Source: Porphyra umbilicalis (taxonomy: Eukaryota; Rhodophyta; Bangiophyceae; Bangiales; Bangiaceae). Taken from it: a DNA stretch of 64,000 nucleotides. Numbering within the stretch: the first letter of the stretch is position 1; each line of letters opens with the position of its first letter. The notes under the pieces are model-generated. The model was not told the origin of the DNA. It worked only from the letters and a program-made list of their open reading frames with translations, and made no database searches. Positions 1 through 64,000 of the stretch are shown here, one piece after another. The stretch lies in assembly GCA_002049455.2 (NCBI GenBank), contig KV918909.1, positions 1 through 64,000 of the forward strand. Direction: 5' to 3'. The position numbers were made by a program, and so were the translations under genes.

Positions 1-81
1 GGGTGGCGGCGAGGGCGGCGGACTCGGCGGGGGGGAGGTACCCGCCCGTCACGTAGACGCCGGGGATGGGTGTGGGGAGCG
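1..81 (-). CDS. Partial exon of an unidentified gene running off the left edge
   Basis: Read on the minus strand, a pyrimidine-rich tract ending in CAG at about 82-84 looks like a 3' splice site. It is followed by an open frame reading LPTPIPGVYVTGGYLPPAES and on to the window edge. The residue mix looks more like ordinary protein than the surrounding G-rich DNA. Only about 26 codons are visible, so the family cannot be named. Seen: the acceptor-like tract and open frame. Inferred: that this is an internal or last exon of a gene lying mainly to the left. Confidence 0.3.
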
Positions 82-500
82 CTGAGGGGGGGGGGGGGGG
101 AACACGATGGGCGGGAGGGGGCGGGGGGGGGGGCGTGGTTTGGGGGGGGGGGGGCGGCAGGGGGGGTGGCCGCAGCGTCCAAGGGAGGCGCCGCGGCGGT
201 CGCCGCTGACTGCACCGCCGCCGCCAGACGGTCGTCAGCAGAGGCAGAAAGTGCCATTGTCGTCCCAACGGCACTCACCAGCAGAACAGGAGATGGGGAA
301 AAAGGTCTGGGAGAAAGAAGCGCAGTCAAGGCAGTCGCATACGCGGCAATGACGCGGGAGCGGGTCCGGGTGCCGACGACGGCTCGTAGACGTCAGCGCG
401 CTGGAGCAGAGACCAGCGACAGTGGAGGCGCCACAGCCAGCGATGCACGCAGGCCGTGCCTCGGTCGTCGATTGTTTGTCCAGTCGAAGTCAATTGGCCG
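82..500. other. G-rich intergenic stretch
   Basis: This stretch begins with long G runs (91-175) and then becomes ordinary mixed-composition DNA. The open frames here show no recognisable protein features. I see no gene. Confidence 0.4.
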
Positions 501-580
501 GTACGCACTGTACGGTACTGAACTAATACAGTGTAGTACTGTACGGTACTGAATGTACTGAGTAGTACTGTGTAATACTG
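501..580. repeat. Degenerate GTACTG-type short tandem repeat
   Basis: The motif GTACTGTACGGTACTGA and variants (TAGTACTG, TAATACTG, TACAGTG) recur about nine times in 80 bases. Many copies are self-complementary (GTAC), so the strand could form small hairpins. It abuts the TA target site of the DNA element that starts at 594. No function is evident. Confidence 0.7.
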
Positions 581-593
581 TTTTTTTGTTATA

Positions 594-1735
594 TTGCTGA
601 TCCCCCAATTCTGTCCTCATCGCCCAGGAACGGTAGTGGAACGGCAATGAATGCAGATCTCTCATTCCCTGGCCTTTAGGACAGGGTGCTCTCAAAGTGT
701 AGTGATGCACACATATACTTAGATCAAGGGACTTTCTCTCCGTTTCAGAGGTGGCAGTCTGCATTCGTGTCCTCAGGGATCTGAGGGCGTGTCAGCGTTG
801 GAAGGGTCGCGATGACGCTAAAAGCGAATGGAGTTACGCGGCTGAGAAGGACTGTCCTGCCACAAGGGTCACAGGGCCCAAACGGCGCCTGCCCCCCTGC
901 CCCCCCCCACCGCCCCGAGTTGCGCGCGGCGACCGCGTGCAGCGACTTCCGGGGTTCGACGCGCCCGCGATGACCCGCGGGTGATCGTGCCTGCGCGCCG
1001 GCTTCTGTTGCGGCGGCACGTCGGCGGTTTCTAACGCCATCTCGCGGCACGGTTAGAGGCGCCCCGTCGCGTGGTGGTCGATCCCATCCGCCCGCCCGTG
1101 CGCCTTGTCAGCCGCGCTCAGGTGCGCTGCGCGGCGGGGTGACGGCCCCGCCCGTAGGCGTTGCACCACGCCGGCGGGCCGCCGCCGCGGCGGCGGCGGC
1201 GGCGGCACCCCTTTCCCTGCCCCACGCCCCCCCGCCACGGCAACGTGGCTGCACGTGCCCCCGTGCGCGCTCGCGGCCATGGAGCCGGCCGGCTTACCCG
1301 GTATCTATGCGTCGCCGAGCGCGCCACCGCACTGGAGGCCAGGGTATTGCACGTACGTGCCTGGAATTGGTCGAGCAGTCCGACAGCAGTGCATGTCCGG
1401 CCCGATCTTTACAGAATGTGCCCGTACGGCCCCCAATCGCACAATCGACGCCTGCGTTTTTCTGCACTTTTCTGCGTATCTCCCAGAAAATCTCGATATC
1501 CCAACGATTGCGGGCCGGTTGCTCCCTTGACACGGAAGGGATCGGAAGAAAATCTCAAGAAGAAGAAGGATCTCTGTTCTGCTCGGAAGTGGCGGTGGGA
1601 GAGCCAATAGGACGTCTCAGATTCGTGCTGAGCAGCTGTTTACGGCTGCGTTTAACCAATAGATGGCCAGTTCTACAAGAACCGTACCGCCAGGAACCGT
1701 TCCTGTCGATGAGGACAGAATTGGGGGATCAGCAA
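594..1735. mobile_element. Non-autonomous DNA transposon with TA target duplication
   Basis: The element begins TTGCTGATCCCCCAATTCTG at 594, and the same sequence ends it in inverted orientation at 1735. The inverted repeat is perfect for at least 29 bp and continues imperfectly (AGGAACGG). TA dinucleotides flank both sides (592-593 and 1736-1737), as expected for the Tc1/mariner/IS630/pogo group. No transposase frame lies inside, so it is non-autonomous, about 1.14 kb. Positions 655-825 are shared, inverted, with 62255-63050. A shorter relative with a similar terminus lies at 61853-62251. Confidence 0.75.
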
Positions 1736-1737
1736 TA

Positions 1738-2518
1738 TGCCACTCGGATCAACGCAGTGGCTCGAGACAGACCCCGTCAACGACGACACGCGTCATCCCC
1801 ACGTCCTGGCCGCCTATGCGGCGGTGACGGGGGCGGCGGAGCCGCCGCGCCCGCGTCGGGACGTTGAAAAAAAACCAATCGAAGAGGGTACCAGAGCCTG
1901 AAAAGGCGTTCACCGGCGTCCCACCTTACGGCCGCCGCGCGCCTGCACCCCGACGCGCCACAAGCCACGGACCGCGTTCGGGGCGTGCCGGCGTGCCCGC
2001 CGTGGGAGTTTCCGAGCGCCGGTCGGTGGGTGGGCGCCGAGGCCCCCGTGTTCGACCCGACCGCGCCGCTCGACGCGGCGACGACGGGCTGCACCGCGTG
2101 CCAGCGGCGCGCGGCAACGGGTCTGGCTGGCGGCCTGCGCGCAGCGGGTTTGCTCAGACGGCCCAGAACAGTCGGGGGCGAAGGAGAGCAGGGCGGGTCA
2201 TACGGAGGCACTCCGCGTCGGCTCCTGGTCCGGGCGGTGTGGCTGCAAGTGACGAGTGGGACACCGACGGCTTTCGCTTGTATTGACTGTGCACACGTCG
2301 CCGTGCCCGCACGACAGTCCCCCCAAAGAGCACCGAGGGAGAACAAGAAAGCGGGAACGTGGCGGTGGCGTCGCGCCCCCCCCCGCCCCGCCGCGCCCGC
2401 GGCGGCGCCCTATCCCCCCACCCCCCCATTGGCGGCGGCGGACAGCACCGCCGCCGCCCGGCGGGCAGCCACCTCCAGCCCCCGCTGCCCGCACCCCACA
2501 CTCACACGCAGGGCGTCG
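1738..2518. other. GC-rich intergenic region downstream of the HEAT-repeat gene
   Basis: Several long open frames run through this stretch on both strands, but they are a by-product of very high GC. None shows a domain or a persuasive start. A C16 run sits at 2547-2562, just inside the neighbouring gene's 3' end. I see no separate gene. Confidence 0.4.
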
Positions 2519-5020
2519 TCAAACCCGCCGCTCACACGCAGCGGATCCCCCCCCCCCCCCCCCGGCCGCCACCACCGCCGCCACCGCCGGCGGAACCCCC
2601 TCCGCCACGGCCGCCCACAGCGCCACGAGCAGCGGCGCGGCGTGGGCGTAGGGCGCCGCCGCCGCGCGGCGCGACGCGGCCGCCACGTCCGCCGTCAGGG
2701 GAGCGGCGGCGGCGGCGAGGCGCGGCGCCCCCGCCGTCAGCGCCGCCACCCACAGGCGGAGGCCCCCGTCGACGGCGTGCCAGCCGGCGGCCGCCGGCGG
2801 CGGGCCGTGGCCGCCGCCCGAGCACCCCCCGGCGACGGGGGGGGGGCGCCGCGCGGGCATTTTGGGCGCCAGCGACCCGCACGAGTAGACCGTCTGGCCC
2901 GTGTGCAGCGCCTCGTCATTGTCGCGGGCGGCCTTGGCGACCGGCCCAAAGCCGGTGATGGCGCCGCCCGAGTGTTCGGCGGCGGGTGGGTGCGTGCCCG
3001 CCCCCGCCGTCGCGGCGGCGCCGTCGAGCGGGGTGGCCAGCCGCGACACAATCGCCGCCGCCACCGCCGCCGGCGTCAGCGCGGCGGCCACGTCGGCCAC
3101 CGCCGGCGGGACGGGCCGCCCCGCCGCCTCCGCGTCGGCCACGTACGCCCCATACGCGGCCGCCGCGCGGGCGACGCACGTCGCCGCGCCGGCGCGCACC
3201 GACGGGATCACGTCTTGCAGCGCCGCGTGCCACACGGCGAGCACGCCGGTGGGCCCACCGAGCACGCCCGTCGACGCCACCTCGGCCGGGTAGGCCGCCG
3301 CCACCGCCGCAATGGCGCCCATGGCCACATCCCGCACCGGCCAACTGCCATCGTCGGTCGCGTCGACGAGCGCCGGCACGAGGGTGCCGAGCAGGGGCGT
3401 CACAGAGGCCGCCGGCAGGGCGGCCGCCACCTCGGCCAGCGACCGGCACGCCGCCTCCCGCACCGCGTGGTTGTCCGCCCGAGCCTGGTCGACGCAGTAG
3501 GCAACGGCGGCGGGGAGGTGGGCGATGAGCGCCGACCGCCCGCGGCCGCCCGCCGTGGCGGGCGACGACGCGTACGTTTCCAGGGAGTAGACGCGCACCC
3601 CGTCGGCGACATAGTGCCGGTTCAGCAGCAGCCGCGGGAGGAGGAGGTGCCCAAAGTAGGGCGCCACCGCCCCGCCCGTGGCCGAAGCGAGGAGCGCCCG
3701 CACGCACACACAGGCGGCGTAGCGCACCTGCGACCAGTTGTCGGCGAGGCCGGCGGCCACGACGGGGGCGACCGTCGGGACGAGCGCGTCGACGAGTGGC
3801 GCCGACGCTGGGGCGGCGGCCGCGGCGGCGGCGGCGCCCGCCGTGGGGGGGGGGCGCCGCCACCGGGACCGGCGGGCAGGCGCGTTCCGTCCGCCTCTGC
3901 CGCCGCCGTTAGCAGCGCGGTCAACACTTTGAGGCAGGTCTCCCGCACGAACCGGTTGGCGTGCGTGTGGCCCGCCACCGTAAACGCCACCGCCGCGGCA
4001 ATGTGGGGGTCTGCCGTCGGTCCCCCCCCAGCGGCAGCGGCGGCGGCCAGCACCGGCGTGCCGGCGCCCGTCAGCAGCTTGGCCAAGGCAGACAGAGACG
4101 TCTCCAAGCCGCGCCACCCCTCCGTCTCGTGCACCATCCGGCGGCCCCGGTCTCGCGCCGTGTCAGCCGCCGCCCCGTCGGCGGGTGGGGGGGTGGGCGC
4201 CGCGGCGGCACCGTCGACCGCGACCGCGGCGGTCGTGCCCTGGTCCCCGCGATCGGCCGGCGGTGGCGGTTGCGGCGACACGGCCGCGGCAGCGCCCGCG
4301 AGCGTCTGTTGGGCAAGCCGCGACGCCTCCCGCGAGCGTTGCGACTCGTCGAGCGCAGCGTTCTTTTCGACATTGGCCAGCACCACGGGGGCGGCGGCCG
4401 CCCACACCTGCGGGCCCCGGCGTTTGGCGAGCGCGCCGAGCGCGTCGCCCGCCGCCTGGGATGGGGGGATGGGTACCGGTGCGGGACACACAAGGACACA
4501 CCACGGCCACGTCGATGCAGACCATCCACGCGCATACACGGGCAGGGGTGGCGTCAGCACAACCCGCGGGGAAGCACCAGCAAACGGGGTCACCAGCCTG
4601 CCCCAGCAGCCCCCCGACCCCCACCTCCGACCTCCCTCCTGGCGGCCGCACCACAACATACCTGGCGAACCCGCACCTCCTCGTGCCGAATGCCCTCGAC
4701 GGCTGCGTCCATGACGGCCTGCTCAAACGGGGCGTCCCCCCCCTCCCCCTCTGCCATCGCGGCCGCGGCGAGCACCACCTCCGTCGCCGCGCGGAGCAGC
4801 CCACAGTCGCGCTCCCAGCCCGGGGCGCCCCCTTGTGCCGCCCCGCCCGACCCAGGCGGGGCCCAGGACGCCATAAGCTCCGCAACCACCGCCGCCCGCA
4901 CGTCCGCGACGGGCAGCGCGGAGCGGAGGCGGAGGAGGCACCGCTCCCGCGCGAGGTGGGAGGGCGCGCCCACGTCAGCCAGCAGGGCGTCGGCCGAGGG
5001 GGGGGCGCCGTCGACGTCAT
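2519..5020 (-). CDS. HEAT/ARM-repeat protein, two exons
   Basis: This is an all-helical solenoid protein of about 765 residues. Helical pairs typical of HEAT repeats are visible, for example WSQVRYAACVCVRALL, NHAVREAACRSLAEVAAALP, SWPVRDVAMGAIAAVAAAYP and SVRAGAATCVARAAAAYG. This family usually acts as a binding scaffold; the partner is unknown here. Exon 1 runs 5020-4662 and ends at a GTATGT donor. The intron is 4456-4661 (206 bp), and exon 2 runs 4455-2519, phase 0. Two homopolymer runs (G8 at 4998-5005 and G10 at 3845-3854) break the frame. One extra base in each gives ATG at 5020 and whole-codon exons of 120 and 646 codons. The start is MTSTAPPPSADALL. The last ~15 codons next to the C16 run are uncertain. 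It resembles HEAT proteins of land plants with no assigned role. Confidence 0.7.
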
Positions 5021-5432
5021 GATGGCAGGGAAACGCCGAGACGGGGGGGGAACGGACGGCGGGCAGGGGGGAAGCGCGGGGGGAGGGGAGCACTGCGGAG
5101 CCGACGGCAAAGAGCCGGCCACTATCAGAGGGAGAGCGAGGGGAGGGGGGGCCACACAAACCGCGACGACACCAGACCGCGGCGGGTCCACCACCGCGGG
5201 CGGCGGCGGGCGCCAGAGCAGAGACAAATGCGGTGGAGGTGGAGCCAAAAGCGGTGGAGGTGGAGCCAAAAGCGGTGGAGGTGGAGACAAGAGCGGTGGT
5301 GGTCGTGGCTCTCTCGGTGGCAAGGTCGAACGAAGCCTTGCTGCCGTCGTCCCGTGCTCGAGCAACCGACAGTGGACAAAACGCGCGCAAGCCTCCAATG
5401 AGTCAACGTCAGAAAATCGCACACTTGGTCAA
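5021..5432. other. Upstream region of the HEAT gene with an 18-bp tandem repeat
   Basis: Positions about 5228-5300 hold four copies of an 18-bp unit around GCGGTGGAGGTGGAGCCAAA. It could encode a Gly-rich or Ser/Thr-rich repeat in several frames, but no gene context supports translation. The stretch probably includes the HEAT gene promoter, because that gene starts at 5020 and reads leftward. No core promoter motif is obvious. Confidence 0.4.
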
Positions 5433-5438
5433 CAAATG

Positions 5439-6502
5439 TGGCGCTTTACTTTAGAATTCTCAGTTTTTTTGTGCAGTGCCGAACGGAGCTAGTGTCTATT
5501 CTACCGACCGCATCATTTGATGCGATTCGCATCAATTGATGCGGTTTTTCTGTCTTCTGCTAAGAGAGAATGGCTGCTCCGTTGCTCATTCTGACGGCAG
5601 GAACGGGTCCTGCGTAGGCTTTTTATTCTTGGGGTAGAAGGAGGCCGCCCAGAATATATTTCTTCCTTCCCATACAGGCGATGCCGCAGAAGCACCCAGC
5701 AGACCATCCTGCCATGTCCCCCCCGCCCCCCGCCCCATACGAAGCAGAGCTCTTCATGGGTTGTCCGGCTCCAGGAGACTCCACGTACCCTTTCTATGAG
5801 ACATAGAGGTGTCCCTAGGCAGAAACAACATGTTCGGACAGCCTCCGCACGTCGAACAAGACGAGTACGCGGGGCCCCCACAGTGGCTGTTGCAAGTCCA
5901 AATCGACGTATTTGGGGGTTCTGGAGGGGGGGGGGGGGGGAGGGCGATGCTCGGCCCCGCCGGCAGATGCCCTCTGAGTGGGCTTTCATCCTTTTTTTCA
6001 TATGAGGGACATCCTCAACGGGTCTTCTTTATGCTGGGCTGACAAGGCGACCACCCAGCTCCATACTGCCGACGAGAACAGCAACAACGTGGGTTTATAG
6101 GTGCCAACAGGGCCGATTTCCCACTCAGATGCCCCGGAAACCGCGATTCCGACACCGCATCATTTGATGCGCAGCACCGCATCATTTGATGCGATTTTGC
6201 GGTAGAATAGACACTAGAGAGGCATTCAAAGGTCGAGGCGTCCAGGGCCGCTTGGTTCAGAAGTAGCCTACCAATCCATGCGGACTGCTCCTGAGAGAGC
6301 AATTTCGTGCAAGGCTCTCCGTCCTGGTCGAACGTACCTGACATTTGTTCTTGGACAGATACAAGCGCTACGCGACAAGGAGAGAAGCATGAAGATCGCA
6401 GGGAGCACCATCAGAAAGAGCACGTCAAAGAGTTTTAGGTGTTTGTCTCATCTTGCAAACTCGTCAAGCCTCATCAGATGAGAATTCTAAAATAAAGCGC
6501 CA
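5439..6502. mobile_element. 1.06-kb DNA element with nested inverted repeats and palindromic subterminal motifs
   Basis: The ends are inverted copies of TGGCGCTTTAxTTTAGAATT (24 bp, one mismatch; 5439-5462 and 6479-6502). They are flanked by a direct repeat CAAATG (5433-5438 and 6503-6508). Inside is a second perfect 18-bp inverted pair, CTAGTGTCTATTCTACCG (5489-5506 and 6200-6217). It borders four copies of the palindrome GCATCAxTTGATGC (5507-5545 and 6153-6193). There is no transposase frame. The arrangement suggests either a MITE with clustered protein-binding sites or one element nested in another. I cannot assign a superfamily. Confidence 0.6.
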
Positions 6503-6508
6503 CAAATG

Positions 6509-7102
6509 ACGTCCGCATTTCGATTGCGATACCCGGCAAAGGCACCTGCGAATGAAAGAACGGCACCTGCGAACGACGCGAGGGGCATACATACGCACAC
6601 CCTTTCCCCGCCGCCGTGACCCTCGTTCCCTCGGCTTCTATTTGACATGTTTTTCAGCTCTTCCGCGACGTCACAGTGGTGATGGTTCGGTCAAGAACCA
6701 GCAGGCATACCTGCATCCGTAGCCCAAAGCAGAGGACAACCACACCAACACCAAAGGGCATCTATGGGTTCCCTACCGGTTCGTTGGCGCAGAAATCCAT
6801 ATAGAAGCTTCAAAAAGAACTCTTTCGAGACGATGGGCGAGCGCTGTCACTTTGAGGTCGTCCCAACGTGGTGGCACCGCAAAGGTCCGACCACAGGCAA
6901 GTCCGCAGTCCCCACGCACTCTCTCTGGTTTTCCATCGACCACTGCCTGGTGCAGTAACGACATTCGTCTGGTTTGCTTCTCGACTGCAGACGCTCCCCA
7001 GTCGAGCGTTGGAAGGCTCGACGGCGCGCGCTTCAGAGGTCCCGCCGCGCGCGAGGATAGCGACGGCGGCGGCAGCAGCCCGATTCCGTCGGCAACTCCA
7101 CC
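6509..7102. other. Intergenic, no gene seen
   Basis: Composition is lower in GC than the flanks. Short open frames on both strands carry no recognisable motif. Nothing else stands out. Confidence 0.4.
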
Positions 7103-7799
7103 TCACTCCGCTTTGTCGATGAACAACGCACTTCTCCAATAATTTTCGTGAGAAACTAGCTGTACCACCATGTTTGATTGGACAAGCACCCGCAAACCTC
7201 TAGTTTGGCTCCAATGTTTTTCCACAGGCGTGGAAGACCTGCCCGGGCTGCATCCAGCCCCTTGGCGCCGCCCGACGGCGGCGGGGGCGCCGCGGCCGAC
7301 CGCGCGGCCGCCCGGGACGGCCGCGCGGCCGCCCGCGGCCGCCCGCGCCTGCGGCGGCGGCGCCGCGGCGGCCGCGGGCGACCGGGGGTCCCCGCCACAA
7401 AAAACAATCGTGCTTTGGTTGCCCCGCCCCCGCCCCCTCCACGCCCCCGCCCCCGCCACGCCCCCGCCGCGCGGGGCTGCCGATGCAGCGGCAGCGCCGC
7501 GCGCGCGCGTCACGCCTCTTGCCCCCCCTCTATGCCCCCCCCCCTCCCCTGACTCCCCCCCCCCCTGTCCCCCCCAAAAACCACGCCGGCGGACCGCGGC
7601 GCGCCCACCACACCCGCGGCGCGCGTCCCCAACGGCGGGCCGCCGCCGCGACCGACGGGCGGCGCGCGCGGGCGCGGCGCGGCGGCAGCGGCGAGCGTCC
7701 CCCCCCCCCGCGCGACACGGGCGGACCAGACGCCACGGCGACGGCGGCCGCCGCCGCCGCGTCGTCGGCTCGGACCGCGCCGCGGGGGGGGCGCTCACG

Positions 7800-9100
7800 G
7801 GATCCCCCCCCCCCCACCCACCCCCCGCCGCCGCGCGCATGGCCGCCACCACCGCCGCGGCGGCGGCGGCCGCCCACCCCCACGGGGGCGACCACGCGGC
7901 GGCCGCCACCGCCAACGGTGCCGCCGGTGGACGCCCCGCGGGCGCCCCCGCCGCGTCGGCACCCGCCGGGGCGGCCGCGTCGGCACCCGCCGGTGCGGCC
8001 GCGTCGGCACCCGCCGGTGCGGCCGCCCACCGGCCGCCGCCGAGGGCGCCGGTGAGCTCCGCAAGCTCCACCCGCGCCGCCGCCACGTCGGCGGCGGCGG
8101 CGGCGAGGAGCGCCTCCACGTCCGCCACGTCGGCCGCCCAGGGGGGGGCGGCACCCGCCCCACCCGCCGCCGCCGCCGACAGCGACGACGACGGGACGGT
8201 CCCCGCCGGCGCCGCCCATCCCCCCCCAACGACGAGGATGGCCACGACGGCGGCGGCGACAGCGACGACGCGTCCGACGCGTCCGACGCGTCGCCGTCAG
8301 AAAAGTCCCCCCACGACACGGACGCGGGGGCGCCCACAGAGGGCGGCGACACCCACGACGGGGCGGCTGACGGGACGGCCGACGGGGCGGCCGACGGGCG
8401 GCGACTCCGCCGCCGCCGCGGCCGCCGAGCGGCCGCCGACGACGACGCGCCGTCGGCGCCATCGGTGGCGGCGAGCGCGGCGGCGAGCGCGGCCAGGTGT
8501 GACCGCCAATCGGGCGCCGCCGCCGCCGCCGCCGCCGCTGCCGCCGCCGCTGCCGCCGCCGCCGCCGCTGCCGCTGCCGCGTCGCCGTCGGCCACCGACG
8601 ACGGCGCCGGCGGCGGTCGCACGGGCGCGTCGGCGTGCGCCGCCGCCGACGCGGCCGACGGCTGTGCCGACCCGCCGCCGGTCCCCCCGCCGCCACACAA
8701 CGGCGCCGGCGTCACGGGCGACGGCGGCGACGGCGGCGACGGCGGCGGCGGCGGGGGCGGGTGGGCGGCGGCGGGGGGCCACGACGGCGGCTCGCCGCCG
8801 CTGCCGCCGCCGCCGCCGCCGTCGGCCGACGAGACGGACGGGGATGGGGAGAGGGAGAGGTGCGACAGGAGGGGCGACGTGGGGGGGGTGGCCGCGCCGG
8901 GGGGCGCCTTGGCGGGGGAGGGGGGGGGGGGGGGGGACCCACCGCGCCGTGGACCGCCGCCGCCCGCGGCCGCCAACGCCGTGGGGGGGGGGGGGGGGGT
9001 GCCATGGCGCCGCCGGTGGGGGGCGGGGACGGCGGGGGGGGAGGGGGGGGGGGGGGGGGGGGGGGCACGGAGCGTGGCGACCAGCGTGACGACGGGCGTG
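7800..9100 (-). CDS. Candidate low-complexity Ala/Pro-rich protein
   Basis: On the minus strand one frame reads through an Ala tract into PDWRSHLAALAAALAATDGA and then a Ser/Asp-rich stretch (WGDFSDGDASDASDASS). It would continue in another frame as WAADVADVEALLAAAAADVAAARVELAELTGAL, a probable helix. The join needs one extra base in the eight-base C run at 8220-8227, the same kind of defect seen in better-supported genes. Three near-identical copies of PAGADAA follow. No domain is recognised. Start and end are not fixed, and long G/C runs on both sides make them unreliable. It could be non-coding GC-rich DNA. Confidence 0.3.
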
Positions 9101-9929
9101 AGCAGCGGCCGGCGGCACGCGCTCGCAACGACGCGGCGGCGGCGCGCGGGGGACGAGGCGCGCGGCGCGGCGCCTTGAGCGCGCGTCTGCCCCCGTCGGC
9201 GGCGGCGGGGCGGCGGGGCGGCGGGGCGGCGGGGCGGCGGGGGCGCGCGCCGGCGACGGTGGCGGGAAGCGCACCGCGTGCGCCGCGCGGTGCGGCGGGG
9301 CGGGGGGGCTCCCGCCGCCACCGACGGGCAATGCCGGGGGGGTTTCCCGCCCGCCGACGGGCGGCGGGGTGCCGCGGCGGTGCACCGCCGCGGCCGCCCG
9401 TGCCGCGCGGCGCCAGGCGGCGCGGCGTCGGTCCGCGCCAGCCAATGTCTGCGCCCGTGGGGGCGCGCCGCGCGCCCACGTGAGGACCCGCCGCAGGGGC
9501 GCGCCCGCGCCTGCGCGGGCGCGTGGCGCACGGGGACTGCCATTGGGTGCGGCTGCCGTTGTGGCGACCGGCAGCACCCCGCTGCCGCTGCCGGGTTTCC
9601 CCGCTGTCGGGGTCCCAGAGGCCAGAGGGGGGCGCGGCACCAGTGACCGTTGGCCGGCCCGGTGCGCCGCCGCCCGCGCGAGGGCCCCCACAGCCGCGTT
9701 GCGTGGCATTGCTGGCGGGGGGCGGCGGCAGACACTGTGGGGATGCCCAGGGCGGGCGCGCCACGGCTGCCCCCACCCCGCGCGAGGGTGTCGGCGGGGG
9801 GTGGGGAGCGCCGGCGTGGCCGCGCGTGGCACGCACAAAAACGTAGGGGGGGCGGGAGGGCCCACCGGCGGGCGCCCAATGGTCGCGCGTCGCGCCAGCG
9901 TGGGCGCGCGCGCGGGCCGCGCACCGCAC
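9101..9929. other. Very GC-rich stretch up to the transposon insertion site
   Basis: Open frames exist in nearly every phase because stop codons are rare at this GC content. None has a distinctive sequence. The RAG-like element is inserted at the right edge, in the GC-rich target GGGGTC. Confidence 0.35.
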
Positions 9930-9935
9930 GGGGTC
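9930..9935 (+). repeat. Left target-site duplication GGGGTC
   Basis: GGGGTC directly abuts the left inverted repeat and recurs directly after the right one (15070-15075). A perfect 6-bp direct repeat at both outer edges marks the insertion. Confidence 0.8.
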
Positions 9936-9973
9936 ACGCCTAGTTAAGGCCCAGTGTATCCGCTCTTACGGGT
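9936..9973 (+). repeat. Left bipartite terminal repeat, 13-nt spacer
   Basis: The order is ACGCCTAGTTAAGG, then 13 nt (CCCAGTGTATCCG), then CTCTTACGGGT. The same two blocks occur inverted at the other end with only a 3-nt spacer. The blocks are presumably transposase recognition sites. Confidence 0.75.
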
Positions 9974-10387
9974 TTTTGAAGGCTTTGCTGCACATGGTTG
10001 GCTCCTACATCCAAATGCAACTTCTCATTGGGCGACTGCCTTCATGTCAGTTATTTTCTATCGTCTGTTGAAAGGAAGCGTACTTATTTCGCCAGATCGC
10101 GACGTGGCCAATCCCACCAGCGCTCAAGGACCAGCACGGGACGATGGCGAGCGAATCGCTTTCGGTCGTTGCGCGAATCTTGAATAGGTCGCGTTGGAGG
10201 TTGGCACAACGGAATCGAGCTCGCACCAACGAGTGCCTGGCGCTCCGGCGGCAAAAACGGCATAGCTCCGCCCCTACTGGACCATGTGAGCTCCTCTTGA
10301 GCTTCATACGCTGGGCTTCAACTCACGATGCTATGCATGCGCACCACGTCGAAGAACAGTGGCACACAAAAAAGATAGTCGGAGAGC

Positions 10388-11545
10388 CCCTGGCGCCCGT
10401 TTCTCGGGCCATATGGGGTCGGCAAAGAGGGGGAACCTATGGAATACACTTTCTGAGGCCATATTCGTGCTCAGCGCACATGCTTTACCCGGAGTGGCAT
10501 AGGGGGAGGTCCCAAAACACCGACGGTCGGTGATAACGACCCCCCCCCCCCCCCTGGTGCGATTTTGGTAGGCCGCACTGGTGCAAGGCAGGTCATAACT
10601 CCTGCTGTGTTGGTCCGTTGGTGGGTTTCTGTAGCTCGATGCGTGCGTCTCGACGCCTCTATGCTGAGGATATCAGAACCGCCTGTGCATTATGTCGCAC
10701 ACGAAAGGTAGGCATGGTGCCCCGGGCGCCCGTTTATCGGGCCATGTGGGGTCGGCAAAGAGGGGGAACCTATGGAATACACTTTCTGAGGCCATATTCG
10801 TGCTCAGCGCACATGCTTTACCCGGAGTGGCATAGGGGGAGGTCCCAAAACACCGACGGTCGGTGATAACGGCCCCCCCCCCCCCCCCTGGTGCGATTTT
10901 GGTAGGCCGCACTGGTGCAAGGCAGGTCATAACTCCTGCTGTGTTGGTCCGTTGGTGGGTTTCTGTAGCTCGATGCGTGCGTCTCGACGCCTCTATGCTG
11001 AGGATATCAGAACCGCTTGTGCATTATGTCGCACACGAAAGGTAGGCATGGTGCCCCGGGCGCCCGTTTATTGGGCCATATGGGGTCGGCAAAGAGGGGG
11101 AACCTATGGAATACACTTTCTGAGGCCATATTCGTGCTCAGCGCTCATGCTTTACCCGGAGTGGCATAGGGGGAGGTCCCAAAACACCGACGGTCGGTGA
11201 TAACGACCCCCCCCCCCCCCCTGGTGCGATTTTGGTAGGCCGCACTGGTGCAAGGCAGGTCATAACTCCTGCTGTGTTGGTCCGTTGGTGGGTTTCTTTA
11301 GCTCGATGCGTGCGTCTCGACGCCTTTATGCTGAGGATATCAGAACCGCTTGTGCATTATGTCGCACACGAAAGGTAGGCATGGTGCCCCGGGCGCCCGT
11401 TTATCGGGCCATGTGGGGTCGGCAAAGAGGGGGAACCTATGGAATACACTTTCTGAGGCCATATTCGTGCTCAGCGCACATGTTTTACCCGGAGTGGCAT
11501 AGGGGGAGGTCCCAAAACACTGACAGTCGGTGATAGCGACCCCCG
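10388..11545 (+). repeat. 333-334 bp tandem repeat array, about 3.5 copies
   Basis: Corresponding points (GCGCCCGTTT) fall at 10393, 10726, 11060 and 11393, a period of 333-334 bp. Units are nearly identical and include a C14-C18 run of variable length. Each unit can be read as an 82-residue open frame, but the frames probably reflect the repeat rather than a protein. The array lies entirely inside the transposon, between the left end and the 3' end of its gene. It may be regulatory or simply unstable. Confidence 0.9.
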
Positions 11546-11764
11546 CCCCGCTCAGGGCGCGATGTTCGTTGGCCGCACGATCAAACGACGGGCCATGCCT
11601 CACACAGAGTTTGTCCATATGCCCGCTTGAGTAGCTCCTGGCATGGAGCTCCAGGGGCGTCTCGCAGGGTTCATACTGGCCGGCCAGTAGGATGCTGAAC
11701 ACACGTGATCATCGGGGTGCCCCTTTGGTCTCGTTTCTGTTCAGGAAGACGTCTCATCCTTTAA

Positions 11765-14590
11765 TCATACACTCTGCTGACTAACACGCTTGAGATAGGC
11801 TCCTACGGTCTTGGCAGCCTCCTCAGTAATGCCCACCGCCCACTTCAGCCGCTTCTTGGCCGCCTTCGCGCTCTCGGCGGCGCACTCCGGCAACGCCGGC
11901 TTGTTCTCTCGACGCCGTTTGTCGGTTGCCTTCGTGGCTTTGCGGGCCCCAGCCGCGGCCGACCTCCGCGTCGCCACGTAGCGTGCGAGGACATCCGCAC
12001 CCGCCTCGCGCGCCAGAGCCATTGCCCTCATAAATCCTGCTGCCCGCTCCAACTCCGTTGCGCCCGGATACTTGACAGCATTCTGCCCGTACCTACCATG
12101 CCATGCCTCCAGCCCCTGCTCCCCATAAAGACCAATGCTGCCCCACAGCTCCAGAAAGTCTGGAGCGTGGAACATCAAAATGTGGAGCTTTGGGGAAATG
12201 GAAAGCCAGCCAAAGCTCCCCTTCAGCAGGGTGACCATGGCGGACGTATCCGCACGAAAAGCCACGACCTCCTCGGCAGGGATGATGGCGGCGCGGTTCA
12301 GGGTCTTGCGGACCCTGTTCCATAGCGACCAGGCCTTCTCGTAGGCAGCCAGGTGCTCTGGCGAGACCTTGCCCACGAGAGCGGCACACACCAGGGCGCT
12401 GTTGTCGCCGATGGTGTGGCAATCTCGTCCAATAAACAGCCCGCCATGGAAGTCGGTAGGACGGACGCGTACTCTCTCATGAAGCAGCCCAACCAGCTCC
12501 AGCGCGAAGTCGGTGCCCGCTTGCCGTCCGGCGGCAGCGCCGTCAGTCGCGCTCCGGTACACCATCACCGTCTCCACAGCAAGTCGAAGGAATCGGTGGT
12601 TAATTCCTTGCGTTGTGTGCAGAGGAATTGGCACAATTTGGCGGGGGTCAATCCCAAGCAGGGGACTCCGCGCCACCGAGCAATGATGATCCGGCGTGCC
12701 AGGCATGGCAATAGTCCGCGTCGCGTTGTCCATCACCATGCGGTCCGCAAAGTGCGCGCCCTCTCGCAGGTTCCCGCTCCCACTTACATCTTGAAGCGTC
12801 CCGTGTGTGGCGTCCAGCAGCGCCTGCTTGACACTCGGCGACCGGGTGCGCTTACACATCAGACAGGGTTGCGTGGCGGTCGCACCCTTGTGGCCAAGGA
12901 AACAGCACTGCGCGTCGTAGTCGCACCCGAACATCAGCCGCACCGGACGTCGCGCACCATGCACCATGACGCCGTCACGCAGGAGGGCGTCAATTTGCGG
13001 CAGGTGCGTCTCCATCATGGCGGCCAGGGCTTCGTACTTGTCGTTGTCACACGGGCAAACTCCGACCAGGATGGTGTTCGAGGGGCTATTCGGGTGCGCC
13101 TGGTTAATAATTGAAGCCACAATTTTCACCGTCCCAGGATCTCCGCCCTTGTCCAGACCGACAACGATCTGCACGTCCGGTCCCGACGTGGCGGGCGAGC
13201 CAGGAAAGGCGACCGCTGCTGCGGCAACACCGGGTGCGGCGGTCGCCGCGTCGTTGAGCGCCGCCAAGGCATTGGTCGGCCTCTCCACGAACAGTCCGCC
13301 GTCGCACAGGGCCGACACGCGCTCCTGAATGGCCGCGGTAAGTGAGACAAGATGAGCCCCCGAGCCTGTCACGGCCACCTTCTTGCCAGGCAGCGCGGAC
13401 AGCTCGCGCCGCTTAGCACGCAGTATAGGCAGGCTGCAGAGGCCGCTGGCGGCCCCTCCGAGTGCCAATCTCCAGCGGTTGAACCCAACGTTGCTCATGG
13501 ACAGAGCCGCCACAAGGCCCACCTGCTCGGTGACAGAGAGTTGGACGGCACCGCGCGAGGGCCGCGTCCTGCAGCGCTTGGTCTTCGCCACCCCAACCTG
13601 CGCCCCCCCCCCTTGCAGCCGACGCGCCGCCTCGCGGCGCTTGTTTGTCTGGCTCGTTTTGACCTGGGCCTTCCTCCTCGACAGCTGTCGTAGGTAGACG
13701 CGCACGCTTCCATTCTTGTGTCGGAGGCGGATCTCGGGGCGGTCACCACGCCACAGAATTGCACTTGCAATGTCCTCAAGTGTCGACTTGTCCTGCTCCC
13801 GGTCGTAATTCCCGGCCCTGAGACCATCAAGGAATTCCCGACAACTGGGAAGTGCCGGCAGCTTGGTCGCCGACGACGGTGGTGGTTGGGTGGGCTCACT
13901 ACTGGGCTCGCCACCAGAGGCAAACAACAGCCGTCGACGCGCGTCGACTGGGAGCTCCTGCGGCTGTGCACCTTCCCCCACGTGTGTGGGGGAGACCGCG
14001 CGGCGGCGCTGCCCCAGCGACTCCGCTCTTGCGGCTGCCTGCCGCTCCCCGCCCAAGCGGTCGACCGTCCCCGAGGAGGCGCCGTCTGGAAAGCCCGTCG
14101 AAACGCCCATGCTAGCCGACTGGGTGCCGACCGACAGTGCAGAGCCGAGCCAGCCGTCCTGAGGCATACAGGGGGAGGGGGGAGCTGGTGCTTGCCCGAG
14201 GTGGGGCAGCAGGCGCGGGGCGAGCGGAACGCCAGGGGTGGGTACGCCCGCGGTAGGGGAGCGGGGGGGCAGGGTAGTGGCCGACAGAGAGGGAGCCAGA
14301 TCGCGACGTGCCGCCCTCTTGCGCCGAGCGCAGCACCTGTCGCAAAGACCGAGGGGGGTCCCTGTGCTGTGCAAACCCAATGCCGCCGCCCCACGCTTGC
14401 ACGCGACGACTGGAAGGCGCGCAACGAGGTCTGGAGAGGAGCCACTAGGGCAGGTCTTGGCCCAGTCGCGCCAATCAGCCATTCCTGATGTAGGTTTCAG
14501 GAGAAGGCGCGCGCAGTCGACGCAAAGGTACGCCCATATCGTGCCTCCAAAGGACTGCACGACGTCTACTGTGGTTGCCCTGTTTCCCAT
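11765..14590 (-). CDS. RAG1/Transib-like transposase, 941 residues
   Basis: This is a predicted DDE-type recombinase of the element at 9936-15069. The N-terminal part has two Cys pairs (CVDC at 23-26 and CDRCC at 83-87) that could bind zinc. Residues 100-240 are a Pro/Ser/Ala-rich linker. The catalytic region begins about residue 350. Candidate catalytic acids are D480 (GLDKGGD), D557 (GCDYD) and E828 (YGEQGLEAW). Candidate zinc ligands are C576/C579 and H803/H808. The spacings D557 to C576 (19), C576 to C579 (3), H803 to H808 (5) and H808 to E828 (20) equal those of mouse RAG1 D708, C727, C730, H937, H942 and E962. GSIG before the Glu is shared too. The first spacing (D480 to D557, 77) is shorter than in RAG1 (108). 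The start at 14590 is the first ATG of an intact single-exon frame. A Lys/Arg-rich tail follows residue 880. Family assignment is inference from motif spacing. Confidence 0.75.
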   Translation of the reverse strand: MGNRATTVDVVQSFGGTIWAYLCVDCARLLLKPTSGMADWRDWAKTCPSGSSPDLVARLPVVACKRGAAALGLHSTGTPLGLCDRCCARRKRAARRDLAPSLSATTLPPRSPTAGVPTPGVPLAPRLLPHLGQAPAPPSPCMPQDGWLGSALSVGTQSASMGVSTGFPDGASSGTVDRLGGERQAAARAESLGQRRRAVSPTHVGEGAQPQELPVDARRRLLFASGGEPSSEPTQPPPSSATKLPALPSCREFLDGLRAGNYDREQDKSTLEDIASAILWRGDRPEIRLRHKNGSVRVYLRQLSRRKAQVKTSQTNKRREAARRLQGGGAQVGVAKTKRCRTRPSRGAVQLSVTEQVGLVAALSMSNVGFNRWRLALGGAASGLCSLPILRAKRRELSALPGKKVAVTGSGAHLVSLTAAIQERVSALCDGGLFVERPTNALAALNDAATAAPGVAAAAVAFPGSPATSGPDVQIVVGLDKGGDPGTVKIVASIINQAHPNSPSNTILVGVCPCDNDKYEALAAMMETHLPQIDALLRDGVMVHGARRPVRLMFGCDYDAQCCFLGHKGATATQPCLMCKRTRSPSVKQALLDATHGTLQDVSGSGNLREGAHFADRMVMDNATRTIAMPGTPDHHCSVARSPLLGIDPRQIVPIPLHTTQGINHRFLRLAVETVMVYRSATDGAAAGRQAGTDFALELVGLLHERVRVRPTDFHGGLFIGRDCHTIGDNSALVCAALVGKVSPEHLAAYEKAWSLWNRVRKTLNRAAIIPAEEVVAFRADTSAMVTLLKGSFGWLSISPKLHILMFHAPDFLELWGSIGLYGEQGLEAWHGRYGQNAVKYPGATELERAAGFMRAMALAREAGADVLARYVATRRSAAAGARKATKATDKRRRENKPALPECAAESAKAAKKRLKWAVGITEEAAKTVGAYLKRVSQQSV

Positions 14591-15041
14591 TCACAATAAC
14601 CAGAAAAAAGGGGGGGGGGGTACGTAGATAGTACGCGGAAAATGTGAGTGTCTCTGTTGCAGTCTGCAGGACCCAGCCGCTCCCCCCCCCTCCCCCCGCT
14701 CCGCTGCGGGCTGCTCCTCACAAAACGGTCGCACTTACATCCGGTCTCCATCGTCGTCCGCCATATTGCACCCCTCCACAGCAGGAAGACAACCAGTCGG
14801 CGATCGTATGGGCTCGGGGGCCTCTGGAACGCCTGCAGGCGACCGGCGTGGAAACGAGCGGGCAAAAAAACGCGGGCAACACGTGATCCGGCGGATCACG
14901 GCTCAATCCATTGCTCATCCTCTCCGGTCAGCCACCCCTCTCACAGGGGCATTGAAGGCCTATAAAATTGGGACGCGTCCCAAATCGCCCTCGACCAGTG
15001 GTATTTTAGCACGTTGCAGCTCTGTCGTGTGTAATGCTCAG

Positions 15042-15069
15042 ACCCGTAAGAGTCACCTTAACTAGGCGT
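15042..15069 (-). repeat. Right bipartite terminal repeat, 3-nt spacer
   Basis: On the minus strand this reads ACGCCTAGTTAAGG, TGA, CTCTTACGGGT. Compared with the left end, both blocks are perfect and only the spacer differs (3 against 13 nt). Confidence 0.75.
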
Positions 15070-15075
15070 GGGGTC
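15070..15075 (+). repeat. Right target-site duplication GGGGTC
   Basis: This is a perfect copy of 9930-9935, immediately outside the right inverted repeat. Confidence 0.8.
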
Positions 15076-15458
15076 GCTGCACCAGCCAAACCGGGAATGC
15101 TCCACGGCTGACGTCGTCCTCGAAGTGTCCGTGATTGCTGTTTATACGTAGCAGTGGAAGAGGCCATCAAAGTCATCGATTGCAAGTGGGCTTTACTGCC
15201 AGACACACGCGTACAGCCGTTGCACGACACCCACTTCCACACGACAAAACACGTGGCCACTGGCGGTCCGCAAGCGGATGACCTACCCCAATCGATACAA
15301 TAGATTTTGGTTAGAAACGACTATCGATTTCATATTGATTTCAGGGCGCACATGGCTAGAGATGCGGGGCCGACAGCCTGTGCCGTGGCTGGCCGTCCAG
15401 GAGTTACATCCAAAGGCTTGACTGCGCTGACGACAATCTCGGAGTGGTGCCCGGCAAT

Positions 15459-15770
15459 TCACAGCTGCTGGACCCAGCGACCATCACCGAGCCCGCCAGC
15501 AGCACTAATGACCGGGCCCGCGGTAAAGCGCGTCGCCGCCGGTGCCGTGTCATGCTTCATGTAGAAATGGAGGCCGACATTGGTGGTCTCATCCCAAGGG
15601 GCCAGACGCACTGGAACGCCCGTGCGGTCTTCGTGCACACCGATGAAATGTCCGGGGTTTACGAGACCTCCGCCAGCATTGCGGCGAGAAGAGTCAGCGA
15701 CCATGCTGGTAGGGGCCCCGACGAAGGTGGCCACACGTCCTTGCGTCTGCCCAAGCAGTTGAAAGCGTGA
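15459..15770 (-). CDS. Short orphan open frame, unknown
   Basis: The minus-strand frame reads FQLLGQTQGRVATF near 15770 and continues through NPGHFIGVHEDRTGVPVRL and NVGLHFYMKHD to a stop at 15459. Its composition resembles real protein more than neighbouring frames do. It lacks a convincing ATG (the first is at 15734), has no recognised domain, and sits in repeat-rich DNA. It could be a fragment of a degraded mobile element. Confidence 0.2.
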   Translation of the reverse strand, partial: SRFQLLGQTQGRVATFVGAPTSMVADSSRRNAGGGLVNPGHFIGVHEDRTGVPVRLAPWDETTNVGLHFYMKHDTAPAATRFTAGPVISAAGGLGDGRWVQQL

Positions 15771-16036
15771 GACTTGCTTGCTGTGTGGTACATTTGTTGG
15801 TCAAAGCATTTCAACTATCCAAACAGGCCACTTGTACTGGATACATGTAAATACATTGAGTGACCCACTTTTGGATTCGTAAAATATATATTCAGCAGAT
15901 TTTCTTTCTTAGCCCGATATCATCGGTGTCGACCGATTTCAGTTTATCGATTACCATCCCTCAATCCCTTCAGTTCCCACCGCCGTGGGGCCTCTCCCGT
16001 GGCAGCGGCCACGCCTGCGCAGCGCCGACAGCGACC

Positions 16037-18765
16037 GTCGCTGCAGGCGGCAGCCCCAACAGAACGCCATTCTGTTCGGGCGTCTGTTGCCGAACAGACG
16101 CCCAACAGATGCGATTCTATTGCGGACATGTTCGGTGCTAGTCGCTGGATCTCGGGATTCTCGGCAGGACCGTGCAGCACATGTGATCCAGAACGGGATC
16201 AGGAGCTCTAGATAAGGGCTATTGGGAGAAAAGGCTTGCGAATACAAGTTGCAGTCCAACGTGGGCAGACCGCAGCTGCTTTTCCAATACATGTGAACTG
16301 CACAATTCCTGGCCTGACGGTCTAAGCTAGGCTCTTGCGTCATGCCAACAAGACACGGAGCTACTCCTTTACTCGCTTCTACAAACACGAGCCTCAACGC
16401 ACCACCAATCCAACCTGGTGCGAACAGAGACAGAGAAGCCCCACGAGAAGTTGAGTGCGCCTGTTCCCACAACGACCGCGTGAGGGAAAGCCCATGCAGA
16501 TCATGATCACCGACAGAGCCACTAGCGCTGCAGAGCCGAGGTCGTGCCACAGAAACAGTCCGCAGCAAGTCGTGGGGGGGGGGGGGGGGGCTTGGGGGCA
16601 GGGGAACCGCGCGCAAGGAGAACGTCATGTAACGCACCACAGGCGAGTGAGAAGCGCGCCCAGAGGCCATGCACCCACAGAGAAAGTGAAAAGGTTGACG
16701 GAGGGCGTTGACGTCAGGGGGGAGGCAGTGGAGCTGGGCAGTTCGTGGAACGAGTGGTGTTCGTGGCAGTCGGACGAAGGTAGCGGTTGCCCAGCTGGGA
16801 AGCCATCGGCCAATGGCACGTGGGTGGTTGAGAAGACGAGGAGGAAGGCTGCCTGCACGCTGGAAGGCCAACGAGCTACACATAAGGACAGGGCTGGCTG
16901 AGTCCTATTTAACATGAAGTAGCGACGATGTGGCACTTCCTCGCACGGCAGTGCATGACAGGATGGCAGACATACCTTCTTTGAAGACTGAAACAGACTT
17001 AGGCATTCAAAAACTCACTAACCATCATAAAGAGAGCCGTTACTCGATCCAGTTCCTGGCAGTGGAGTAACCGACCCACGAGACAGACCAACAGCGGCGC
17101 CGAACAGAATGGCGTTCTGTTCGGCGTCTGTTCCCGAACAGACGGGCCCAACAGATGGCCTTCTGTTCGGAGGGTGTAAACGCACGTCCCCATTCCGGAG
17201 AACGGAACGGCGATGTGACCAATGGCGTGCCGTCCCCAGAATACGGCCAGATCAACTGGTTTTCGGCCTCGCCAAAGACTTGCAGTCGGGAAGGATTTCC
17301 CTCCGACACCTGTGTGTCCTTCCAGATACTAGCCAAAGCGTTTTGAGCCTAATAGAGCAACTCGCTTGTCCGCGGTTTAGCCGCTCGCTCGTCTCCTTCC
17401 CCAGCTTCCTTCGCCCCCCCTCCTTCCCCCCCCCCTCCCCGCATTTTTCTTGGGTCATCGTGCCTATTCTACATACTGTATTCTGCTTTATCGACGTATC
17501 CCTCGGTCCCCCACACTCCCGCTCAGCGGCGACCGTGCCAGACATCACTAATGTTGCCCCCCGCCGCAGCTCTCCGTCCCCACCCCTCCCCCACCTCTAC
17601 CCGCACAACCCCCACCACTACAACCAGCACAGCCGTAGCCATACGTGATCAGAGTCACAAAGGGAGCCGGGCAGCAAGAATGGGGGACGATCGGCAACGG
17701 GGGGGGACGAGGAGGGGGTTGCAGGAGAAGAAAGACAGAGAGCGAAGGAGGGTGATGGCCGGTAGAGGCCGAGCCACACAGCCGGGCCACAAGCACTTCG
17801 CGCGGGACATCAGATTTAACCGTGCTCGTGAGGGCCTCAATCTGAGTATTGATTGGCCAAGCGCCCGACTCATGTCGTCCCTGCCGATAAGATACGCCAC
17901 AGGGGGTTTGCCCGCCCAAAGTGGTTGCCCCTCGCGCGGGCCGCCTTCGGACGAACACTGCACTACTGCCGCTGAAAGAGGGGCCCCCCACTGCGTCCCG
18001 ACTTGCAAGAGACCCCCCACAACCCTTGTCTCATGCTCTGCTCACAAGCGGCGACCGCGCGCCCCCCAGTCACCTCGCCGTGAGTGCTCGTCATGCCGGG
18101 AGAATCCCCCACCCACGCTGAGCAGCAGTGTTCTCCATCTTTCTCCTCCTGCAACCCCCTCCTCGCCCCCCCCGTTGCCGATCGTCCCCCATTCTTGCTG
18201 CCCGGCTCCCTTTGTGACTCTGATCACGTATGGCTACGGCTGTGCTGGTTGTAGTGGTGGGGGTTGTGCGGGTAGAGGTGGGGGAGGGGTGGGGACGGAG
18301 AGCTGCGGCGGGGGGCAACATTAGTGATGTCTGGCACGGTCGCCGCTGAGCGGGAGTGTGGGGGACCGAGGGATACGTCGATAAAGCAGAATACAGTATG
18401 TAGAATAGGCACGATGACCCAAGAAAAATGCGGGGAGGGGGGGGGAAGGAGGGGGGCGAAGGAAGCTGGGGAAGGAGACGAGCGAGCGGCTAAACCGCGG
18501 ACAAGCGAGTTGCTCTATTAGGCTCAAAACGCTTTGGCTAGTATCTGGAAGGACACACAGGTGTCGGAGGGAAATCCTTCCCGACTGCAAGTCTTTGGCG
18601 AGGCCGAAAACCAGTTGATCTGGCCGTATTCTGGGGACGGCACGCCATTGGTCACATCGCCGTTCCGTTCTCCGGAATGGGGACGTTCTTTTACTCCATG
18701 TCTGTTCGGCTGTTGCCCAACAGCGATTCTGTTCGGCGTTCTGTTGGGCTGCCGCCTGCAGCGAC
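16037..18765. mobile_element. Possible foldback-type element bounded by short inverted motifs
   Basis: GTCGCTGCAGGCGGCAGCCC and the following CAACAGAACGCC (16037-16068) recur inverted at 18735-18765, with one base missing. Next to each end, and again at 17095-17180, are dense GTTCTGTTCGG / CCGAACAGAAC inverted motifs. The interval holds the large hairpin of 17184-18686. Such nested, self-complementary architecture is typical of foldback or MULE-like elements. No transposase is present and no target duplication is clear, so boundaries are tentative. Confidence 0.4.
17184..18686. repeat. Large inverted repeat, arms about 550 bp, loop about 400 bp
   Basis: The sequence from ACGTCCCCATTCCGGAG at 17184 onward is repeated, inverted and nearly identical, ending at 18686. 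The match runs inward to about 17735 on the left and 18138 on the right. Each arm yields the same open-frame peptide on opposite strands (for example TSQSVLSLIEQLACPRFSRS). Differences are mainly lengths of C/G runs. The arms would fold into a long hairpin. Intact symmetry implies a recent duplication or gene conversion. Confidence 0.85.
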
Positions 18766-21700
18766 GACCGCCGTTGCGGTCGTCAGGCTGAGCGCTAACG
18801 CGGTGGCGGTTGGGGGCTTGGCGTCGCACGCACCGCCCCCTGTCTGCCCGCGTTCGGCTGTCTGTGACGCCGACCAACGGGCGCTCCCCGCCACCCCAGC
18901 TGTCGGGCCGCTCCGAGGCGGAGTGGCAGACGACGTGCCCGCCGCGAAGCACGACGGCGAGCCAACACAAGGTCGGCGTGAGAGGGAGGGGGAGGGGGGG
19001 GGGGAGGACAAGGGCGAGGGCGAGAGAGATGAAGAAGTGGGACAAGGGTATTAATTGTAGCGTCGGCTGGCGGCGGCAGGGATTAACATGGAAGGACGGG
19101 GACGGGGGGAATCTACTGAGTGGAGGGTAGGTCCGCTCCCCAGGCAGATGGTCACCAGGAGAGGCCCACAGATAGACGCAAAAAAAAAAGAAGAAACAAG
19201 GATGGTGTGGGGCGTGGCGTGCCACTGTGGCGGTGGCGACCCTCTTGGCAGCAGCGGCACGGATGAAACTAGGCGCAGCGGCTGCAGCGTCTGTGGTACC
19301 GTGGAGCGCGAGGGCGGGTGGGAAGCGGGACGGTATTTTCCGCGACCGCTCCCGCAACTCAGTCCCGCCGACCTCGACACGCAGCCACGCTGGTGGAGCA
19401 GTCGTGTGCGTACACCATCCCAGGCGGTTGCATGCACGCTGGGGTGTGCAGCCGCTTGCACCCGCCTGGGTCGGATGCAGCGTAGCCACACCCCCGCCCC
19501 TCCTCCCCATCTCGCAGCGTCTGCTCCCGTTGCCGACTCGGTGGCGGGTCTCCTCCGGCGCCTCCCGGGCGCACCGGGACCCCCCCGCCACACCGCCCTG
19601 GGCACTCCTCCACTCCCCCCCTTCATCCCTTGACCCCCTCCGACCGACGTTGGTCGGCGCCTTTGTGGCACCCCCGTCCCACTTGCTTTCTCCCCCCTCT
19701 CCCCCCCCTCGAGGAGATGCTACGCGGGCGAAGCACCCCCATCGTCACCGCCTCAAGGGCACCCCCGTCGGCCCCCCGCCGCTCCCGCGCGCTGCGGACG
19801 GAACAACCACCCAGTGCCGACCGCTGCCGCGGCGGCGGTGGGGACCCGCCGTCAGGGGTACCTGCGCCGACGCCGACCCGTCGCCGGCGGGCGTACGTCG
19901 CCACCGCCGCCGACGGCGGCAGCGGTTGACGGCGGGCGCCGCCGCCGCCGCTGTGTCTGTGCTGCCTGCCGGCGGCCGTGTGGGCGCAGGGCGGCACGCA
20001 GCCGTGGACGGGCGTGGCGTGGCACGCCGCAACGGCCCCTGCGGCGCGCCTGTGCGGTCGACGACGGGGGCTGCGAGCGGCGGCGGCCGCCGCCGCCGCT
20101 GGCACTCGCGCCGCCGCGGGCGGGGGGGGAGGGTGGAGGCGGCACCCGACGCGGCGGCGGTCGGCAGGGCGCCCGTTGCCCGCCGCGACGGCGCCGCAGG
20201 CGGACCGCCGTTGTGGGTGGCGGCGGCGGGCTGCCGCCGACGGGCGGCGCGGGCGGCGGCGACCGCCGGCGGTCGACGGCCGCCGCGGCGACTGGTGCCA
20301 CGCCGCGGCGGCTTTGACGGCGGGGCGGGGCGGGGTGGGGCGGTCGGACCACCCCACCGCAGACGGCCGGCGGGGGGGTGCGGCTCCAACGGCTTGGGGT
20401 TTTCTCCCCGAGGTGTGCTGCCAGTGTGGCGGGCGCCCCCGCCGCGGGCGTCGCGCCGGCGGCGGGCGGGGCGGGACGGGGCGGGGCGGGGCGCTTCCGC
20501 GGCGACGCGGCGGCGCGGCAGCGGCGCGGCCGAAGGGCGACCGGGTGGCACGGCGCCTCCGCGGCCGACGGCGGGGGGGGCGCCCTGCCCGAGGCAGCAG
20601 CGTGTGTCGACGCGGCCGCGGCCGTGGGGGGGGGGGCGGCGACGGGCACGCGCGCCTCTCCGCGGCCACCCGTGGCGGCTGCGCCCCTGGATGCTCGTCG
20701 GGAGGCGGCGCCAAGGGCGCACGGCGGGGGGCTGCACAGGCGCGGCGGTCCCCCGTGTGGGGTGGGCGTCCACCCCGTGGCCGCGCACCCCCCAAAAAAA
20801 AAGAAAAAGAGTCGACCTCGGCAGATCCTGGGGAGCGACGCCCCGCGCCCGCGCCGACGATGGCGTGCGCTGGGCGTACAGTAGATTCACGCCCGGCGGT
20901 CGGCGCGCCGCCCAGCTGGCGCCGCCCGACTCGACGATCCGACCCGCCAGTCGCGCACAACTGCAGGTGCGGGGGAGGGGGAGACACACCCACACAGCGT
21001 TTGCCCGTCGCCGCGCACGTGCGGTCGGACCGGCGGCGGCTGCCGGCAGCGCGTGCACGCGCGCTGGTGCGGGGCGGACGACACGGCCCGCCGCGACCGT
21101 CTTGGCGGTCGCATAGGGGGGGGTGTATCGTGGGTGGTGGGGGTGGGGAGAGCGTGCTGCTCAGGGCCCGCCGGCGGGGGGGGCGGGGTGCCTCCCGACA
21201 GCCACTCCGTTTGTGCTGGTGCCGGCGCGCGGTGGGGACCTCTCACCAGCTGGCTGTGCCTGCGATCTTTGGATGCGGCGGGGCCCGCCAATCGGATGGC
21301 AGGGTAGGGAGGCGGCGGACCTCCCCAGGCGGTCGTGCCGCAGCGGCAGCAACTGGGCGGCGGGGGGGCGAGCGGCGCTCGTGCCCCCCCCGCCCGGCGC
21401 GCCTCTGACCTTATTCTCTACCACGCGCCGCCGCACCCGCCGGTGAGCGTCTGTGAATGCCAGTGCGGGGGTAGTGCGGAATCGGTGCTGTCTTGCACCG
21501 TGGCGTTGATGTTGGCGTGGAACAATGCGGGACAGGGCCACTGTCTTCGGGAGGTGGGGTTGAATCAGGGGATGCTTTTTTTTTTTTTTTTCACTTCATT
21601 GGGGTGTTTGTATCTGTCCGTGTGACATAGCCCATAGCGCGGCGTCGTGCTTCGTGGAAGGCGAGCAACCGCAGACGTCCAACCCACGACCGTGGGCGGA

Positions 21701-22173
21701 TGCCAGCGGGCGGCATGCATGTACGCAGGAACACGCCACCGCAAGAGACCCGCGGGTTCAGACCAGACTGCGGCGCAAGAAGAAAAAAATGATAAAAGGT
21801 TGTGGCCACCCAGCCAGCCACCCCTCCGCGGCACCAACCCCCTCCACAAAAGGGTACAAACAACAGCAAGAGGTCATACACGCGGAGATCCAGAGGGGGA
21901 CCGAGCCGTCGGCGCCGGCGCGTGCCCCGCCGACGTGCCGCCAAGGCACGTCAGCGGAATCCACATGCGGAGCCGCACACCCGGCCCCCCCTCCACACTG
22001 TACACACACCAAAGCGGCACCAAAGAGAAAAAAAACTCTTAGCCACGGCCGGCCGCCAAGGGGGAGCGGGGAGGGGGAGACGCGCATCCCCCACCACCGA
22101 AACCCCACCCACCGAGAGCGCGCGCACAACGACGCGCGCACCCGCCGCGGGCCGCCCCACCAAGCCGACGCAG
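18766..22173. other. GC-rich region with no supported gene
   Basis: Long open frames cover 19620-21400 on both strands, rich in Arg, Pro, Gly and Ala and mutually shadowing. I could not decide which, if any, is translated. From 21400 to 22173 GC falls and frames are short; a T15 run sits at 21577-21591. An exon hidden among G/C-run frameshifts cannot be excluded. Confidence 0.35.
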
Positions 22174-22767
22174 CTACAAAATCTGGGGCATCAGCACCTG
22201 CACCGAGACGAGCAGGGAGCACAAGCTGACAAACAACCCGAGCTTGTCACTGTGCGGGATGGGGGTCAGGCCGAGCACCCCGGCGCCGTCACCGCGTACG
22301 CGACGGCCGCCGCCGCGACCCGAGCGCAAAGACAGCTCGCCGTCGCCGTCGCGCTCCGCCTCACCCGCCGCCAGCGCGCCGACCAGCGCCGGCACATTGA
22401 CGGCGGGGGCAGCAACCATGCGCGGCACCACCGCGGACCCGTTGCGGCCACCACTACGGCCGCGGCCGCCACTGGCGGTGGCAGCAGTAGCGGCCAGCAC
22501 GTCGGCCAGGGGGGGGACCGACAGCTCCAGAGGCGGCGGCGGCGACGGGTACGGCAGCGTGTACGCGTCGCCGACGCTTGTCGGTGTCGACGTGCGCCCC
22601 GAGTCGGAGCCGCGGCGCGAAGACGACGACGCGGGAGACACAAAGGCGAGGCCGCCCGTGCTGCCGCGACGGCAGGTGCGGGAGGTGGCGCCCCCGCGGG
22701 GCAGCCCGACCGGCGTGCCCGTCCAAACAGTCGCCAGGAAAGGAGCAGCAGAAGCGCTTCCCGCCAT
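22174..22767 (-). CDS. Small tail-anchored membrane protein, unknown
   Basis: This frame encodes 197 residues, starting at the ATG at 22767 in a strong context (CTCGCC ATG GCG). The upstream part of the same frame, to 23517, lacks protein-like character, so I did not use it. The body is rich in Ser, Gly, Arg and Ala with no recognised domain. The last ~20 residues before the stop, LGLFVSLCSLLVSVQVLMPQ and flanks, form one hydrophobic segment preceded by a polar stretch. That predicts a C-terminal tail anchor facing the cytosol, perhaps in the ER. Size and topology recall small ER translocon or tail-anchored accessory proteins, but I see no family signature. It may be alga-specific. Confidence 0.5.
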   Translation of the reverse strand: MAGSASAAPFLATVWTGTPVGLPRGGATSRTCRRGSTGGLAFVSPASSSSRRGSDSGRTSTPTSVGDAYTLPYPSPPPPLELSVPPLADVLAATAATASGGRGRSGGRNGSAVVPRMVAAPAVNVPALVGALAAGEAERDGDGELSLRSGRGGGRRVRGDGAGVLGLTPIPHSDKLGLFVSLCSLLVSVQVLMPQIL

Positions 22768-24700
22768 GGCGAGGGTCACCGGTGCTACAAGTAGCGACGG
22801 GGGGAGGGCGCGGCAGCCGACCAGAGGCCGACCGACGGCGCACCAAGGAGGGGGGTGGTGAGCGGTGGTGCCCCCATACAAGGGGGTCACCCCCTGGCGA
22901 GGGTGGGGTACCTGGTCAAGACGCCACCCCTTAAGGTGACTGCCCTGCCTACAGGGCCGTTGGGGGGGGGGAAGGGGCGGAACGGGTGGCGAAGGAGGCC
23001 GGCAGGAAGACGGCGAAGTCGCAGGTCGAACCGGTGAGCGCGTAGGTGCGGGTATGCAGCTGGTGAGTAGGTCTGGGCTCGTGGGGGGGGGTCTTATCAA
23101 CCGGTCGGGCCCGGACGCTCCGCGGGGCCCGAACGGCAATACTCGGGCCCGAATGCGGGCAACGTGCGTGCGAGTGGAGGAATCGACGAGCAACACGCCA
23201 GCTCGGGCTGTGCCCCGAATGCTGTCGGTCTGGGGGCCGAAACCGCGGGGAAAGCCTGCCACGCGCCACCTGCCCATCGACGCCGACACGGGGCTGCCTG
23301 GCCCGACCGCGTGGCGGCCGTGGCCTGTGCTGTCCGTCGCGTCGGGTGCCTCCGAGCAGGCCTCTCCAGTGGCTGTGTCGGTCCGTCGCGACCCCAAGGA
23401 CGTTTCGGTTTGGTCCGGAACGGGAGTCGACCAACACTGGCGCAAAGGACAAGAGGAGCCGGGGAGGGGGTCCGCGGAGCCGCCCTGTGCGGGGTCCAGT
23501 TCGGCTGGGCACCCCACAATCCGCTGCAGGGGCTACGTAACGCGGCACTAAAGCTTCGCCTGGCCAATAGGAAGCCGTAGTGAAGCATGAGGAATTCCTC
23601 GAACGGACCAGCCAGGACACAGCACGTAAGCGCAATCCCTCTTGCCAGCCATACGTCGGTGCACGCACGCTCGCGGGTGTCCTTGCTGTGCTTCGCGGGC
23701 TGTGGAGGGTTTCTGGCTTCGGAGAAACGCGGGCGGTTAAAATCTGAGGGGCACATGCAAAAAATCCTGTGCTGTCAAGCCGAGGCGACACCGTCAGCCA
23801 TGATCCTGCCACAGCCAACCAAAACCCCCGCTCTTGGCTGAGCTGGGTCACGCCACCTCCAACCAGCGTGCCCAAGAACCTGGAGCAAGAGGCCACTTCA
23901 TGCATTGGCTGTTGCTGACCGCGCCAAATGAGGAAGCGGCCCAGATGTGCAGCTGGCCAGTCACAGGCCCCACAGTGGTGCCATGGGAGGCTTCCGACGC
24001 CTCCCGCGCAGGCCCGCCACCACCTTCGCGCGCTGACGCAGCCGGCGCAGGCCTGGCTCGAGCAGTCCAGCCGCAGTGATGCGGCCACGCCCACAGATCG
24101 CTGTTGTCCGTGCATTCGTCGGGGCCCAGACAGGCCGCAAAGACCCCGCGCTAGTGGACAGCGCACGCGGGCAACTCCCCGTGACGCTGCCCCACACATC
24201 ATCAACCCTCTCGGTCTTTTTGATTGGTCCAAGCCGATCGACAAGAAAACGACCTCGTGCCAAGCGCGACCACGTTGAAGCCACAACGTCGCAGGTCGGG
24301 CCTGAGTGCATCGACCTGGCCCGAATTTGGGCCCAAACCCACACAGAGCAACAAGGAGTGGCCCTGTTTTCCCGCGCCCACACAGCTGTCAACGGCCAAC
24401 CTGACACCACCACTGTCGCCTGTTTTAGCCACGGTTGGCATAGTTTGTCGTGGTCTTTACAGACGGCGGTTTCCACAAGCACGTCCGTCCTCTTGCCACT
24501 CTGACGTGCTGACGGCTTGCGTGTCGCAACTCCACCCATCGCATCGGTCCTGCACGAGCCGCATCTTTTCGACCACCAGCGGCCGAGTGCGTAGATTCAC
24601 CGTCGATTCGGCCCTCGCTGAGCTGGGCACGTGGCAGAGGTGCGCTGTCCGTCGCAGAGTACTCTGTATACCGAGAAATATAGTACTCCTGGCAAACGAA
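22768..24700. other. Intergenic, no gene seen
   Basis: Mixed-composition DNA follows the GC-rich start of the tail-anchored gene and probably holds its promoter near 22770-23000. Open frames are short or shadowing. No repeat or mobile element was recognised. Confidence 0.35.
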
Positions 24701-24856
24701 GTACGTCACCGCCGCCGGCCATACGACGCGGGATGTTTTTTTTCTACAGTATTAATGTACATATGTATTGGCGTCGATGTCTGTTTCCACTCCTCCGCCA
24801 TAGCCAGCGGACCACTCGTGGCCGACCGCGGCCGCCGACGTGGCCACTGCCCACGA

Positions 24857-25485
24857 TCACGCGTGGGGGACACGCACACTGCGACGCGGTCGGTGGCGAC
24901 CACGGTGGCCGCGCCCACGGCGCCAGCGCTGACCGCCTCGCTGTCGCCGCCGCGACCGCCACGCGCTCCGCCGGCGACCCCTGCGTGTCGCGCTGGTGGT
25001 TGGTCTGCGCGGCGCCGCAGGTTTGCACCATCCCTGCCCGTCCGCGTCACAGACGGCAGTGTATCCGGATGGGGCCGCTGGCCGCACGCCCACGTCAGTG
25101 CAACCTTGACAGTGCAGCGTCATGCCCATCAAGGCGTGGGCGAAAACCCAGTGTTTTCCACGATGGCCAACATGTCCTCTGTGTCCGCCCGCCCGTCTAC
25201 CTGCAGGCCGTGGAACCGTGTGGGCCGCACGGCGCCCCGGTCTCGCGGCGCGCCCGTCGTCCGGGGGCGGGTGCAGGATCGGCAGGCCGTCGCCAAACCA
25301 CAGCGGGCGGGATCTGAACGCCCATCCCACGGTGAGTCCGACAGCGCCCCGTGTTGTATGACTGTCGAAAGCTCCTCCTCTGGCCACACGGCGGGCACTT
25401 CAGACGTGGGGAGCGCCTCTGTTTGACGGGGTCGCTTCGCCCCCTCCCCCCCTGCGACGAAAAGAAAAGAAACGAGCGCCTCCAA
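24857..25485 (-). CDS. Doubtful candidate exons, unknown protein
   Basis: Two overlapping minus-strand frames have somewhat protein-like stretches. One includes PAVWPEEELSTVIQHGALSD and later GLQVDGRADTEDMLAIVENT. The other includes FRSRPLWFGDGLPILHPPP and LHCQGCTDVGV. They cannot both be right. No splice pattern or domain resolves them, and the DNA may not be coding at all. Confidence 0.15.
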
Positions 25486-26598
25486 CGCGCAGTCCCACCC
25501 ATCCCCTCAGGTGCTGGCCGTCAACGACACACCCCCAACAAGACTGTCCGCAGCGGCGAGCGCCCTCAGAGGAGCCAGTGGCGTACCCGCCCAGCGTGGG
25601 TGTACCACAAACGCGACCCCGCGCACATACAGCGGAGCAGCCGCCCCCTCCGTCCTCCTGGGCAGAGCCGCCCACGTGCCACCACCAGCCAGCGCCCGTG
25701 CGCCACGCCCGCCCCTCCACCGCCCATCCCCGCCGCGGTCGGCGGCGGCGGCGGAATGGCGTCGTCGGCGGCGGCGGCGGCAATGGCGGCGGCGGGGGCG
25801 GCGGAAAGAGCGACAGCGGCGGCTGCGCGCAGCCGCGAGGGGTACCCCTCACCCCGCGACCGCCGTGCGCGCGTCTGCCCGCCGCCACCGCCGCCGCCAC
25901 CGTCGCCGCCGTCGGCCGACCGGCGCCGCGGGCGCGGGGGGTTGGACGCGCCGCCGCACCGTGGCGCCGACGCGCCGGCGCGAGGCCGCCGCGGCGCCCG
26001 GCGCGCATCGCGGCTGCCGCCGTCGGCGTGCCGCCGGGGCTCGCCGTGGCCCCCGCACCCGCGGCGGGCAGGCGGCCGCGGTCCGCCGGCCGCCGCCGCG
26101 TCCGCCGCCGCCGCCGTTGCTGCCGCCGTCGCCGCCATGGCCGACCGCATGGGGCCGCCCGCGTCGGCGCTGGGCGACACGGCGACGGTGGGGTCGGCGG
26201 TGCCCCGGCGGTAGCGTTGGCGTCGTCCTCCCCTGCAACCTCTCGAGGGGAACCTCCGTGGGCGACCACGGCGGACGCACGGCCGCGCTGGAACCCCTGC
26301 CGGTCCCGCCCGCCCCGGTTGGTGTATCGGTGCCTCCTCCGCTCTCTGTCCGGTGAGATCGGCCGCCCACGCCCTCAACCGTGCGCGCCGTCGTGTTGGC
26401 CATGGCTCACGCCACCGTGACGAGCACCCGATCCAACGCGTGTCCCGCTGCCATTCCGCTGTCGGCGCATAGCACGGGAGAGCACGAAAAAAACACCGAC
26501 CACTGGATTGCGTTTACGCGCACCGCCGCCCTCGTGGAGATGCGTCCCCACCCCCCGCCCACCCCCCCCCTCTGTCACCGGCGCCGCCCCCCCCCCCC
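25486..26598. other. GC-rich stretch, coding status unclear
   Basis: Ala/Arg/Pro-rich frames run on both strands (for example an Ala-rich minus-strand frame around 26110-26160). They overlap and shadow each other, and no start or domain stands out. The 3' end of the ABHD17-like gene lies at the right edge. Confidence 0.3.
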
Positions 26599-28653
26599 TC
26601 ACACCGGCTCGCCGACGCGGCGCTGCCGCCGAAACATGCCGCCCGACGTGCACTCTGCATCGGGCGCCCGCGGTGCCGCACCGCCCGCGGCCGCAAAGGC
26701 GCCGCCGACCCCCCCCGCCGTCGTTGCCGGCCGCCGGCCGCGGAGGCGCGACAGCAGGCCGCCGCGCCCGCCGCCGCCGGGCGGGCCCGCCGCCAGCGGC
26801 ACCCCCGCCCCGAGGCGGTGCGTGCGGCCGGCGTCGTCGCCCGCGCCCGCGGCAGACGGACCGGCGGCGGGGCCGTCGGCCGACCACGCGCGCGTCGCTT
26901 CGGTGCTGCGCCGCCGCGCATTGCCGTCGGCGGCGGCGGCGGCCGCCGCCGCCGCGGCTGCCGCCGCAAAACCCCCCGGCGCCCCCCCCCCCCGCCGCCC
27001 GTGGTCGACGCTCGCGCGCACCGACGCGGGCGCGTCGGCGGCGGCGCTGCCGGCGGGCGCCGGCGCCGGCGCGGGCGCCTCCCCCGCCGCCGCCGCCGCG
27101 AGGCGTTTGCCAATCGCGGCGGCGAGGCGGCGGTGCGGCCGCCGCGACGCGGCGGCGGCGGCGGTGGCAGTGTCCGCCGCCGGCAGCGGCGCCCCGTCGG
27201 CCAACGTCCCCGACTCGGCGAGGGACACGGGGGTAAAGCTGCCGGCCGACGCGCGCACGCGCGCGGCGGTGGCAATGGCCGCGGGCGTGGCCGCCGCCGC
27301 GGCGGCGGCGACCATCGCGTGCGCCGCCGAGTGGGGGGCCATGGGCAGCAGATCGTCGTCTGCGGTGGGGGGGGAGGTGGCCGCCGCGGCGGAGCCCGCT
27401 GCTGGTGGCGGCGGCGGTGACGCCGCGGCCGCCCCCGAGCGCGCATCGCCGCTGCGGCGGAAGCGCAGGCCCCGCCGCCAAGAGACGGGGCCGTCGGCAG
27501 CCGACGACGACGGCCGGCCGGCGCGGGTGGCGGCGGCGGCGGCCTCCACCCCCCCGAGCGGCGCCGCCCCTCCCGCGGCCTTGGCCCTGCCGCCGCCGCC
27601 GCCGCTGCCGCGGGCGTTGCCCGGCCCCTGGTAGCCCGGCTCCTCTGCCGACAGCACCGCAAATGAGGAGAGGCTGCGGACCATAGGCGGGCGCTCGGCC
27701 GCGTCGCCGCCGCCGCCCGCCGGCACTGCCGGCCCGCCGCGCACGCCCGAGGCCGGCGCGATCGTCGCCGACGCGACGCACCCCCCCCCGCTGTCGGCGC
27801 GGTACAGGCCGTTGCCGCGGGTGACGGGCGGGGGCGCGTCGTCCTCCTCCCCTGGTGGCGGCGGCGGCGGGGAGGCGGTGAAGGACGGGAGCGCCGACAG
27901 CGCGCGCTGGATGCGCCCGCTGCCGACCGTGCCGAGGCCGCGGTCCTCCTGCTGCCACAAGGTGTGGATGTCCTCGGCGGGCGGCGGGGAGGCCGTCGAC
28001 GATGGGGGCGGCGGCGGCGGGGGCGGCGGCAGCCCCTCCCCCGCCACCACCGTCGTGGCGGCCATGGCGCGGGGCACGCCCGCGTCGGGCGCCGCCTTGG
28101 CCGCCGCCCCCGACGCGTCGGCCGCCTTCCACTTTGTCGCCGCCTTTCCGTCGGCGACTGGGGGCGTGTCGAGGCCCTCGGCCGACGACACGTCAATGTG
28201 GTCGGGGGAGAAAAAGTCATCGCGGGCGGCGAGCGCCAAGCGGAGGCTGTCTTGCACCGCCTCAACCGCCTCGGTCGTGAGCGGCTCGGTGCCGTCGGCG
28301 GGGGCCACGGGGGCGGCTGCCTTGCGCGGCGGGGACCGCCGCGTGGCCGCGAGCGGCGTGGTCGCACGGTCGGCCGCCGCCGCGGCGGGCGCCGCCCGCG
28401 ACGCGGTCGCGACCGACCGTGCGGGCGGCGCGCGCCCGCTGCCGCCGCCGTCGCCCCCATCGCCCGCCGCCGCCGCCGCCGTCGCCGCCGCCGGCGCCAG
28501 AGGGGAGTCCAAATCCGTATCGGCAATGACCACCACCGGGCGGATCGGCCGCGGCTCGCAGCCGTCGCCGCCGGTCGGCTCCCCAAACGCGGTCGCGAAA
28601 AAATCGGGCGGCGGCGTGTCGCCCGCCGCGAGTGGCGGCAGGGGCAACCGCGG

Positions 28654-28700
<47 letters not shown>

Positions 28701-31700
28701 GGGCGCAAATCCCCCCGCTGTAGGTTGCGGCCGGGGACCCCCCCGCGGCGGAGGAGCCCGCCTCCTCCGTCATCGTCGCGTTGGTGCTGATGGACAGCGA
28801 CGGGGAGGTGGGGGTGGCGCGGCGGCGGCGGCGGCGGCGGCGGCGCCCTGGCCGGCCGTCGGCCGCCGCGGCTTTGCCGGCCGGCCAGCACCCCTCGTCG
28901 AGGAGCATAAAGTCGTACACTTTGCCGCCCGAGAGGCAGTTTTCCGCGCCGCCCGACGAGCCCGCCGCTTCCAACAGCGCCGCCGTGGGCGGCAGCGGCG
29001 TCGCCGGCACGACCGTCCGCGGGGCGGGGGGGGCCGGCGGCGGCCGGTACCCGCCGGGGGGGATGGTCGACGAGACGGCAACGACGACGGCGCCCGTCAC
29101 CCGGTCGCCCGTCACGGGGTTGACGTGCGCGGGCGTGACGCCCGGCGGGATGGCAATCGTAATAAACGGCGTGGCCGCATAGGCGGCGGTGTACGGAGCA
29201 CCCGCCACCGGGGCGGCGGCGGGGGCAGGCGGCGGCGCTGGCCGCGGTGGTGGGGGGAGGTGCGCCTGCGGCGGCGCCGGCCGCTCCTCGTACACGGTCG
29301 GCATGGACGCCACCGCCGTCGCGCCGATATCATTAAAGCTGTCCATCGGCCCGAGCGCCGCTGCGGCGGCGGCAGCGGCGGCGGCGGCAGCAGCGGCCGC
29401 CGTCGCCGCCGCGGCGGCGCGGTTTGCCACCGCGTCTGCCGGGGGGGGCGGCGCCGGCTGTGGCACGTGCACCGGTTCGGGCCACGGGGGGGGCGACGCC
29501 GGCTGCGGCACGTGCACCGGTTCGGGCCACGGGGGGGGCGACGCCGGCGCCCGCGCCATGGCCGCCGCCGACGACGGGGGCGGCGGCTCGGCGCGCCCGT
29601 CGGCCGGCTCGGACCACAAGGGCGGCGGCGCGGCGACGGACCCCCGCACCTCCACGACCGGCCGCGGCGACGCGCGCTCGGGCGGCGCCACCACCGGTGG
29701 GGGCTTGGCCGTCGGCGGTGGCTTGGCGGCCGGCAGCAGCTTGGCGGCAGGCGGCGGCTTGGTGGCAGGCGGCGGCTTGGTGGCAGGCGGCAGCTTGGCG
29801 GCCGGCAGCGGCTTGGCGGCCGGCAGCGGCTTGGCGGCCGGCGGTGGCTTGGCGGCCAGCGGCGGCTTGGGGGCCACACCCACCCCACGCACCACCTGCC
29901 CATAGTGTGCGGCCGCGTCGGCAATCGTCCCAAACACGAGGGCGACGATGCCGTCGCCGTCCCCCCCCCCCACCCGTCCAGCGGCCCCGAGCTGCCCCGC
30001 AGCTCGCCCCCCGGCCCGAGACTCGTGCTCATCAGCGGCGGCTGCCGGCGCGCGCGCGGCAGGCGGGGCAGGTTTGGGGTGCTCCCCAACGGCGCGTCCG
30101 ACTGCCGCTGCTCCCGCTCGTCCATCCCATCGTCGACAAACCCCCCGTCGGAGCTGCCGCTGCTCGACGAGGAGACGGACAGGTCGTCGCCACCCTCCTC
30201 CCCGTCGCCCCACCCGCCCTCCCCATCCCACTCCTCCGTGCCATCGTCGGCCCAGACGCTGCCGCCGCCGACGCCGCCGCCGAGGCCGTCGCCGCCCCGC
30301 GCGGCCGCCGCGTGCCACGCCTCGGTCGACGCGGCGGAAAAGATGGTGCCGGAGCGGGGCTCCGCGCCCCACGTGGACGACGAGCGGCGGCCGGCGCCCC
30401 ACACCGACGGCTCCCCGCCGGGCCCATCCGCGTCTGTCACGGGGGACACGCTGTGGGGCGTCGGGGGCACGGTCACGGCGGCGGCGGCAGAGATCATGGA
30501 CGGGACCGACACGACCGTGCGGTTGGGCGCGCCGCCCGAGCCGCCCGCCACCGCCGTGGACGTGCAAAAGGAGGTGCCGGGCTCGGCCGACGGGCGGCGG
30601 TAGCGGAGGGAGCGGAGGAAGCGGCGGAGGTGGGCGACGACGGGGGGGGCCGCCAGGCCGGCCGCGCCCGCGTTGGCCGCCGCCGCCGACGCGGCGGTGG
30701 CGGCCGCCGCCGCCGCCGCCGCCGTGGCTGCCGCCGCCGCAGCCACGACCGCCGCCGCAGCGGTGCCGCCGAGGTGGCCCTGCCGCCGCACCCCGGAGGC
30801 GAGGCTCAGGCTCGGCACGTCGAGCGGCACGGCGTCGTCCTCCCCCTCGTGCGCGACGAGTACCGGACACACGGGCAGCGCGGGCGGCGCCGACACCCGC
30901 CGCCCCGCGGGCGTGTGGTACACCTGCGGCGCCGTCACGGCGGCGACGCAGCCGGGGGGGGGCGCCGCCAGCACCAGCCCCGCCAGCCGCACGCCGGGCG
31001 TGGCCGCCAAGCCCGCCGACGCGAGCGCGCCGACGCCACGGCCGACGGCCACGACGCGCCGCACGGGCGAGCCGTCGCCCCCGAGGCGGGTCGTTGCATA
31101 GGCAAACGCCGCCCGCGCGTCGGCGGCGAGCGTCTCGGCGGTCGGCGGGCGCGTGGATGGTGTTGACACCAGCGGCGTCTCGTCGTCGGCGTCCACCTCG
31201 TCATCGACGCCGTCGGGCGCGTCGCGCTGCGCCGCGCCCCCGCCGCCGCTGCGGGCCGTGCCGCGGCCGGTCGTCAGGCCGACGACCGGCGCCGCCCCCC
31301 AGCCGCTGAACTCATAGGCGAGCACGTCGACGCGGAGGGCGGTGGCGAGGCGGGCGGCCTGACCGGCCGCGTCGCCGAGGTCCTCCCCTTCCCCATGCGC
31401 GAGCAGCAGCACGATGCCACCGCGGCGACGGCCGCCACCCCGAATCAGGACAGCGGGCAAGCCGTCAACGGCCGGGTCCGCCGCCTCCTCCGACCCATCC
31501 CTGACCGTCTCGACGGGCGTCGACGCCACTTCGTGGCGCCGGAGCACTGGAAGGTCGCGCCGCGGAATCCACACCACGTCGTACGCAGGGGCAGCCGCTG
31601 GATCCCCCACCGCACCACGCCGGTGCAGCCGCAGCACGTTACTGTCGATGGTGTAGGTCGGCTCCGCTGCCGGGCCCACCGGCTGCACCGGCACGGACAC

Positions 31701-31712
31701 GGCGGCGCCCAT
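26599..31712 (-). CDS. ABHD17-like alpha/beta-hydrolase-domain protein lacking the nucleophile, with a giant low-complexity tail
   Basis: The ATG at 31712 (GCGCC ATG GGC) gives MGAAVS, a possible N-myristoylation start. Residues ~45-300 follow the ABHD17/FAM108 serine-hydrolase pattern. IVLLLAHGEGEDLG (100-113) matches the oxyanion-hole strand, LRVDVLAYEFSGWG (126-139) the next strand, and CPVLVAHEGEDDAV (282-295) the catalytic-acid loop. The nucleophile elbow reads G224-R-G-V-G228, so the expected Ser is Gly. An Ala tract separates this from VVAHLRRFLRSLRYRR. ABHD17 enzymes remove palmitate from membrane proteins; this one is probably inactive. A tail of over 1200 Pro/Ala/Gly-rich residues follows, including about eleven KPxPAA-type repeats (29700-29870). 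The frame changes at a C11 run (29961-29971). One extra base gives exactly 1705 codons. The tail could instead belong to a separate gene. Confidence 0.55.
29700..29870 (-). repeat. 18-bp coding minisatellite (KPPPAA-type)
   Basis: About eleven 18-bp units encode the hexapeptide K-P-x-P-A-A/T in the tail of the ABHD17-like protein. Two 48-bp repeats encoding SPPPWPEPVHVPQPA lie nearby (29453-29552). They are probably disordered spacers. Confidence 0.7.
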
Positions 31713-33338
31713 GGCGCTGCGCCTCGGGTGATGCCCACGGCGTGGTGACGACGGCGGTCGGGACAGTGGCGCCGGGGCCGCCCAGACCGGGTGCGCTCGT
31801 CGGCGCCACGGGCGCGCTACCAAGAACCCTCGTGGTGCGACTCGTCACCGTCCTCGCCGGCAACCAAATCGGTACGAGACGATGCCGCACCAAAAGACGC
31901 CGGGCACAGCCGCTGTAGTAAAGGTCGGTTGCGTGTGCCCCGTGCCAACACACACCCACCACCACCCGCGGCGGCGGCGCCGCACACGCACGACGCGCGG
32001 CGCGCGCCACTGGCAGCCCGCGCGAATAAAAAGGGGGCGTCGCCAATCGCCCAAGCCGCACAGCCCGGCCCGGTCGAACACACGCCCCGCACCGCGCGGG
32101 GAGACGGCAAGTGCCGGGAGGACGACGGCGAACGCGGCTGCGCGGCCCCCTCCCCCACCGCACCAGGCGGGGCGGAGCTCGTCACGCGACGGCGCCAAAA
32201 CGCGCCGAACGCGACCACGCCCTCGCGGCTGCAGATGCGGTGCGGGTCGACCGCGGCGGCATTCGCCGCCCGCTGCCGCCGACGGGATTTCAACTGTCAC
32301 ACACCACCTTGATGCCAGCCGGTGGCCACGGATTGGCAGAGAGGGCGGTGGGGCGGAGAAACCCTGACGGGTGGCCCACGTGTGGGCGGCGCGTCGAGCG
32401 GGGCGGCACCCACCGTCCAGATACGTCGGCCGGTGGGCGCCGGCGAAATCGGATACCGCCGACAGGGCCTTGTGGCCAAGTGTCAGCGTGAGCGCCAACT
32501 GTCAAGGGCGCTAACGCAGACCGCGCTGTCTACGTTCACCGCGTTAGCGCGTCTGCTGATCACGCGGCAGAGCCGGTGGGGCCCCAGAGGTGGGCGTGCA
32601 AGCCGGGGAGGACGGGAACACCCTCTGGCCCCGCCCGGCGGTGCGGCCGACTCGAAAACCCCATGGATGGCCCAGTGTTGCGCCATTTGAGTCGCTGCCA
32701 GTCACTTGTCAGCGGGGTCAACCGCGACCGTGCCGCACGCCCGCCTGGCGGGGCCCGCCCGCCGGCGGTGCCCCACCCACCGCCTGCGTCACACCAGGAC
32801 ACCCGCCAGGCCGACGACTGGGCCGCGGCGCTCGACGCCGCCGCAATGGTGTCAACGTCCTCGCACCCAGAGGCCTCATCAACGAGGGAGATGCCGCCGT
32901 CGTCCACGTTGCAACCGCCGCCGTGCGGCAAGCACCGAGCAGTGCGCAGTGCCGCACGGCGGCGGTCCGCGGACACGGTGGCCCACCGGCACGGTGGTGG
33001 CCCTTGAGGCGCCGTCTTGGTAGAACGACCTCTCCAAAGCGGTGGAAGTTGGGTCGTATCTCGGAGCGCGGCGCACAAAGCCCGTGGGCAGAGCCCACTG
33101 GGCACTGTTCGGCGGTCCAAGACAAACGTAGGGTCGTCTGCGGCCACAATCCACCACCGTCGATACCGTTGCACGCGTGCCTCTCCTCTTCTCGCGTGCC
33201 GTGGTGACAGACGCGCTTGTGATGCAAAGTACCCACGCATATCCGCGAGTGGCCCTCAGCCAACCTGCTGGCTCTCCAGACATCCGTCAGTGCGCGGACG
33301 CTCCAGCGTATGTATGGTAGGGCCTCTATAGCGTCACG
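31713..33338. other. Intergenic between RABGGTB and the ABHD17-like gene
   Basis: Both neighbours read leftward, so this stretch should hold the 3' flank of RABGGTB and the promoter of the ABHD17-like gene. A minus-strand frame near 32800-33000 includes GGGCNVDDGGISLVDEASGC, but nothing around it supports a gene. No repeat was seen. Confidence 0.35.
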
Positions 33339-35063
33339 CTACTGTTGAAGCGCGGGCGACGGCTCGGCGTGCCCACCGCCTCGTAACGGCGGCGGCGGCG
33401 CGCCGTCCGCCCCCCAACCAAGCTTCTGTGCGGCAGCCAGTCGCCCCACCACGTTTCGGGGCAGTGCAAACACAGGGTCAACGCCCCCAGAGATGCCGCC
33501 CAGACCCGGAACGCCGAGCAGGTCCAGGGCGGCCAGGCCGAAAAAGGTGTGAAAGACGTCGGGCAGATCGCCCACACGGTCCGCAATCCCCCCATCGTCT
33601 GGGTCTTGACAGCCGAGCACGAAGCGCTCCAAGGCGGCCCCGTCAATCCAGCGGACGCGGCCGAGCATGGAAAGGCTGGCGACAACCCACCAAGAGTAAC
33701 ACACGTCCTCCTTCTTGTCGGGTCGCCCGTTCAGTCCGCCACAAGGAAGCTGACGGGAGGCTAGCCACTCGCCGAGCGATGCAGCCGCAGGGGGGACGGG
33801 CGTGCCGAGTAGGGAAAGCGCCGCGAGGACGCAAAAGATTTGGCCAGCGTGCGACTCGGCGGCAGGGATGCACCCGTAGCCGCCGTCAAAGTTGGTGCAC
33901 GAGGCCAGGAAGGCGCTGGCGGCGGGTAGGTCCAACATCGACCGCGTGTTGAGCAGGGTGGCCGACAGGAGTGCACAGTAGGAAAAGCGGGTGTCGACTT
34001 CAGGAGATGTGGGGGAGCCGATGAAGGCACCATTCGGCTGCTGTAGGGAGCTGACGACTGCAGAGGGAAGAGGGCAGAGGTGCGGTGGAAAAGAACAGCA
34101 CCAGCATGAAGCACAGCACCAGCATGAAGCACAGCACAAGAACATGGCAATGTCAGCGGGCTGTCGGATCGAACATAAAACAACCCGTTGTGACCATCGC
34201 CGACTAAGCTGTCGGAGCATCGCATACGAAGACACCAGGGAACAAACAACCACTGGGACCCCAATGGCAAAGAAACAGAACCCGCTCCGGTACGACCCTC
34301 GGGTAGAAAAGAGAAACAAAACGTACAGCGGCTGACAGCATCGATATCAACCCGGTCTAGCGCGTCATAGACCACCAAGACCTGAAGCGCGCTGAGCGTG
34401 TAGAGAATGTGGGCGTCTTGGTCGACATGGCCCCCAAAGCCGCCTGACCGCACCGAGCGACGTGCAAACGAAGCAACAAAAGGCGCAGCGCATCAAGGAC
34501 AAACGAGGTCAGAACTGAACGACGCACCTCCTTGGTTGAGACACAACCTCTCTGGCGACACCGTCAATACAAAACCAGCACTAGGGATCCATTCTTGTCA
34601 GCATCAGACCATCAGCAGGTGTCCGACCTGCGCGTACCTTCTTGTTCTCGATAACAGCTCATGACATAGCCCAAGATGGTCTCCTTGTCCAGCCGGTCCC
34701 TGGCACCCAACAACTCCAACGCACTAACTGCCCAGTACACGCCCGACAGGCGGCGGTGGTCGGCAAACAGCATCTCGGGCGAGTCCTGCTTCTACGCCAC
34801 CTCGAAACAAGCACATGAAAACCAGGACAGCCGCAGTGCAAGAAAACACGGAAGCGGTGCTAGAGAGAAACGCCACACATCAGGACGGCTACAACTGACA
34901 GGTGTGTCAGAAGCCGCGCAGTAATCCGGAGAGTCACAGTCAAGTGTCGGAGCACGTACATCCAGAAGCCCCTAGGTCAACATACGTCTTGCAGCGACAG
35001 TATGTACGAAATGTGCTTGTCTCGCAGTAGCGTCGTGGGGACCACCTCCCCTCCCTCCCCCAT
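33339..35063 (-). CDS. RABGGTB: Rab geranylgeranyltransferase (type II) beta subunit, four exons
   Basis: This is the catalytic beta subunit that attaches geranylgeranyl groups to C-terminal cysteines of Rab GTPases, in the cytosol, with an alpha subunit and Rab escort protein. Exons on the minus strand are 34986-35063, 34638-34785, 34327-34443 and 33339-34057. Introns are 200, 194 and 269 bp, with donors GTATGT, GTACGC and GTACGT, and phases 0, 1 and 1. The product is 353 residues (human 331). Family signatures follow in order: LLRDKHISYILSL, RLSGVYWAVSALEL, DAHILYTLSALQVL, VDTRFSYCAL, NFDGGYGC, ESHAGQIFC, GGLNGRPDKKEDVCYSWW and DVFHTFFGLAAL. The zinc ligands Asp and Cys (DVCYSWW, ~232) and His (DVFHTFF, ~282) are all present. 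The ATG at 35063 is in frame and matches the family N-terminus length. The C-terminus has a short Pro/Gly-rich extension. Confidence 0.93.
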
Positions 35064-35924
35064 ATTGACAGAGGCGGTCTGGCAGTCGAGCACCAAACGG
35101 CAGGACGATGCTGCAGTGAGCGAGCGCGTTGGTGCCGTCAGCCACCAGGTCCCAGGGAGTCAAAAACACCAGAAAAACAGTGCTGTAGAATTCCAGCCAG
35201 TGGTGGGGTAACAAAAGTGGCAGGGTGAGTAGCAGAACGTGGAGTGGTGCAGGGCGATGTCCAACGAGCGAGGTACAGTATTAATACTACTGTACGGACC
35301 GACACCTTTTGCCAAGCAAAACACAAAGTCGACAACTTAATGCGCGGGAACAGAAAAATATTGATTTTATTGTATTAATTCTACTCCTTTGAGACAATTC
35401 CAGAAGTGTATCAAGTTAGGTGCGTTGGAACGTGGCATTGCAAAGTCGGCGTTTCCTTGACTGGGAGAAGCACAGCCGGGACGCCCTGCGGACGCATGCA
35501 CGGCAGACGGCTTGGACTCCACGCCATGAAGCTCGTTCCATGCCGTGGAGCGAGCTTCAGGGCATTATTTTCTTCAGATACATGCACCTTCACCGCGTTG
35601 GTTGTCTGGCCAAGAATGGTGAACTATGCATGAACAGCCTTCTCGTACTCCTTGTTATTCTCTTTTACATAAATTTCTCGAGCATGAAAGATGGGTCTCA
35701 GGGGTCCCGTCACGGGCTCCTACATCAAAAGCCATGTGAGGCACTGCATTGCTTGAGTGGCGAGCAGTGAACCATTTCTCTTCCGCTGCTGGAAAAGGAC
35801 AGACGTCTCGGCTTGAAGGTCTCAGGGCGCACAGATTGGAATACTCCAGCGAATGCCCCAATTGCAGAGCGCAAAAGCACCCTCGCTTGCCGCTCTTCCC
35901 CGCTCCCCCGGCGCTCCCCCCCGC
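35064..35924. other. Intergenic between PRMT5 and RABGGTB
   Basis: Relatively AT-rich DNA, including TTGATTTTATTGTATTAATT near 35363, lies between two genes that both read leftward. It should hold the PRMT5 3' flank and the RABGGTB promoter. No further gene was seen. Confidence 0.45.
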
Positions 35925-38048
35925 TCATCCCGTCGTCAACCCTAGCGAATAACTCCTGCCGCCCACATTGTGAACGGCACTGACCGCCGGCTCGGCCAGC
36001 GCCCACTCGTACCACACGCGCCCCCCGCCGACTCGCCGCCACAGGTGCATCCGCACGGTGCCGCCCTTGGCCACGAGCACCGGCGACTTGATGGGAAAGT
36101 AGATGGGGAACCAGCTAAACATGCCGAGGCTGGCCGTCTCGGGGCGGATGCTGATGCCGACATCCCCAAAGAGGACCGCCTCAAAGTAGCCGGCAAAGCC
36201 GTGGATGACGTTGGTTTCGGCGGCGACCCACGCGGCTTCCACGTGCCGCTCATTGCTGCCGCCGTCGCTCGGGTGCACAAACGTCAGCGCCGGCACCGAC
36301 GGGGCGGCGGTGACGCCCTTGTGGATGCGCACCACGTAGGCGGTCTCAAAGGGCGCGTCGCCCGAGCCGAGGCCGCGCACCTCCCGGTGGAGCCGCGCCG
36401 ACGACAGGGGCGCCAAGTAGGACGTGTACGACACGGGGATGGAGATGACATCGGCCTTGAGCAGCGCCGCCGCCCCGTCGAGGCACTCGGGGGACAATTC
36501 ATTGTCGCCAAAGGAGCCGAGCAGCTCGGATACGACAATGTCGGCGCGGGCGGCGGTCGACGACGAGGCGGACCGCATGTCGCCCGACACGACCGTCACG
36601 CACGACCAGGCGGGGTCATCCAGCGCCGCATTGCGAAGCGTGACTACCGCGTTGGGGTTCTTTTCGACGGCCACCACCTTGACGGCGATGCGCGAGGAGG
36701 CAGACGCGCGGAGGGTGGCCCGCACGAGCGGGCCCCGGCCGGCGCCGAGCACCATGACGACGATGGTCGAGTCGGTCGCGGCGGACGCGTCCCTGTCGGC
36801 CAACGACCCATTCTCCACCGCCGCCGCCGCTTCGGCTGGCGTCGGCTCGCCACTCATATCTGGGGACGGCGCCGGCACCTGGGACAACCGGTGGAACAAC
36901 GCCTGCCGCACCGCCTCCTCGTAGCGTTCGTACTTGACCGGGTCCCGCTCAAACACTTCGTACGTGGCCGACTCGAGGTTGTCTGCAAGCGGCTGCAGCG
37001 GCGCTTGCAGGTAGTCGTAGTAGGGCCCCTCAAAGGCCTCGGCCTCGGAGGGCGGTGGCTGTTTGCCAAACAGGTGCGCCAAGTACTGCACATACGGCCG
37101 CATGCCGTCGCCGCCCTTGACCGCCGCCGGCCGCCCCGACAGCGCAAAGAAGGGGCGGTACTTGAAGAGGAGCTTGATGAGCTCCTGGTGGCGGCGGGAT
37201 AGCACCGGGTAGCCGACCCGGTTGGTCACGTACGAGGAGGTTGGCATGATGACCACGCGGATGGCCTCGGCAGCCCAGCGGTCCAGCGCACCCGGCGACG
37301 GGAGCTCCGACGTCAGCTCGAGGGCCAGCCCGAGGTTGGTGTGGTTGTCGCACAACGTCCGCACCGTGTTCCACACCGCCCACGGCTCGGCGCTGGTGCT
37401 GCCACCGCCGCCGCCACCCACACGGCCAGCGAGGAGCACCCCATCGGCGCCGCGGACGCCCCCCACCGCCCCCCCGCCGCCGCCCGACCCCGCCGGCTGC
37501 GTCACGTCGGCCAGCTCATCCAGCGGGGAGGCGCTCTTGGCAGCCACCCCCAGCCGAATCCACACCTGCATGCCCGTCGCGAGCGCGCTCGCAACGCACC
37601 GCCCATAGTTGGCCAACCCCGCGCCGCGCACGCCGCCGCCCGCGGGCGCGTCCACGACCAGCGCGCGGACGCCGAGGTGGGTGGCGTACGCCACCTCCTC
37701 CCGAAAGGCCGCCTCGGACGCGGCGCGGACGACCGGCGACAGGGACGCAAGGTCGATCCACGGGGACACCTTGCCAATGATGCCCGACTGCCACTCGGCC
37801 GACGACAGCTCCACGTCCGACCGCGTCAGCGGGTCGGACCGGGCGATGGGCGGCGGGTGGGGCGCATCGGGGTTGGTGGGGGGGGGGAGCTCCGACGTCC
37901 GCGCGTACCGCGGGTGCACCAGGGGGGCGAGCACAAAGTCGCAGCCGGACGACTCGGCGGCCTCGAGGGCCTGTCGCAGGCGGGGGAGGGACGTGACATC
38001 CAGCCCAATGTTGAGCTGGTCGCCAGTCGTCGGGTGCGTGACGACCAT
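35925..38048 (-). CDS. PRMT5: Protein arginine N-methyltransferase 5
   Basis: This is the type II arginine methyltransferase making symmetric dimethylarginine on Sm proteins and histones, usually with a WD-repeat partner (MEP50). It is one exon of 707 residues (human 637). I chose the ATG at 38048 (CACC ATG GTC) because MVVTHPTTGDQLNIGLDV begins the family's TIM-barrel domain; the 56 upstream in-frame residues look untranslated. The N-terminal TIM barrel (to ~300) includes WIRLGVAAKS and ELTSELPSPGALDRWAAEAI. YLQAPLQPLADNLES holds the conserved PRMT5 segment before the methyltransferase fold. The SAM-binding loop is VLGAGRGPLV (~430-439), with VEKNPNAVVTLRNA after it. The double-Glu loop is ELLGSFGDNELSPE (~507-520). 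HGFAGYFEAVL, MFSWFPIYFPIK and WYEWAL mark the beta-barrel. A Gly-rich insert (about 37380-37490) is absent from human. A G10 run inside (37879-37888) keeps frame. Confidence 0.95.
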   Translation of the reverse strand: MVVTHPTTGDQLNIGLDVTSLPRLRQALEAAESSGCDFVLAPLVHPRYARTSELPPPTNPDAPHPPPIARSDPLTRSDVELSSAEWQSGIIGKVSPWIDLASLSPVVRAASEAAFREEVAYATHLGVRALVVDAPAGGGVRGAGLANYGRCVASALATGMQVWIRLGVAAKSASPLDELADVTQPAGSGGGGGAVGGVRGADGVLLAGRVGGGGGGSTSAEPWAVWNTVRTLCDNHTNLGLALELTSELPSPGALDRWAAEAIRVVIMPTSSYVTNRVGYPVLSRRHQELIKLLFKYRPFFALSGRPAAVKGGDGMRPYVQYLAHLFGKQPPPSEAEAFEGPYYDYLQAPLQPLADNLESATYEVFERDPVKYERYEEAVRQALFHRLSQVPAPSPDMSGEPTPAEAAAAVENGSLADRDASAATDSTIVVMVLGAGRGPLVRATLRASASSRIAVKVVAVEKNPNAVVTLRNAALDDPAWSCVTVVSGDMRSASSSTAARADIVVSELLGSFGDNELSPECLDGAAALLKADVISIPVSYTSYLAPLSSARLHREVRGLGSGDAPFETAYVVRIHKGVTAAPSVPALTFVHPSDGGSNERHVEAAWVAAETNVIHGFAGYFEAVLFGDVGISIRPETASLGMFSWFPIYFPIKSPVLVAKGGTVRMHLWRRVGGGRVWYEWALAEPAVSAVHNVGGRSYSLGLTTG

Positions 38049-38406
38049 GGTGCACGGCCAGACGGGAGACGAAGTCGGGGCACGAAATGATCGAGGAAAC
38101 GGATGGCGGGGGGGGGTGAAGGGGGCGGGCGCGTGCAGAAGCGCACACGCGCCGGCGTCGTGGCGATGGAGGTCGGGACCGCGCGCCGTCCGGTCTGGTC
38201 GGAAACACAGGATCAAGAATGTAATCGCAAATTCTGAGCATTGACATTGTTTTTTCGCTAAACTGAAGGCGCGTTCGCGAAAACACCCTGGCCTGGGAAC
38301 TTGAAAATGACCAAACTGAATAAGATACGTTCACCGCACGTCGCAACCACAACCCACTTGCTCGTCAACCCCCCCCGCCACCCCCCCTTTCCACCCCTGC
38401 CGTTCA
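38049..38406. other. Intergenic, PRMT5 promoter side
   Basis: This contains an AT-rich stretch at 38210-38330 just upstream of the PRMT5 start, the likely promoter. I see no defined core motif and no gene. Confidence 0.4.
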
Positions 38407-38591
38407 TCAAGGCCGGCCCACCATCCCCCATACCTCAAGCGACAGCAGGCCGTCCTCCTTCCCAATACGCCCGAGCACCCCGACCGCCAGGGCGACCGCG
38501 TCGGCGCGCACGGGCGTCGGCAGGCACCCGCGCCACCCACCGGCGGTTCCGTGCCAGTGGCCCAACGACGGCGGTGGCGGCGGCGGCCCCG

Positions 38592-38655
<64 letters not shown>

Positions 38656-39641
38656 GGCCACCGTGTTTACGACGCCCCCTGCCGCCGCCGCCACCGCGCC
38701 CGCCGCCGCGTCGACGGGCGCGCTGCCGACGGGGGCCACGGCAGCGTCGACCTCTGCCCCCACGCCTGCGGCGGCGGCGACGGGCGCGGGCGCGCCCGCA
38801 ACGGATCCCGCAGGGAGCGTACCCGCAGGGTCGATGGCGACCGCGGGCGGTGGCGGCGGCGCTGACGCGGCGGCGGCAGGCGCGGCCCCAGCCGTCGCCG
38901 GCGCCCCCACCGCCGACCCCACCGCCGCCGCCGGCTGCGGCCCGCCGCCCCGCGCGCGGCGGGTCGACACCCCCCCCCCCCAGAGGGCGGCTCGGCCTCC
39001 TCCTCCCCCCCAAGGGCGCCCGCTGCCCACGCCCGCGGCGGGCCCACACTCGCCGACCGCAAGCGGCACTCGACGGCGCGGCCGCCGCCCAGAAAAGTCC
39101 CCCGCAGGCGCCGCTCCGCCCCCCCGCCGCCGCCGCCGCCGCCGCCAACCCGAGACGGCCCAAACGACGCGGACCGCCGGGCGACGGTGGCCACGATGGA
39201 GCACCCGCCGGTCGAACGGGCGGCCCACCCCACCAGCCGACCAGCCGTCGCCCCCCCCCCAGCCACCCGCCGGCGACGCCGTCATCGCCGCCGCGTTCGT
39301 CGCTGCGGCGTGAAGGCAGGCGCGGCACGGCCTCTTCCGGCCCCGTCGGGGGGTGCCACGCACGCACCCCACCGCCGCCGCCGTTGTCACCGCCACCGCC
39401 TCCCGAGTTGCCGCCGCCGCCGCCGCTGCCGCCAGCTGCCGCCGGCAAGACGACAGGCGCCCGCAGCGGCGGCCGCCAGCGCCCCGCTCCCGCTGCCCCC
39501 GACCGCACCCGCCGCTGCGCGGCGGCCGCAAGGCTGGCGGCGGCGGGCGTGGCGGCCACGGTTGTGGCCGCAACCGCCCGCGGGGGGGGGGTCACCCGCC
39601 GCCGCGCGGCGGCCACCGCGGCGCCGGCGGCAGACGTTGAC

Positions 39642-39673
<32 letters not shown>

Positions 39674-39772
39674 CGTCAGCGCGCCGCTGGCGACCGACGC
39701 TGCAGCGGCGGTCGACGCGGCCGCAAAGCCCAGTGCGGTGGCGGGCGCGACCAGCCACCAAGGAAGCCCCAT
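38407..39772 (-). CDS. Low-complexity protein with an N-terminal membrane anchor
   Basis: The ATG at 39772 (GGC ATG GGG) begins MGLPWWLVAPATALGFAAAS, a hydrophobic N-terminal segment that predicts a signal anchor or signal peptide. Gly- and Ala-rich stretches follow, then GPEEAVPRLPSRRSDERGGD, RRSASFGPSRVGG, RAWAAGALGGEEEAEPPS and a final GGWRGCLPTPVRADAVALAV. Reading these together needs one extra base in the C10 run at 39251-39260 and another in the C12 run at 38970-38981. Both are insertions of the same sign, and together they give exactly 456 codons. GAG|GTATGG at 38433-38434 could be a splice donor, in which case the true C-terminus lies elsewhere. A (GCC)n tract at 38579-38655 encodes poly-Ala. 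No family is recognised. Confidence 0.4.
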
Positions 39773-40773
39773 GCCCGCCGCCCGGCGCGCGCACGGCTCG
39801 CAACGGGGCGGGGCGGACGCGGGCGGGGGAGCGCGCGCGTCGCGCGTCGTCTGGCACGACGGGGGTCCACGGCGGGCAAAAAAGGAGAAGGGAAAACACC
39901 GCCGCCGGCCGGTCACGCGCCCGCCACGCACGCCGCGGGTGGGGTCACCGCCGGTTCGACGGGCGGCGGCGGCGGCGGCGGTGCCGCCGCCGCCACCGCG
40001 GCCGCCGCCACCGCGGCCGCCGCCACCGCGGCCGCCGCCACCGCGGCCGCCGCCGCCGCGGCCGCCGCCGCCGCCCGCTGTCGCGTGCGGGCGCGCGTCG
40101 TGCGCGCGGTCGTCCACCGCCCACCGCCGCGTCGGCGGCTGGCGCGGCGGCAACGCCGCGACCGGCGGTGGCCACCGCCCCCACCCGCCGCGCGCGGGTG
40201 TTGCGCGAACGGACGCGACCACGAAGAGAGCCGCGCCCTCAGCGCCGACACGACCCCCTGTTTGAAAAATCAAAACCGACGTCTCCCACAGGGCCCGCAG
40301 AGCCCGATTCTGGCCAACTACCGCGGAATTGCGACATCATGGCCGTTCGTGGCCGCGTCCATCTGCCCCCACGACCCCGTAAACGCCGCACCTGCCCTCA
40401 CGCACCTTTTTAACCACGATTCTGCTTCCGCGGACCGTACGGGCGATGAAGACGTCGCCACCTCTAGCAACTTCACAGAAAGATGCGGGCAGCCCCGGCG
40501 CATGTTCCCATAGTCAAGAAAGCGCCGGGGGACGTCCTCCAACGGCGTAGGGAGCCAAACGGACCGCCAAAAACGTTTTTTTAAGTACTCCCGCAACGTG
40601 CACTAGAAAAAAGGACTTTTTTTTCGACGTGTGGGTGTGAGAAAGCACCCTAGACTAAAGTCCAGGGAACTTTGCACAAACGAGGCCCGAAGCAGAAGGC
40701 ACAGAAAAAACGACGCCAGCGACACGTGTCTGCGTCCCCTCAAACACGCGCCATGGCCGCCACCACGGTCCGC
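39773..40773. other. Intergenic, includes CCGCGG-rich tandem repeat
   Basis: Positions about 39990-40075 repeat a 15-bp unit (CCGCCACCGCGGCCG). In one frame this could give a Gly/Arg repeat, but the ATG at 39772 makes it upstream of the neighbouring gene. From 40280 the DNA is less GC-rich and holds no gene I can support. Confidence 0.4.
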
Positions 40774-41509
40774 TCAGTCGCTATCAGACCCACGCCGCTG
40801 CCGACGCCGGATCTCCTCCAGTTCCTTGGTGACCGACTCGTCGACCTCGCTGACGGTCCACTCCACCACCTCCTTCAACATCCGCTCCACGACCTTCCGC
40901 AAAACAACAGACTCCGCACGCTCGGGCAGGAATGCCACGTCCACACGCTCGTTGAGCGCCGCGGTCAGCGGCTCGGCCGCCTGCTCCAAGACGAGGTCCA
41001 CAAGCCGCTCCCGACGCTCCTTGACCGACTTCCTTTCGTCCAGGAGAAGCCGAATCATTTCCACGTTAATCTTGGGCATGAACTGGAGCAGCGCCGGTTC
41101 GAGCTCGGGGTTAAGACGCTCCACCACCTTTTCGATGGCGCGAGACTCGCGTCGCTCCCTGCAAAGCAGAATGACGTGTGAGGTGAGCAAGCACGATACA
41201 CAACATGTAAGCAGGGGAACAGAGAAAGAAGCAACAGAGGGCGATGGAGGGATAGCTGGGTACAAAGGAGACCAAAAGACACAGAGCGCAGGCGTGAGAA
41301 CCATGGTCGCGTACAGCGATGGGAAGGGCGCAGCGAGCACGTTCAAAAAGCGCGGGTGCGCACACGACCATACCACGCACATGCACTGGCCATCGAGCGC
41401 CGGAAGAAGAAGAACCCAATATTTGTCGACCAACATACGATACAAACGGCAAGTCAATCTCCTCATTGGCCTTGCGCACGACCACCTCCTTCTGGCGCTC
41501 GGACAGCAT
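40774..41509 (-). CDS. Small all-helical protein, two exons, unknown function
   Basis: Exon 1 is 41439-41509 (ATG in GCCACC ATG C) and encodes MLSERQKEVVVRKANEEIDL and a few more residues. Its donor GTATGT starts a 280-bp intron (41159-41438) ending TTTGCAG. Exon 2 is 40774-41158. The join is phase 2 and gives 151 residues. The protein is rich in Glu, Arg, Lys, Leu and Val. It reads as a series of amphipathic helices, for example ESRAIEKVVERLNPELEPAL, MIRLLLDERKSVKERRERLV and VVLRKVVERMLKEVVEWTVS, and ends in RRRQRRGSDSD. There are no Cys and no membrane segment. I do not recognise the family. An alternative donor GTTTGT three codons earlier would shorten exon 1 slightly. Codon use and splice sites make it a convincing gene. 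Confidence 0.7.
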
Positions 41510-42130
41510 GGTGGCGGGGAGGGGGCGCGGCTGGGGCAGCTCCTTTCCTCGGCAACGGAACGGCAACGACCGGACAAAGGGACTTGGTTTCGGCAGGAAA
41601 AGGGGCCAAGCAGACACACGGCAACGACCTGCTGGCACGAACTGGCGTCCCGAAGAAAAAGATGGTAGGGGGGGTGTGGTGTGGAGTGGAGAAGTGCGCG
41701 TGCAGGTGGCAGCCACCCTCACAAGGCGGTGATGAGGGGGTGCTGGTGGCAGCGACTCAGCTGTGGTGATGACGCGGTGGCGGTGGTGGCAGCCGCCCCA
41801 CACACCTCCCTGTCTGCAGCAGACCAGCAGAGTTGCTGCTGGCTGTGACGCGTCCCAGCATCCCGGGACCCCTCGATGGGTGACTACTGTACGTATTGCT
41901 CTCGTCCCAATTCTATCCACTGTGGAGGCAGTGATGGCGTCCACCGTCTCCGCCAATAATGTCCTTGGATGTTCAGGGGCCGCCAATGAGAAGCTATGGC
42001 TAGCTGCATTGTCATCGTGGAGCCTCGTCCTCACTGTCAGCTGTGTTTCCACTGGAATGTGTCTGGGGTGGATCAAGCAAATGGAGAAAGTTGTCACAGG
42101 TCACCCCGTCGCTACCGTATTTTTATAGTA
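41510..42130. other. Intergenic, no gene seen
   Basis: Moderate-GC DNA upstream of the small helical gene, so it probably contains that gene's promoter. No repeat or domain-bearing frame was seen. Confidence 0.4.
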
Positions 42131-43445
42131 ACATGTACAGTGTGTACTGTACCGCCGCCGCCGTTGCCGCATATTCCCCCTGCCGCCGCCGTCGACGTGC
42201 GCGGCGTGCGCTCCCCCCGCCGCCGCCGGCGGCCGCGGCGGCCGCCGCCACCGCCGCCGCCGCCCCCGGGTGACGGCCGCGGCGGCGGCGCCGTGGCGGC
42301 CACCCCCCCCCGCGCGCCCGTCGAGGCGGCTGCCGCGCCGCGCCGCCGTCCCCCCCCGGCGCCCGACGGCGCCCGGCAGTCGGCCGCCGTCACCGCCGGC
42401 CGGGCCCCCCGCCGCCGCCGCGGCGGCGCCGCCGCCACGCCCCGCGGGGCGGCGGCGCGGCTGCCGCGGGTGCCCGCGCCGCCGACCGCGCGCGCGGCGC
42501 GCGGGTGCGCCCGCGGGCGGCCGCGGCCGCGGCCACGGGCGGCGTGCGGCCCGCGGGCGCGGCGGCGGCAGCGGCGGCGGCGGCGGCGGCGGCCGCCGCC
42601 GCGTCCGAGCCCCCCTCCGCGGCGCCCGACCGGGGGGGGGCGCCACGCCGTCGCGCCGCCGCCACCGCCCCGCCGCCGCCGGTCGGCGGCCGCCCGCGGT
42701 GGGGGCGGCGCGGGCGGCGACGGGCGGCCGCGCGGCGGCGCCGCGGTGGCGCCGCCCGCGCCGCGGCGGCGGCGCCCGCCGTGCCCCGTGGGGGGCCGCG
42801 CGCGCGCGCCGCCGCGCCGCCGGCGCGGTCGCCGCCCGCTGACGGTGCGGGGGCCCGCCGCGTCGGTCGGGCGCCCCGCAAAAGGCGGCGGCCGACGCGC
42901 CGGCGGGCGGGGCGGGGGGGGTCGACGCTGGCGCGTTGCCGTGGCCACCGCCGCGGCGCGCCCTGCCGCCCGGGCCGGAGCCGCCCGGCCGGCGGCGGCG
43001 GGGCTGCGGACGGCGCCGCGGCGGCAACACCGATCGACCTGGCGGCTGCCGAGAGGGCAACAAGCTTGTCAGACGCGGGGTGGCCGCCCGCTGTTTTACT
43101 CTACAGACACAGGGCACGACCACGACGGGTGGTAGGCACCGACGTGCTGGTGGCAGCCACGCCCCCCGCCTCCCCCCCGCCGCAGGTCGACAACCGAGGT
43201 GTCTGCACACAGAAGGCCTCCCGCAGCCCCCGGCGACCGGCGCCCACACGCCCACGGCCGCCACCACCCGCCACCCCACACTCCAGGCCCACCCCCGGCG
43301 CACCCTTGCGCTCACCCCCCAGCTAAACCAGAGGCCGCCGCACCACATGCGCCGGCAGAAACGACCGCAACCGACCCTCCCGCGGAGCATCCTCACCCGC
43401 TTGGGCCTGCCCCCCCCCCCCCCCCCCCAACACCCCCACCCCGCA
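42131..43445. other. Extremely GC-rich stretch, coding status unclear
   Basis: Ala/Arg/Pro-rich frames are open on both strands throughout 42170-43060, with many (GCC)n and (CGG)n tracts. None has a start, domain or splice pattern that picks it out. A C18 run lies at 43411-43428. Confidence 0.3.
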
Positions 43446-44300
43446 TCAGCGGCCGCCACCCCCCCACCCCTCCCCCCGCTCCGCCGCCGCCGCCCGCCCG
43501 AGCTCCCACTCAATCGACGCCGCCCGGTCCACCGCCGCCTGCGCCGACGCGCGCTGCGGGCTCGTCAGGCCGTCTGCCGTCGCGAGCGCCCCGTGCTCGA
43601 CGGCGACGCGGCGGAGCCAGGGCATCCCCCCGACCGCCGCGAGCGCGGCGCGCAACCCGCCCGCCGGTGCGCCCGCCTGCCACCGCGCGTCGGCGGCGGC
43701 GACGGCGAGGCGCGCGGCGGCCGCCTCGGCGGCGGCCACGTCGTCGACCGCCGCCGCCGCCTCGGCGCGCGCCGCGTCCACGAGGGCCCCGGTGCGGGTG
43801 AGGGCGTCCGCGGCGGTCGCCGCGTCGGCAGAGGCGGCGGCCACGCGCGCCGACGCGGACGCAAAGGCGGCGGCGAGCCGCTCGTCGGCGTGCGCGAGGT
43901 CGGCGGCGGTGGTGGCCGCCTCCGCCTCGGCCGAGGCGGCCACCGATGCAACGTCGGCGGCTGTGGTGGCGGCCGCCGCCGCGGCAGCGGCCGCCGCGTC
44001 GGCCTTGGCGGCGGCGGCCGCGGCGGCGGCGGCCGCGGCGGCGGCCACGGCGGCGGTGCCCGTCGCGTCGGCCTCGGCAGTGGCGGCGGGGGGGCCCAGG
44101 TAAGCGCCGTCGCCGCGTGCGGGTGCGTCCGTCGGGGGGACGGCGGCGGCTCCGGCGGTGGTACGGCCGGCGGCCGGGGTGGAGCGGCCGGCGCGCCGGC
44201 TGGCTTCCGACTCGCCGATCGCCGCATTGGTGGGTGCGGCGGGGTCACGGCTGCCGGAGGGGGGGGGAGGGGGGGGGGGCGCCCCAAGCCACCCGGCCAT
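43446..44300 (-). CDS. Ala-rich, probably coiled-coil protein
   Basis: The ATG at 44300 (CCGGCC ATG GCG) gives 284 residues beginning MAGWLGAPPPPPPPSGSRDP. A long Ala-rich segment with regularly spaced Asp, Glu and Arg (AADLAHADERLAAAFASASA, ARAEAAAAVDDVAAAEAAAA) predicts a continuous helix or coiled coil. The C-terminal part, GGMPWLRRVAVEHGALATAD and IEWELGRAAAAERG, looks less biased. The reverse strand is also open (an Ala-rich frame 43792-44103), so strand choice rests on the start context and more natural C-terminus. No family is recognised. Confidence 0.45.
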   Translation of the reverse strand: MAGWLGAPPPPPPPSGSRDPAAPTNAAIGESEASRRAGRSTPAAGRTTAGAAAVPPTDAPARGDGAYLGPPAATAEADATGTAAVAAAAAAAAAAAAAKADAAAAAAAAAATTAADVASVAASAEAEAATTAADLAHADERLAAAFASASARVAAASADAATAADALTRTGALVDAARAEAAAAVDDVAAAEAAAARLAVAAADARWQAGAPAGGLRAALAAVGGMPWLRRVAVEHGALATADGLTSPQRASAQAAVDRAASIEWELGRAAAAERGEGWGGGGR

Positions 44301-45672
44301 GGCGGCGGGTGGGCGTCGAAAACGGTAGCAACCACAGCCGGGGGGGATGGGGGCGAGGAGCGCCGGCGGAGGCGGGGATGGATGAAAGGGAAGGGACGGG
44401 CAAAGGCGTGACGGCAATGGCAGACGGCGACGACGGTGGTGGCTAGGGCTGGATGGCACGGGGCCGACGCCACTGCCAAAGGGCAAGCGCCGGGTGGCGC
44501 GGCTCGGAAAGAGCCCCCTTCATGACCTCTGGAGGAGTCAGCCGCCGGCGATTCCGCGGTGGGGGGGCACAGACCACGACCAGGCCCCGCGGGCAGCGGC
44601 GAACGGGTACGAACGGGACAGCCGGGTCGCACGGAAGCGGGCGCTTCACGCCGTCACGCGACAGACGCGGACCCCGACCGGCGACTGGCGACAGTGACAT
44701 GTCAAGCGAGCAGCCGAGGACGTGACGTCGCATCCTCGATTCCCAAAAGTACATCTTCACATGTGATTCCGCTCCACGGCGCGTGCACAGGGGACGGGTG
44801 TATCTCTCCTGCATGTACACGGCAGCCGGGACGGCGGGCGACCAGCAGCCCGACGTGCGGCGGCGCGTGAGACAAAAGACACCGACGCGACCGCGTGAGG
44901 CTGGGCGGCAGCGGCAGCGGCTCCGACGTGTTTCTACGGGCGGAATCGATGCACTGCACTCTCCGTGAGGCTGGTTTTGCTGCGTGCGAGCCAAAGGGTA
45001 CGTCTTGGCGGGACGACGGGGGCAGCGCCAGAAAACAATCAATTCTCATACCAGCTTTTCTATGTGCACAACTTAGTTGCCCAGAGCCTATGGGCACAAA
45101 GGAGCAATGGGCGGCATGCGGTCATCTTGCCGACGGGGGGGACACCAGGTGCGGCGCGGCACGACACGGCTCCAAAGAGGCTGCCCCGCGCGGCGCCGCG
45201 TGTCCCCGACCGCACTTGTGCCGCGCGCCACGATGGACGGTGCGCGGGTGCCCGCGCGGCTGGCGCACCCGACGGGTCTCCGCGACGCGACCGGCGCGCC
45301 TCGTGGCAGACGGCAGTGCCCGACCACGACGACCACAGGTCCCCGTTGACGTCCCGAGGCCCCGCCCGCCGAGTCGCCACGTCATTGCCGTGGCGCGCGC
45401 CCAAGACGCCCCGCGACCGCCCTCCAGCAGCGCGTGGCGTCGACGCCTCGGCGGGGCGCCCCCCTCGTCCCGCCCAGAAAAACGCAACGCATCCATCAAA
45501 AACAAGCAAACAAGGCAAAAGCGCAGGTCGTGCACCCACGTGTTGAAGGGCCCCAAAGCAGCGCAGCAGCCCGCTCCCCGGGTCAGGAAGGGGGGCAGGC
45601 CACCCAAACTCCGCAACGTCCCACCAAGGCACCACAACCCCGGTGGTGACCAGGCGACCAGGCGCAAGCCGC
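44301..45672. other. Intergenic, no gene seen
   Basis: Mixed GC with several shadowing frames. The left part probably holds the promoter of the Ala-rich gene. I see nothing that supports another gene or element. Confidence 0.35.
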
Positions 45673-45960
45673 TCAGCCAATGAAGCGGCCGGGCAAGTCG
45701 AGCACCAGCCGCACGACCTGCTCCTCTTCGGTTGTTGGCGCCACAAACGCAACGGGCACGGCCGGCAGGCTCGGCGCGGCCAGCGCCGGGGTGGCCGACG
45801 CGGCAGCGGCGGCGCCGGCAGCGCCGACGCCAGCAACGGCCGGGCGGCCGGCCAGGGAGCCGCGGAGAGCCGCAAAGACTTGCGCGCCGGACAGGCGGAG
45901 ACGAGCCGACGCAAAGGCGGGGGGGGACGACGCTGCCGACGATGATGGCGGCGGGGCCAT
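45673..45960 (-). CDS. Small protein, 95 residues, unknown
   Basis: The ATG at 45960 is in an optimal context (GTCACC ATG GCC). The N-terminus MAPPPSSSAASSPPAFASAR is rich in Ser, Ala and Pro with Arg and lacks acids, like organelle transit peptides. It is followed by RLSGAQVFAALRGSLAG. The C-terminus is AFVAPTTEEEQVVRLVLDLP and four more residues. An organelle-targeted small subunit is one reading, but no family is recognised and the frame is short enough to be chance. Confidence 0.4.
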   Translation of the reverse strand: MAPPPSSSAASSPPAFASARLRLSGAQVFAALRGSLAGRPAVAGVGAAGAAAAASATPALAAPSLPAVPVAFVAPTTEEEQVVRLVLDLPGRFIG

Positions 45961-46802
45961 GGTGACGGGCGGCCCCGGGGGGTGAACGCACTCAGAGCAC
46001 ACGGCGAGCGGCGCGGCGCGACAGTGGTTGGGTGCGGGGGTGGAGGTCAGAGGTGGCGTTGCTCGGCTCCACGGGGGAAGCGCGGGTCACCGCGGGAGCG
46101 GAGGGGAGTGGGGTGGAATCCGAAAGACGCGTGCAGCGTGGCGCGTCGGTGCGTTGGCGCCGCGACGGCGCTACGTGCGCAACGCCGCGCGGGACCCCCT
46201 CAAGTAGCAGCGCCGGCGCACCCCACACGGCCAAGGCAGACGTGGCGGTCGGCGGCACACCCCCACGGCGCGCGCGGTGCAAAGGCCGCGTCGCACGCCG
46301 ACCACGCTGCGGGTGGCGGCGACGCCGTCGGTCCGCGCGGCGCCGACGACGACCCGACGCGGGGGGTGGCGCAGCGCCGCGGTGGCGGATGCGCCGGCCG
46401 AGGTCGGCGGGCGGCGCGAGATCGCCACGCAGCCACCCGTCGCCGACGTTGGGGCAGCTTCAACGCCACCCATGGGGCGACCGGCGGCGCTGTGGCGGCC
46501 GACGGCCACAATCTCCCTCGTTCCTGGCATCCCAGATCGGGCGACGCGGCGATTAAGGTGGTTAGCGCTTGGGCCTTGCAGCCTCTGGCAGGGCCCGTCC
46601 AGTTCGCAATAGCCAATGGAGTGTGCCTCAGGGGTGGACCCCAACCCAACGAGCGGTTTCTGGGAAATACAGTCAATCCTCGATCGTCGGGCCAATGGAG
46701 CAACATGACCGAGCAGTGGGGCTTCCCACTTTTTGCTACTTGTGAGTAGTTGTATGAACTGAGGGGATCAAGTCGTTTCAGTTTTTCGTTGACCCACCTG
46801 TG
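45961..46802. other. Intergenic, no gene seen
   Basis: GC-rich at first, with shadow frames, becoming mixed composition after 46550. The promoter of the 95-residue gene would be at the left edge. Confidence 0.35.
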
Positions 46803-46810
46803 CTTTGTAT

Positions 46811-47192
46811 TAGGGTTGCTCAGAACGCCCGGGGCGTCGTTAAGGGCGTCGTTAAGGGCGTCACCAGGGCGTTACTTGGGCGTCGTGCGCCCCTAACGCC
46901 CCAACTCAAAAGGGCGTCAGCAAGGCGTCGCGAAGAGAAAGTTTTCAGGGGGGTCTACATGATTCAGCAGGTGGCGGCAGTGCTCCTTGGATGGGGACAG
47001 GCACCCAGTCTTGACACAAAAATGACATAGGAGAGTACAATATGGGTGCCACTTAACCTATATGGTGAATATTGGGGATGCTACTTGGGGCGTCGTGAGG
47101 GCGTTCTGGCTGCCTAATGGGGCGTCAGTAAGGCGTCGTATCCGTCGCGCGCCCCTGACGCCCCCAATGTAGAGGCGTCGTGTGCAACCCTA
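46811..47192. mobile_element. hAT-type MITE, 382 bp
   Basis: The ends are inverted TAGGGTTGC (46811-46819 and 47184-47192), extending imperfectly toward AACGCC. An 8-bp direct repeat CTTTGTAT flanks them (46803-46810 and 47193-47200). TAGGG-type termini with an 8-bp duplication are the hallmark of hAT elements. There is no coding capacity. Many subterminal GGGCGTC / GACGCCC copies (about 46833-46930 and 47095-47180) in both orientations resemble hAT transposase-binding clusters. Confidence 0.85.
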
Positions 47193-47200
47193 CTTTGTAT

Positions 47201-48735
47201 GGCTGTTTGCTGGATTTTGGCCGATACCAACCAGTCCTCTTCCTGTTCGAGTCGGCCAAAAGTCAGAAAAGAGCAGGACACGGTCTGGGATGGTGGCGTC
47301 CGCAGCAGGGATGAGCGTTTTCGGAGAAACCATCCATGATTAGCATAAATGCGGTATATTATCAATAATTCGCCTCGAGAATCACCAAAACCATCGAACG
47401 CCACGTGGCGCCACACGAAGGGGGTCCGCTGGTGCGCTCTGCAGGTCAGGCGACGTTGAGACACTGCCGACGTGCTGACCCCAGCCGACGGCGACCTCTC
47501 CGTGCAACATAGACCATCAAGGGCGAGGCTGTCGTCTTGCCCGAGGTGACAGCAAGGTGTGCCTCTACCAGGTGCACTCGGGGACACAACCGAGAGACCC
47601 ATCCTGTGCCACTTGTGCCCCCTTGTCCTCTGCCTGACTGTGCGATGTTGCCTGCCGGCGGTTCATTTGCGGCTGACTACGGCGGCCGGATTGGTCGCAC
47701 GCGTAGACTGATCATGCACTGTGCTCTGCAGCTGCTGTCCCTTGCCGCTGTCATCTTCGCGCCACAGTTGACCGGCGTGACTGCGACCGTGCCGGATGGG
47801 GAGGAGGCCCGGGGGGCGAGGGAGGTGCGCATCAGTCCACCCCCTACAGTAGTGGATCGGCCAACCTCGTGGGCGTGAGGAAGCCACGTGGTGATGATAT
47901 CATCCCTCAGACCGGATGATTAGGATGACTTATCGTCGAAACCATGACATGATAATTATTACCTCTCATCCCTGGTCCGCAGCGGCAGCGGGGCGACCCC
48001 CGTCTTGGCAAACCGACCCCTTTCCGGGTCACAGCAGTTCTAATTCCGGGCAAAAGATCTTGCCTCAGAGCCAACACAAGCTCTGGGCCTCGCTCTCGAC
48101 GAAACTCTTCAACCAGAGCTCTTCAGTGATTGCTCTGTGCAGCATATGTTCTTACAGTAGTAACAGCACAGTCATTCTCCATTTCTGTGACATCCTTTCG
48201 TGGGCACTGGTGCCTAGCAATGGAGAAAGGTCGACTGCTGGTGCTCCCACGACCTCTGCGATAGTTCTCAAACCGATTGGAATGGTGACTTTTCAACCAG
48301 GTGACTCGTCTGCAATTTCAACATTGGCCATATTTAAAGGTTCGACGGCGACCGCAACCGCCGTCGTCGCGCCCACCCACCAATCCCACCGTCATCGTCG
48401 CCCCGACCGTCCCCGTCCCCGGACCCCCCGCCCCCCATCCCCCCCCCCCCCCCCCCCCCTCCCCCTGTCCAATGATGTCGGGTACGACGCTCACCCCCCC
48501 TAATACCTCACCCCTGCCCACCCCCCTATTCATATATACATCTGGCATTGCTATTGCAGCCACGGTTGAGGCTGCTTTCGAGAGGGCTGTACCTGAATTG
48601 ACGCATGAGTGACCCCATGCTGCCCGGGACGCGGCAAGAGCGGCCGCGGCGACGTGCGAGGGCCTTCTGGCGGCGGGGGAGCAGCAATCAAGGAGTGAAT
48701 ACCAGGCGGAACAAGCGAACAGAACCCGACCGGCC
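47201..48735. other. Gene-poor stretch with a long C run
   Basis: A short frame at 47643-47878 has a signal-peptide-like segment (MHCALQLLSLAAVIFAPQLT) but nothing else to support it. A run of more than 15 C sits at 48437-48458. The right part leads into the pogo/CENP-B-like remnant. Confidence 0.35.
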
Positions 48736-50369
48736 ATGCTGTCGGCCGGAAAACGGCGGCGAAAGCCGCGCCAAGAGATTTCGTTCGGTGTCAAAAAGCA
48801 GATCATTCGTCTCCGCGACGCTAAGGTTCCGTGGGCGGTGGTTTTGCGGCAGCTGCCTGTTCCTGTGAACAAGCGCAATGCCAAAAAGATTATGGCGGAG
48901 GCGGCTGTCTACCGGACCATGCCTGATGATGCGCGCACATTGTACCGCAACAAGCATCGGGAGGGCAAGTGGCCAGAACTCAACGCACTAGTGTGCAAGT
49001 GGTATTTAGCGTTTTATGCACTCGGTCATCGCCGAAAACCGATCACCACCGCGCTGCTCCAAGAGGCTGCGACGATGACCGCTGGTCGGCTCGACACTAC
49101 CGGGGTTTCGGCGATCCATGGCTGGATACGGGGCTTCCTCAAGCGTTTTGACATCTGCAATGTGGCCATGCACGGCCAGGCGGGAGCCGTCAACTTGGTG
49201 GCGGCCGCTGCAACTTATGTGCCCCGGAAGGACCGCAGACGCGCGCGCGGCACGAAGGCCATGTGGCATATGGACCGCGTCACCCTTGTCCTCTGCACTA
49301 ACGCGACTGGCACCCACAAGGTCCCCGTGGCCATGATTGGCGAGGCCGCCAAGCCGCTATGCTTCCGCGGAGACGAAAACTCGTGCCCGCTCCCCTACGT
49401 CGACCAAAGGAGGGCGTGGATCGACAAACTCGTCTACGCCCGGTGGCGGAATACTGTATTCCTGCCGGCGGTGCGGGAGCGGCACCGGGGTGCGAAATGC
49501 GGTCTGATTATGAAAAACTCTTCAACGCATGACGTTGAACTTATGGCGTACGACGTCGATACATTTTATCTTCCCCCTAACACCACGGCCGTCTACCAGC
49601 CGATGGACGCTGGCATGATTGCGGCGCTCGAGCGCCGCTACAAACGACGCCTATTGGCTATCCTGGTGCAGCGATTTCCTGTGCCATTGGCTCCGCCTCC
49701 ACCCCCCGACCCGACCAACTGCCTCGACCTCCCCCCACTCCCCTCAGCCCCCACCCGTCAACCCCACTAGTTGCCCCGGCGCGCACTCCCCCACCGCCAC
49801 CGTTTGGCTTCCGCGTCGAGAATGCGGCGCTGTGGGTCAACCCGACAACACAAGTTTTGCAGGAGTACGGCGCGCCGCGGTTGGCTGGGCTTGAGGTCAT
49901 GGACGAGGACGCCGACGCCCAGGCACATGCGAGCCTTTTGGCCGCCGTCCTCCGCCCGCCGGACCAGGAGCCGCGACCGGCCCGGAATTGCGGACTGGCT
50001 GGGGGCGGCCAGGCCCACCTCCTGGATGCCGCAACATTTATTTCCGAGGAGTAGGACAGGGTAACGAGCGAGTCCAGTGTGCACTGTTGGGTGAAGTCAA
50101 CTATTTTGCCTGTTTATATGAATGCATCTGTGGTGGCGTTGCACGCCGAGTACCGGCAAGGGTTTTCTAGTGTGGAAGATGATGTGAATGCGATGCTTTC
50201 CATTATGCGGGGGACTTCTCTTGGACAGGACGTGGTGGGGGGGGAGACAGAGGATGACGCGCGGGAGGGCATGCGTGCTTGGTTTGCGGCTGAGGACGAG
50301 GAGGACGGCATCGTAGATGCAGCTGATTTGATTGTATTCCAACCAGGGGGATGGGTCGTCTGGGGATGA
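48736..50369 (+). pseudogene. Decayed CENP-B/pogo/Tigger-type transposase
   Basis: The N-terminal basic helix-turn-helix (KRRRKPRQEISFGVKKQIIR) and a central CENP-B-type HTH (GVSAIHGWIRGFLKRFDICN) precede a DDE_1 domain (TLVLCTNATGTHKVPVAMIG, KPLCFRG, RRAWIDKLVYARW). The first catalytic Asp (normally in a MDET-like motif just before this) is missing, apparently deleted. The second, normally in LxxDN, is Lys in LIMKNSSTHD. The third survives in LPPNTTAVYQPMDAGMI. The 344-residue frame ends at 49770 in a C-rich stretch. The C-terminal part continues in another phase from about 49857 (LLDAATFISEE, stop at 50052-50054, then HCWVKSTILPVYMNASVVAL). A frameshift, a stop and two lost acids make it a transposition-dead remnant. 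Domestication of the N-terminal part cannot be excluded. Confidence 0.8.
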
Positions 50370-50579
50370 AGAATAAACCAAATCGATGAAAATGAACGTC
50401 TGAAGCTAGTGGGAGCTGCAGCACCCTGAGCGGGACGCGCCCACACAAGGACGAGACTAGGGGGATGAAAAAACAATTTGGGGGTGCGAGAGGACCAATA
50501 AAAACGGCCTCGAAAGAATCCATGAAGGCGAAAGAGGGGGGGCAGTGGCAGGTGGGAACACGAGCACGACTCACATATC

Positions 50580-51085
50580 TGCGTGGGTGGAGGGAGATGG
50601 AAGTGGAGGCAGCAGCCGGGCGAGGCTAATAGTTTCGTTTGGTGGGACGGCGACGAGAGCGAGAAAAAGTGGCTGTGACTCGAGCGGGGCCCGCAGTTTA
50701 GCTGGCTGCGTGAGGGCGGGGGTGGAAGAGGCAAACGGATGGCGACAACTCTCGGAGGGGCTGTACTTGCGCTCGCCTATGCGTGGCTGAAAATACGGGG
50801 TTGCCACTCGGGCGGGGCTCACAGTTTCACTGGGTAGGTTGCAGTGGAAGTGGAGGCAGCAGGTGGTGGGTACACAGTCGGGCGAGGCTCATAGTCTCGC
50901 TTTCTGGGGCGGCGACGACAGCGAAAAAAAGTGGCCGTGACTCGAGCGGGGCCCACAGTTCCGCTGGCTGGGAGGAGACGGGAGTGGAGAAAGCAGCTTG
51001 TTGGCTACAACCCGCGGACGGGCCGTTTCTAGGCTTTCTTAGGCGTGGATTCTGTGGATGAACGGAACTGCGACGAGAGCGAGGC
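50580..51085. repeat. Imperfect tandem repeat, unit about 250 bp
   Basis: A unit containing AGTGGAGGCAGCAG, GGGCGAGGCT, GTGACTCGAGCGGGGCC and CAGTT..GCTGGCTG occurs at about 50590-50710 and again at 50837-50970. Part of a further copy lies at 50790-50830 and traces near 51060. Each unit is open in the same frame with related peptides. It adjoins the Gag-like remnant and may be part of that retroelement's non-coding end. Confidence 0.65.
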
Positions 51086-51501
51086 GCAGGGTCGCGCTGT
51101 CCGGTTGGGGAACGTAGAACAGTAGATGGGTGACAAGGCAGAGCTTCATGGGGGCAAGGACCAGGTGGAGCTTCCCTCGCATTGCTGGTGGCCCTTGGGG
51201 AAGGCCCTTGAGGCCCTTCCCCCACATTAGCTGGAGCCCATCGGGTCTGGCCGTGAGGGACTTTCCTCACCTTTGAGGGTCCCCATCAGGACGGACCCGC
51301 TCCACCAGACTTCGGGGGATTCCTTCGGGGAGGATTCGCCTCCCCCACCTTAGGTGGACCCCATCAGGAGGGACCGGAAGGGGCTTCCCCCACCTGAGGC
51401 GGGGCTGTTTCTGCCGCGGTTACGTACTTCCGCGGCGCTGGCCGGGCAGCGCGACGTACCCGACGGGCCTCGGCCCGTCGGTCCTCCTCATCTCTTTGTT
51501 C

Positions 51502-52403
51502 CTAGTGGCGTCTACGACAGACGTCACCTTTTCGCTGGGCCCACTGCACCAGTACGTCCATTGGCATATTCGGGGTGTCATGTTCGCGCATATCTGCGCG
51601 AATCTCCCAGCCCAGTCCCTGCATAAAGCGACTTTTCATTTGTCCTTCCGTGTGAATATAACCACACAGGCAACGTAGCTCCCGAACGCGTATGTAGTAA
51701 TCACTCTCTGTTTCGTCCGCCTCTTGGGCGGCCCCATGGAGCAAGGCATCTTGATCGCTTGGCGATTGCACGTCCGCATATGTGCGGAGGAGCCAGTTGA
51801 TCAGCTCCAGGTAGGATCTGACCTCTCCACTTCGCTCTCCTTCGAGGGACGGCATGCTCGTATACAACTTCCGCTTGAGGTCACCCTTAGTGAACTCTGG
51901 AAGGAGATACAGGGCTCTGCCCTCCGAGACATCATTGTCATCCCCCGGTTTCACGAAGCGGCTTAGGAGTTCGAAGACGCCTAATGCGGGCGTCCCATCC
52001 CATTCTGCGTCACGGCCAAAAGTGGCCGAGACGTCCTTACGCAGACGGCTTAGGCCATGTGCCATGGTCCGGTCATGCCGGAAATCGGTATTCGCCAGGG
52101 CGTACGAGGCGCAATCCAAGATTGCGGCACATCGATCATCAGCTGGGATGATCTTAGCAGGAATCCGTCGACGGGGTTCCCTTCCAGCTCGCGCCCGTGG
52201 GCACGAGTCACAGAGCGACTGGACACATGGCGGCCCCCATCTCCCTCGGAGTACTCTCCGTCTGAGGAGGAGGAGCTCATCCTCCGACGACGGCGCCGTG
52301 ACCGTCGTGCGGTGTCGATGGCTTTCTGTATAAGAGTCAGCCGCTCATGCAAGGGGCTAATCAAAGTGTCCAAAGAATCCCGTAGGGCGGCCGACAAGGC
52401 CAC
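51502..52403 (-). pseudogene. Gag-like retrotransposon remnant with one frameshift
   Basis: Minus-strand frames 52403-52050 and 52119-51502 join at a frameshift near 52165. The first part has a helical start (LRDSLDTLISPLHERLTLIQ) and a Ser/Asp-rich linker. The second resembles the capsid helices of LTR-retrotransposon Gag proteins (EGRALYLLPEFTKGDLKRKL, EVRSYLELINWLLRTYADVQ, SDYYIRVRELRCLCGY, MKSRFMQGLGWEIRADMREH). No protease, reverse transcriptase or integrase follows, and I could not identify long terminal repeats. It is either a truncated element or a Gag-only derivative. The family is inferred from pattern, probably Ty3/gypsy-like. Confidence 0.5.
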
Positions 52404-52569
52404 CTCGTCCTGGGCCCCCGGGGGGGCCCGATCTCCATGTCCCTGAGGAGGCGTTCGGTGTGGGCCAGTGGCTGTCGCCGGCCCGGCCCGTCCATCATAC
52501 GGACCTCACGGCAGAGGGGGAACCGCTTGATCCCGCTCGCTGAGCGGTCGAGGAGGTGAAGGTTGGAAT

Positions 52570-52790
52570 ACCCCTCCGGCTCCACCCTCAATACCTCGAG
52601 GGGGGGGAGACGGGAATGCCCTTCCGTCCGCACCCCCCACACCTTGGGGGGGGATAGACGGGAATGCCCTTCTGTCTGAGCCCCCCTGAGCTTGGGGGGG
52701 GAGAGACGGGAACCCCCTTCCGCTTTCGCCCCCCTCACCTGGAGGGGGAGGAATCGGGAATACCCCTCCGTCTCTGCCCCCATCTCCCTG
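52570..52790 (-). repeat. 51-bp minisatellite, about four units
   Basis: Units share GGGAATGCCCTTC(C/T)GTC followed by a G/C-rich palindrome around CTTGGGGGG. On the minus strand they read as 17-residue repeats (GRAFPSPPPQG type in one frame, TEGHSRLSPPKVWG type in another). They lie upstream of the Gag-like frame. Related degenerate G/C palindromes occur at 51180-51380 and 53330-53480. Confidence 0.7.
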
Positions 52791-52949
52791 CCCTGTCCCC
52801 CGCTGATCCAACAAATGTAGTGGTTTCTGCCGTCAAAGCCGACGGGGCACAACCCCGTCAGAAAACCCAAAACAGGATGCGTAGCGACACAAAGGAGAAA
52901 GAACACAAACGCCTGGATCACAGGGCGCGAAGCGCACCAGAACATCGGA

Positions 52950-53479
52950 ACTAACGCAAACGCAACGCTGCTTTATTCACGGAAGCAGGATGACCGAGAA
53001 GCACACACTCATATACCCTCAGAGGATGCACGGCGCGAAAAACCCCGACCCAGAAAAAGGCGGTCATAGCGGGACCGGTACCCGACCGGCCACGGTCCCG
53101 GACGCGGGGTCCTGGCTGGCCCCTTCCACGGATCAAGGGACCCTCTTCCACTGAAAGAGAGATCTGGTCCCGTGACTTCAGTCACCTTGGACTGAAATAG
53201 CCCCATAAATCCCAAGGGACATATCCCAAGATTTTTCAACTCTTCGATTCAAGTCCTCGTGGGATATCGACTTTGGCCGAGGGCTGATCTCGCTCATGGG
53301 ATTCGCCCCGGTCATAGAAGCTTCCACAAGCTTCTCGGCCTCTCTAGGGGGCCCGGATCGAGGGGTCGTGTGTCCCCTCGTCTGTGTCGACCCCCCCCCT
53401 TCGGGGCCCGATGGGGTCTCCCTCCCCCTGTTCGGGAGATGGAGGTGAGCCTCGGGTGCGGCCCTAAGCCCCACCTGGC
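52950..53479. other. Gene-poor stretch between retroelement and transposase remnants
   Basis: Short palindromic G/C motifs, such as a GGGGTC...GACCCC pair and a CCGATGGGG region, recur here. No frame is convincing. It may contain the end of either neighbouring element, but no inverted or long terminal repeat was found. Confidence 0.35.
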
Positions 53480-55126
53480 ATGCGTCCCAAGGGGGCGCCA
53501 CACACCGCTCCCCCTAGGAGGCGTTACGTGTGTGATCGCGGCCCCTCCCCCGGCCCATACCGAGGGGGATCGCGTCATCAGGGGACAGGGGGTCTCCCCC
53601 ACAGCGCCTATCTGGCGCACCGCTCGCGGGCAGTGGAAGGGCGGCTCGCCGACCTGTGGTCTGCGGGGCTCTTCATTGAATGCCTCGCATATGACTCGCA
53701 GGGCGTGGCCATCCCTGAGACTCGTGATTATGAGATTCCCAGCTATGGGAGATCCTCTTAACGCGATTTTTTCCCTCCAGCAGACATGCGAGATATTCTT
53801 GTCTACACTGGCTTGGACAGGGGAGGTAACCCATCTTCTGTAAATGCTGTGATGGGGTTTCTAAAACAAGAACACCAGAACAGACTTAGAAATATCCTCC
53901 TCGTGGCAGTTTGCCCAGAGTCCAAAGACAAGTACCCTGAGAAGGCTGCCATACTGGATCCACATGTGGCGCAGATACTACGACTGAGATACACTGGGGT
54001 AGTGATGGGTGGCCATCGGCGGGCGGTACGCGTGTTTGTCACCAGCGACTTACCGGCTATAACCAACACGGTTGGCCGTAAGGGGCACAACGCGTCCATG
54101 CCTTGTCCCTGCTGCCTTGGCATGAAATGCCCCTCAGAGGCCCACTCTCTGCTGGATTGGGCATTTGGGACCCTGCGGGACTTGGACTACACTCATCCCC
54201 CCCGGACGGCGGCGCACTTGCGGGAAAAGCAAGAGGCATATGGGGGCTTGGGACGGACCCCGGCCCAACTTGGGTTGGCTACACACATGTCGGTGGAGCG
54301 GTCACCGGTCATTGTTGTGCCACCGTCCCAAATCGTGCCCCTCCCACTTCATTTCACGATTGGCATCACAGCTCGGCTCCTGCGGTTGGCAATTGAAGCT
54401 GTAACCCAAGAGCGCGGGTCCGTGGACGGTCGGCAGTTGGCGCACCGACTGACGGCTACATTAAGCGTCAACATTGGCGTCGAGCCTGTGCCCTACCACG
54501 GGGGAAACTTCATCGGTCTGCACTGCCACACAATCGCTTCGCGGTGCGTTGAGATTGTGGACGCGCTGCGTCCTCTCGTGTCTGCTCCCCGGCTCACCGC
54601 CTATGAGCGCGCGTGGGAGCTTTGGCGAGGGGTACAGTCAACCCTCACCCGAGCGGCGCTTATCCCCCCCGCCGAGCAGGCGCGGTTTAAGGCTGATGCA
54701 CGGGCGTTCGTCAGACTTCTCCAGGGATCATTCCCTTGTCAGAGCATTTCATTCAAGCTCCATATGCTGTTCGCCCACTCTTGGGAAATCATGGGGCTGT
54801 GAGGCAGCACAGGGCTGCACGGGGAGCAAGCCATAGAACCATGGCATGGTTTCTATAACGAAGGCGCTCCCCGGTTTACCGCTGAAACGGCTCAGCTGTC
54901 CTGCCGAAAGCTGGTGCAGAGGATGGCCCTGAGCGGCGTGGCGTCCGAGGCCCTGCGGCGGGCGAGGGCCCCAATTTGCAACCGTAAGGCGGCGCCCCGC
55001 AGCGCGCTGCGGCCTGGGGACCGACGATTGCGGCAGAACAAGACATGGCGGCGCGAGTGCCTCGCGACGCTGCAACAGAGGATATATGACAGAACGACGC
55101 GGCCACTTCGCCAAAGACCAGTTTGA
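53480..55126 (+). pseudogene. Broken relative of the RAG1/Transib-like transposase
   Basis: A single reading phase runs across this region with in-frame stops at 53759-53761 and 54800-54802. It aligns collinearly with the 941-residue transposase: RLADLWSAGLFIE, then TGLDRGG (first acid), TSDL (second acid), CPCC at +19 and +22, HYTIGIT-like and NFIGLHCHT segments, HMLFAH (H-x4-H) and GEQAIEPWHGFYN (Glu at +20). All candidate catalytic and zinc positions survive. The second stop replaces the Trp seen in the intact copy. Identity is moderate, so this is a different lineage rather than a recent copy. The N-terminal third is missing or unrecognisable, and no matching terminal repeats were found. 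It is probably inactive unless the stops are sequencing errors. Confidence 0.75.
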
Positions 55127-56254
55127 GGAGGGCAATGGCGTGATAGGAGCGTACGCTAAGGAATAATTTGCTACGGGTGGCCTTTCTCACAGGTGGACCG
55201 CTGGGTGTGATCCTGTGGCCGGGGCTTGCACCAGGTGGGCTTGTTGGATGTCCCATGTCCTGCGAGCCCAAGGCGGATCAACAGCCGGGTTCCCCACTGT
55301 GAATGAAAAGAGGCTTGTGTCACATGCTGATTGGTCCACGGGCTCTTCTCTCTGAAAAGTGGTCAACGTAGAAGCCGTAGGTGCATGATGTTTGAGCTCT
55401 ATCGACAGCTTTGGTGATGGCCAATAGAAACTATATTTGTTGAACCGAGCCAATGAGGTGACAGCCTGGGCCCTGGAATGCAAAAGAGCCGCTCGAGGCG
55501 GTCTGGAGTAGGCGTGGCAGGGGGGGAGGCGCCGTCCGGGCCGAGTGACCCCTGTTCCAGGACAGTCCCTCTCAGCCGCGTAACTCTATTCGCTTTTATT
55601 GCTAGTCTTCTAATTTTGTCCCGCCGGCCTGGGACGAGGACTGACTCTTAGTTGGTGATGAAGCAGTTTCCTAGAATGATCAGGAAAGTTCCAACGTTGT
55701 TTCAAAGGCAAACTCCGCAATTTTCATGGCCTGCCGCGTAGTTGTGGTCACATTCAAGGCACACGAGACGCCGAGCACATGGCCACATCTGTTCTCCACA
55801 CAGTCGACGTCGCTACCATCGTCGTCGACGCGTGGTCTGTCACTGTCGCCAGCCAGCGCCAGACCTTCGGCAAAAGGGATCCTATTTGTCATCGAGGCTG
55901 CCGAGCATGGCCGGTGGTCCTTCCAGATCTGGAGGCTCGGCCCGCGCTGATGCTACCGGGGCGGCCCGGACGTCTTGTACGCTGTTGACATTTGTTTTAG
56001 AGTGCGTGCGGTTGGGAGCAGCTCGCAGCGGCTATAACGGTTGAGTTGCGTTCGCACAGACGTTGATCAAATTTCTAACATTGCTGTTCTGCGTGCCACG
56101 AACTGCTCGTCACCGGTCTTTCCCCCGTTTTGGACTTCCAGCATCTGTTTGTGTCAGACGATGCAGCGCATGCAGGATGCAGGGTCACATGGTTTCGACC
56201 GGCCCACTGGTGCAAGATCCTTGTTATTAGTGTTTCACCCGTTGTGGGCAGACG
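55127..56254. other. Gene-poor; one degenerate TA-element end
   Basis: Near 55598-55650 the sequence TATTGCTAGTCTTCTAATTTTGTCC resembles the terminus of the 594-1735 and 61853-62251 elements, but no partner end was found. Otherwise no gene or repeat is supported. Confidence 0.35.
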
Positions 56255-56755
56255 ATGTGCATGGTGTGCCCTGTGGCATGCATGGCATGCAAGTTCCCGG
56301 GCCACACAGAGGACATGCAGTCATGCGTGATTGCTAAGGGGCGTGAGGCCACGTTCGTGTGCGAAATGCACGATATTGGTGCAATGCAAGCCAAGCTCCA
56401 AGTGGTTATCGATGCCCGGGAGCTGGCGCCTCGCCAATTGAAAGAGAAGCGGGCTCGCGCCAAGCAGTCTCTGATCGCGACGGCTGGCGATTCTGGGCGG
56501 GAGTCGCACGTGGCGTCACACGTCGCCAGATCGACGATAGTCGACGACGCGGGATTGGGCGGTGCGACAGCTCAGCCACGGACCCGCGATGCAGATGCTG
56601 CGGTCGCGGCCGCGCTGGACGCCGGTGCGAATCCTGGGGCTGCCTGGCTCGCCGGCGCCTTTGCAGTGGACCGCGTGCGCCACGGTGATCGCGCTGTACC
56701 GGAGCCCCCGGTTGTTCCGGCATTTGGCGGGGCTAATACCGTCGAGGAGGCGTGA
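56255..56755 (+). CDS. Orphan open frame with an N-terminal Cys cluster
   Basis: The frame encodes 166 residues. The start has C2-x2-C5-x3-C9-x2-C12, then a His, a further Cys and FVCEMHD. That spacing could bind zinc. LKEKRARAKQSL follows, then an Ala/Asp-rich tail ending near PAFGGANTVEEA. It lies among transposon remnants, so a fragment of a mobile-element protein is as likely as a host gene. No intron or family is recognised. Confidence 0.25.
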   Translation: MCMVCPVACMACKFPGHTEDMQSCVIAKGREATFVCEMHDIGAMQAKLQVVIDARELAPRQLKEKRARAKQSLIATAGDSGRESHVASHVARSTIVDDAGLGGATAQPRTRDADAAVAAALDAGANPGAAWLAGAFAVDRVRHGDRAVPEPPVVPAFGGANTVEEA

Positions 56756-57567
56756 GCGGCAGCCCTCGGCATCCTTGAACGAACGTTTCGGTCAATGCAA
56801 CAGCCGAAGTACACCCTGGCTATGCGCAAGAGCAGGAGCGACGTTATGCGCACTGTTGGGGTGCAAGCGAGGCGTGCCGGTGCTAACGTTGAGATCTAAG
56901 GGTCAGAAAACCTCTAGTTTATTCGCTCTGGTGCTCAGCGTCGCACTGCTGAGCTAAAGTTTGCGCATATATCGGACGTTGAGCTCGCGTCTCAAGTGAG
57001 GGACCGTTAACGGTTTTTTATGTGCCCCTAACCACTTCTACGGCCAAACTCTAACCGCTGAGTCGCTCGAGACCCCTGCTCTGTTGGCCACCCTGATGGA
57101 GTGCGCCGATAGCGCCGATCTAAAGACCGTTTCAATCCTAGCGACGCTAATGCAGTTTGTCACCAAGATCCGCCTGGGGAACGAAGGCCTTCAAACGCTG
57201 ATTAATGTACGTTGCCTGTCAAACCGAAGAGAAGAACGAGTAGTCCAAGTCATCTGCTGTGCCTCTAACGAAACGCACACGCAACGTATACTGACTCAGC
57301 CTCTGACACAATAACGACCGATGACGTCTTTGGTGAAGCATTTGGTACCTCGCAGTGACGCTCACGTCACATGTACGCTGCAATGGATCCCAGCTCGCGC
57401 TCTTACGTCGGCGGCGCTCTGTCGAGCCGCACCCCCACTGAAGGATGCCATCCTGCAGTCGCCCCATCTCAGGAATAGCCACAAGCAACAAGCTTCCGCA
57501 GCGTAGGCTCTAACTGGCCAGAAAAGCAAACCGCTCATTCCTGTGTCTTTATACGTCGTATTCGTAA
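56756..57567. other. Gene-poor stretch
   Basis: Moderate-GC DNA with short frames only. No repeat or gene is supported up to the edge of the large inverted repeat. Confidence 0.35.
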
Positions 57568-58897
57568 CTCTGATGGCACCACTGAACTCAGCAGGGGCAC
57601 GAACGCCCGGATCCGCGGCAAGCACTCGCCGCTGGTCCGCCCGCAACGGGATGTTGCATGCAAGCCGGCGGCGGGAGTCTGGCACGACGGCCGGCGTGAT
57701 TGAGCCGGGCGCGGTGGCAGTTCGGCGGTCGGAGGGGCGGTAGGTGACGCTTTTGCTCCCCTGGATGGCAGGGGGGTGTGACACCGACTGTCCTGGGATG
57801 GGCGCGGAACCTTTGCGGAGGTCGTTGTGCTTCGTTTTGTTCCTTGGCGTTGCGTTCTCGCTCTTGACGGCTTCGGGGATAGAGGGTAGCCGTCGTCAAT
57901 GCATGGCGCGTGGAGGCCGCAGCGCAACTGCCGCGACGCCCGCAACGTTCGGCGGCTTTAGTGGAGTAGGCGAAACACGGTCACACGGACACTAACGCAA
58001 TGCGGCGCAAGCGCCTCGTTTTCCTGTGGCTTCCCGTGTTCTTTTCTTGTTTTTTGTGGCACCACTGAAGGAATCAGGTGCCGAATCACCGGAGACGCCG
58101 GCGCCTCAGCAAGGGCAGATCGATTTGCAAGCGACGCTCTGTCAGAAGCCGGCAGGTGCGACGGAGGTGTCGGCGAGATCCTGGTCGCGGCCAGCTTGCC
58201 AGTTCTGGCTCTCTGACAAGAGACGAGGGAACCGCATGAGGGGGGAACTTCAACAGACAGAACTGGCAAGCTGGCCGCGACCAGGATCTCGCCGACACCT
58301 CCGTCGCACCTGCCGGCTTCTGACAGAGCGTCGCTTGCAAATCGATCTGCCCTTGCTGAGGCGCCGGCGTCTCCGGTGATTCGGCACCTGATTCCTTCAG
58401 TGGTGCCACAAAAAACAAGAAAAGAACACGGGAAGCCACAGGAAAACGAGGCGCTTGCGCCGCATTGCGTTAGTGTCCGTGTGACCGTGTTTCGCCTACT
58501 CCACTAAAGCCGCCGAACGTTGCGGGCGTCGCGGCAGTTGCGCTGCGGCCTCCACGCGCCATGCATTGACGACGGCTACCCTCTATCCCCGAAGCCGTCA
58601 AGAGCGAGAACGCAACGCCAAGGAACAAAACGACGCACAACGACCTCCGCAAAGGTTCCGCGCCCATCCCAGGACAGTCGGTGTCACACCCCCCTGCCAT
58701 CCAGGGGAGCAAAAGCGTCTCCTACCGCCCCTCCGACCGCCGAACTGCCACCGCGCCCGGCTCAATCACGCAGGCCGTTGTGCCAGACTCCCGCCGCAGG
58801 CCCGCATGCAGCATCCCGTTGCGGGCGGGCCGGCGGCGAGCGCTTGCCGCAGATCCTGGAGTTTCCACGCCTGCAGAGTTCAGTGGTGCCATCAGAG
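57568..58897. repeat. Large near-perfect palindrome, arms about 635 bp, loop about 55 bp
   Basis: Positions i and j with i + j = 116465 pair across the region. CTCTGATGGCACCACTGAA at 57568 matches, inverted, the sequence ending at 58897. The centre is near 58232. Both strands give the same peptide starts (MASRVLFLFFVAPLKESGAE from either end). Within each arm the motif GGCACCACTGAA occurs twice, so each arm itself looks like two related units head to tail. A diverged third copy of the outer unit lies at 59190-59400. No transposase is present. Confidence 0.9.
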
Positions 58898-59189
58898 ACA
58901 CAATCATCATACAGGAAGGCACAGAAAAGCGGGGTTTGTATCCAAGTTGTGTTAGCGTCCGCGTTTCACGTATTCCCCCCGTACCCCCGGCACTGGCGAA
59001 CACTGACGGGGATGCGCAACGGCCTCCTCAAAGCCTCAGTGCGCTCACAACCGGCATCTGAGCCACTGGCGCCATCCGCACGCTCTCTGACGTACCTCAG
59101 AATGCAGGCAGACACGCCTCACACTGCGTTCGCCATCGCCACCACGGCCATAATGACGCCACTGTCGCATCTCTCTGGCGTCCCACACC

Positions 59190-59400
59190 GTACACACAAC
59201 CCCTCACACCGCCCCTTCGACCGCCGAACCGCCACCGCGGCCGGGCCAATCACGCCGGCCGTCGTGCCAGGCTCCCGCCGCCGGCCCGCATGCGACATCC
59301 CGTTGCGGGCGGACCGGCTGCCAGCGCTTACCGTGGATCTCGGCGGTTCTGCCTCTTCTGTGTTCAGGGTTGCATCGAGTGACAGAAAAGTGAGGTGCAT
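59190..59400 (+). repeat. Diverged third copy of the palindrome's outer unit
   Basis: On the minus strand this reads ARNGMSHAGRRREPGTTAGV and further residues, matching the arm's ARNGMLHASRRRESGTTAGV in the same frame. DNA between the copies is unrelated. It shows the unit is a dispersed or tandem family. Confidence 0.7.
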
Positions 59401-59666
59401 GTCATCGGGAAATGTTTACCATGGGGTTGGAAAGCGTTGGTATTGGTTGTGTTAGTCAGAGCGTGGCACACAGTTGCCGCAGATCTCTCTCGGTATCGAG
59501 AAAAGGCAATGGGGAGGGCATCGCTTACATGCGGTTAGATGTAGAGTGTGTAGTTCCGCACCGTGGCCTTGACAAAGCCGCGGCACATGGCCGGCGAGAT
59601 AGAAGATAGCATGAGCGCAACGCAAAGGAAAGGCCACACGTTGAACTGCTCGGGTGTAACGTGCCG

Positions 59667-60674
59667 TCACAGCAAGCTGCTCCCGACTGAGAACACGTCC
59701 TCAATATGATTGAAGTCGGGGCTGTACGGCGGCAGGAGCCGGACCAGCACCCCAGCGGCCTAAATCAGGTCGATTGTGGCCTAGTCGTGAACCTGGGCAT
59801 TGTAGAGTATCAGAACACATCGCTCAGCCTGCTGGGATCAGGGCAACGCAGGGTCGTAAGCGTTCATGTGCGGCAGCAAGTTTTCTATAGCGAAAATGAA
59901 AAAGTCAACGGAGGTCTGGCCGGGGGGCGGCTGCGTGATTTTCTAGTCAAGCAGCCGGTCGCGGCTCATGGCAACGAAGGAACTCGTGCTCACCCCCCGG
60001 GAGTTCGTTAGGTAACACTCGGCTCGACGCCCACGCAGTGACCAAGCCCACTTCCGGTTGGAAGACCGTCCGCAGCGGTGCGCCTCATCCACGTAAACTC
60101 TCGCACGCAGGGGAATGTCGCACTGATCAAGGACCCAGCGCGCGCGGTCAAGCTCGTTTCGCGTAATAAAGGCAGTCTCGATCACCTTACGCGTCAATCC
60201 ATTGGCAGCGAGTAAGCGAGACACGGAGGAGGGAGAAATGACCACATCCTCGCGAAGCAGTTGATGAAGGTTAGTGACAAAGTCCGATACCTCGTCCAGA
60301 AAAGTCTCTGAGCATTGCTCAATAGCAAAGAGCACCGCAGAGCGTAGATCTGAGCACTTCGAGAAGCTGTCAGCGTGAGTGTTCTACTTCTCGGGGGCAT
60401 AGTGAACTTCCCTCATGTCCTCGACGTGAGCCAAAAAGCGAGTGAGTGTCCTGCGGGACATTCGCGTGTTACGAGCTGCCGTCTCTAGGCTCTGCCCATC
60501 ATTGAGGTGCAGCGACACAGCAAGCCGTCGCATTGGCGTTGACTTCATCGTGTCGTCCCATGCGGTACGCCAGACGTCGGAACGTCTGCATGGCGCGAAT
60601 GGTGCACGACAAGTTGTCACGCTCGTTCGAGCCAAACCGAGCGCCGAGTGTGGGGCCCATGTGTGGCAAATCAT
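59667..60674 (-). pseudogene. Decayed IS630/Tc1-type DDE transposase
   Basis: One minus-strand phase runs from a helix-turn-helix (MRRLAVSLHLNDGQSLETAA, MSRRTLTRFLAHVEDM) through VISPSSVSRLLAANGL and RARVYVDEAH (first acid) to RKWAWSLRGRRAECYL. It continues with SVDFFIFAIENLLPHMNAYD, CVLILYNAQVHD and LLPPYSPDFNHIEDVFS. The second catalytic Asp (usually LxLDNAxxH) is Tyr. In-frame stops occur at 60384-60386, 59943-59945, and three more before the end at 59667. The C-terminus is truncated soon after the third acid. The layout is that of the IS630/Tc1/mariner superfamily. It could once have mobilised the TA-flanked MITEs in this window, but no sequence link shows it. Confidence 0.8.
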
Positions 60675-61233
60675 TCATAAGACGAGAGCCATGCACTGGA
60701 AGAAATGCCAAGAAAGACTGAAGAATCTGTGGGTTTTGGCCTGATGCAGGCAACGAGCGGGATCTGGGCCCAGAAAAGGGGTCCTCAAAGTGAGAAACAG
60801 TGGCTTCCTGCTCAGGTGGGACACAGTGTGTCGGGAGACTCCCATCCGGGTGGCAACGAAGGCACGTACCCTGTTTTCACATGCCACATAAGCCTTACTA
60901 GCGAGATCGAAGAACTTGCATTCCTTGTTTGGTATTCGTTTCCAACTTGTTTGCATCCGATATGGAATAGTTGATTGTTTAACAAATTTTGCCGCTACTG
61001 TGAAAATGCAGTCAGTCCCAGTCTCTGGCCGCCTGGACAAATTTCAGGGACCAGCAATAGAGACCTTTGGCAACTGCGACGAGGGTATCGGATGTGGGTA
61101 ATTTGTGGGTCGACCGACTGGTTTTTTAAGGAAGCCACATCCACCCTTCGGAGCTTCGGCATGAATCAAATGTGCGTCGGCAGTCTGCCACACTCCTTGC
61201 GGATTCGCTTACAGTGTGACGGGGTAGAGACTC
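60675..61233. other. Upstream of the IS630-type remnant, no gene seen
   Basis: The same minus-strand phase stays open to 61040 beyond a stop, but the residues show no family motif. It may be eroded N-terminal sequence of the remnant. Confidence 0.3.
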
Positions 61234-61456
61234 CTGACGGCGCCGGTGACGGCGCGCCATGCGCCCACGCCTGCGATTTCGGATGCACTGCCGACGGCGC
61301 CGGTGACTGCACCCTGTGCGTACACCTGCGATTGCTGGTGTACTGCCGACGGCGCCGGTGACGGTGCCCTGTGCGTACGCCTTCGATCGCGGGTGGACTG
61401 CCGACGGCGCCGGTGACGGCGCCCTGTGCTTACGCCTGCGACCGCGGGTGGACTGC
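61234..61456 (+). repeat. 54-57 bp minisatellite, four units
   Basis: GACGGCGCCGGTGAC recurs at about 61235, 61292, 61348 and 61402. Each is followed by a G/C-rich spacer with CCCTGTGCGTACGCCTGCGAT-like sequence and ends GGTGGACTGC. The units have drifted by a few bases each. No gene is associated. Confidence 0.8.
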
Positions 61457-61852
61457 ACAAGACCATGATCAAAGCAGCGTGGTATAAATGGAACAGAAAA
61501 GATCGTCGGTGGGTGGTGGGGGAACGGGTAGCAATGGCACCGAGGAGACGCGGCGGGGGAAGGGCGCCGGACATAAGCGAGAAGAACGATCGGGCGACTG
61601 TCCTTCGCAACCCGTAAGACCGGGCATCGAAGGCCAACGGATGCCAGCGATTGGCAGAAACAGCCATGTAAGCTACTCATGGACTGCTAAGTGGCTGCGG
61701 TCACCTCGGTCGGTACCGGTTTTTGACATGGGTCGAAGGGCCTCCCTAGCGATATGTGGGATGGAAATGTGGGTCCAAGGCTTAACGTGGCGTGAAACGT
61801 GTCCCCGACCCACGCAGTCGACCCACATTTGACATGCCGAATGTCTCTAATA

Positions 61853-62251
61853 TTGCTGATCTCTGAATTTTGTCCTGGGGGACAGAGACAGAGATTGACT
61901 GTGAATAACAGCACACTATTGGTCTAAAACGACAGTAAGAAGACATCGAAGCCAATAGAAAGCCCGCATTCGGTGCCAGGACCTTGCATCCAGCAGAACT
62001 CACTGTTTGTTGCCGCTTGATTCGATTTTCTTGGCACGGAGCAAGCTACGCACGCGAGATCTTGAGATTTTCTACTGTCTCCTTGCCAGAAGTGCAGAAA
62101 AAAGGATGAGCTGATGTCGATTTCCAGGCTGGATGGGAACATGTGAGCAATCAGGAGCACCAAGTCAGTCCCAGGGGCGCATCTGATTGGTGGAGAGAGT
62201 CGGTCCGCAAGTCAGTCTCTGTCCACCAGGACAAAATTCGGGGATCAGCAA
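61853..62251. mobile_element. 399-bp MITE with TA target duplication
   Basis: Ends are inverted TTGCTGATCxCxGAATTTTG, extending to GTCCTGG and GGACAGAGAC with three mismatches in about 38 bp. TA flanks lie at 61851-61852 and 62252-62253. The terminus is similar to that of the 594-1735 element, so they form one family. There is no coding capacity. Confidence 0.75.
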
Positions 62252-62254
62252 TAG

Positions 62255-63050
62255 CGTCATCGCGACCCTTCCAACGCTGACACGCCCTCAGATCCCAGAG
62301 GACACGAATGCAGACTGCCACCTCTGAAAATAAGAGCAAGTATGTTGATCTAAGTATATGTGTGCATCACTATGGTGCGTGTCCCAAAAATGAGACATGC
62401 GCGTTTTCTGAAGGACTGACACACCACTGCACGCCGGCAGGCGGCGTGTGGTACGAGAAAATTCTCGACTGGCCTCCATGGAAAGAGCCTCTCCCGACGC
62501 GTGCTTGGGTGACAACTCCTTAATACCCGCCTGTGGGCCCTGTTCTCTGGACCTCTCAGATAGCCCCGATCTTGGAGCCAGTCTTTTCAGGTTCTTGGGG
62601 TTAAAGGTCTGCAACGCCAGAGCTCATGTGCTAACTGGAGCTTCGATGAGGGGTGTCCCAAATCGTGTTTTCCTCACAGGGGGCTACATGGGGGTCTTTT
62701 TCACGTTTTTATTGGTAAGGTGGTGCCCTTTTCTTCGTGCACGAATTGTCAGCAAGTGCCTGCTCTTGTATCAGTGCATTTGATTGGGCCGCGTGATCGT
62801 CACCTGTCGAAGTTGCAATGAATTACACTTTCCCCCATGACACGTCAGGATGTGCCGCCTCTGCTTACACTGTCAGGGGCTGTTCTCGAATCACAGTGGG
62901 ACCGAGTGGGTCACATTACAATATCGGACCGTTGCAGAAGGCCAGTGGGCCGAGAAAAAAAGAAAAAACTGCTATGTCTCATTTTTGGGACACGCACCAT
63001 ACACTTTGAGAGCACCCTGTCCTAAAGGCAGGCAAATGCCATTTCGATTC
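62255..63050 (-). repeat. Older dispersed repeat, inverted relative to 655-825, split by a younger insertion
   Basis: Positions 62255-62370 and 63002-63045 together match the inside of the 594-1735 element in inverted orientation (TGTCAGCGTTGGAAGGGTCG and GAGAGCACCCTGTCCTAAAG). The MITE at 62373-62999 interrupts the match exactly at a TA. Confidence 0.8.
62373..62999. mobile_element. 627-bp MITE with perfect 26-bp ends and a known empty site
   Basis: Both ends are TGGTGCGTGTCCCAAAAATG plus AGACAT, perfect inverted repeats (62373-62398 and 62974-62999). TA duplicates flank it (62371-62372 and 63000-63001). The same host sequence without the insertion, with a single TA, is present inverted at 700-701. 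Ends plus TA duplication indicate the Tc1/mariner group. There is no transposase frame. Confidence 0.9.
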
Positions 63051-64000
63051 GCATGACACCTGCGTTTTTGTAGTCACAAAGGCCGGTTATGATGAGCACC
63101 CCGCTGGGCGATGCACATCAGTTGATCGCTTCTCGATATTGCTGTCTTCCCAATTTTGGCCAATCCCGTCGATGTCAGGAGGCGTGATCAACAGTGTGAA
63201 ACAGCGTCTCAGCCATCCACTCAGCCGGATAAAGTTAATTGACCAATGGGCAGTTGACTCAGACCCCTTCTTGACTTTGACCACATCGGTCAAAATTAGG
63301 AACACAGCAATATCACGACCAATGTGACCAATCGGGAAGCCGGCGTACCGGCGCACCGGCGTGCAGGCGGTGCGCGATTGGCTGCAATTCTGCTGTGAGC
63401 AACGTTTCATTCTTGACGGCTCGTCTACTGAGGAGCGGCCTGGCTTGCAGAGGCCGCGGAGATGGGATAGGTCGTCGCGCCAGTGGATGCTCGCGTTTAA
63501 CAAAGGCAGCGGCTCGCTCACTGCATTGCCAAGAAGTTCGCACCTCCAATAGCTCACGAGCACACTAAGGACGGACCCTGGGGAGGCCAGCACGAGGCGG
63601 ACGGGTGAGAGGCCTTGGTCTGACGTACTCGACAAGGTCAACGCTGGTCCATGGAGGTTGCTAGCTCATTATATTGCCGATCAGTCATCTATTAGCCTTG
63701 ATGTGTCCTCAACTGGCCTATTAAAAGCTCTGCTTAGCTGCGAGCCACGGCTACATTTTCAGTTTCTATTCGATGTGCAGACGCAAGTGGGAGGACGGAA
63801 TGGAAGCGTATTATGTATACAGTTGGGGAGCGGTTCCTGATACAAGTCAGTCAGGGGACTTCTTGACAGCGCGCTCGATGCTTGGCATGGAGAGCGCTGC
63901 GCACGCGCGAACATTCGCAGCCTTCCTTCGGCTAACTGCGGCCCGCGGCAGCGGTGTTAGTCTGATCCGAGTACTGTCCGTGGGTCGGGTTTGCAGGGCC
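63051..64000. other. Right edge, no gene seen
   Basis: TATTGCTGTCTTCCCAATTTTGGCC near 63137 resembles a decayed TA-element terminus without a partner. A minus-strand frame at 63087-63641 has no recognisable motif. Nothing else is supported to the window end. Confidence 0.3.

Follow-up and report, generated by a model that had tools for sequence, protein, structure and literature searches.

Upon insertion, Transib transposons duplicate 5 bp of target DNA, whereas the duplications of hAT elements measure 8 bp and those of Kolobok read TTAA. The literature describes C(2)C and H(3-4)H motifs across the whole CACTA/Mirage/Chapaev/Transib group, which means that they are not diagnostic of RAG1. In one source (PMC4079192), the hallmarks of Chapaev elements are C(2)C, LH and H(4)H motifs, CAC...GTG ends and a target duplication of 3-4 bp. 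The domain DUF1280 has been assigned to Chapaev transposons, which were discussed in animals (Majorek 2014), and Kapitonov and Koonin place Chapaev, as one clade, inside the Transib superfamily. The alga Aureococcus harbours an active RAG1-like (RAGL) transposon, and bacteria, fungi and plants have Transib homologues (Tao 2022). With a RAG-like transposon thus already on record for an alga, the first-pass annotation of this DNA is pre-empted in its suggestion that such a copy would broaden the account of how V(D)J recombination arose. As for the ends, the literature describes most Transib ends as symmetric (PMC8289069) and reports asymmetric ends in RAGL and some Transib elements (Tao 2022; PMC8289069). 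The surprise of the present locus is its unequal-spacer ends and not algal RAG-likeness.

In the window, that is, the whole stretch of 64,000 nucleotides analysed, the transposase ORF sits in an element of 5,136 bp (9935-15070) that ends in CAC...GTG and is flanked by a 4-bp target duplication, GGGT. The SHORT end lies on the upstream side of the transposase gene and the LONG end on the other side. Probably the element is an autonomous cut-and-paste DNA transposon that was active recently. It would belong to the CMCT clade (CACTA-Mirage-Chapaev-Transib/RAG1), with Chapaev (DUF1280) as its nearest kin, and would work as explained below. The features are as follows.

9931..9934, no strand: left target-site duplication GGGT, repeated at 15071-15074
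9935..9973, + strand: LONG end, with block 1 CACGCCTAGTTAAGG at 9935-9949, a 13-bp spacer at 9950-9962 and block 2 CTCTTACGGGT at 9963-9973
10360..11659, no strand: ~333-bp repeat in 4 tandem copies, downstream of the transposase gene
11765..14590, - strand: 941-aa DUF1280/Chapaev-like DDE transposase, open frame with an ATG start
13151-13153 (D480), 12920-12922 (D557) and 12107-12109 (E828), - strand: codons of the transposase acids, computed from the frame
12863-12865 (C576), 12854-12856 (C579), 12182-12184 (H803) and 12167-12169 (H808), - strand: codons of the transposase C and H residues, computed from the frame
15042..15070, - strand: SHORT end, with block 1 CACGCCTAGTTAAGG at 15070-15056, a 3-bp spacer at 15055-15053 and block 2 CTCTTACGGGT at 15052-15042
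15071..15074, no strand: right target-site duplication GGGT, pairing with 9931-9934
53786..55123, + strand: decayed transposase relative, its frame interrupted by a stop (end at 54802)

The ORFs of at least 150 aa that lie between the ends comprise the transposase and three others that overlap it; a second gene (RAG2L) is not among them. A motif with a 334-bp period also lies 3' of the ORF in a 65%-identical family (L077), and the C106 copy of the element is 333 bp longer (5,469 versus 5,136 bp). Six intact copies with 941-aa frames show 4-11 differences in 2,823 nt (0.1-0.4%) and have different flanks, and the same genome carries older families and many short derivatives; deletion derivatives retain both ends. 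Core dN/dS is low, amounting to 0.11-0.17 in five of six between-family pairs, the sixth being saturated. The decayed relative at 53786..55123 shows the motif at 54812, mismatched at 2 positions, where 0.02 chance matches are expected, and gave no Pfam match at E <= 0.01. Antenna-protein genes are present in the genome, and three of their contigs also bear transposase copies; the host is therefore photosynthetic and a non-animal eukaryote, as had been supposed from the letters alone. A partial 18S sequence recovered from the genome agrees exactly with a non-chlorophyte probe, while the other group probes did not discriminate. Searches of viral contigs, GTDB contigs and phages confirmed no relative outside the source genome. 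Six viral-contig loci were picked up by a motif scan, with matches falling within open stretches 26-46 aa long; the loci are similar to each other and were not counted as relatives.

The ends, the target duplication and the copies of the element go beyond what the first-pass annotation covered. Duplications of 4 bp with CAC/GTG termini occur in 27 of the 33 elements with both ends found, a count scored partly by script and partly by eye in which three duplications fall in runs of C or G and are weak; the other six elements lack a duplication. An initial by-eye reading, AC termini flanked by a 6-bp duplication GGGGTC, was rejected, since AC gives no common length (0/20 short elements), whereas CAC termini with a 4-bp duplication fit 16 of the same 20. 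The end searches themselves required or selected CAC, and it is the duplication test that the AC alternative fails.

The 15-bp block 1 has 65+63 exact copies in the genome versus 1 for the reversed pattern. All 110 exact matches to block1-N{0,30}-CTCTT have a spacer of either 3 (72) or 13 bp (38), while among the 128 exact block-1 copies there are 18, inspected in part, that have no exact CTCTT inside 30 bp. Among 200 listed ends of 282, every pair of inward-facing neighbours (57/57) joins one short and one long end, a count that alone does not prove obligate mixed pairing because all families may share the asymmetry from one ancestor. Read base by base, 28 of 28 elements fit the 3/13 scheme, including families whose block 2 is CCGATCTGG or CGCATA, although 20 of them were chosen since the 3 and 13 patterns had already located both ends. 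For L068 and L069, where block 2 begins was decided by aligning one end with the other, which leaves just the 10-bp difference as certain; L069 moreover offered two candidate ends, and the one that suited spacer and duplication was chosen. When long-spacer readings of 8 to 18 were compared, only 13 yielded agreement of block 2 within elements.

Could this spacing be ancestry only, with all copies descending from one unequal-ended ancestor and no pairing rule behind it? Many pairs do derive from few families, the 28 elements falling into 13 groups, and block 1 is on average 90-92% identical in 12 representatives. However, the 10-bp difference is kept at 41-51% protein identity, also in families with an altered second block, while identity averages 53% in the long spacers (lowest value 15%) and 38-45% in the following 40 bp; moreover, the 110 exact ends contain no other spacer length. 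Block 2 has also been altered in step at both ends: in 12 representatives the two ends of one element agree at 93%, versus 73% between elements, and none of 10,000 re-pairings did as well. We therefore regard descent without a pairing rule as unlikely.

The spacings pointed out in the first-pass annotation were reproduced on the translated transposase (D557-C576 19, C576-C579 3, H803-H808 5, H808-E828 20) and are identical by index in mouse RAG1 (D708-C727 19, C727-C730 3, H937-H942 5, H942-E962 20), the mouse RAG1 core sequence used being near-identical to PDB 4wwx, with 491 bits across its other 214 aa. The GSIG and YD that it had placed before the Glu and at the second acid are there too, GSIG at 817-820, N-terminal to E828, and Y558-D559 directly after D557. 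D480, D557, C576, C579, H803, H808 and E828 are invariant in 8/8 family members at 42-51% identity, two of the aligned members being partial; D480, D557 and E828 are the predicted metal-binding triad. Since D559 varies (D, E or A), the invariant D557 would be the likelier second acid, although the gapped path of hhalign instead pairs D559 with D708; the stretch aligned by hhalign starts at residue 516, with D480 outside it. L657-H658, the LH motif, is found in five of the eight members, with VH in two and LQ in one.

The sole significant Pfam match of the transposase is DUF1280 (PF06918; E 1.6e-8, 34.9 bits versus a cut-off of 25), which spans only 68 residues (469-536) surrounding the first catalytic Asp. 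DUF1280 was recovered in 5/8 members at E <= 0.001 and 7/8 at E <= 10. No other Pfam family reached E <= 0.001 in any of the eight, and none of them matched the RAG1 Pfam family at E <= 10. The same RAG1 Pfam search across the alga's own genome gave zero matches, a null that shows little because the controls were equally silent; a search of NCBIfam gave no family for the transposase. By hhalign, however, an 8-row family alignment scored 48.6 against RAG1 (P 2.6e-5, probability 75%, 283 columns), compared with 31.5 for the best of 199 shuffled RAG1 sequences, 16.4 for reversed RAG1 and 18.1 for a pogo-like DDE protein from the window. A Fisher test on RAG1 identity at invariant columns was weak (22/82 versus 32/201, p 0.045) and was given no weight. 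A remote homology to the RAG1 core is supported by the hhalign comparison. Of the identity first proposed, what stands is a DDE-type enzyme remotely related to the RAG1 core. Placement in the RAG1/Transib type is not supported: Pfam points to DUF1280/Chapaev, and RAG1 is reached only by hhalign.

The idea behind that proposal, a true Transib/RAG1-like transposon drifted in sequence, deserves a fuller hearing. It would account for the identical active-site spacings, the remote RAG1 homology and the asymmetric two-block TIRs, a feature of RAGL and Transib subgroup I that here closely resembles the 13-bp + 4/13 + 10-bp design of AanRAGL. The placement of Chapaev in the Transib superfamily by Kapitonov and Koonin also makes the disagreement partly one of rank. 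Against it, the duplications are 4-bp and not 5-bp, DUF1280 is found where the RAG1 Pfam family is not, no second gene appears among ORFs of at least 150 aa, and a HMMER family profile retrieved neither RAG1 nor Transib chains from the PDB up to E 10, whereas RAG1's own C-terminal part does find HzTransib (E 0.005). We consider this origin improbable. With the 5-bp duplication, the RAG1 Pfam match and the second gene all missing, the element is better placed as Chapaev-like, within the clade that includes RAG1 but outside RAG1/Transib proper; DUF1280, the 4-bp duplication (within 3-4 bp), the CAC...GTG ends and the C(2)C, LH and H(4)H motifs are all Chapaev signs. Another zinc-motif DDE superfamily (CACTA/EnSpm, KDZ, hAT or Kolobok) is very improbable, for although CACTA is also CAC-ended and C(2)C/H(3-4)H is common to the CMCT group, DUF1280 is the sole Pfam family in the eight members at E <= 0.001 and the 4-bp duplication contrasts with the 2- or 3-bp ones of CACTA/EnSpm and the 8-bp ones of Zisupton (literature).

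For the Chapaev-like transposon that we favour, the transposase would fold like the RAG1 core, with D480, D557 and E828 binding two metals and C576/C579/H803/H808 binding zinc. A separate DNA-binding region would recognise block 2, cleavage would adjoin CAC, and synapsis would join one short-spacer and one long-spacer end. The 10-bp offset may move block 2 inwards by about one helical turn, an arrangement like that of 12/23 synapsis, and insertion would follow with a 4-bp stagger.

How V(D)J recombination came by its 12/23 rule is still an open question. The same end design in a non-animal Chapaev-like family suggests either that asymmetry is ancestral to a wider clade or that it is a repeated solution for obtaining one productive synapse per element. 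It is conceivable, and we put it forward tentatively, that the asymmetric one-helical-turn end pairing behind the 12/23 rule predates RAG1 and Transib, was in the common ancestor of Chapaev and RAG1/Transib, and is still used by the algal family. Near-identical intact copies and natural short derivatives make the pairing rule directly testable in a cell assay.

In comparison with known systems, the algal family shares with Chapaev the DUF1280 segment, the C(2)C/H(4)H/LH motifs, the CAC...GTG ends and the 4-bp duplication. It differs in its photosynthetic host, Chapaev having been described in animals (Majorek 2014), and in its two-block ends with 3/13-bp spacers, which a literature search did not find reported for Chapaev. 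HzTransib (PDB 6pqn) likewise has H-x4-H followed by IGxxxExxxE, but its aligned Glu lies 22 residues past the second His instead of the 20 of the algal family and RAG1. AanRAGL, from the pelagophyte Aureococcus, has a RAG1-core-like transposase and unequal ends (13-bp and 10-bp elements with a 4/13 spacer), and ProtoRAG two-block asymmetric ends with unequal spacers (27/31); unlike both, the algal family shows no second gene and no RAG1 Pfam match, and makes a 4-bp rather than a 5-bp duplication. With vertebrate RAG1 and its 12/23 RSS it shares the active-site spacings, the CAC end and a second block at two distances, which by our computation starts at nt 19/29 versus 20/31 in the RSS (heptamer plus 12/23 spacers). 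The algal blocks are unlike heptamer and nonamer apart from CAC, and the family is a transposon and not a domesticated recombinase, with an offset of 10 bp where the RSS has 11.

The frame of 941 residues in which the first-pass annotation had recognised RAG1-core-like active-site spacings is confirmed as real, and it lies within a transposon of 5,136 bp. The features of the window are as follows.

9935-15070: transposon
9935-9973: long end, with a 13-bp spacer
11765-14590, minus strand: transposase, 941 aa
15042-15070: short end, with a 3-bp spacer
48736-49770, plus strand: pogo/Tigger-like transposase, 344 aa (DDE_1, E 1.8e-22, and a Tc5-type HTH)

All of those spacings were borne out on the translation and by index in mouse RAG1. 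When the window protein was aligned with seven related proteins of its own genome (42-51% identity; loci L068 and L071 partial), D480, D557, C576, C579, H803, H808 and E828 were invariant in 8/8 members, while D559, the rival candidate for the second acid, varies between D, E and A. The core (residues 370-880) shows low dN/dS, 0.11-0.17, in five between-family pairs (window with L077, L078 and L070; L065-L070; L066-L067), values that are rough because dS is high (1.2-2.5); synonymous sites were saturated for L068-L069. Among near-identical copies, the ratio was 0.14 for the window with L008 (seven changes), 0.21 for the window with L011 (eight changes) and 0.70 for L077 with L078 (nine changes).

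Pfam assigned the window protein to a single family, DUF1280 (E 1.6e-8, residues 469-536), matched by five of the eight members at E <= 0.001 and by seven at E <= 10. DUF1280 corresponds to Chapaev transposases, placed in one clade with RAG1 (Majorek 2014, PMC3985635); the Transib superfamily takes in Chapaev (Kapitonov and Koonin 2015, PMC4411706), and a 2025 fungal transposon paper names the wider group CMCT, whose members duplicate 2-5 bp and have the C(2)C and H(3-4)H motifs in common (PMC12730594). A HMMER search with the family profile retrieved no RAG1 chain from the PDB up to E 10. Profile alignment by hhalign against mouse RAG1, the one RAG1 and the one zinc-bearing DDE protein compared, spanned 283 columns with a score of 48.6 (P 2.6e-5, probability 75%) and paired C576/C727, C579/C730, H803/H937, H808/H942 and E828/E962; D480 fell outside the aligned stretch and D708 was paired with D559 rather than D557. 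As controls, 199 shuffled RAG1 sequences reached at most 31.5, reversed RAG1 16.4 and the pogo-like DDE protein of the window, which belongs to a separate mobile element, 18.1.

In six viral contigs (L001-L006), open stretches of 26-46 aa that resemble one another hold a common motif of the type GFYHEQGVES.HTSS. It also resembles the E824-E828 motif of the window's transposase; the contigs possibly carry decayed relatives. At 26000-32000 of the window GC is 78-81%, and both strands carry overlapping frames, the longest of 1,423 aa, which probably reflect base composition and are not genes.

The element is closed by a perfect 15-bp inverted repeat, CACGCCTAGTTAAGG, at 9935-9949 and 15056-15070, bordered by GGGT at either side. 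Its ORFs of at least 150 aa comprise the transposase plus three that overlap the transposase frame. A four-unit tandem array (~333 bp per unit) lies 3' of the gene. In a 65%-identical family (L077, ~4200-5550) the transposase is likewise followed by a motif with a 334-bp period, so that a satellite-like array may have been retained beside the long end. Copies were sought in the window's own genome (83.8 Mb, 665 contigs), where counts of relatives are lower bounds. Complete 941-aa frames occur in at least six copies, with 4-11 differences per 2,823 nt and different surroundings, together with older families down to 41% identity across most of the protein. One short element, L045, consists of two segments that match the window element at 99.6-100% identity, and by its sequence is a deletion derivative of it. 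Near the element of L070, a second ORF of 472 aa (6384-7799, minus strand; sub-threshold DUF1280, E 0.0055) perhaps represents another, more distant family.

The host is photosynthetic, as its genome matches chlorophyll-binding antenna proteins ten times, across nine contigs; copies of the transposase lie on three of these contigs as well (C291, C333, C397). For two antenna proteins compared with the PDB, the nearest chains were of red-lineage type: a long LHCI chain (9vfj) followed by 7y5e for one, and 7y5e, which we take to be from the red alga Porphyridium, for the other; both rankings then include, among others, ACP/CAC-type chains, presumably of cryptophytes. The partial host 18S matches exactly a non-chlorophyte probe. 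It contains (L081 ~560-1200, contig C62) an apparent insert of ~600 bp bordered by the inverted repeat GGTGCGTGTCCCAAAAATGAGACAT / ATGTCTCATTTTTGGGACACGCACC, which looks like an expansion-segment stem, an intron or an inserted element.

Each end is built from the 15-bp block 1 and a block 2 that in most families begins with CTCTT, with a spacer between them. On the side upstream of the gene this spacer measures 3 bp, on the opposite side 13 bp; unequal binding-site spacing is also found in the P element. Block 1 occurs 128 times in the genome, against once for the reversed pattern. When any spacer of 0-30 bp was allowed, block 1 plus CTCTT gave 110 exact matches (58+52), all with a spacer of 3 (72) or 13 (38), the remaining 18 copies of block 1 having no exact CTCTT in that range; with one mismatch there are 158 short and 124 long ends. 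Among the matches listed (100 per type), inward-facing neighbours less than 12 kb apart paired one short with one long end in 57/57 cases, 45 of them spanning 0.8-1.8 kb. The 3/13 spacing fits all 28 elements read base by base, of which 20 had been selected with these patterns; the other eight are the window element, five diverged families, and L079 and L080, these two also found via the patterns.

Block 2 is altered to CCGATCTGG in L068 and to CGCATA in L069, where its start was placed by aligning both ends, the firm result being the 10-bp difference; at the long end of L069, the chosen site agrees with the spacer and gives TGCG as a 4-bp duplication, and a rival candidate lies 40 bp away. 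Across 12 representatives (of 13 element groups), block 2 agrees at 93% between the ends of one element versus 73% between elements, an agreement equalled in 0 of 10,000 re-pairings and obtained, among long-spacer readings of 8 to 18, with 13 alone. Such in-step change is as would be expected of a transposase binding site. Long spacers average 53% identity in the same representatives; spacer length is more conserved than spacer sequence.

A 4-bp duplication flanks 27 of the 33 elements with both ends found: 16 of 20 short elements, with CAC/GTG termini (not L050, L055, L056 or L063), and, by eye, all five diverged families (L065, L068, L069, L070, L071), four of five full-length copies (contigs C149, C106, C115 and C291, not C284), L079 and L080, but not L078. 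C or G runs surround three of the 27 (L048, L058, C115). Outside the 33 stand C104 and C2 (L013), whose second end was either missing or outside the search, and L066, L067 and L077, for which no convincing second end turned up. Both the 4-bp duplication and CAC/GTG termini are Chapaev hallmarks (PMC4079192).

We propose that a transposase of RAG-like fold and chemistry would bind block 2 through a separate region, and that synapsis would join one short and one long end, whose 10-bp offset is about one helical turn. Full-text searches, with subscription papers and Repbase Reports outside their scope, returned among the matches listed no report of asymmetric Chapaev ends; for Chapaev in algae or protists, one of the matches listed, a review (PMC5745447), contains the word Chapaev, and nothing was returned for 'CMC-Chapaev' together with 'alga'. 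A RAGL transposon had already been described in an alga, with asymmetric ends (Tao 2022, PMC9435367), and asymmetry was likewise known for ProtoRAG and some Transibs; RAGL duplicates 5 bp (PMC9435367), unlike the 4 bp of the window element's family. Block 2 starts at nucleotide 19 or 29 from the end in this family, compared with 18 or 27 for the second block of AanRAGL, the RAGL transposon of the alga Aureococcus (computed from PMC9435367), and with 20 or 31 for the nonamers of the 12/23 V(D)J signals, as computed from heptamer and spacers.
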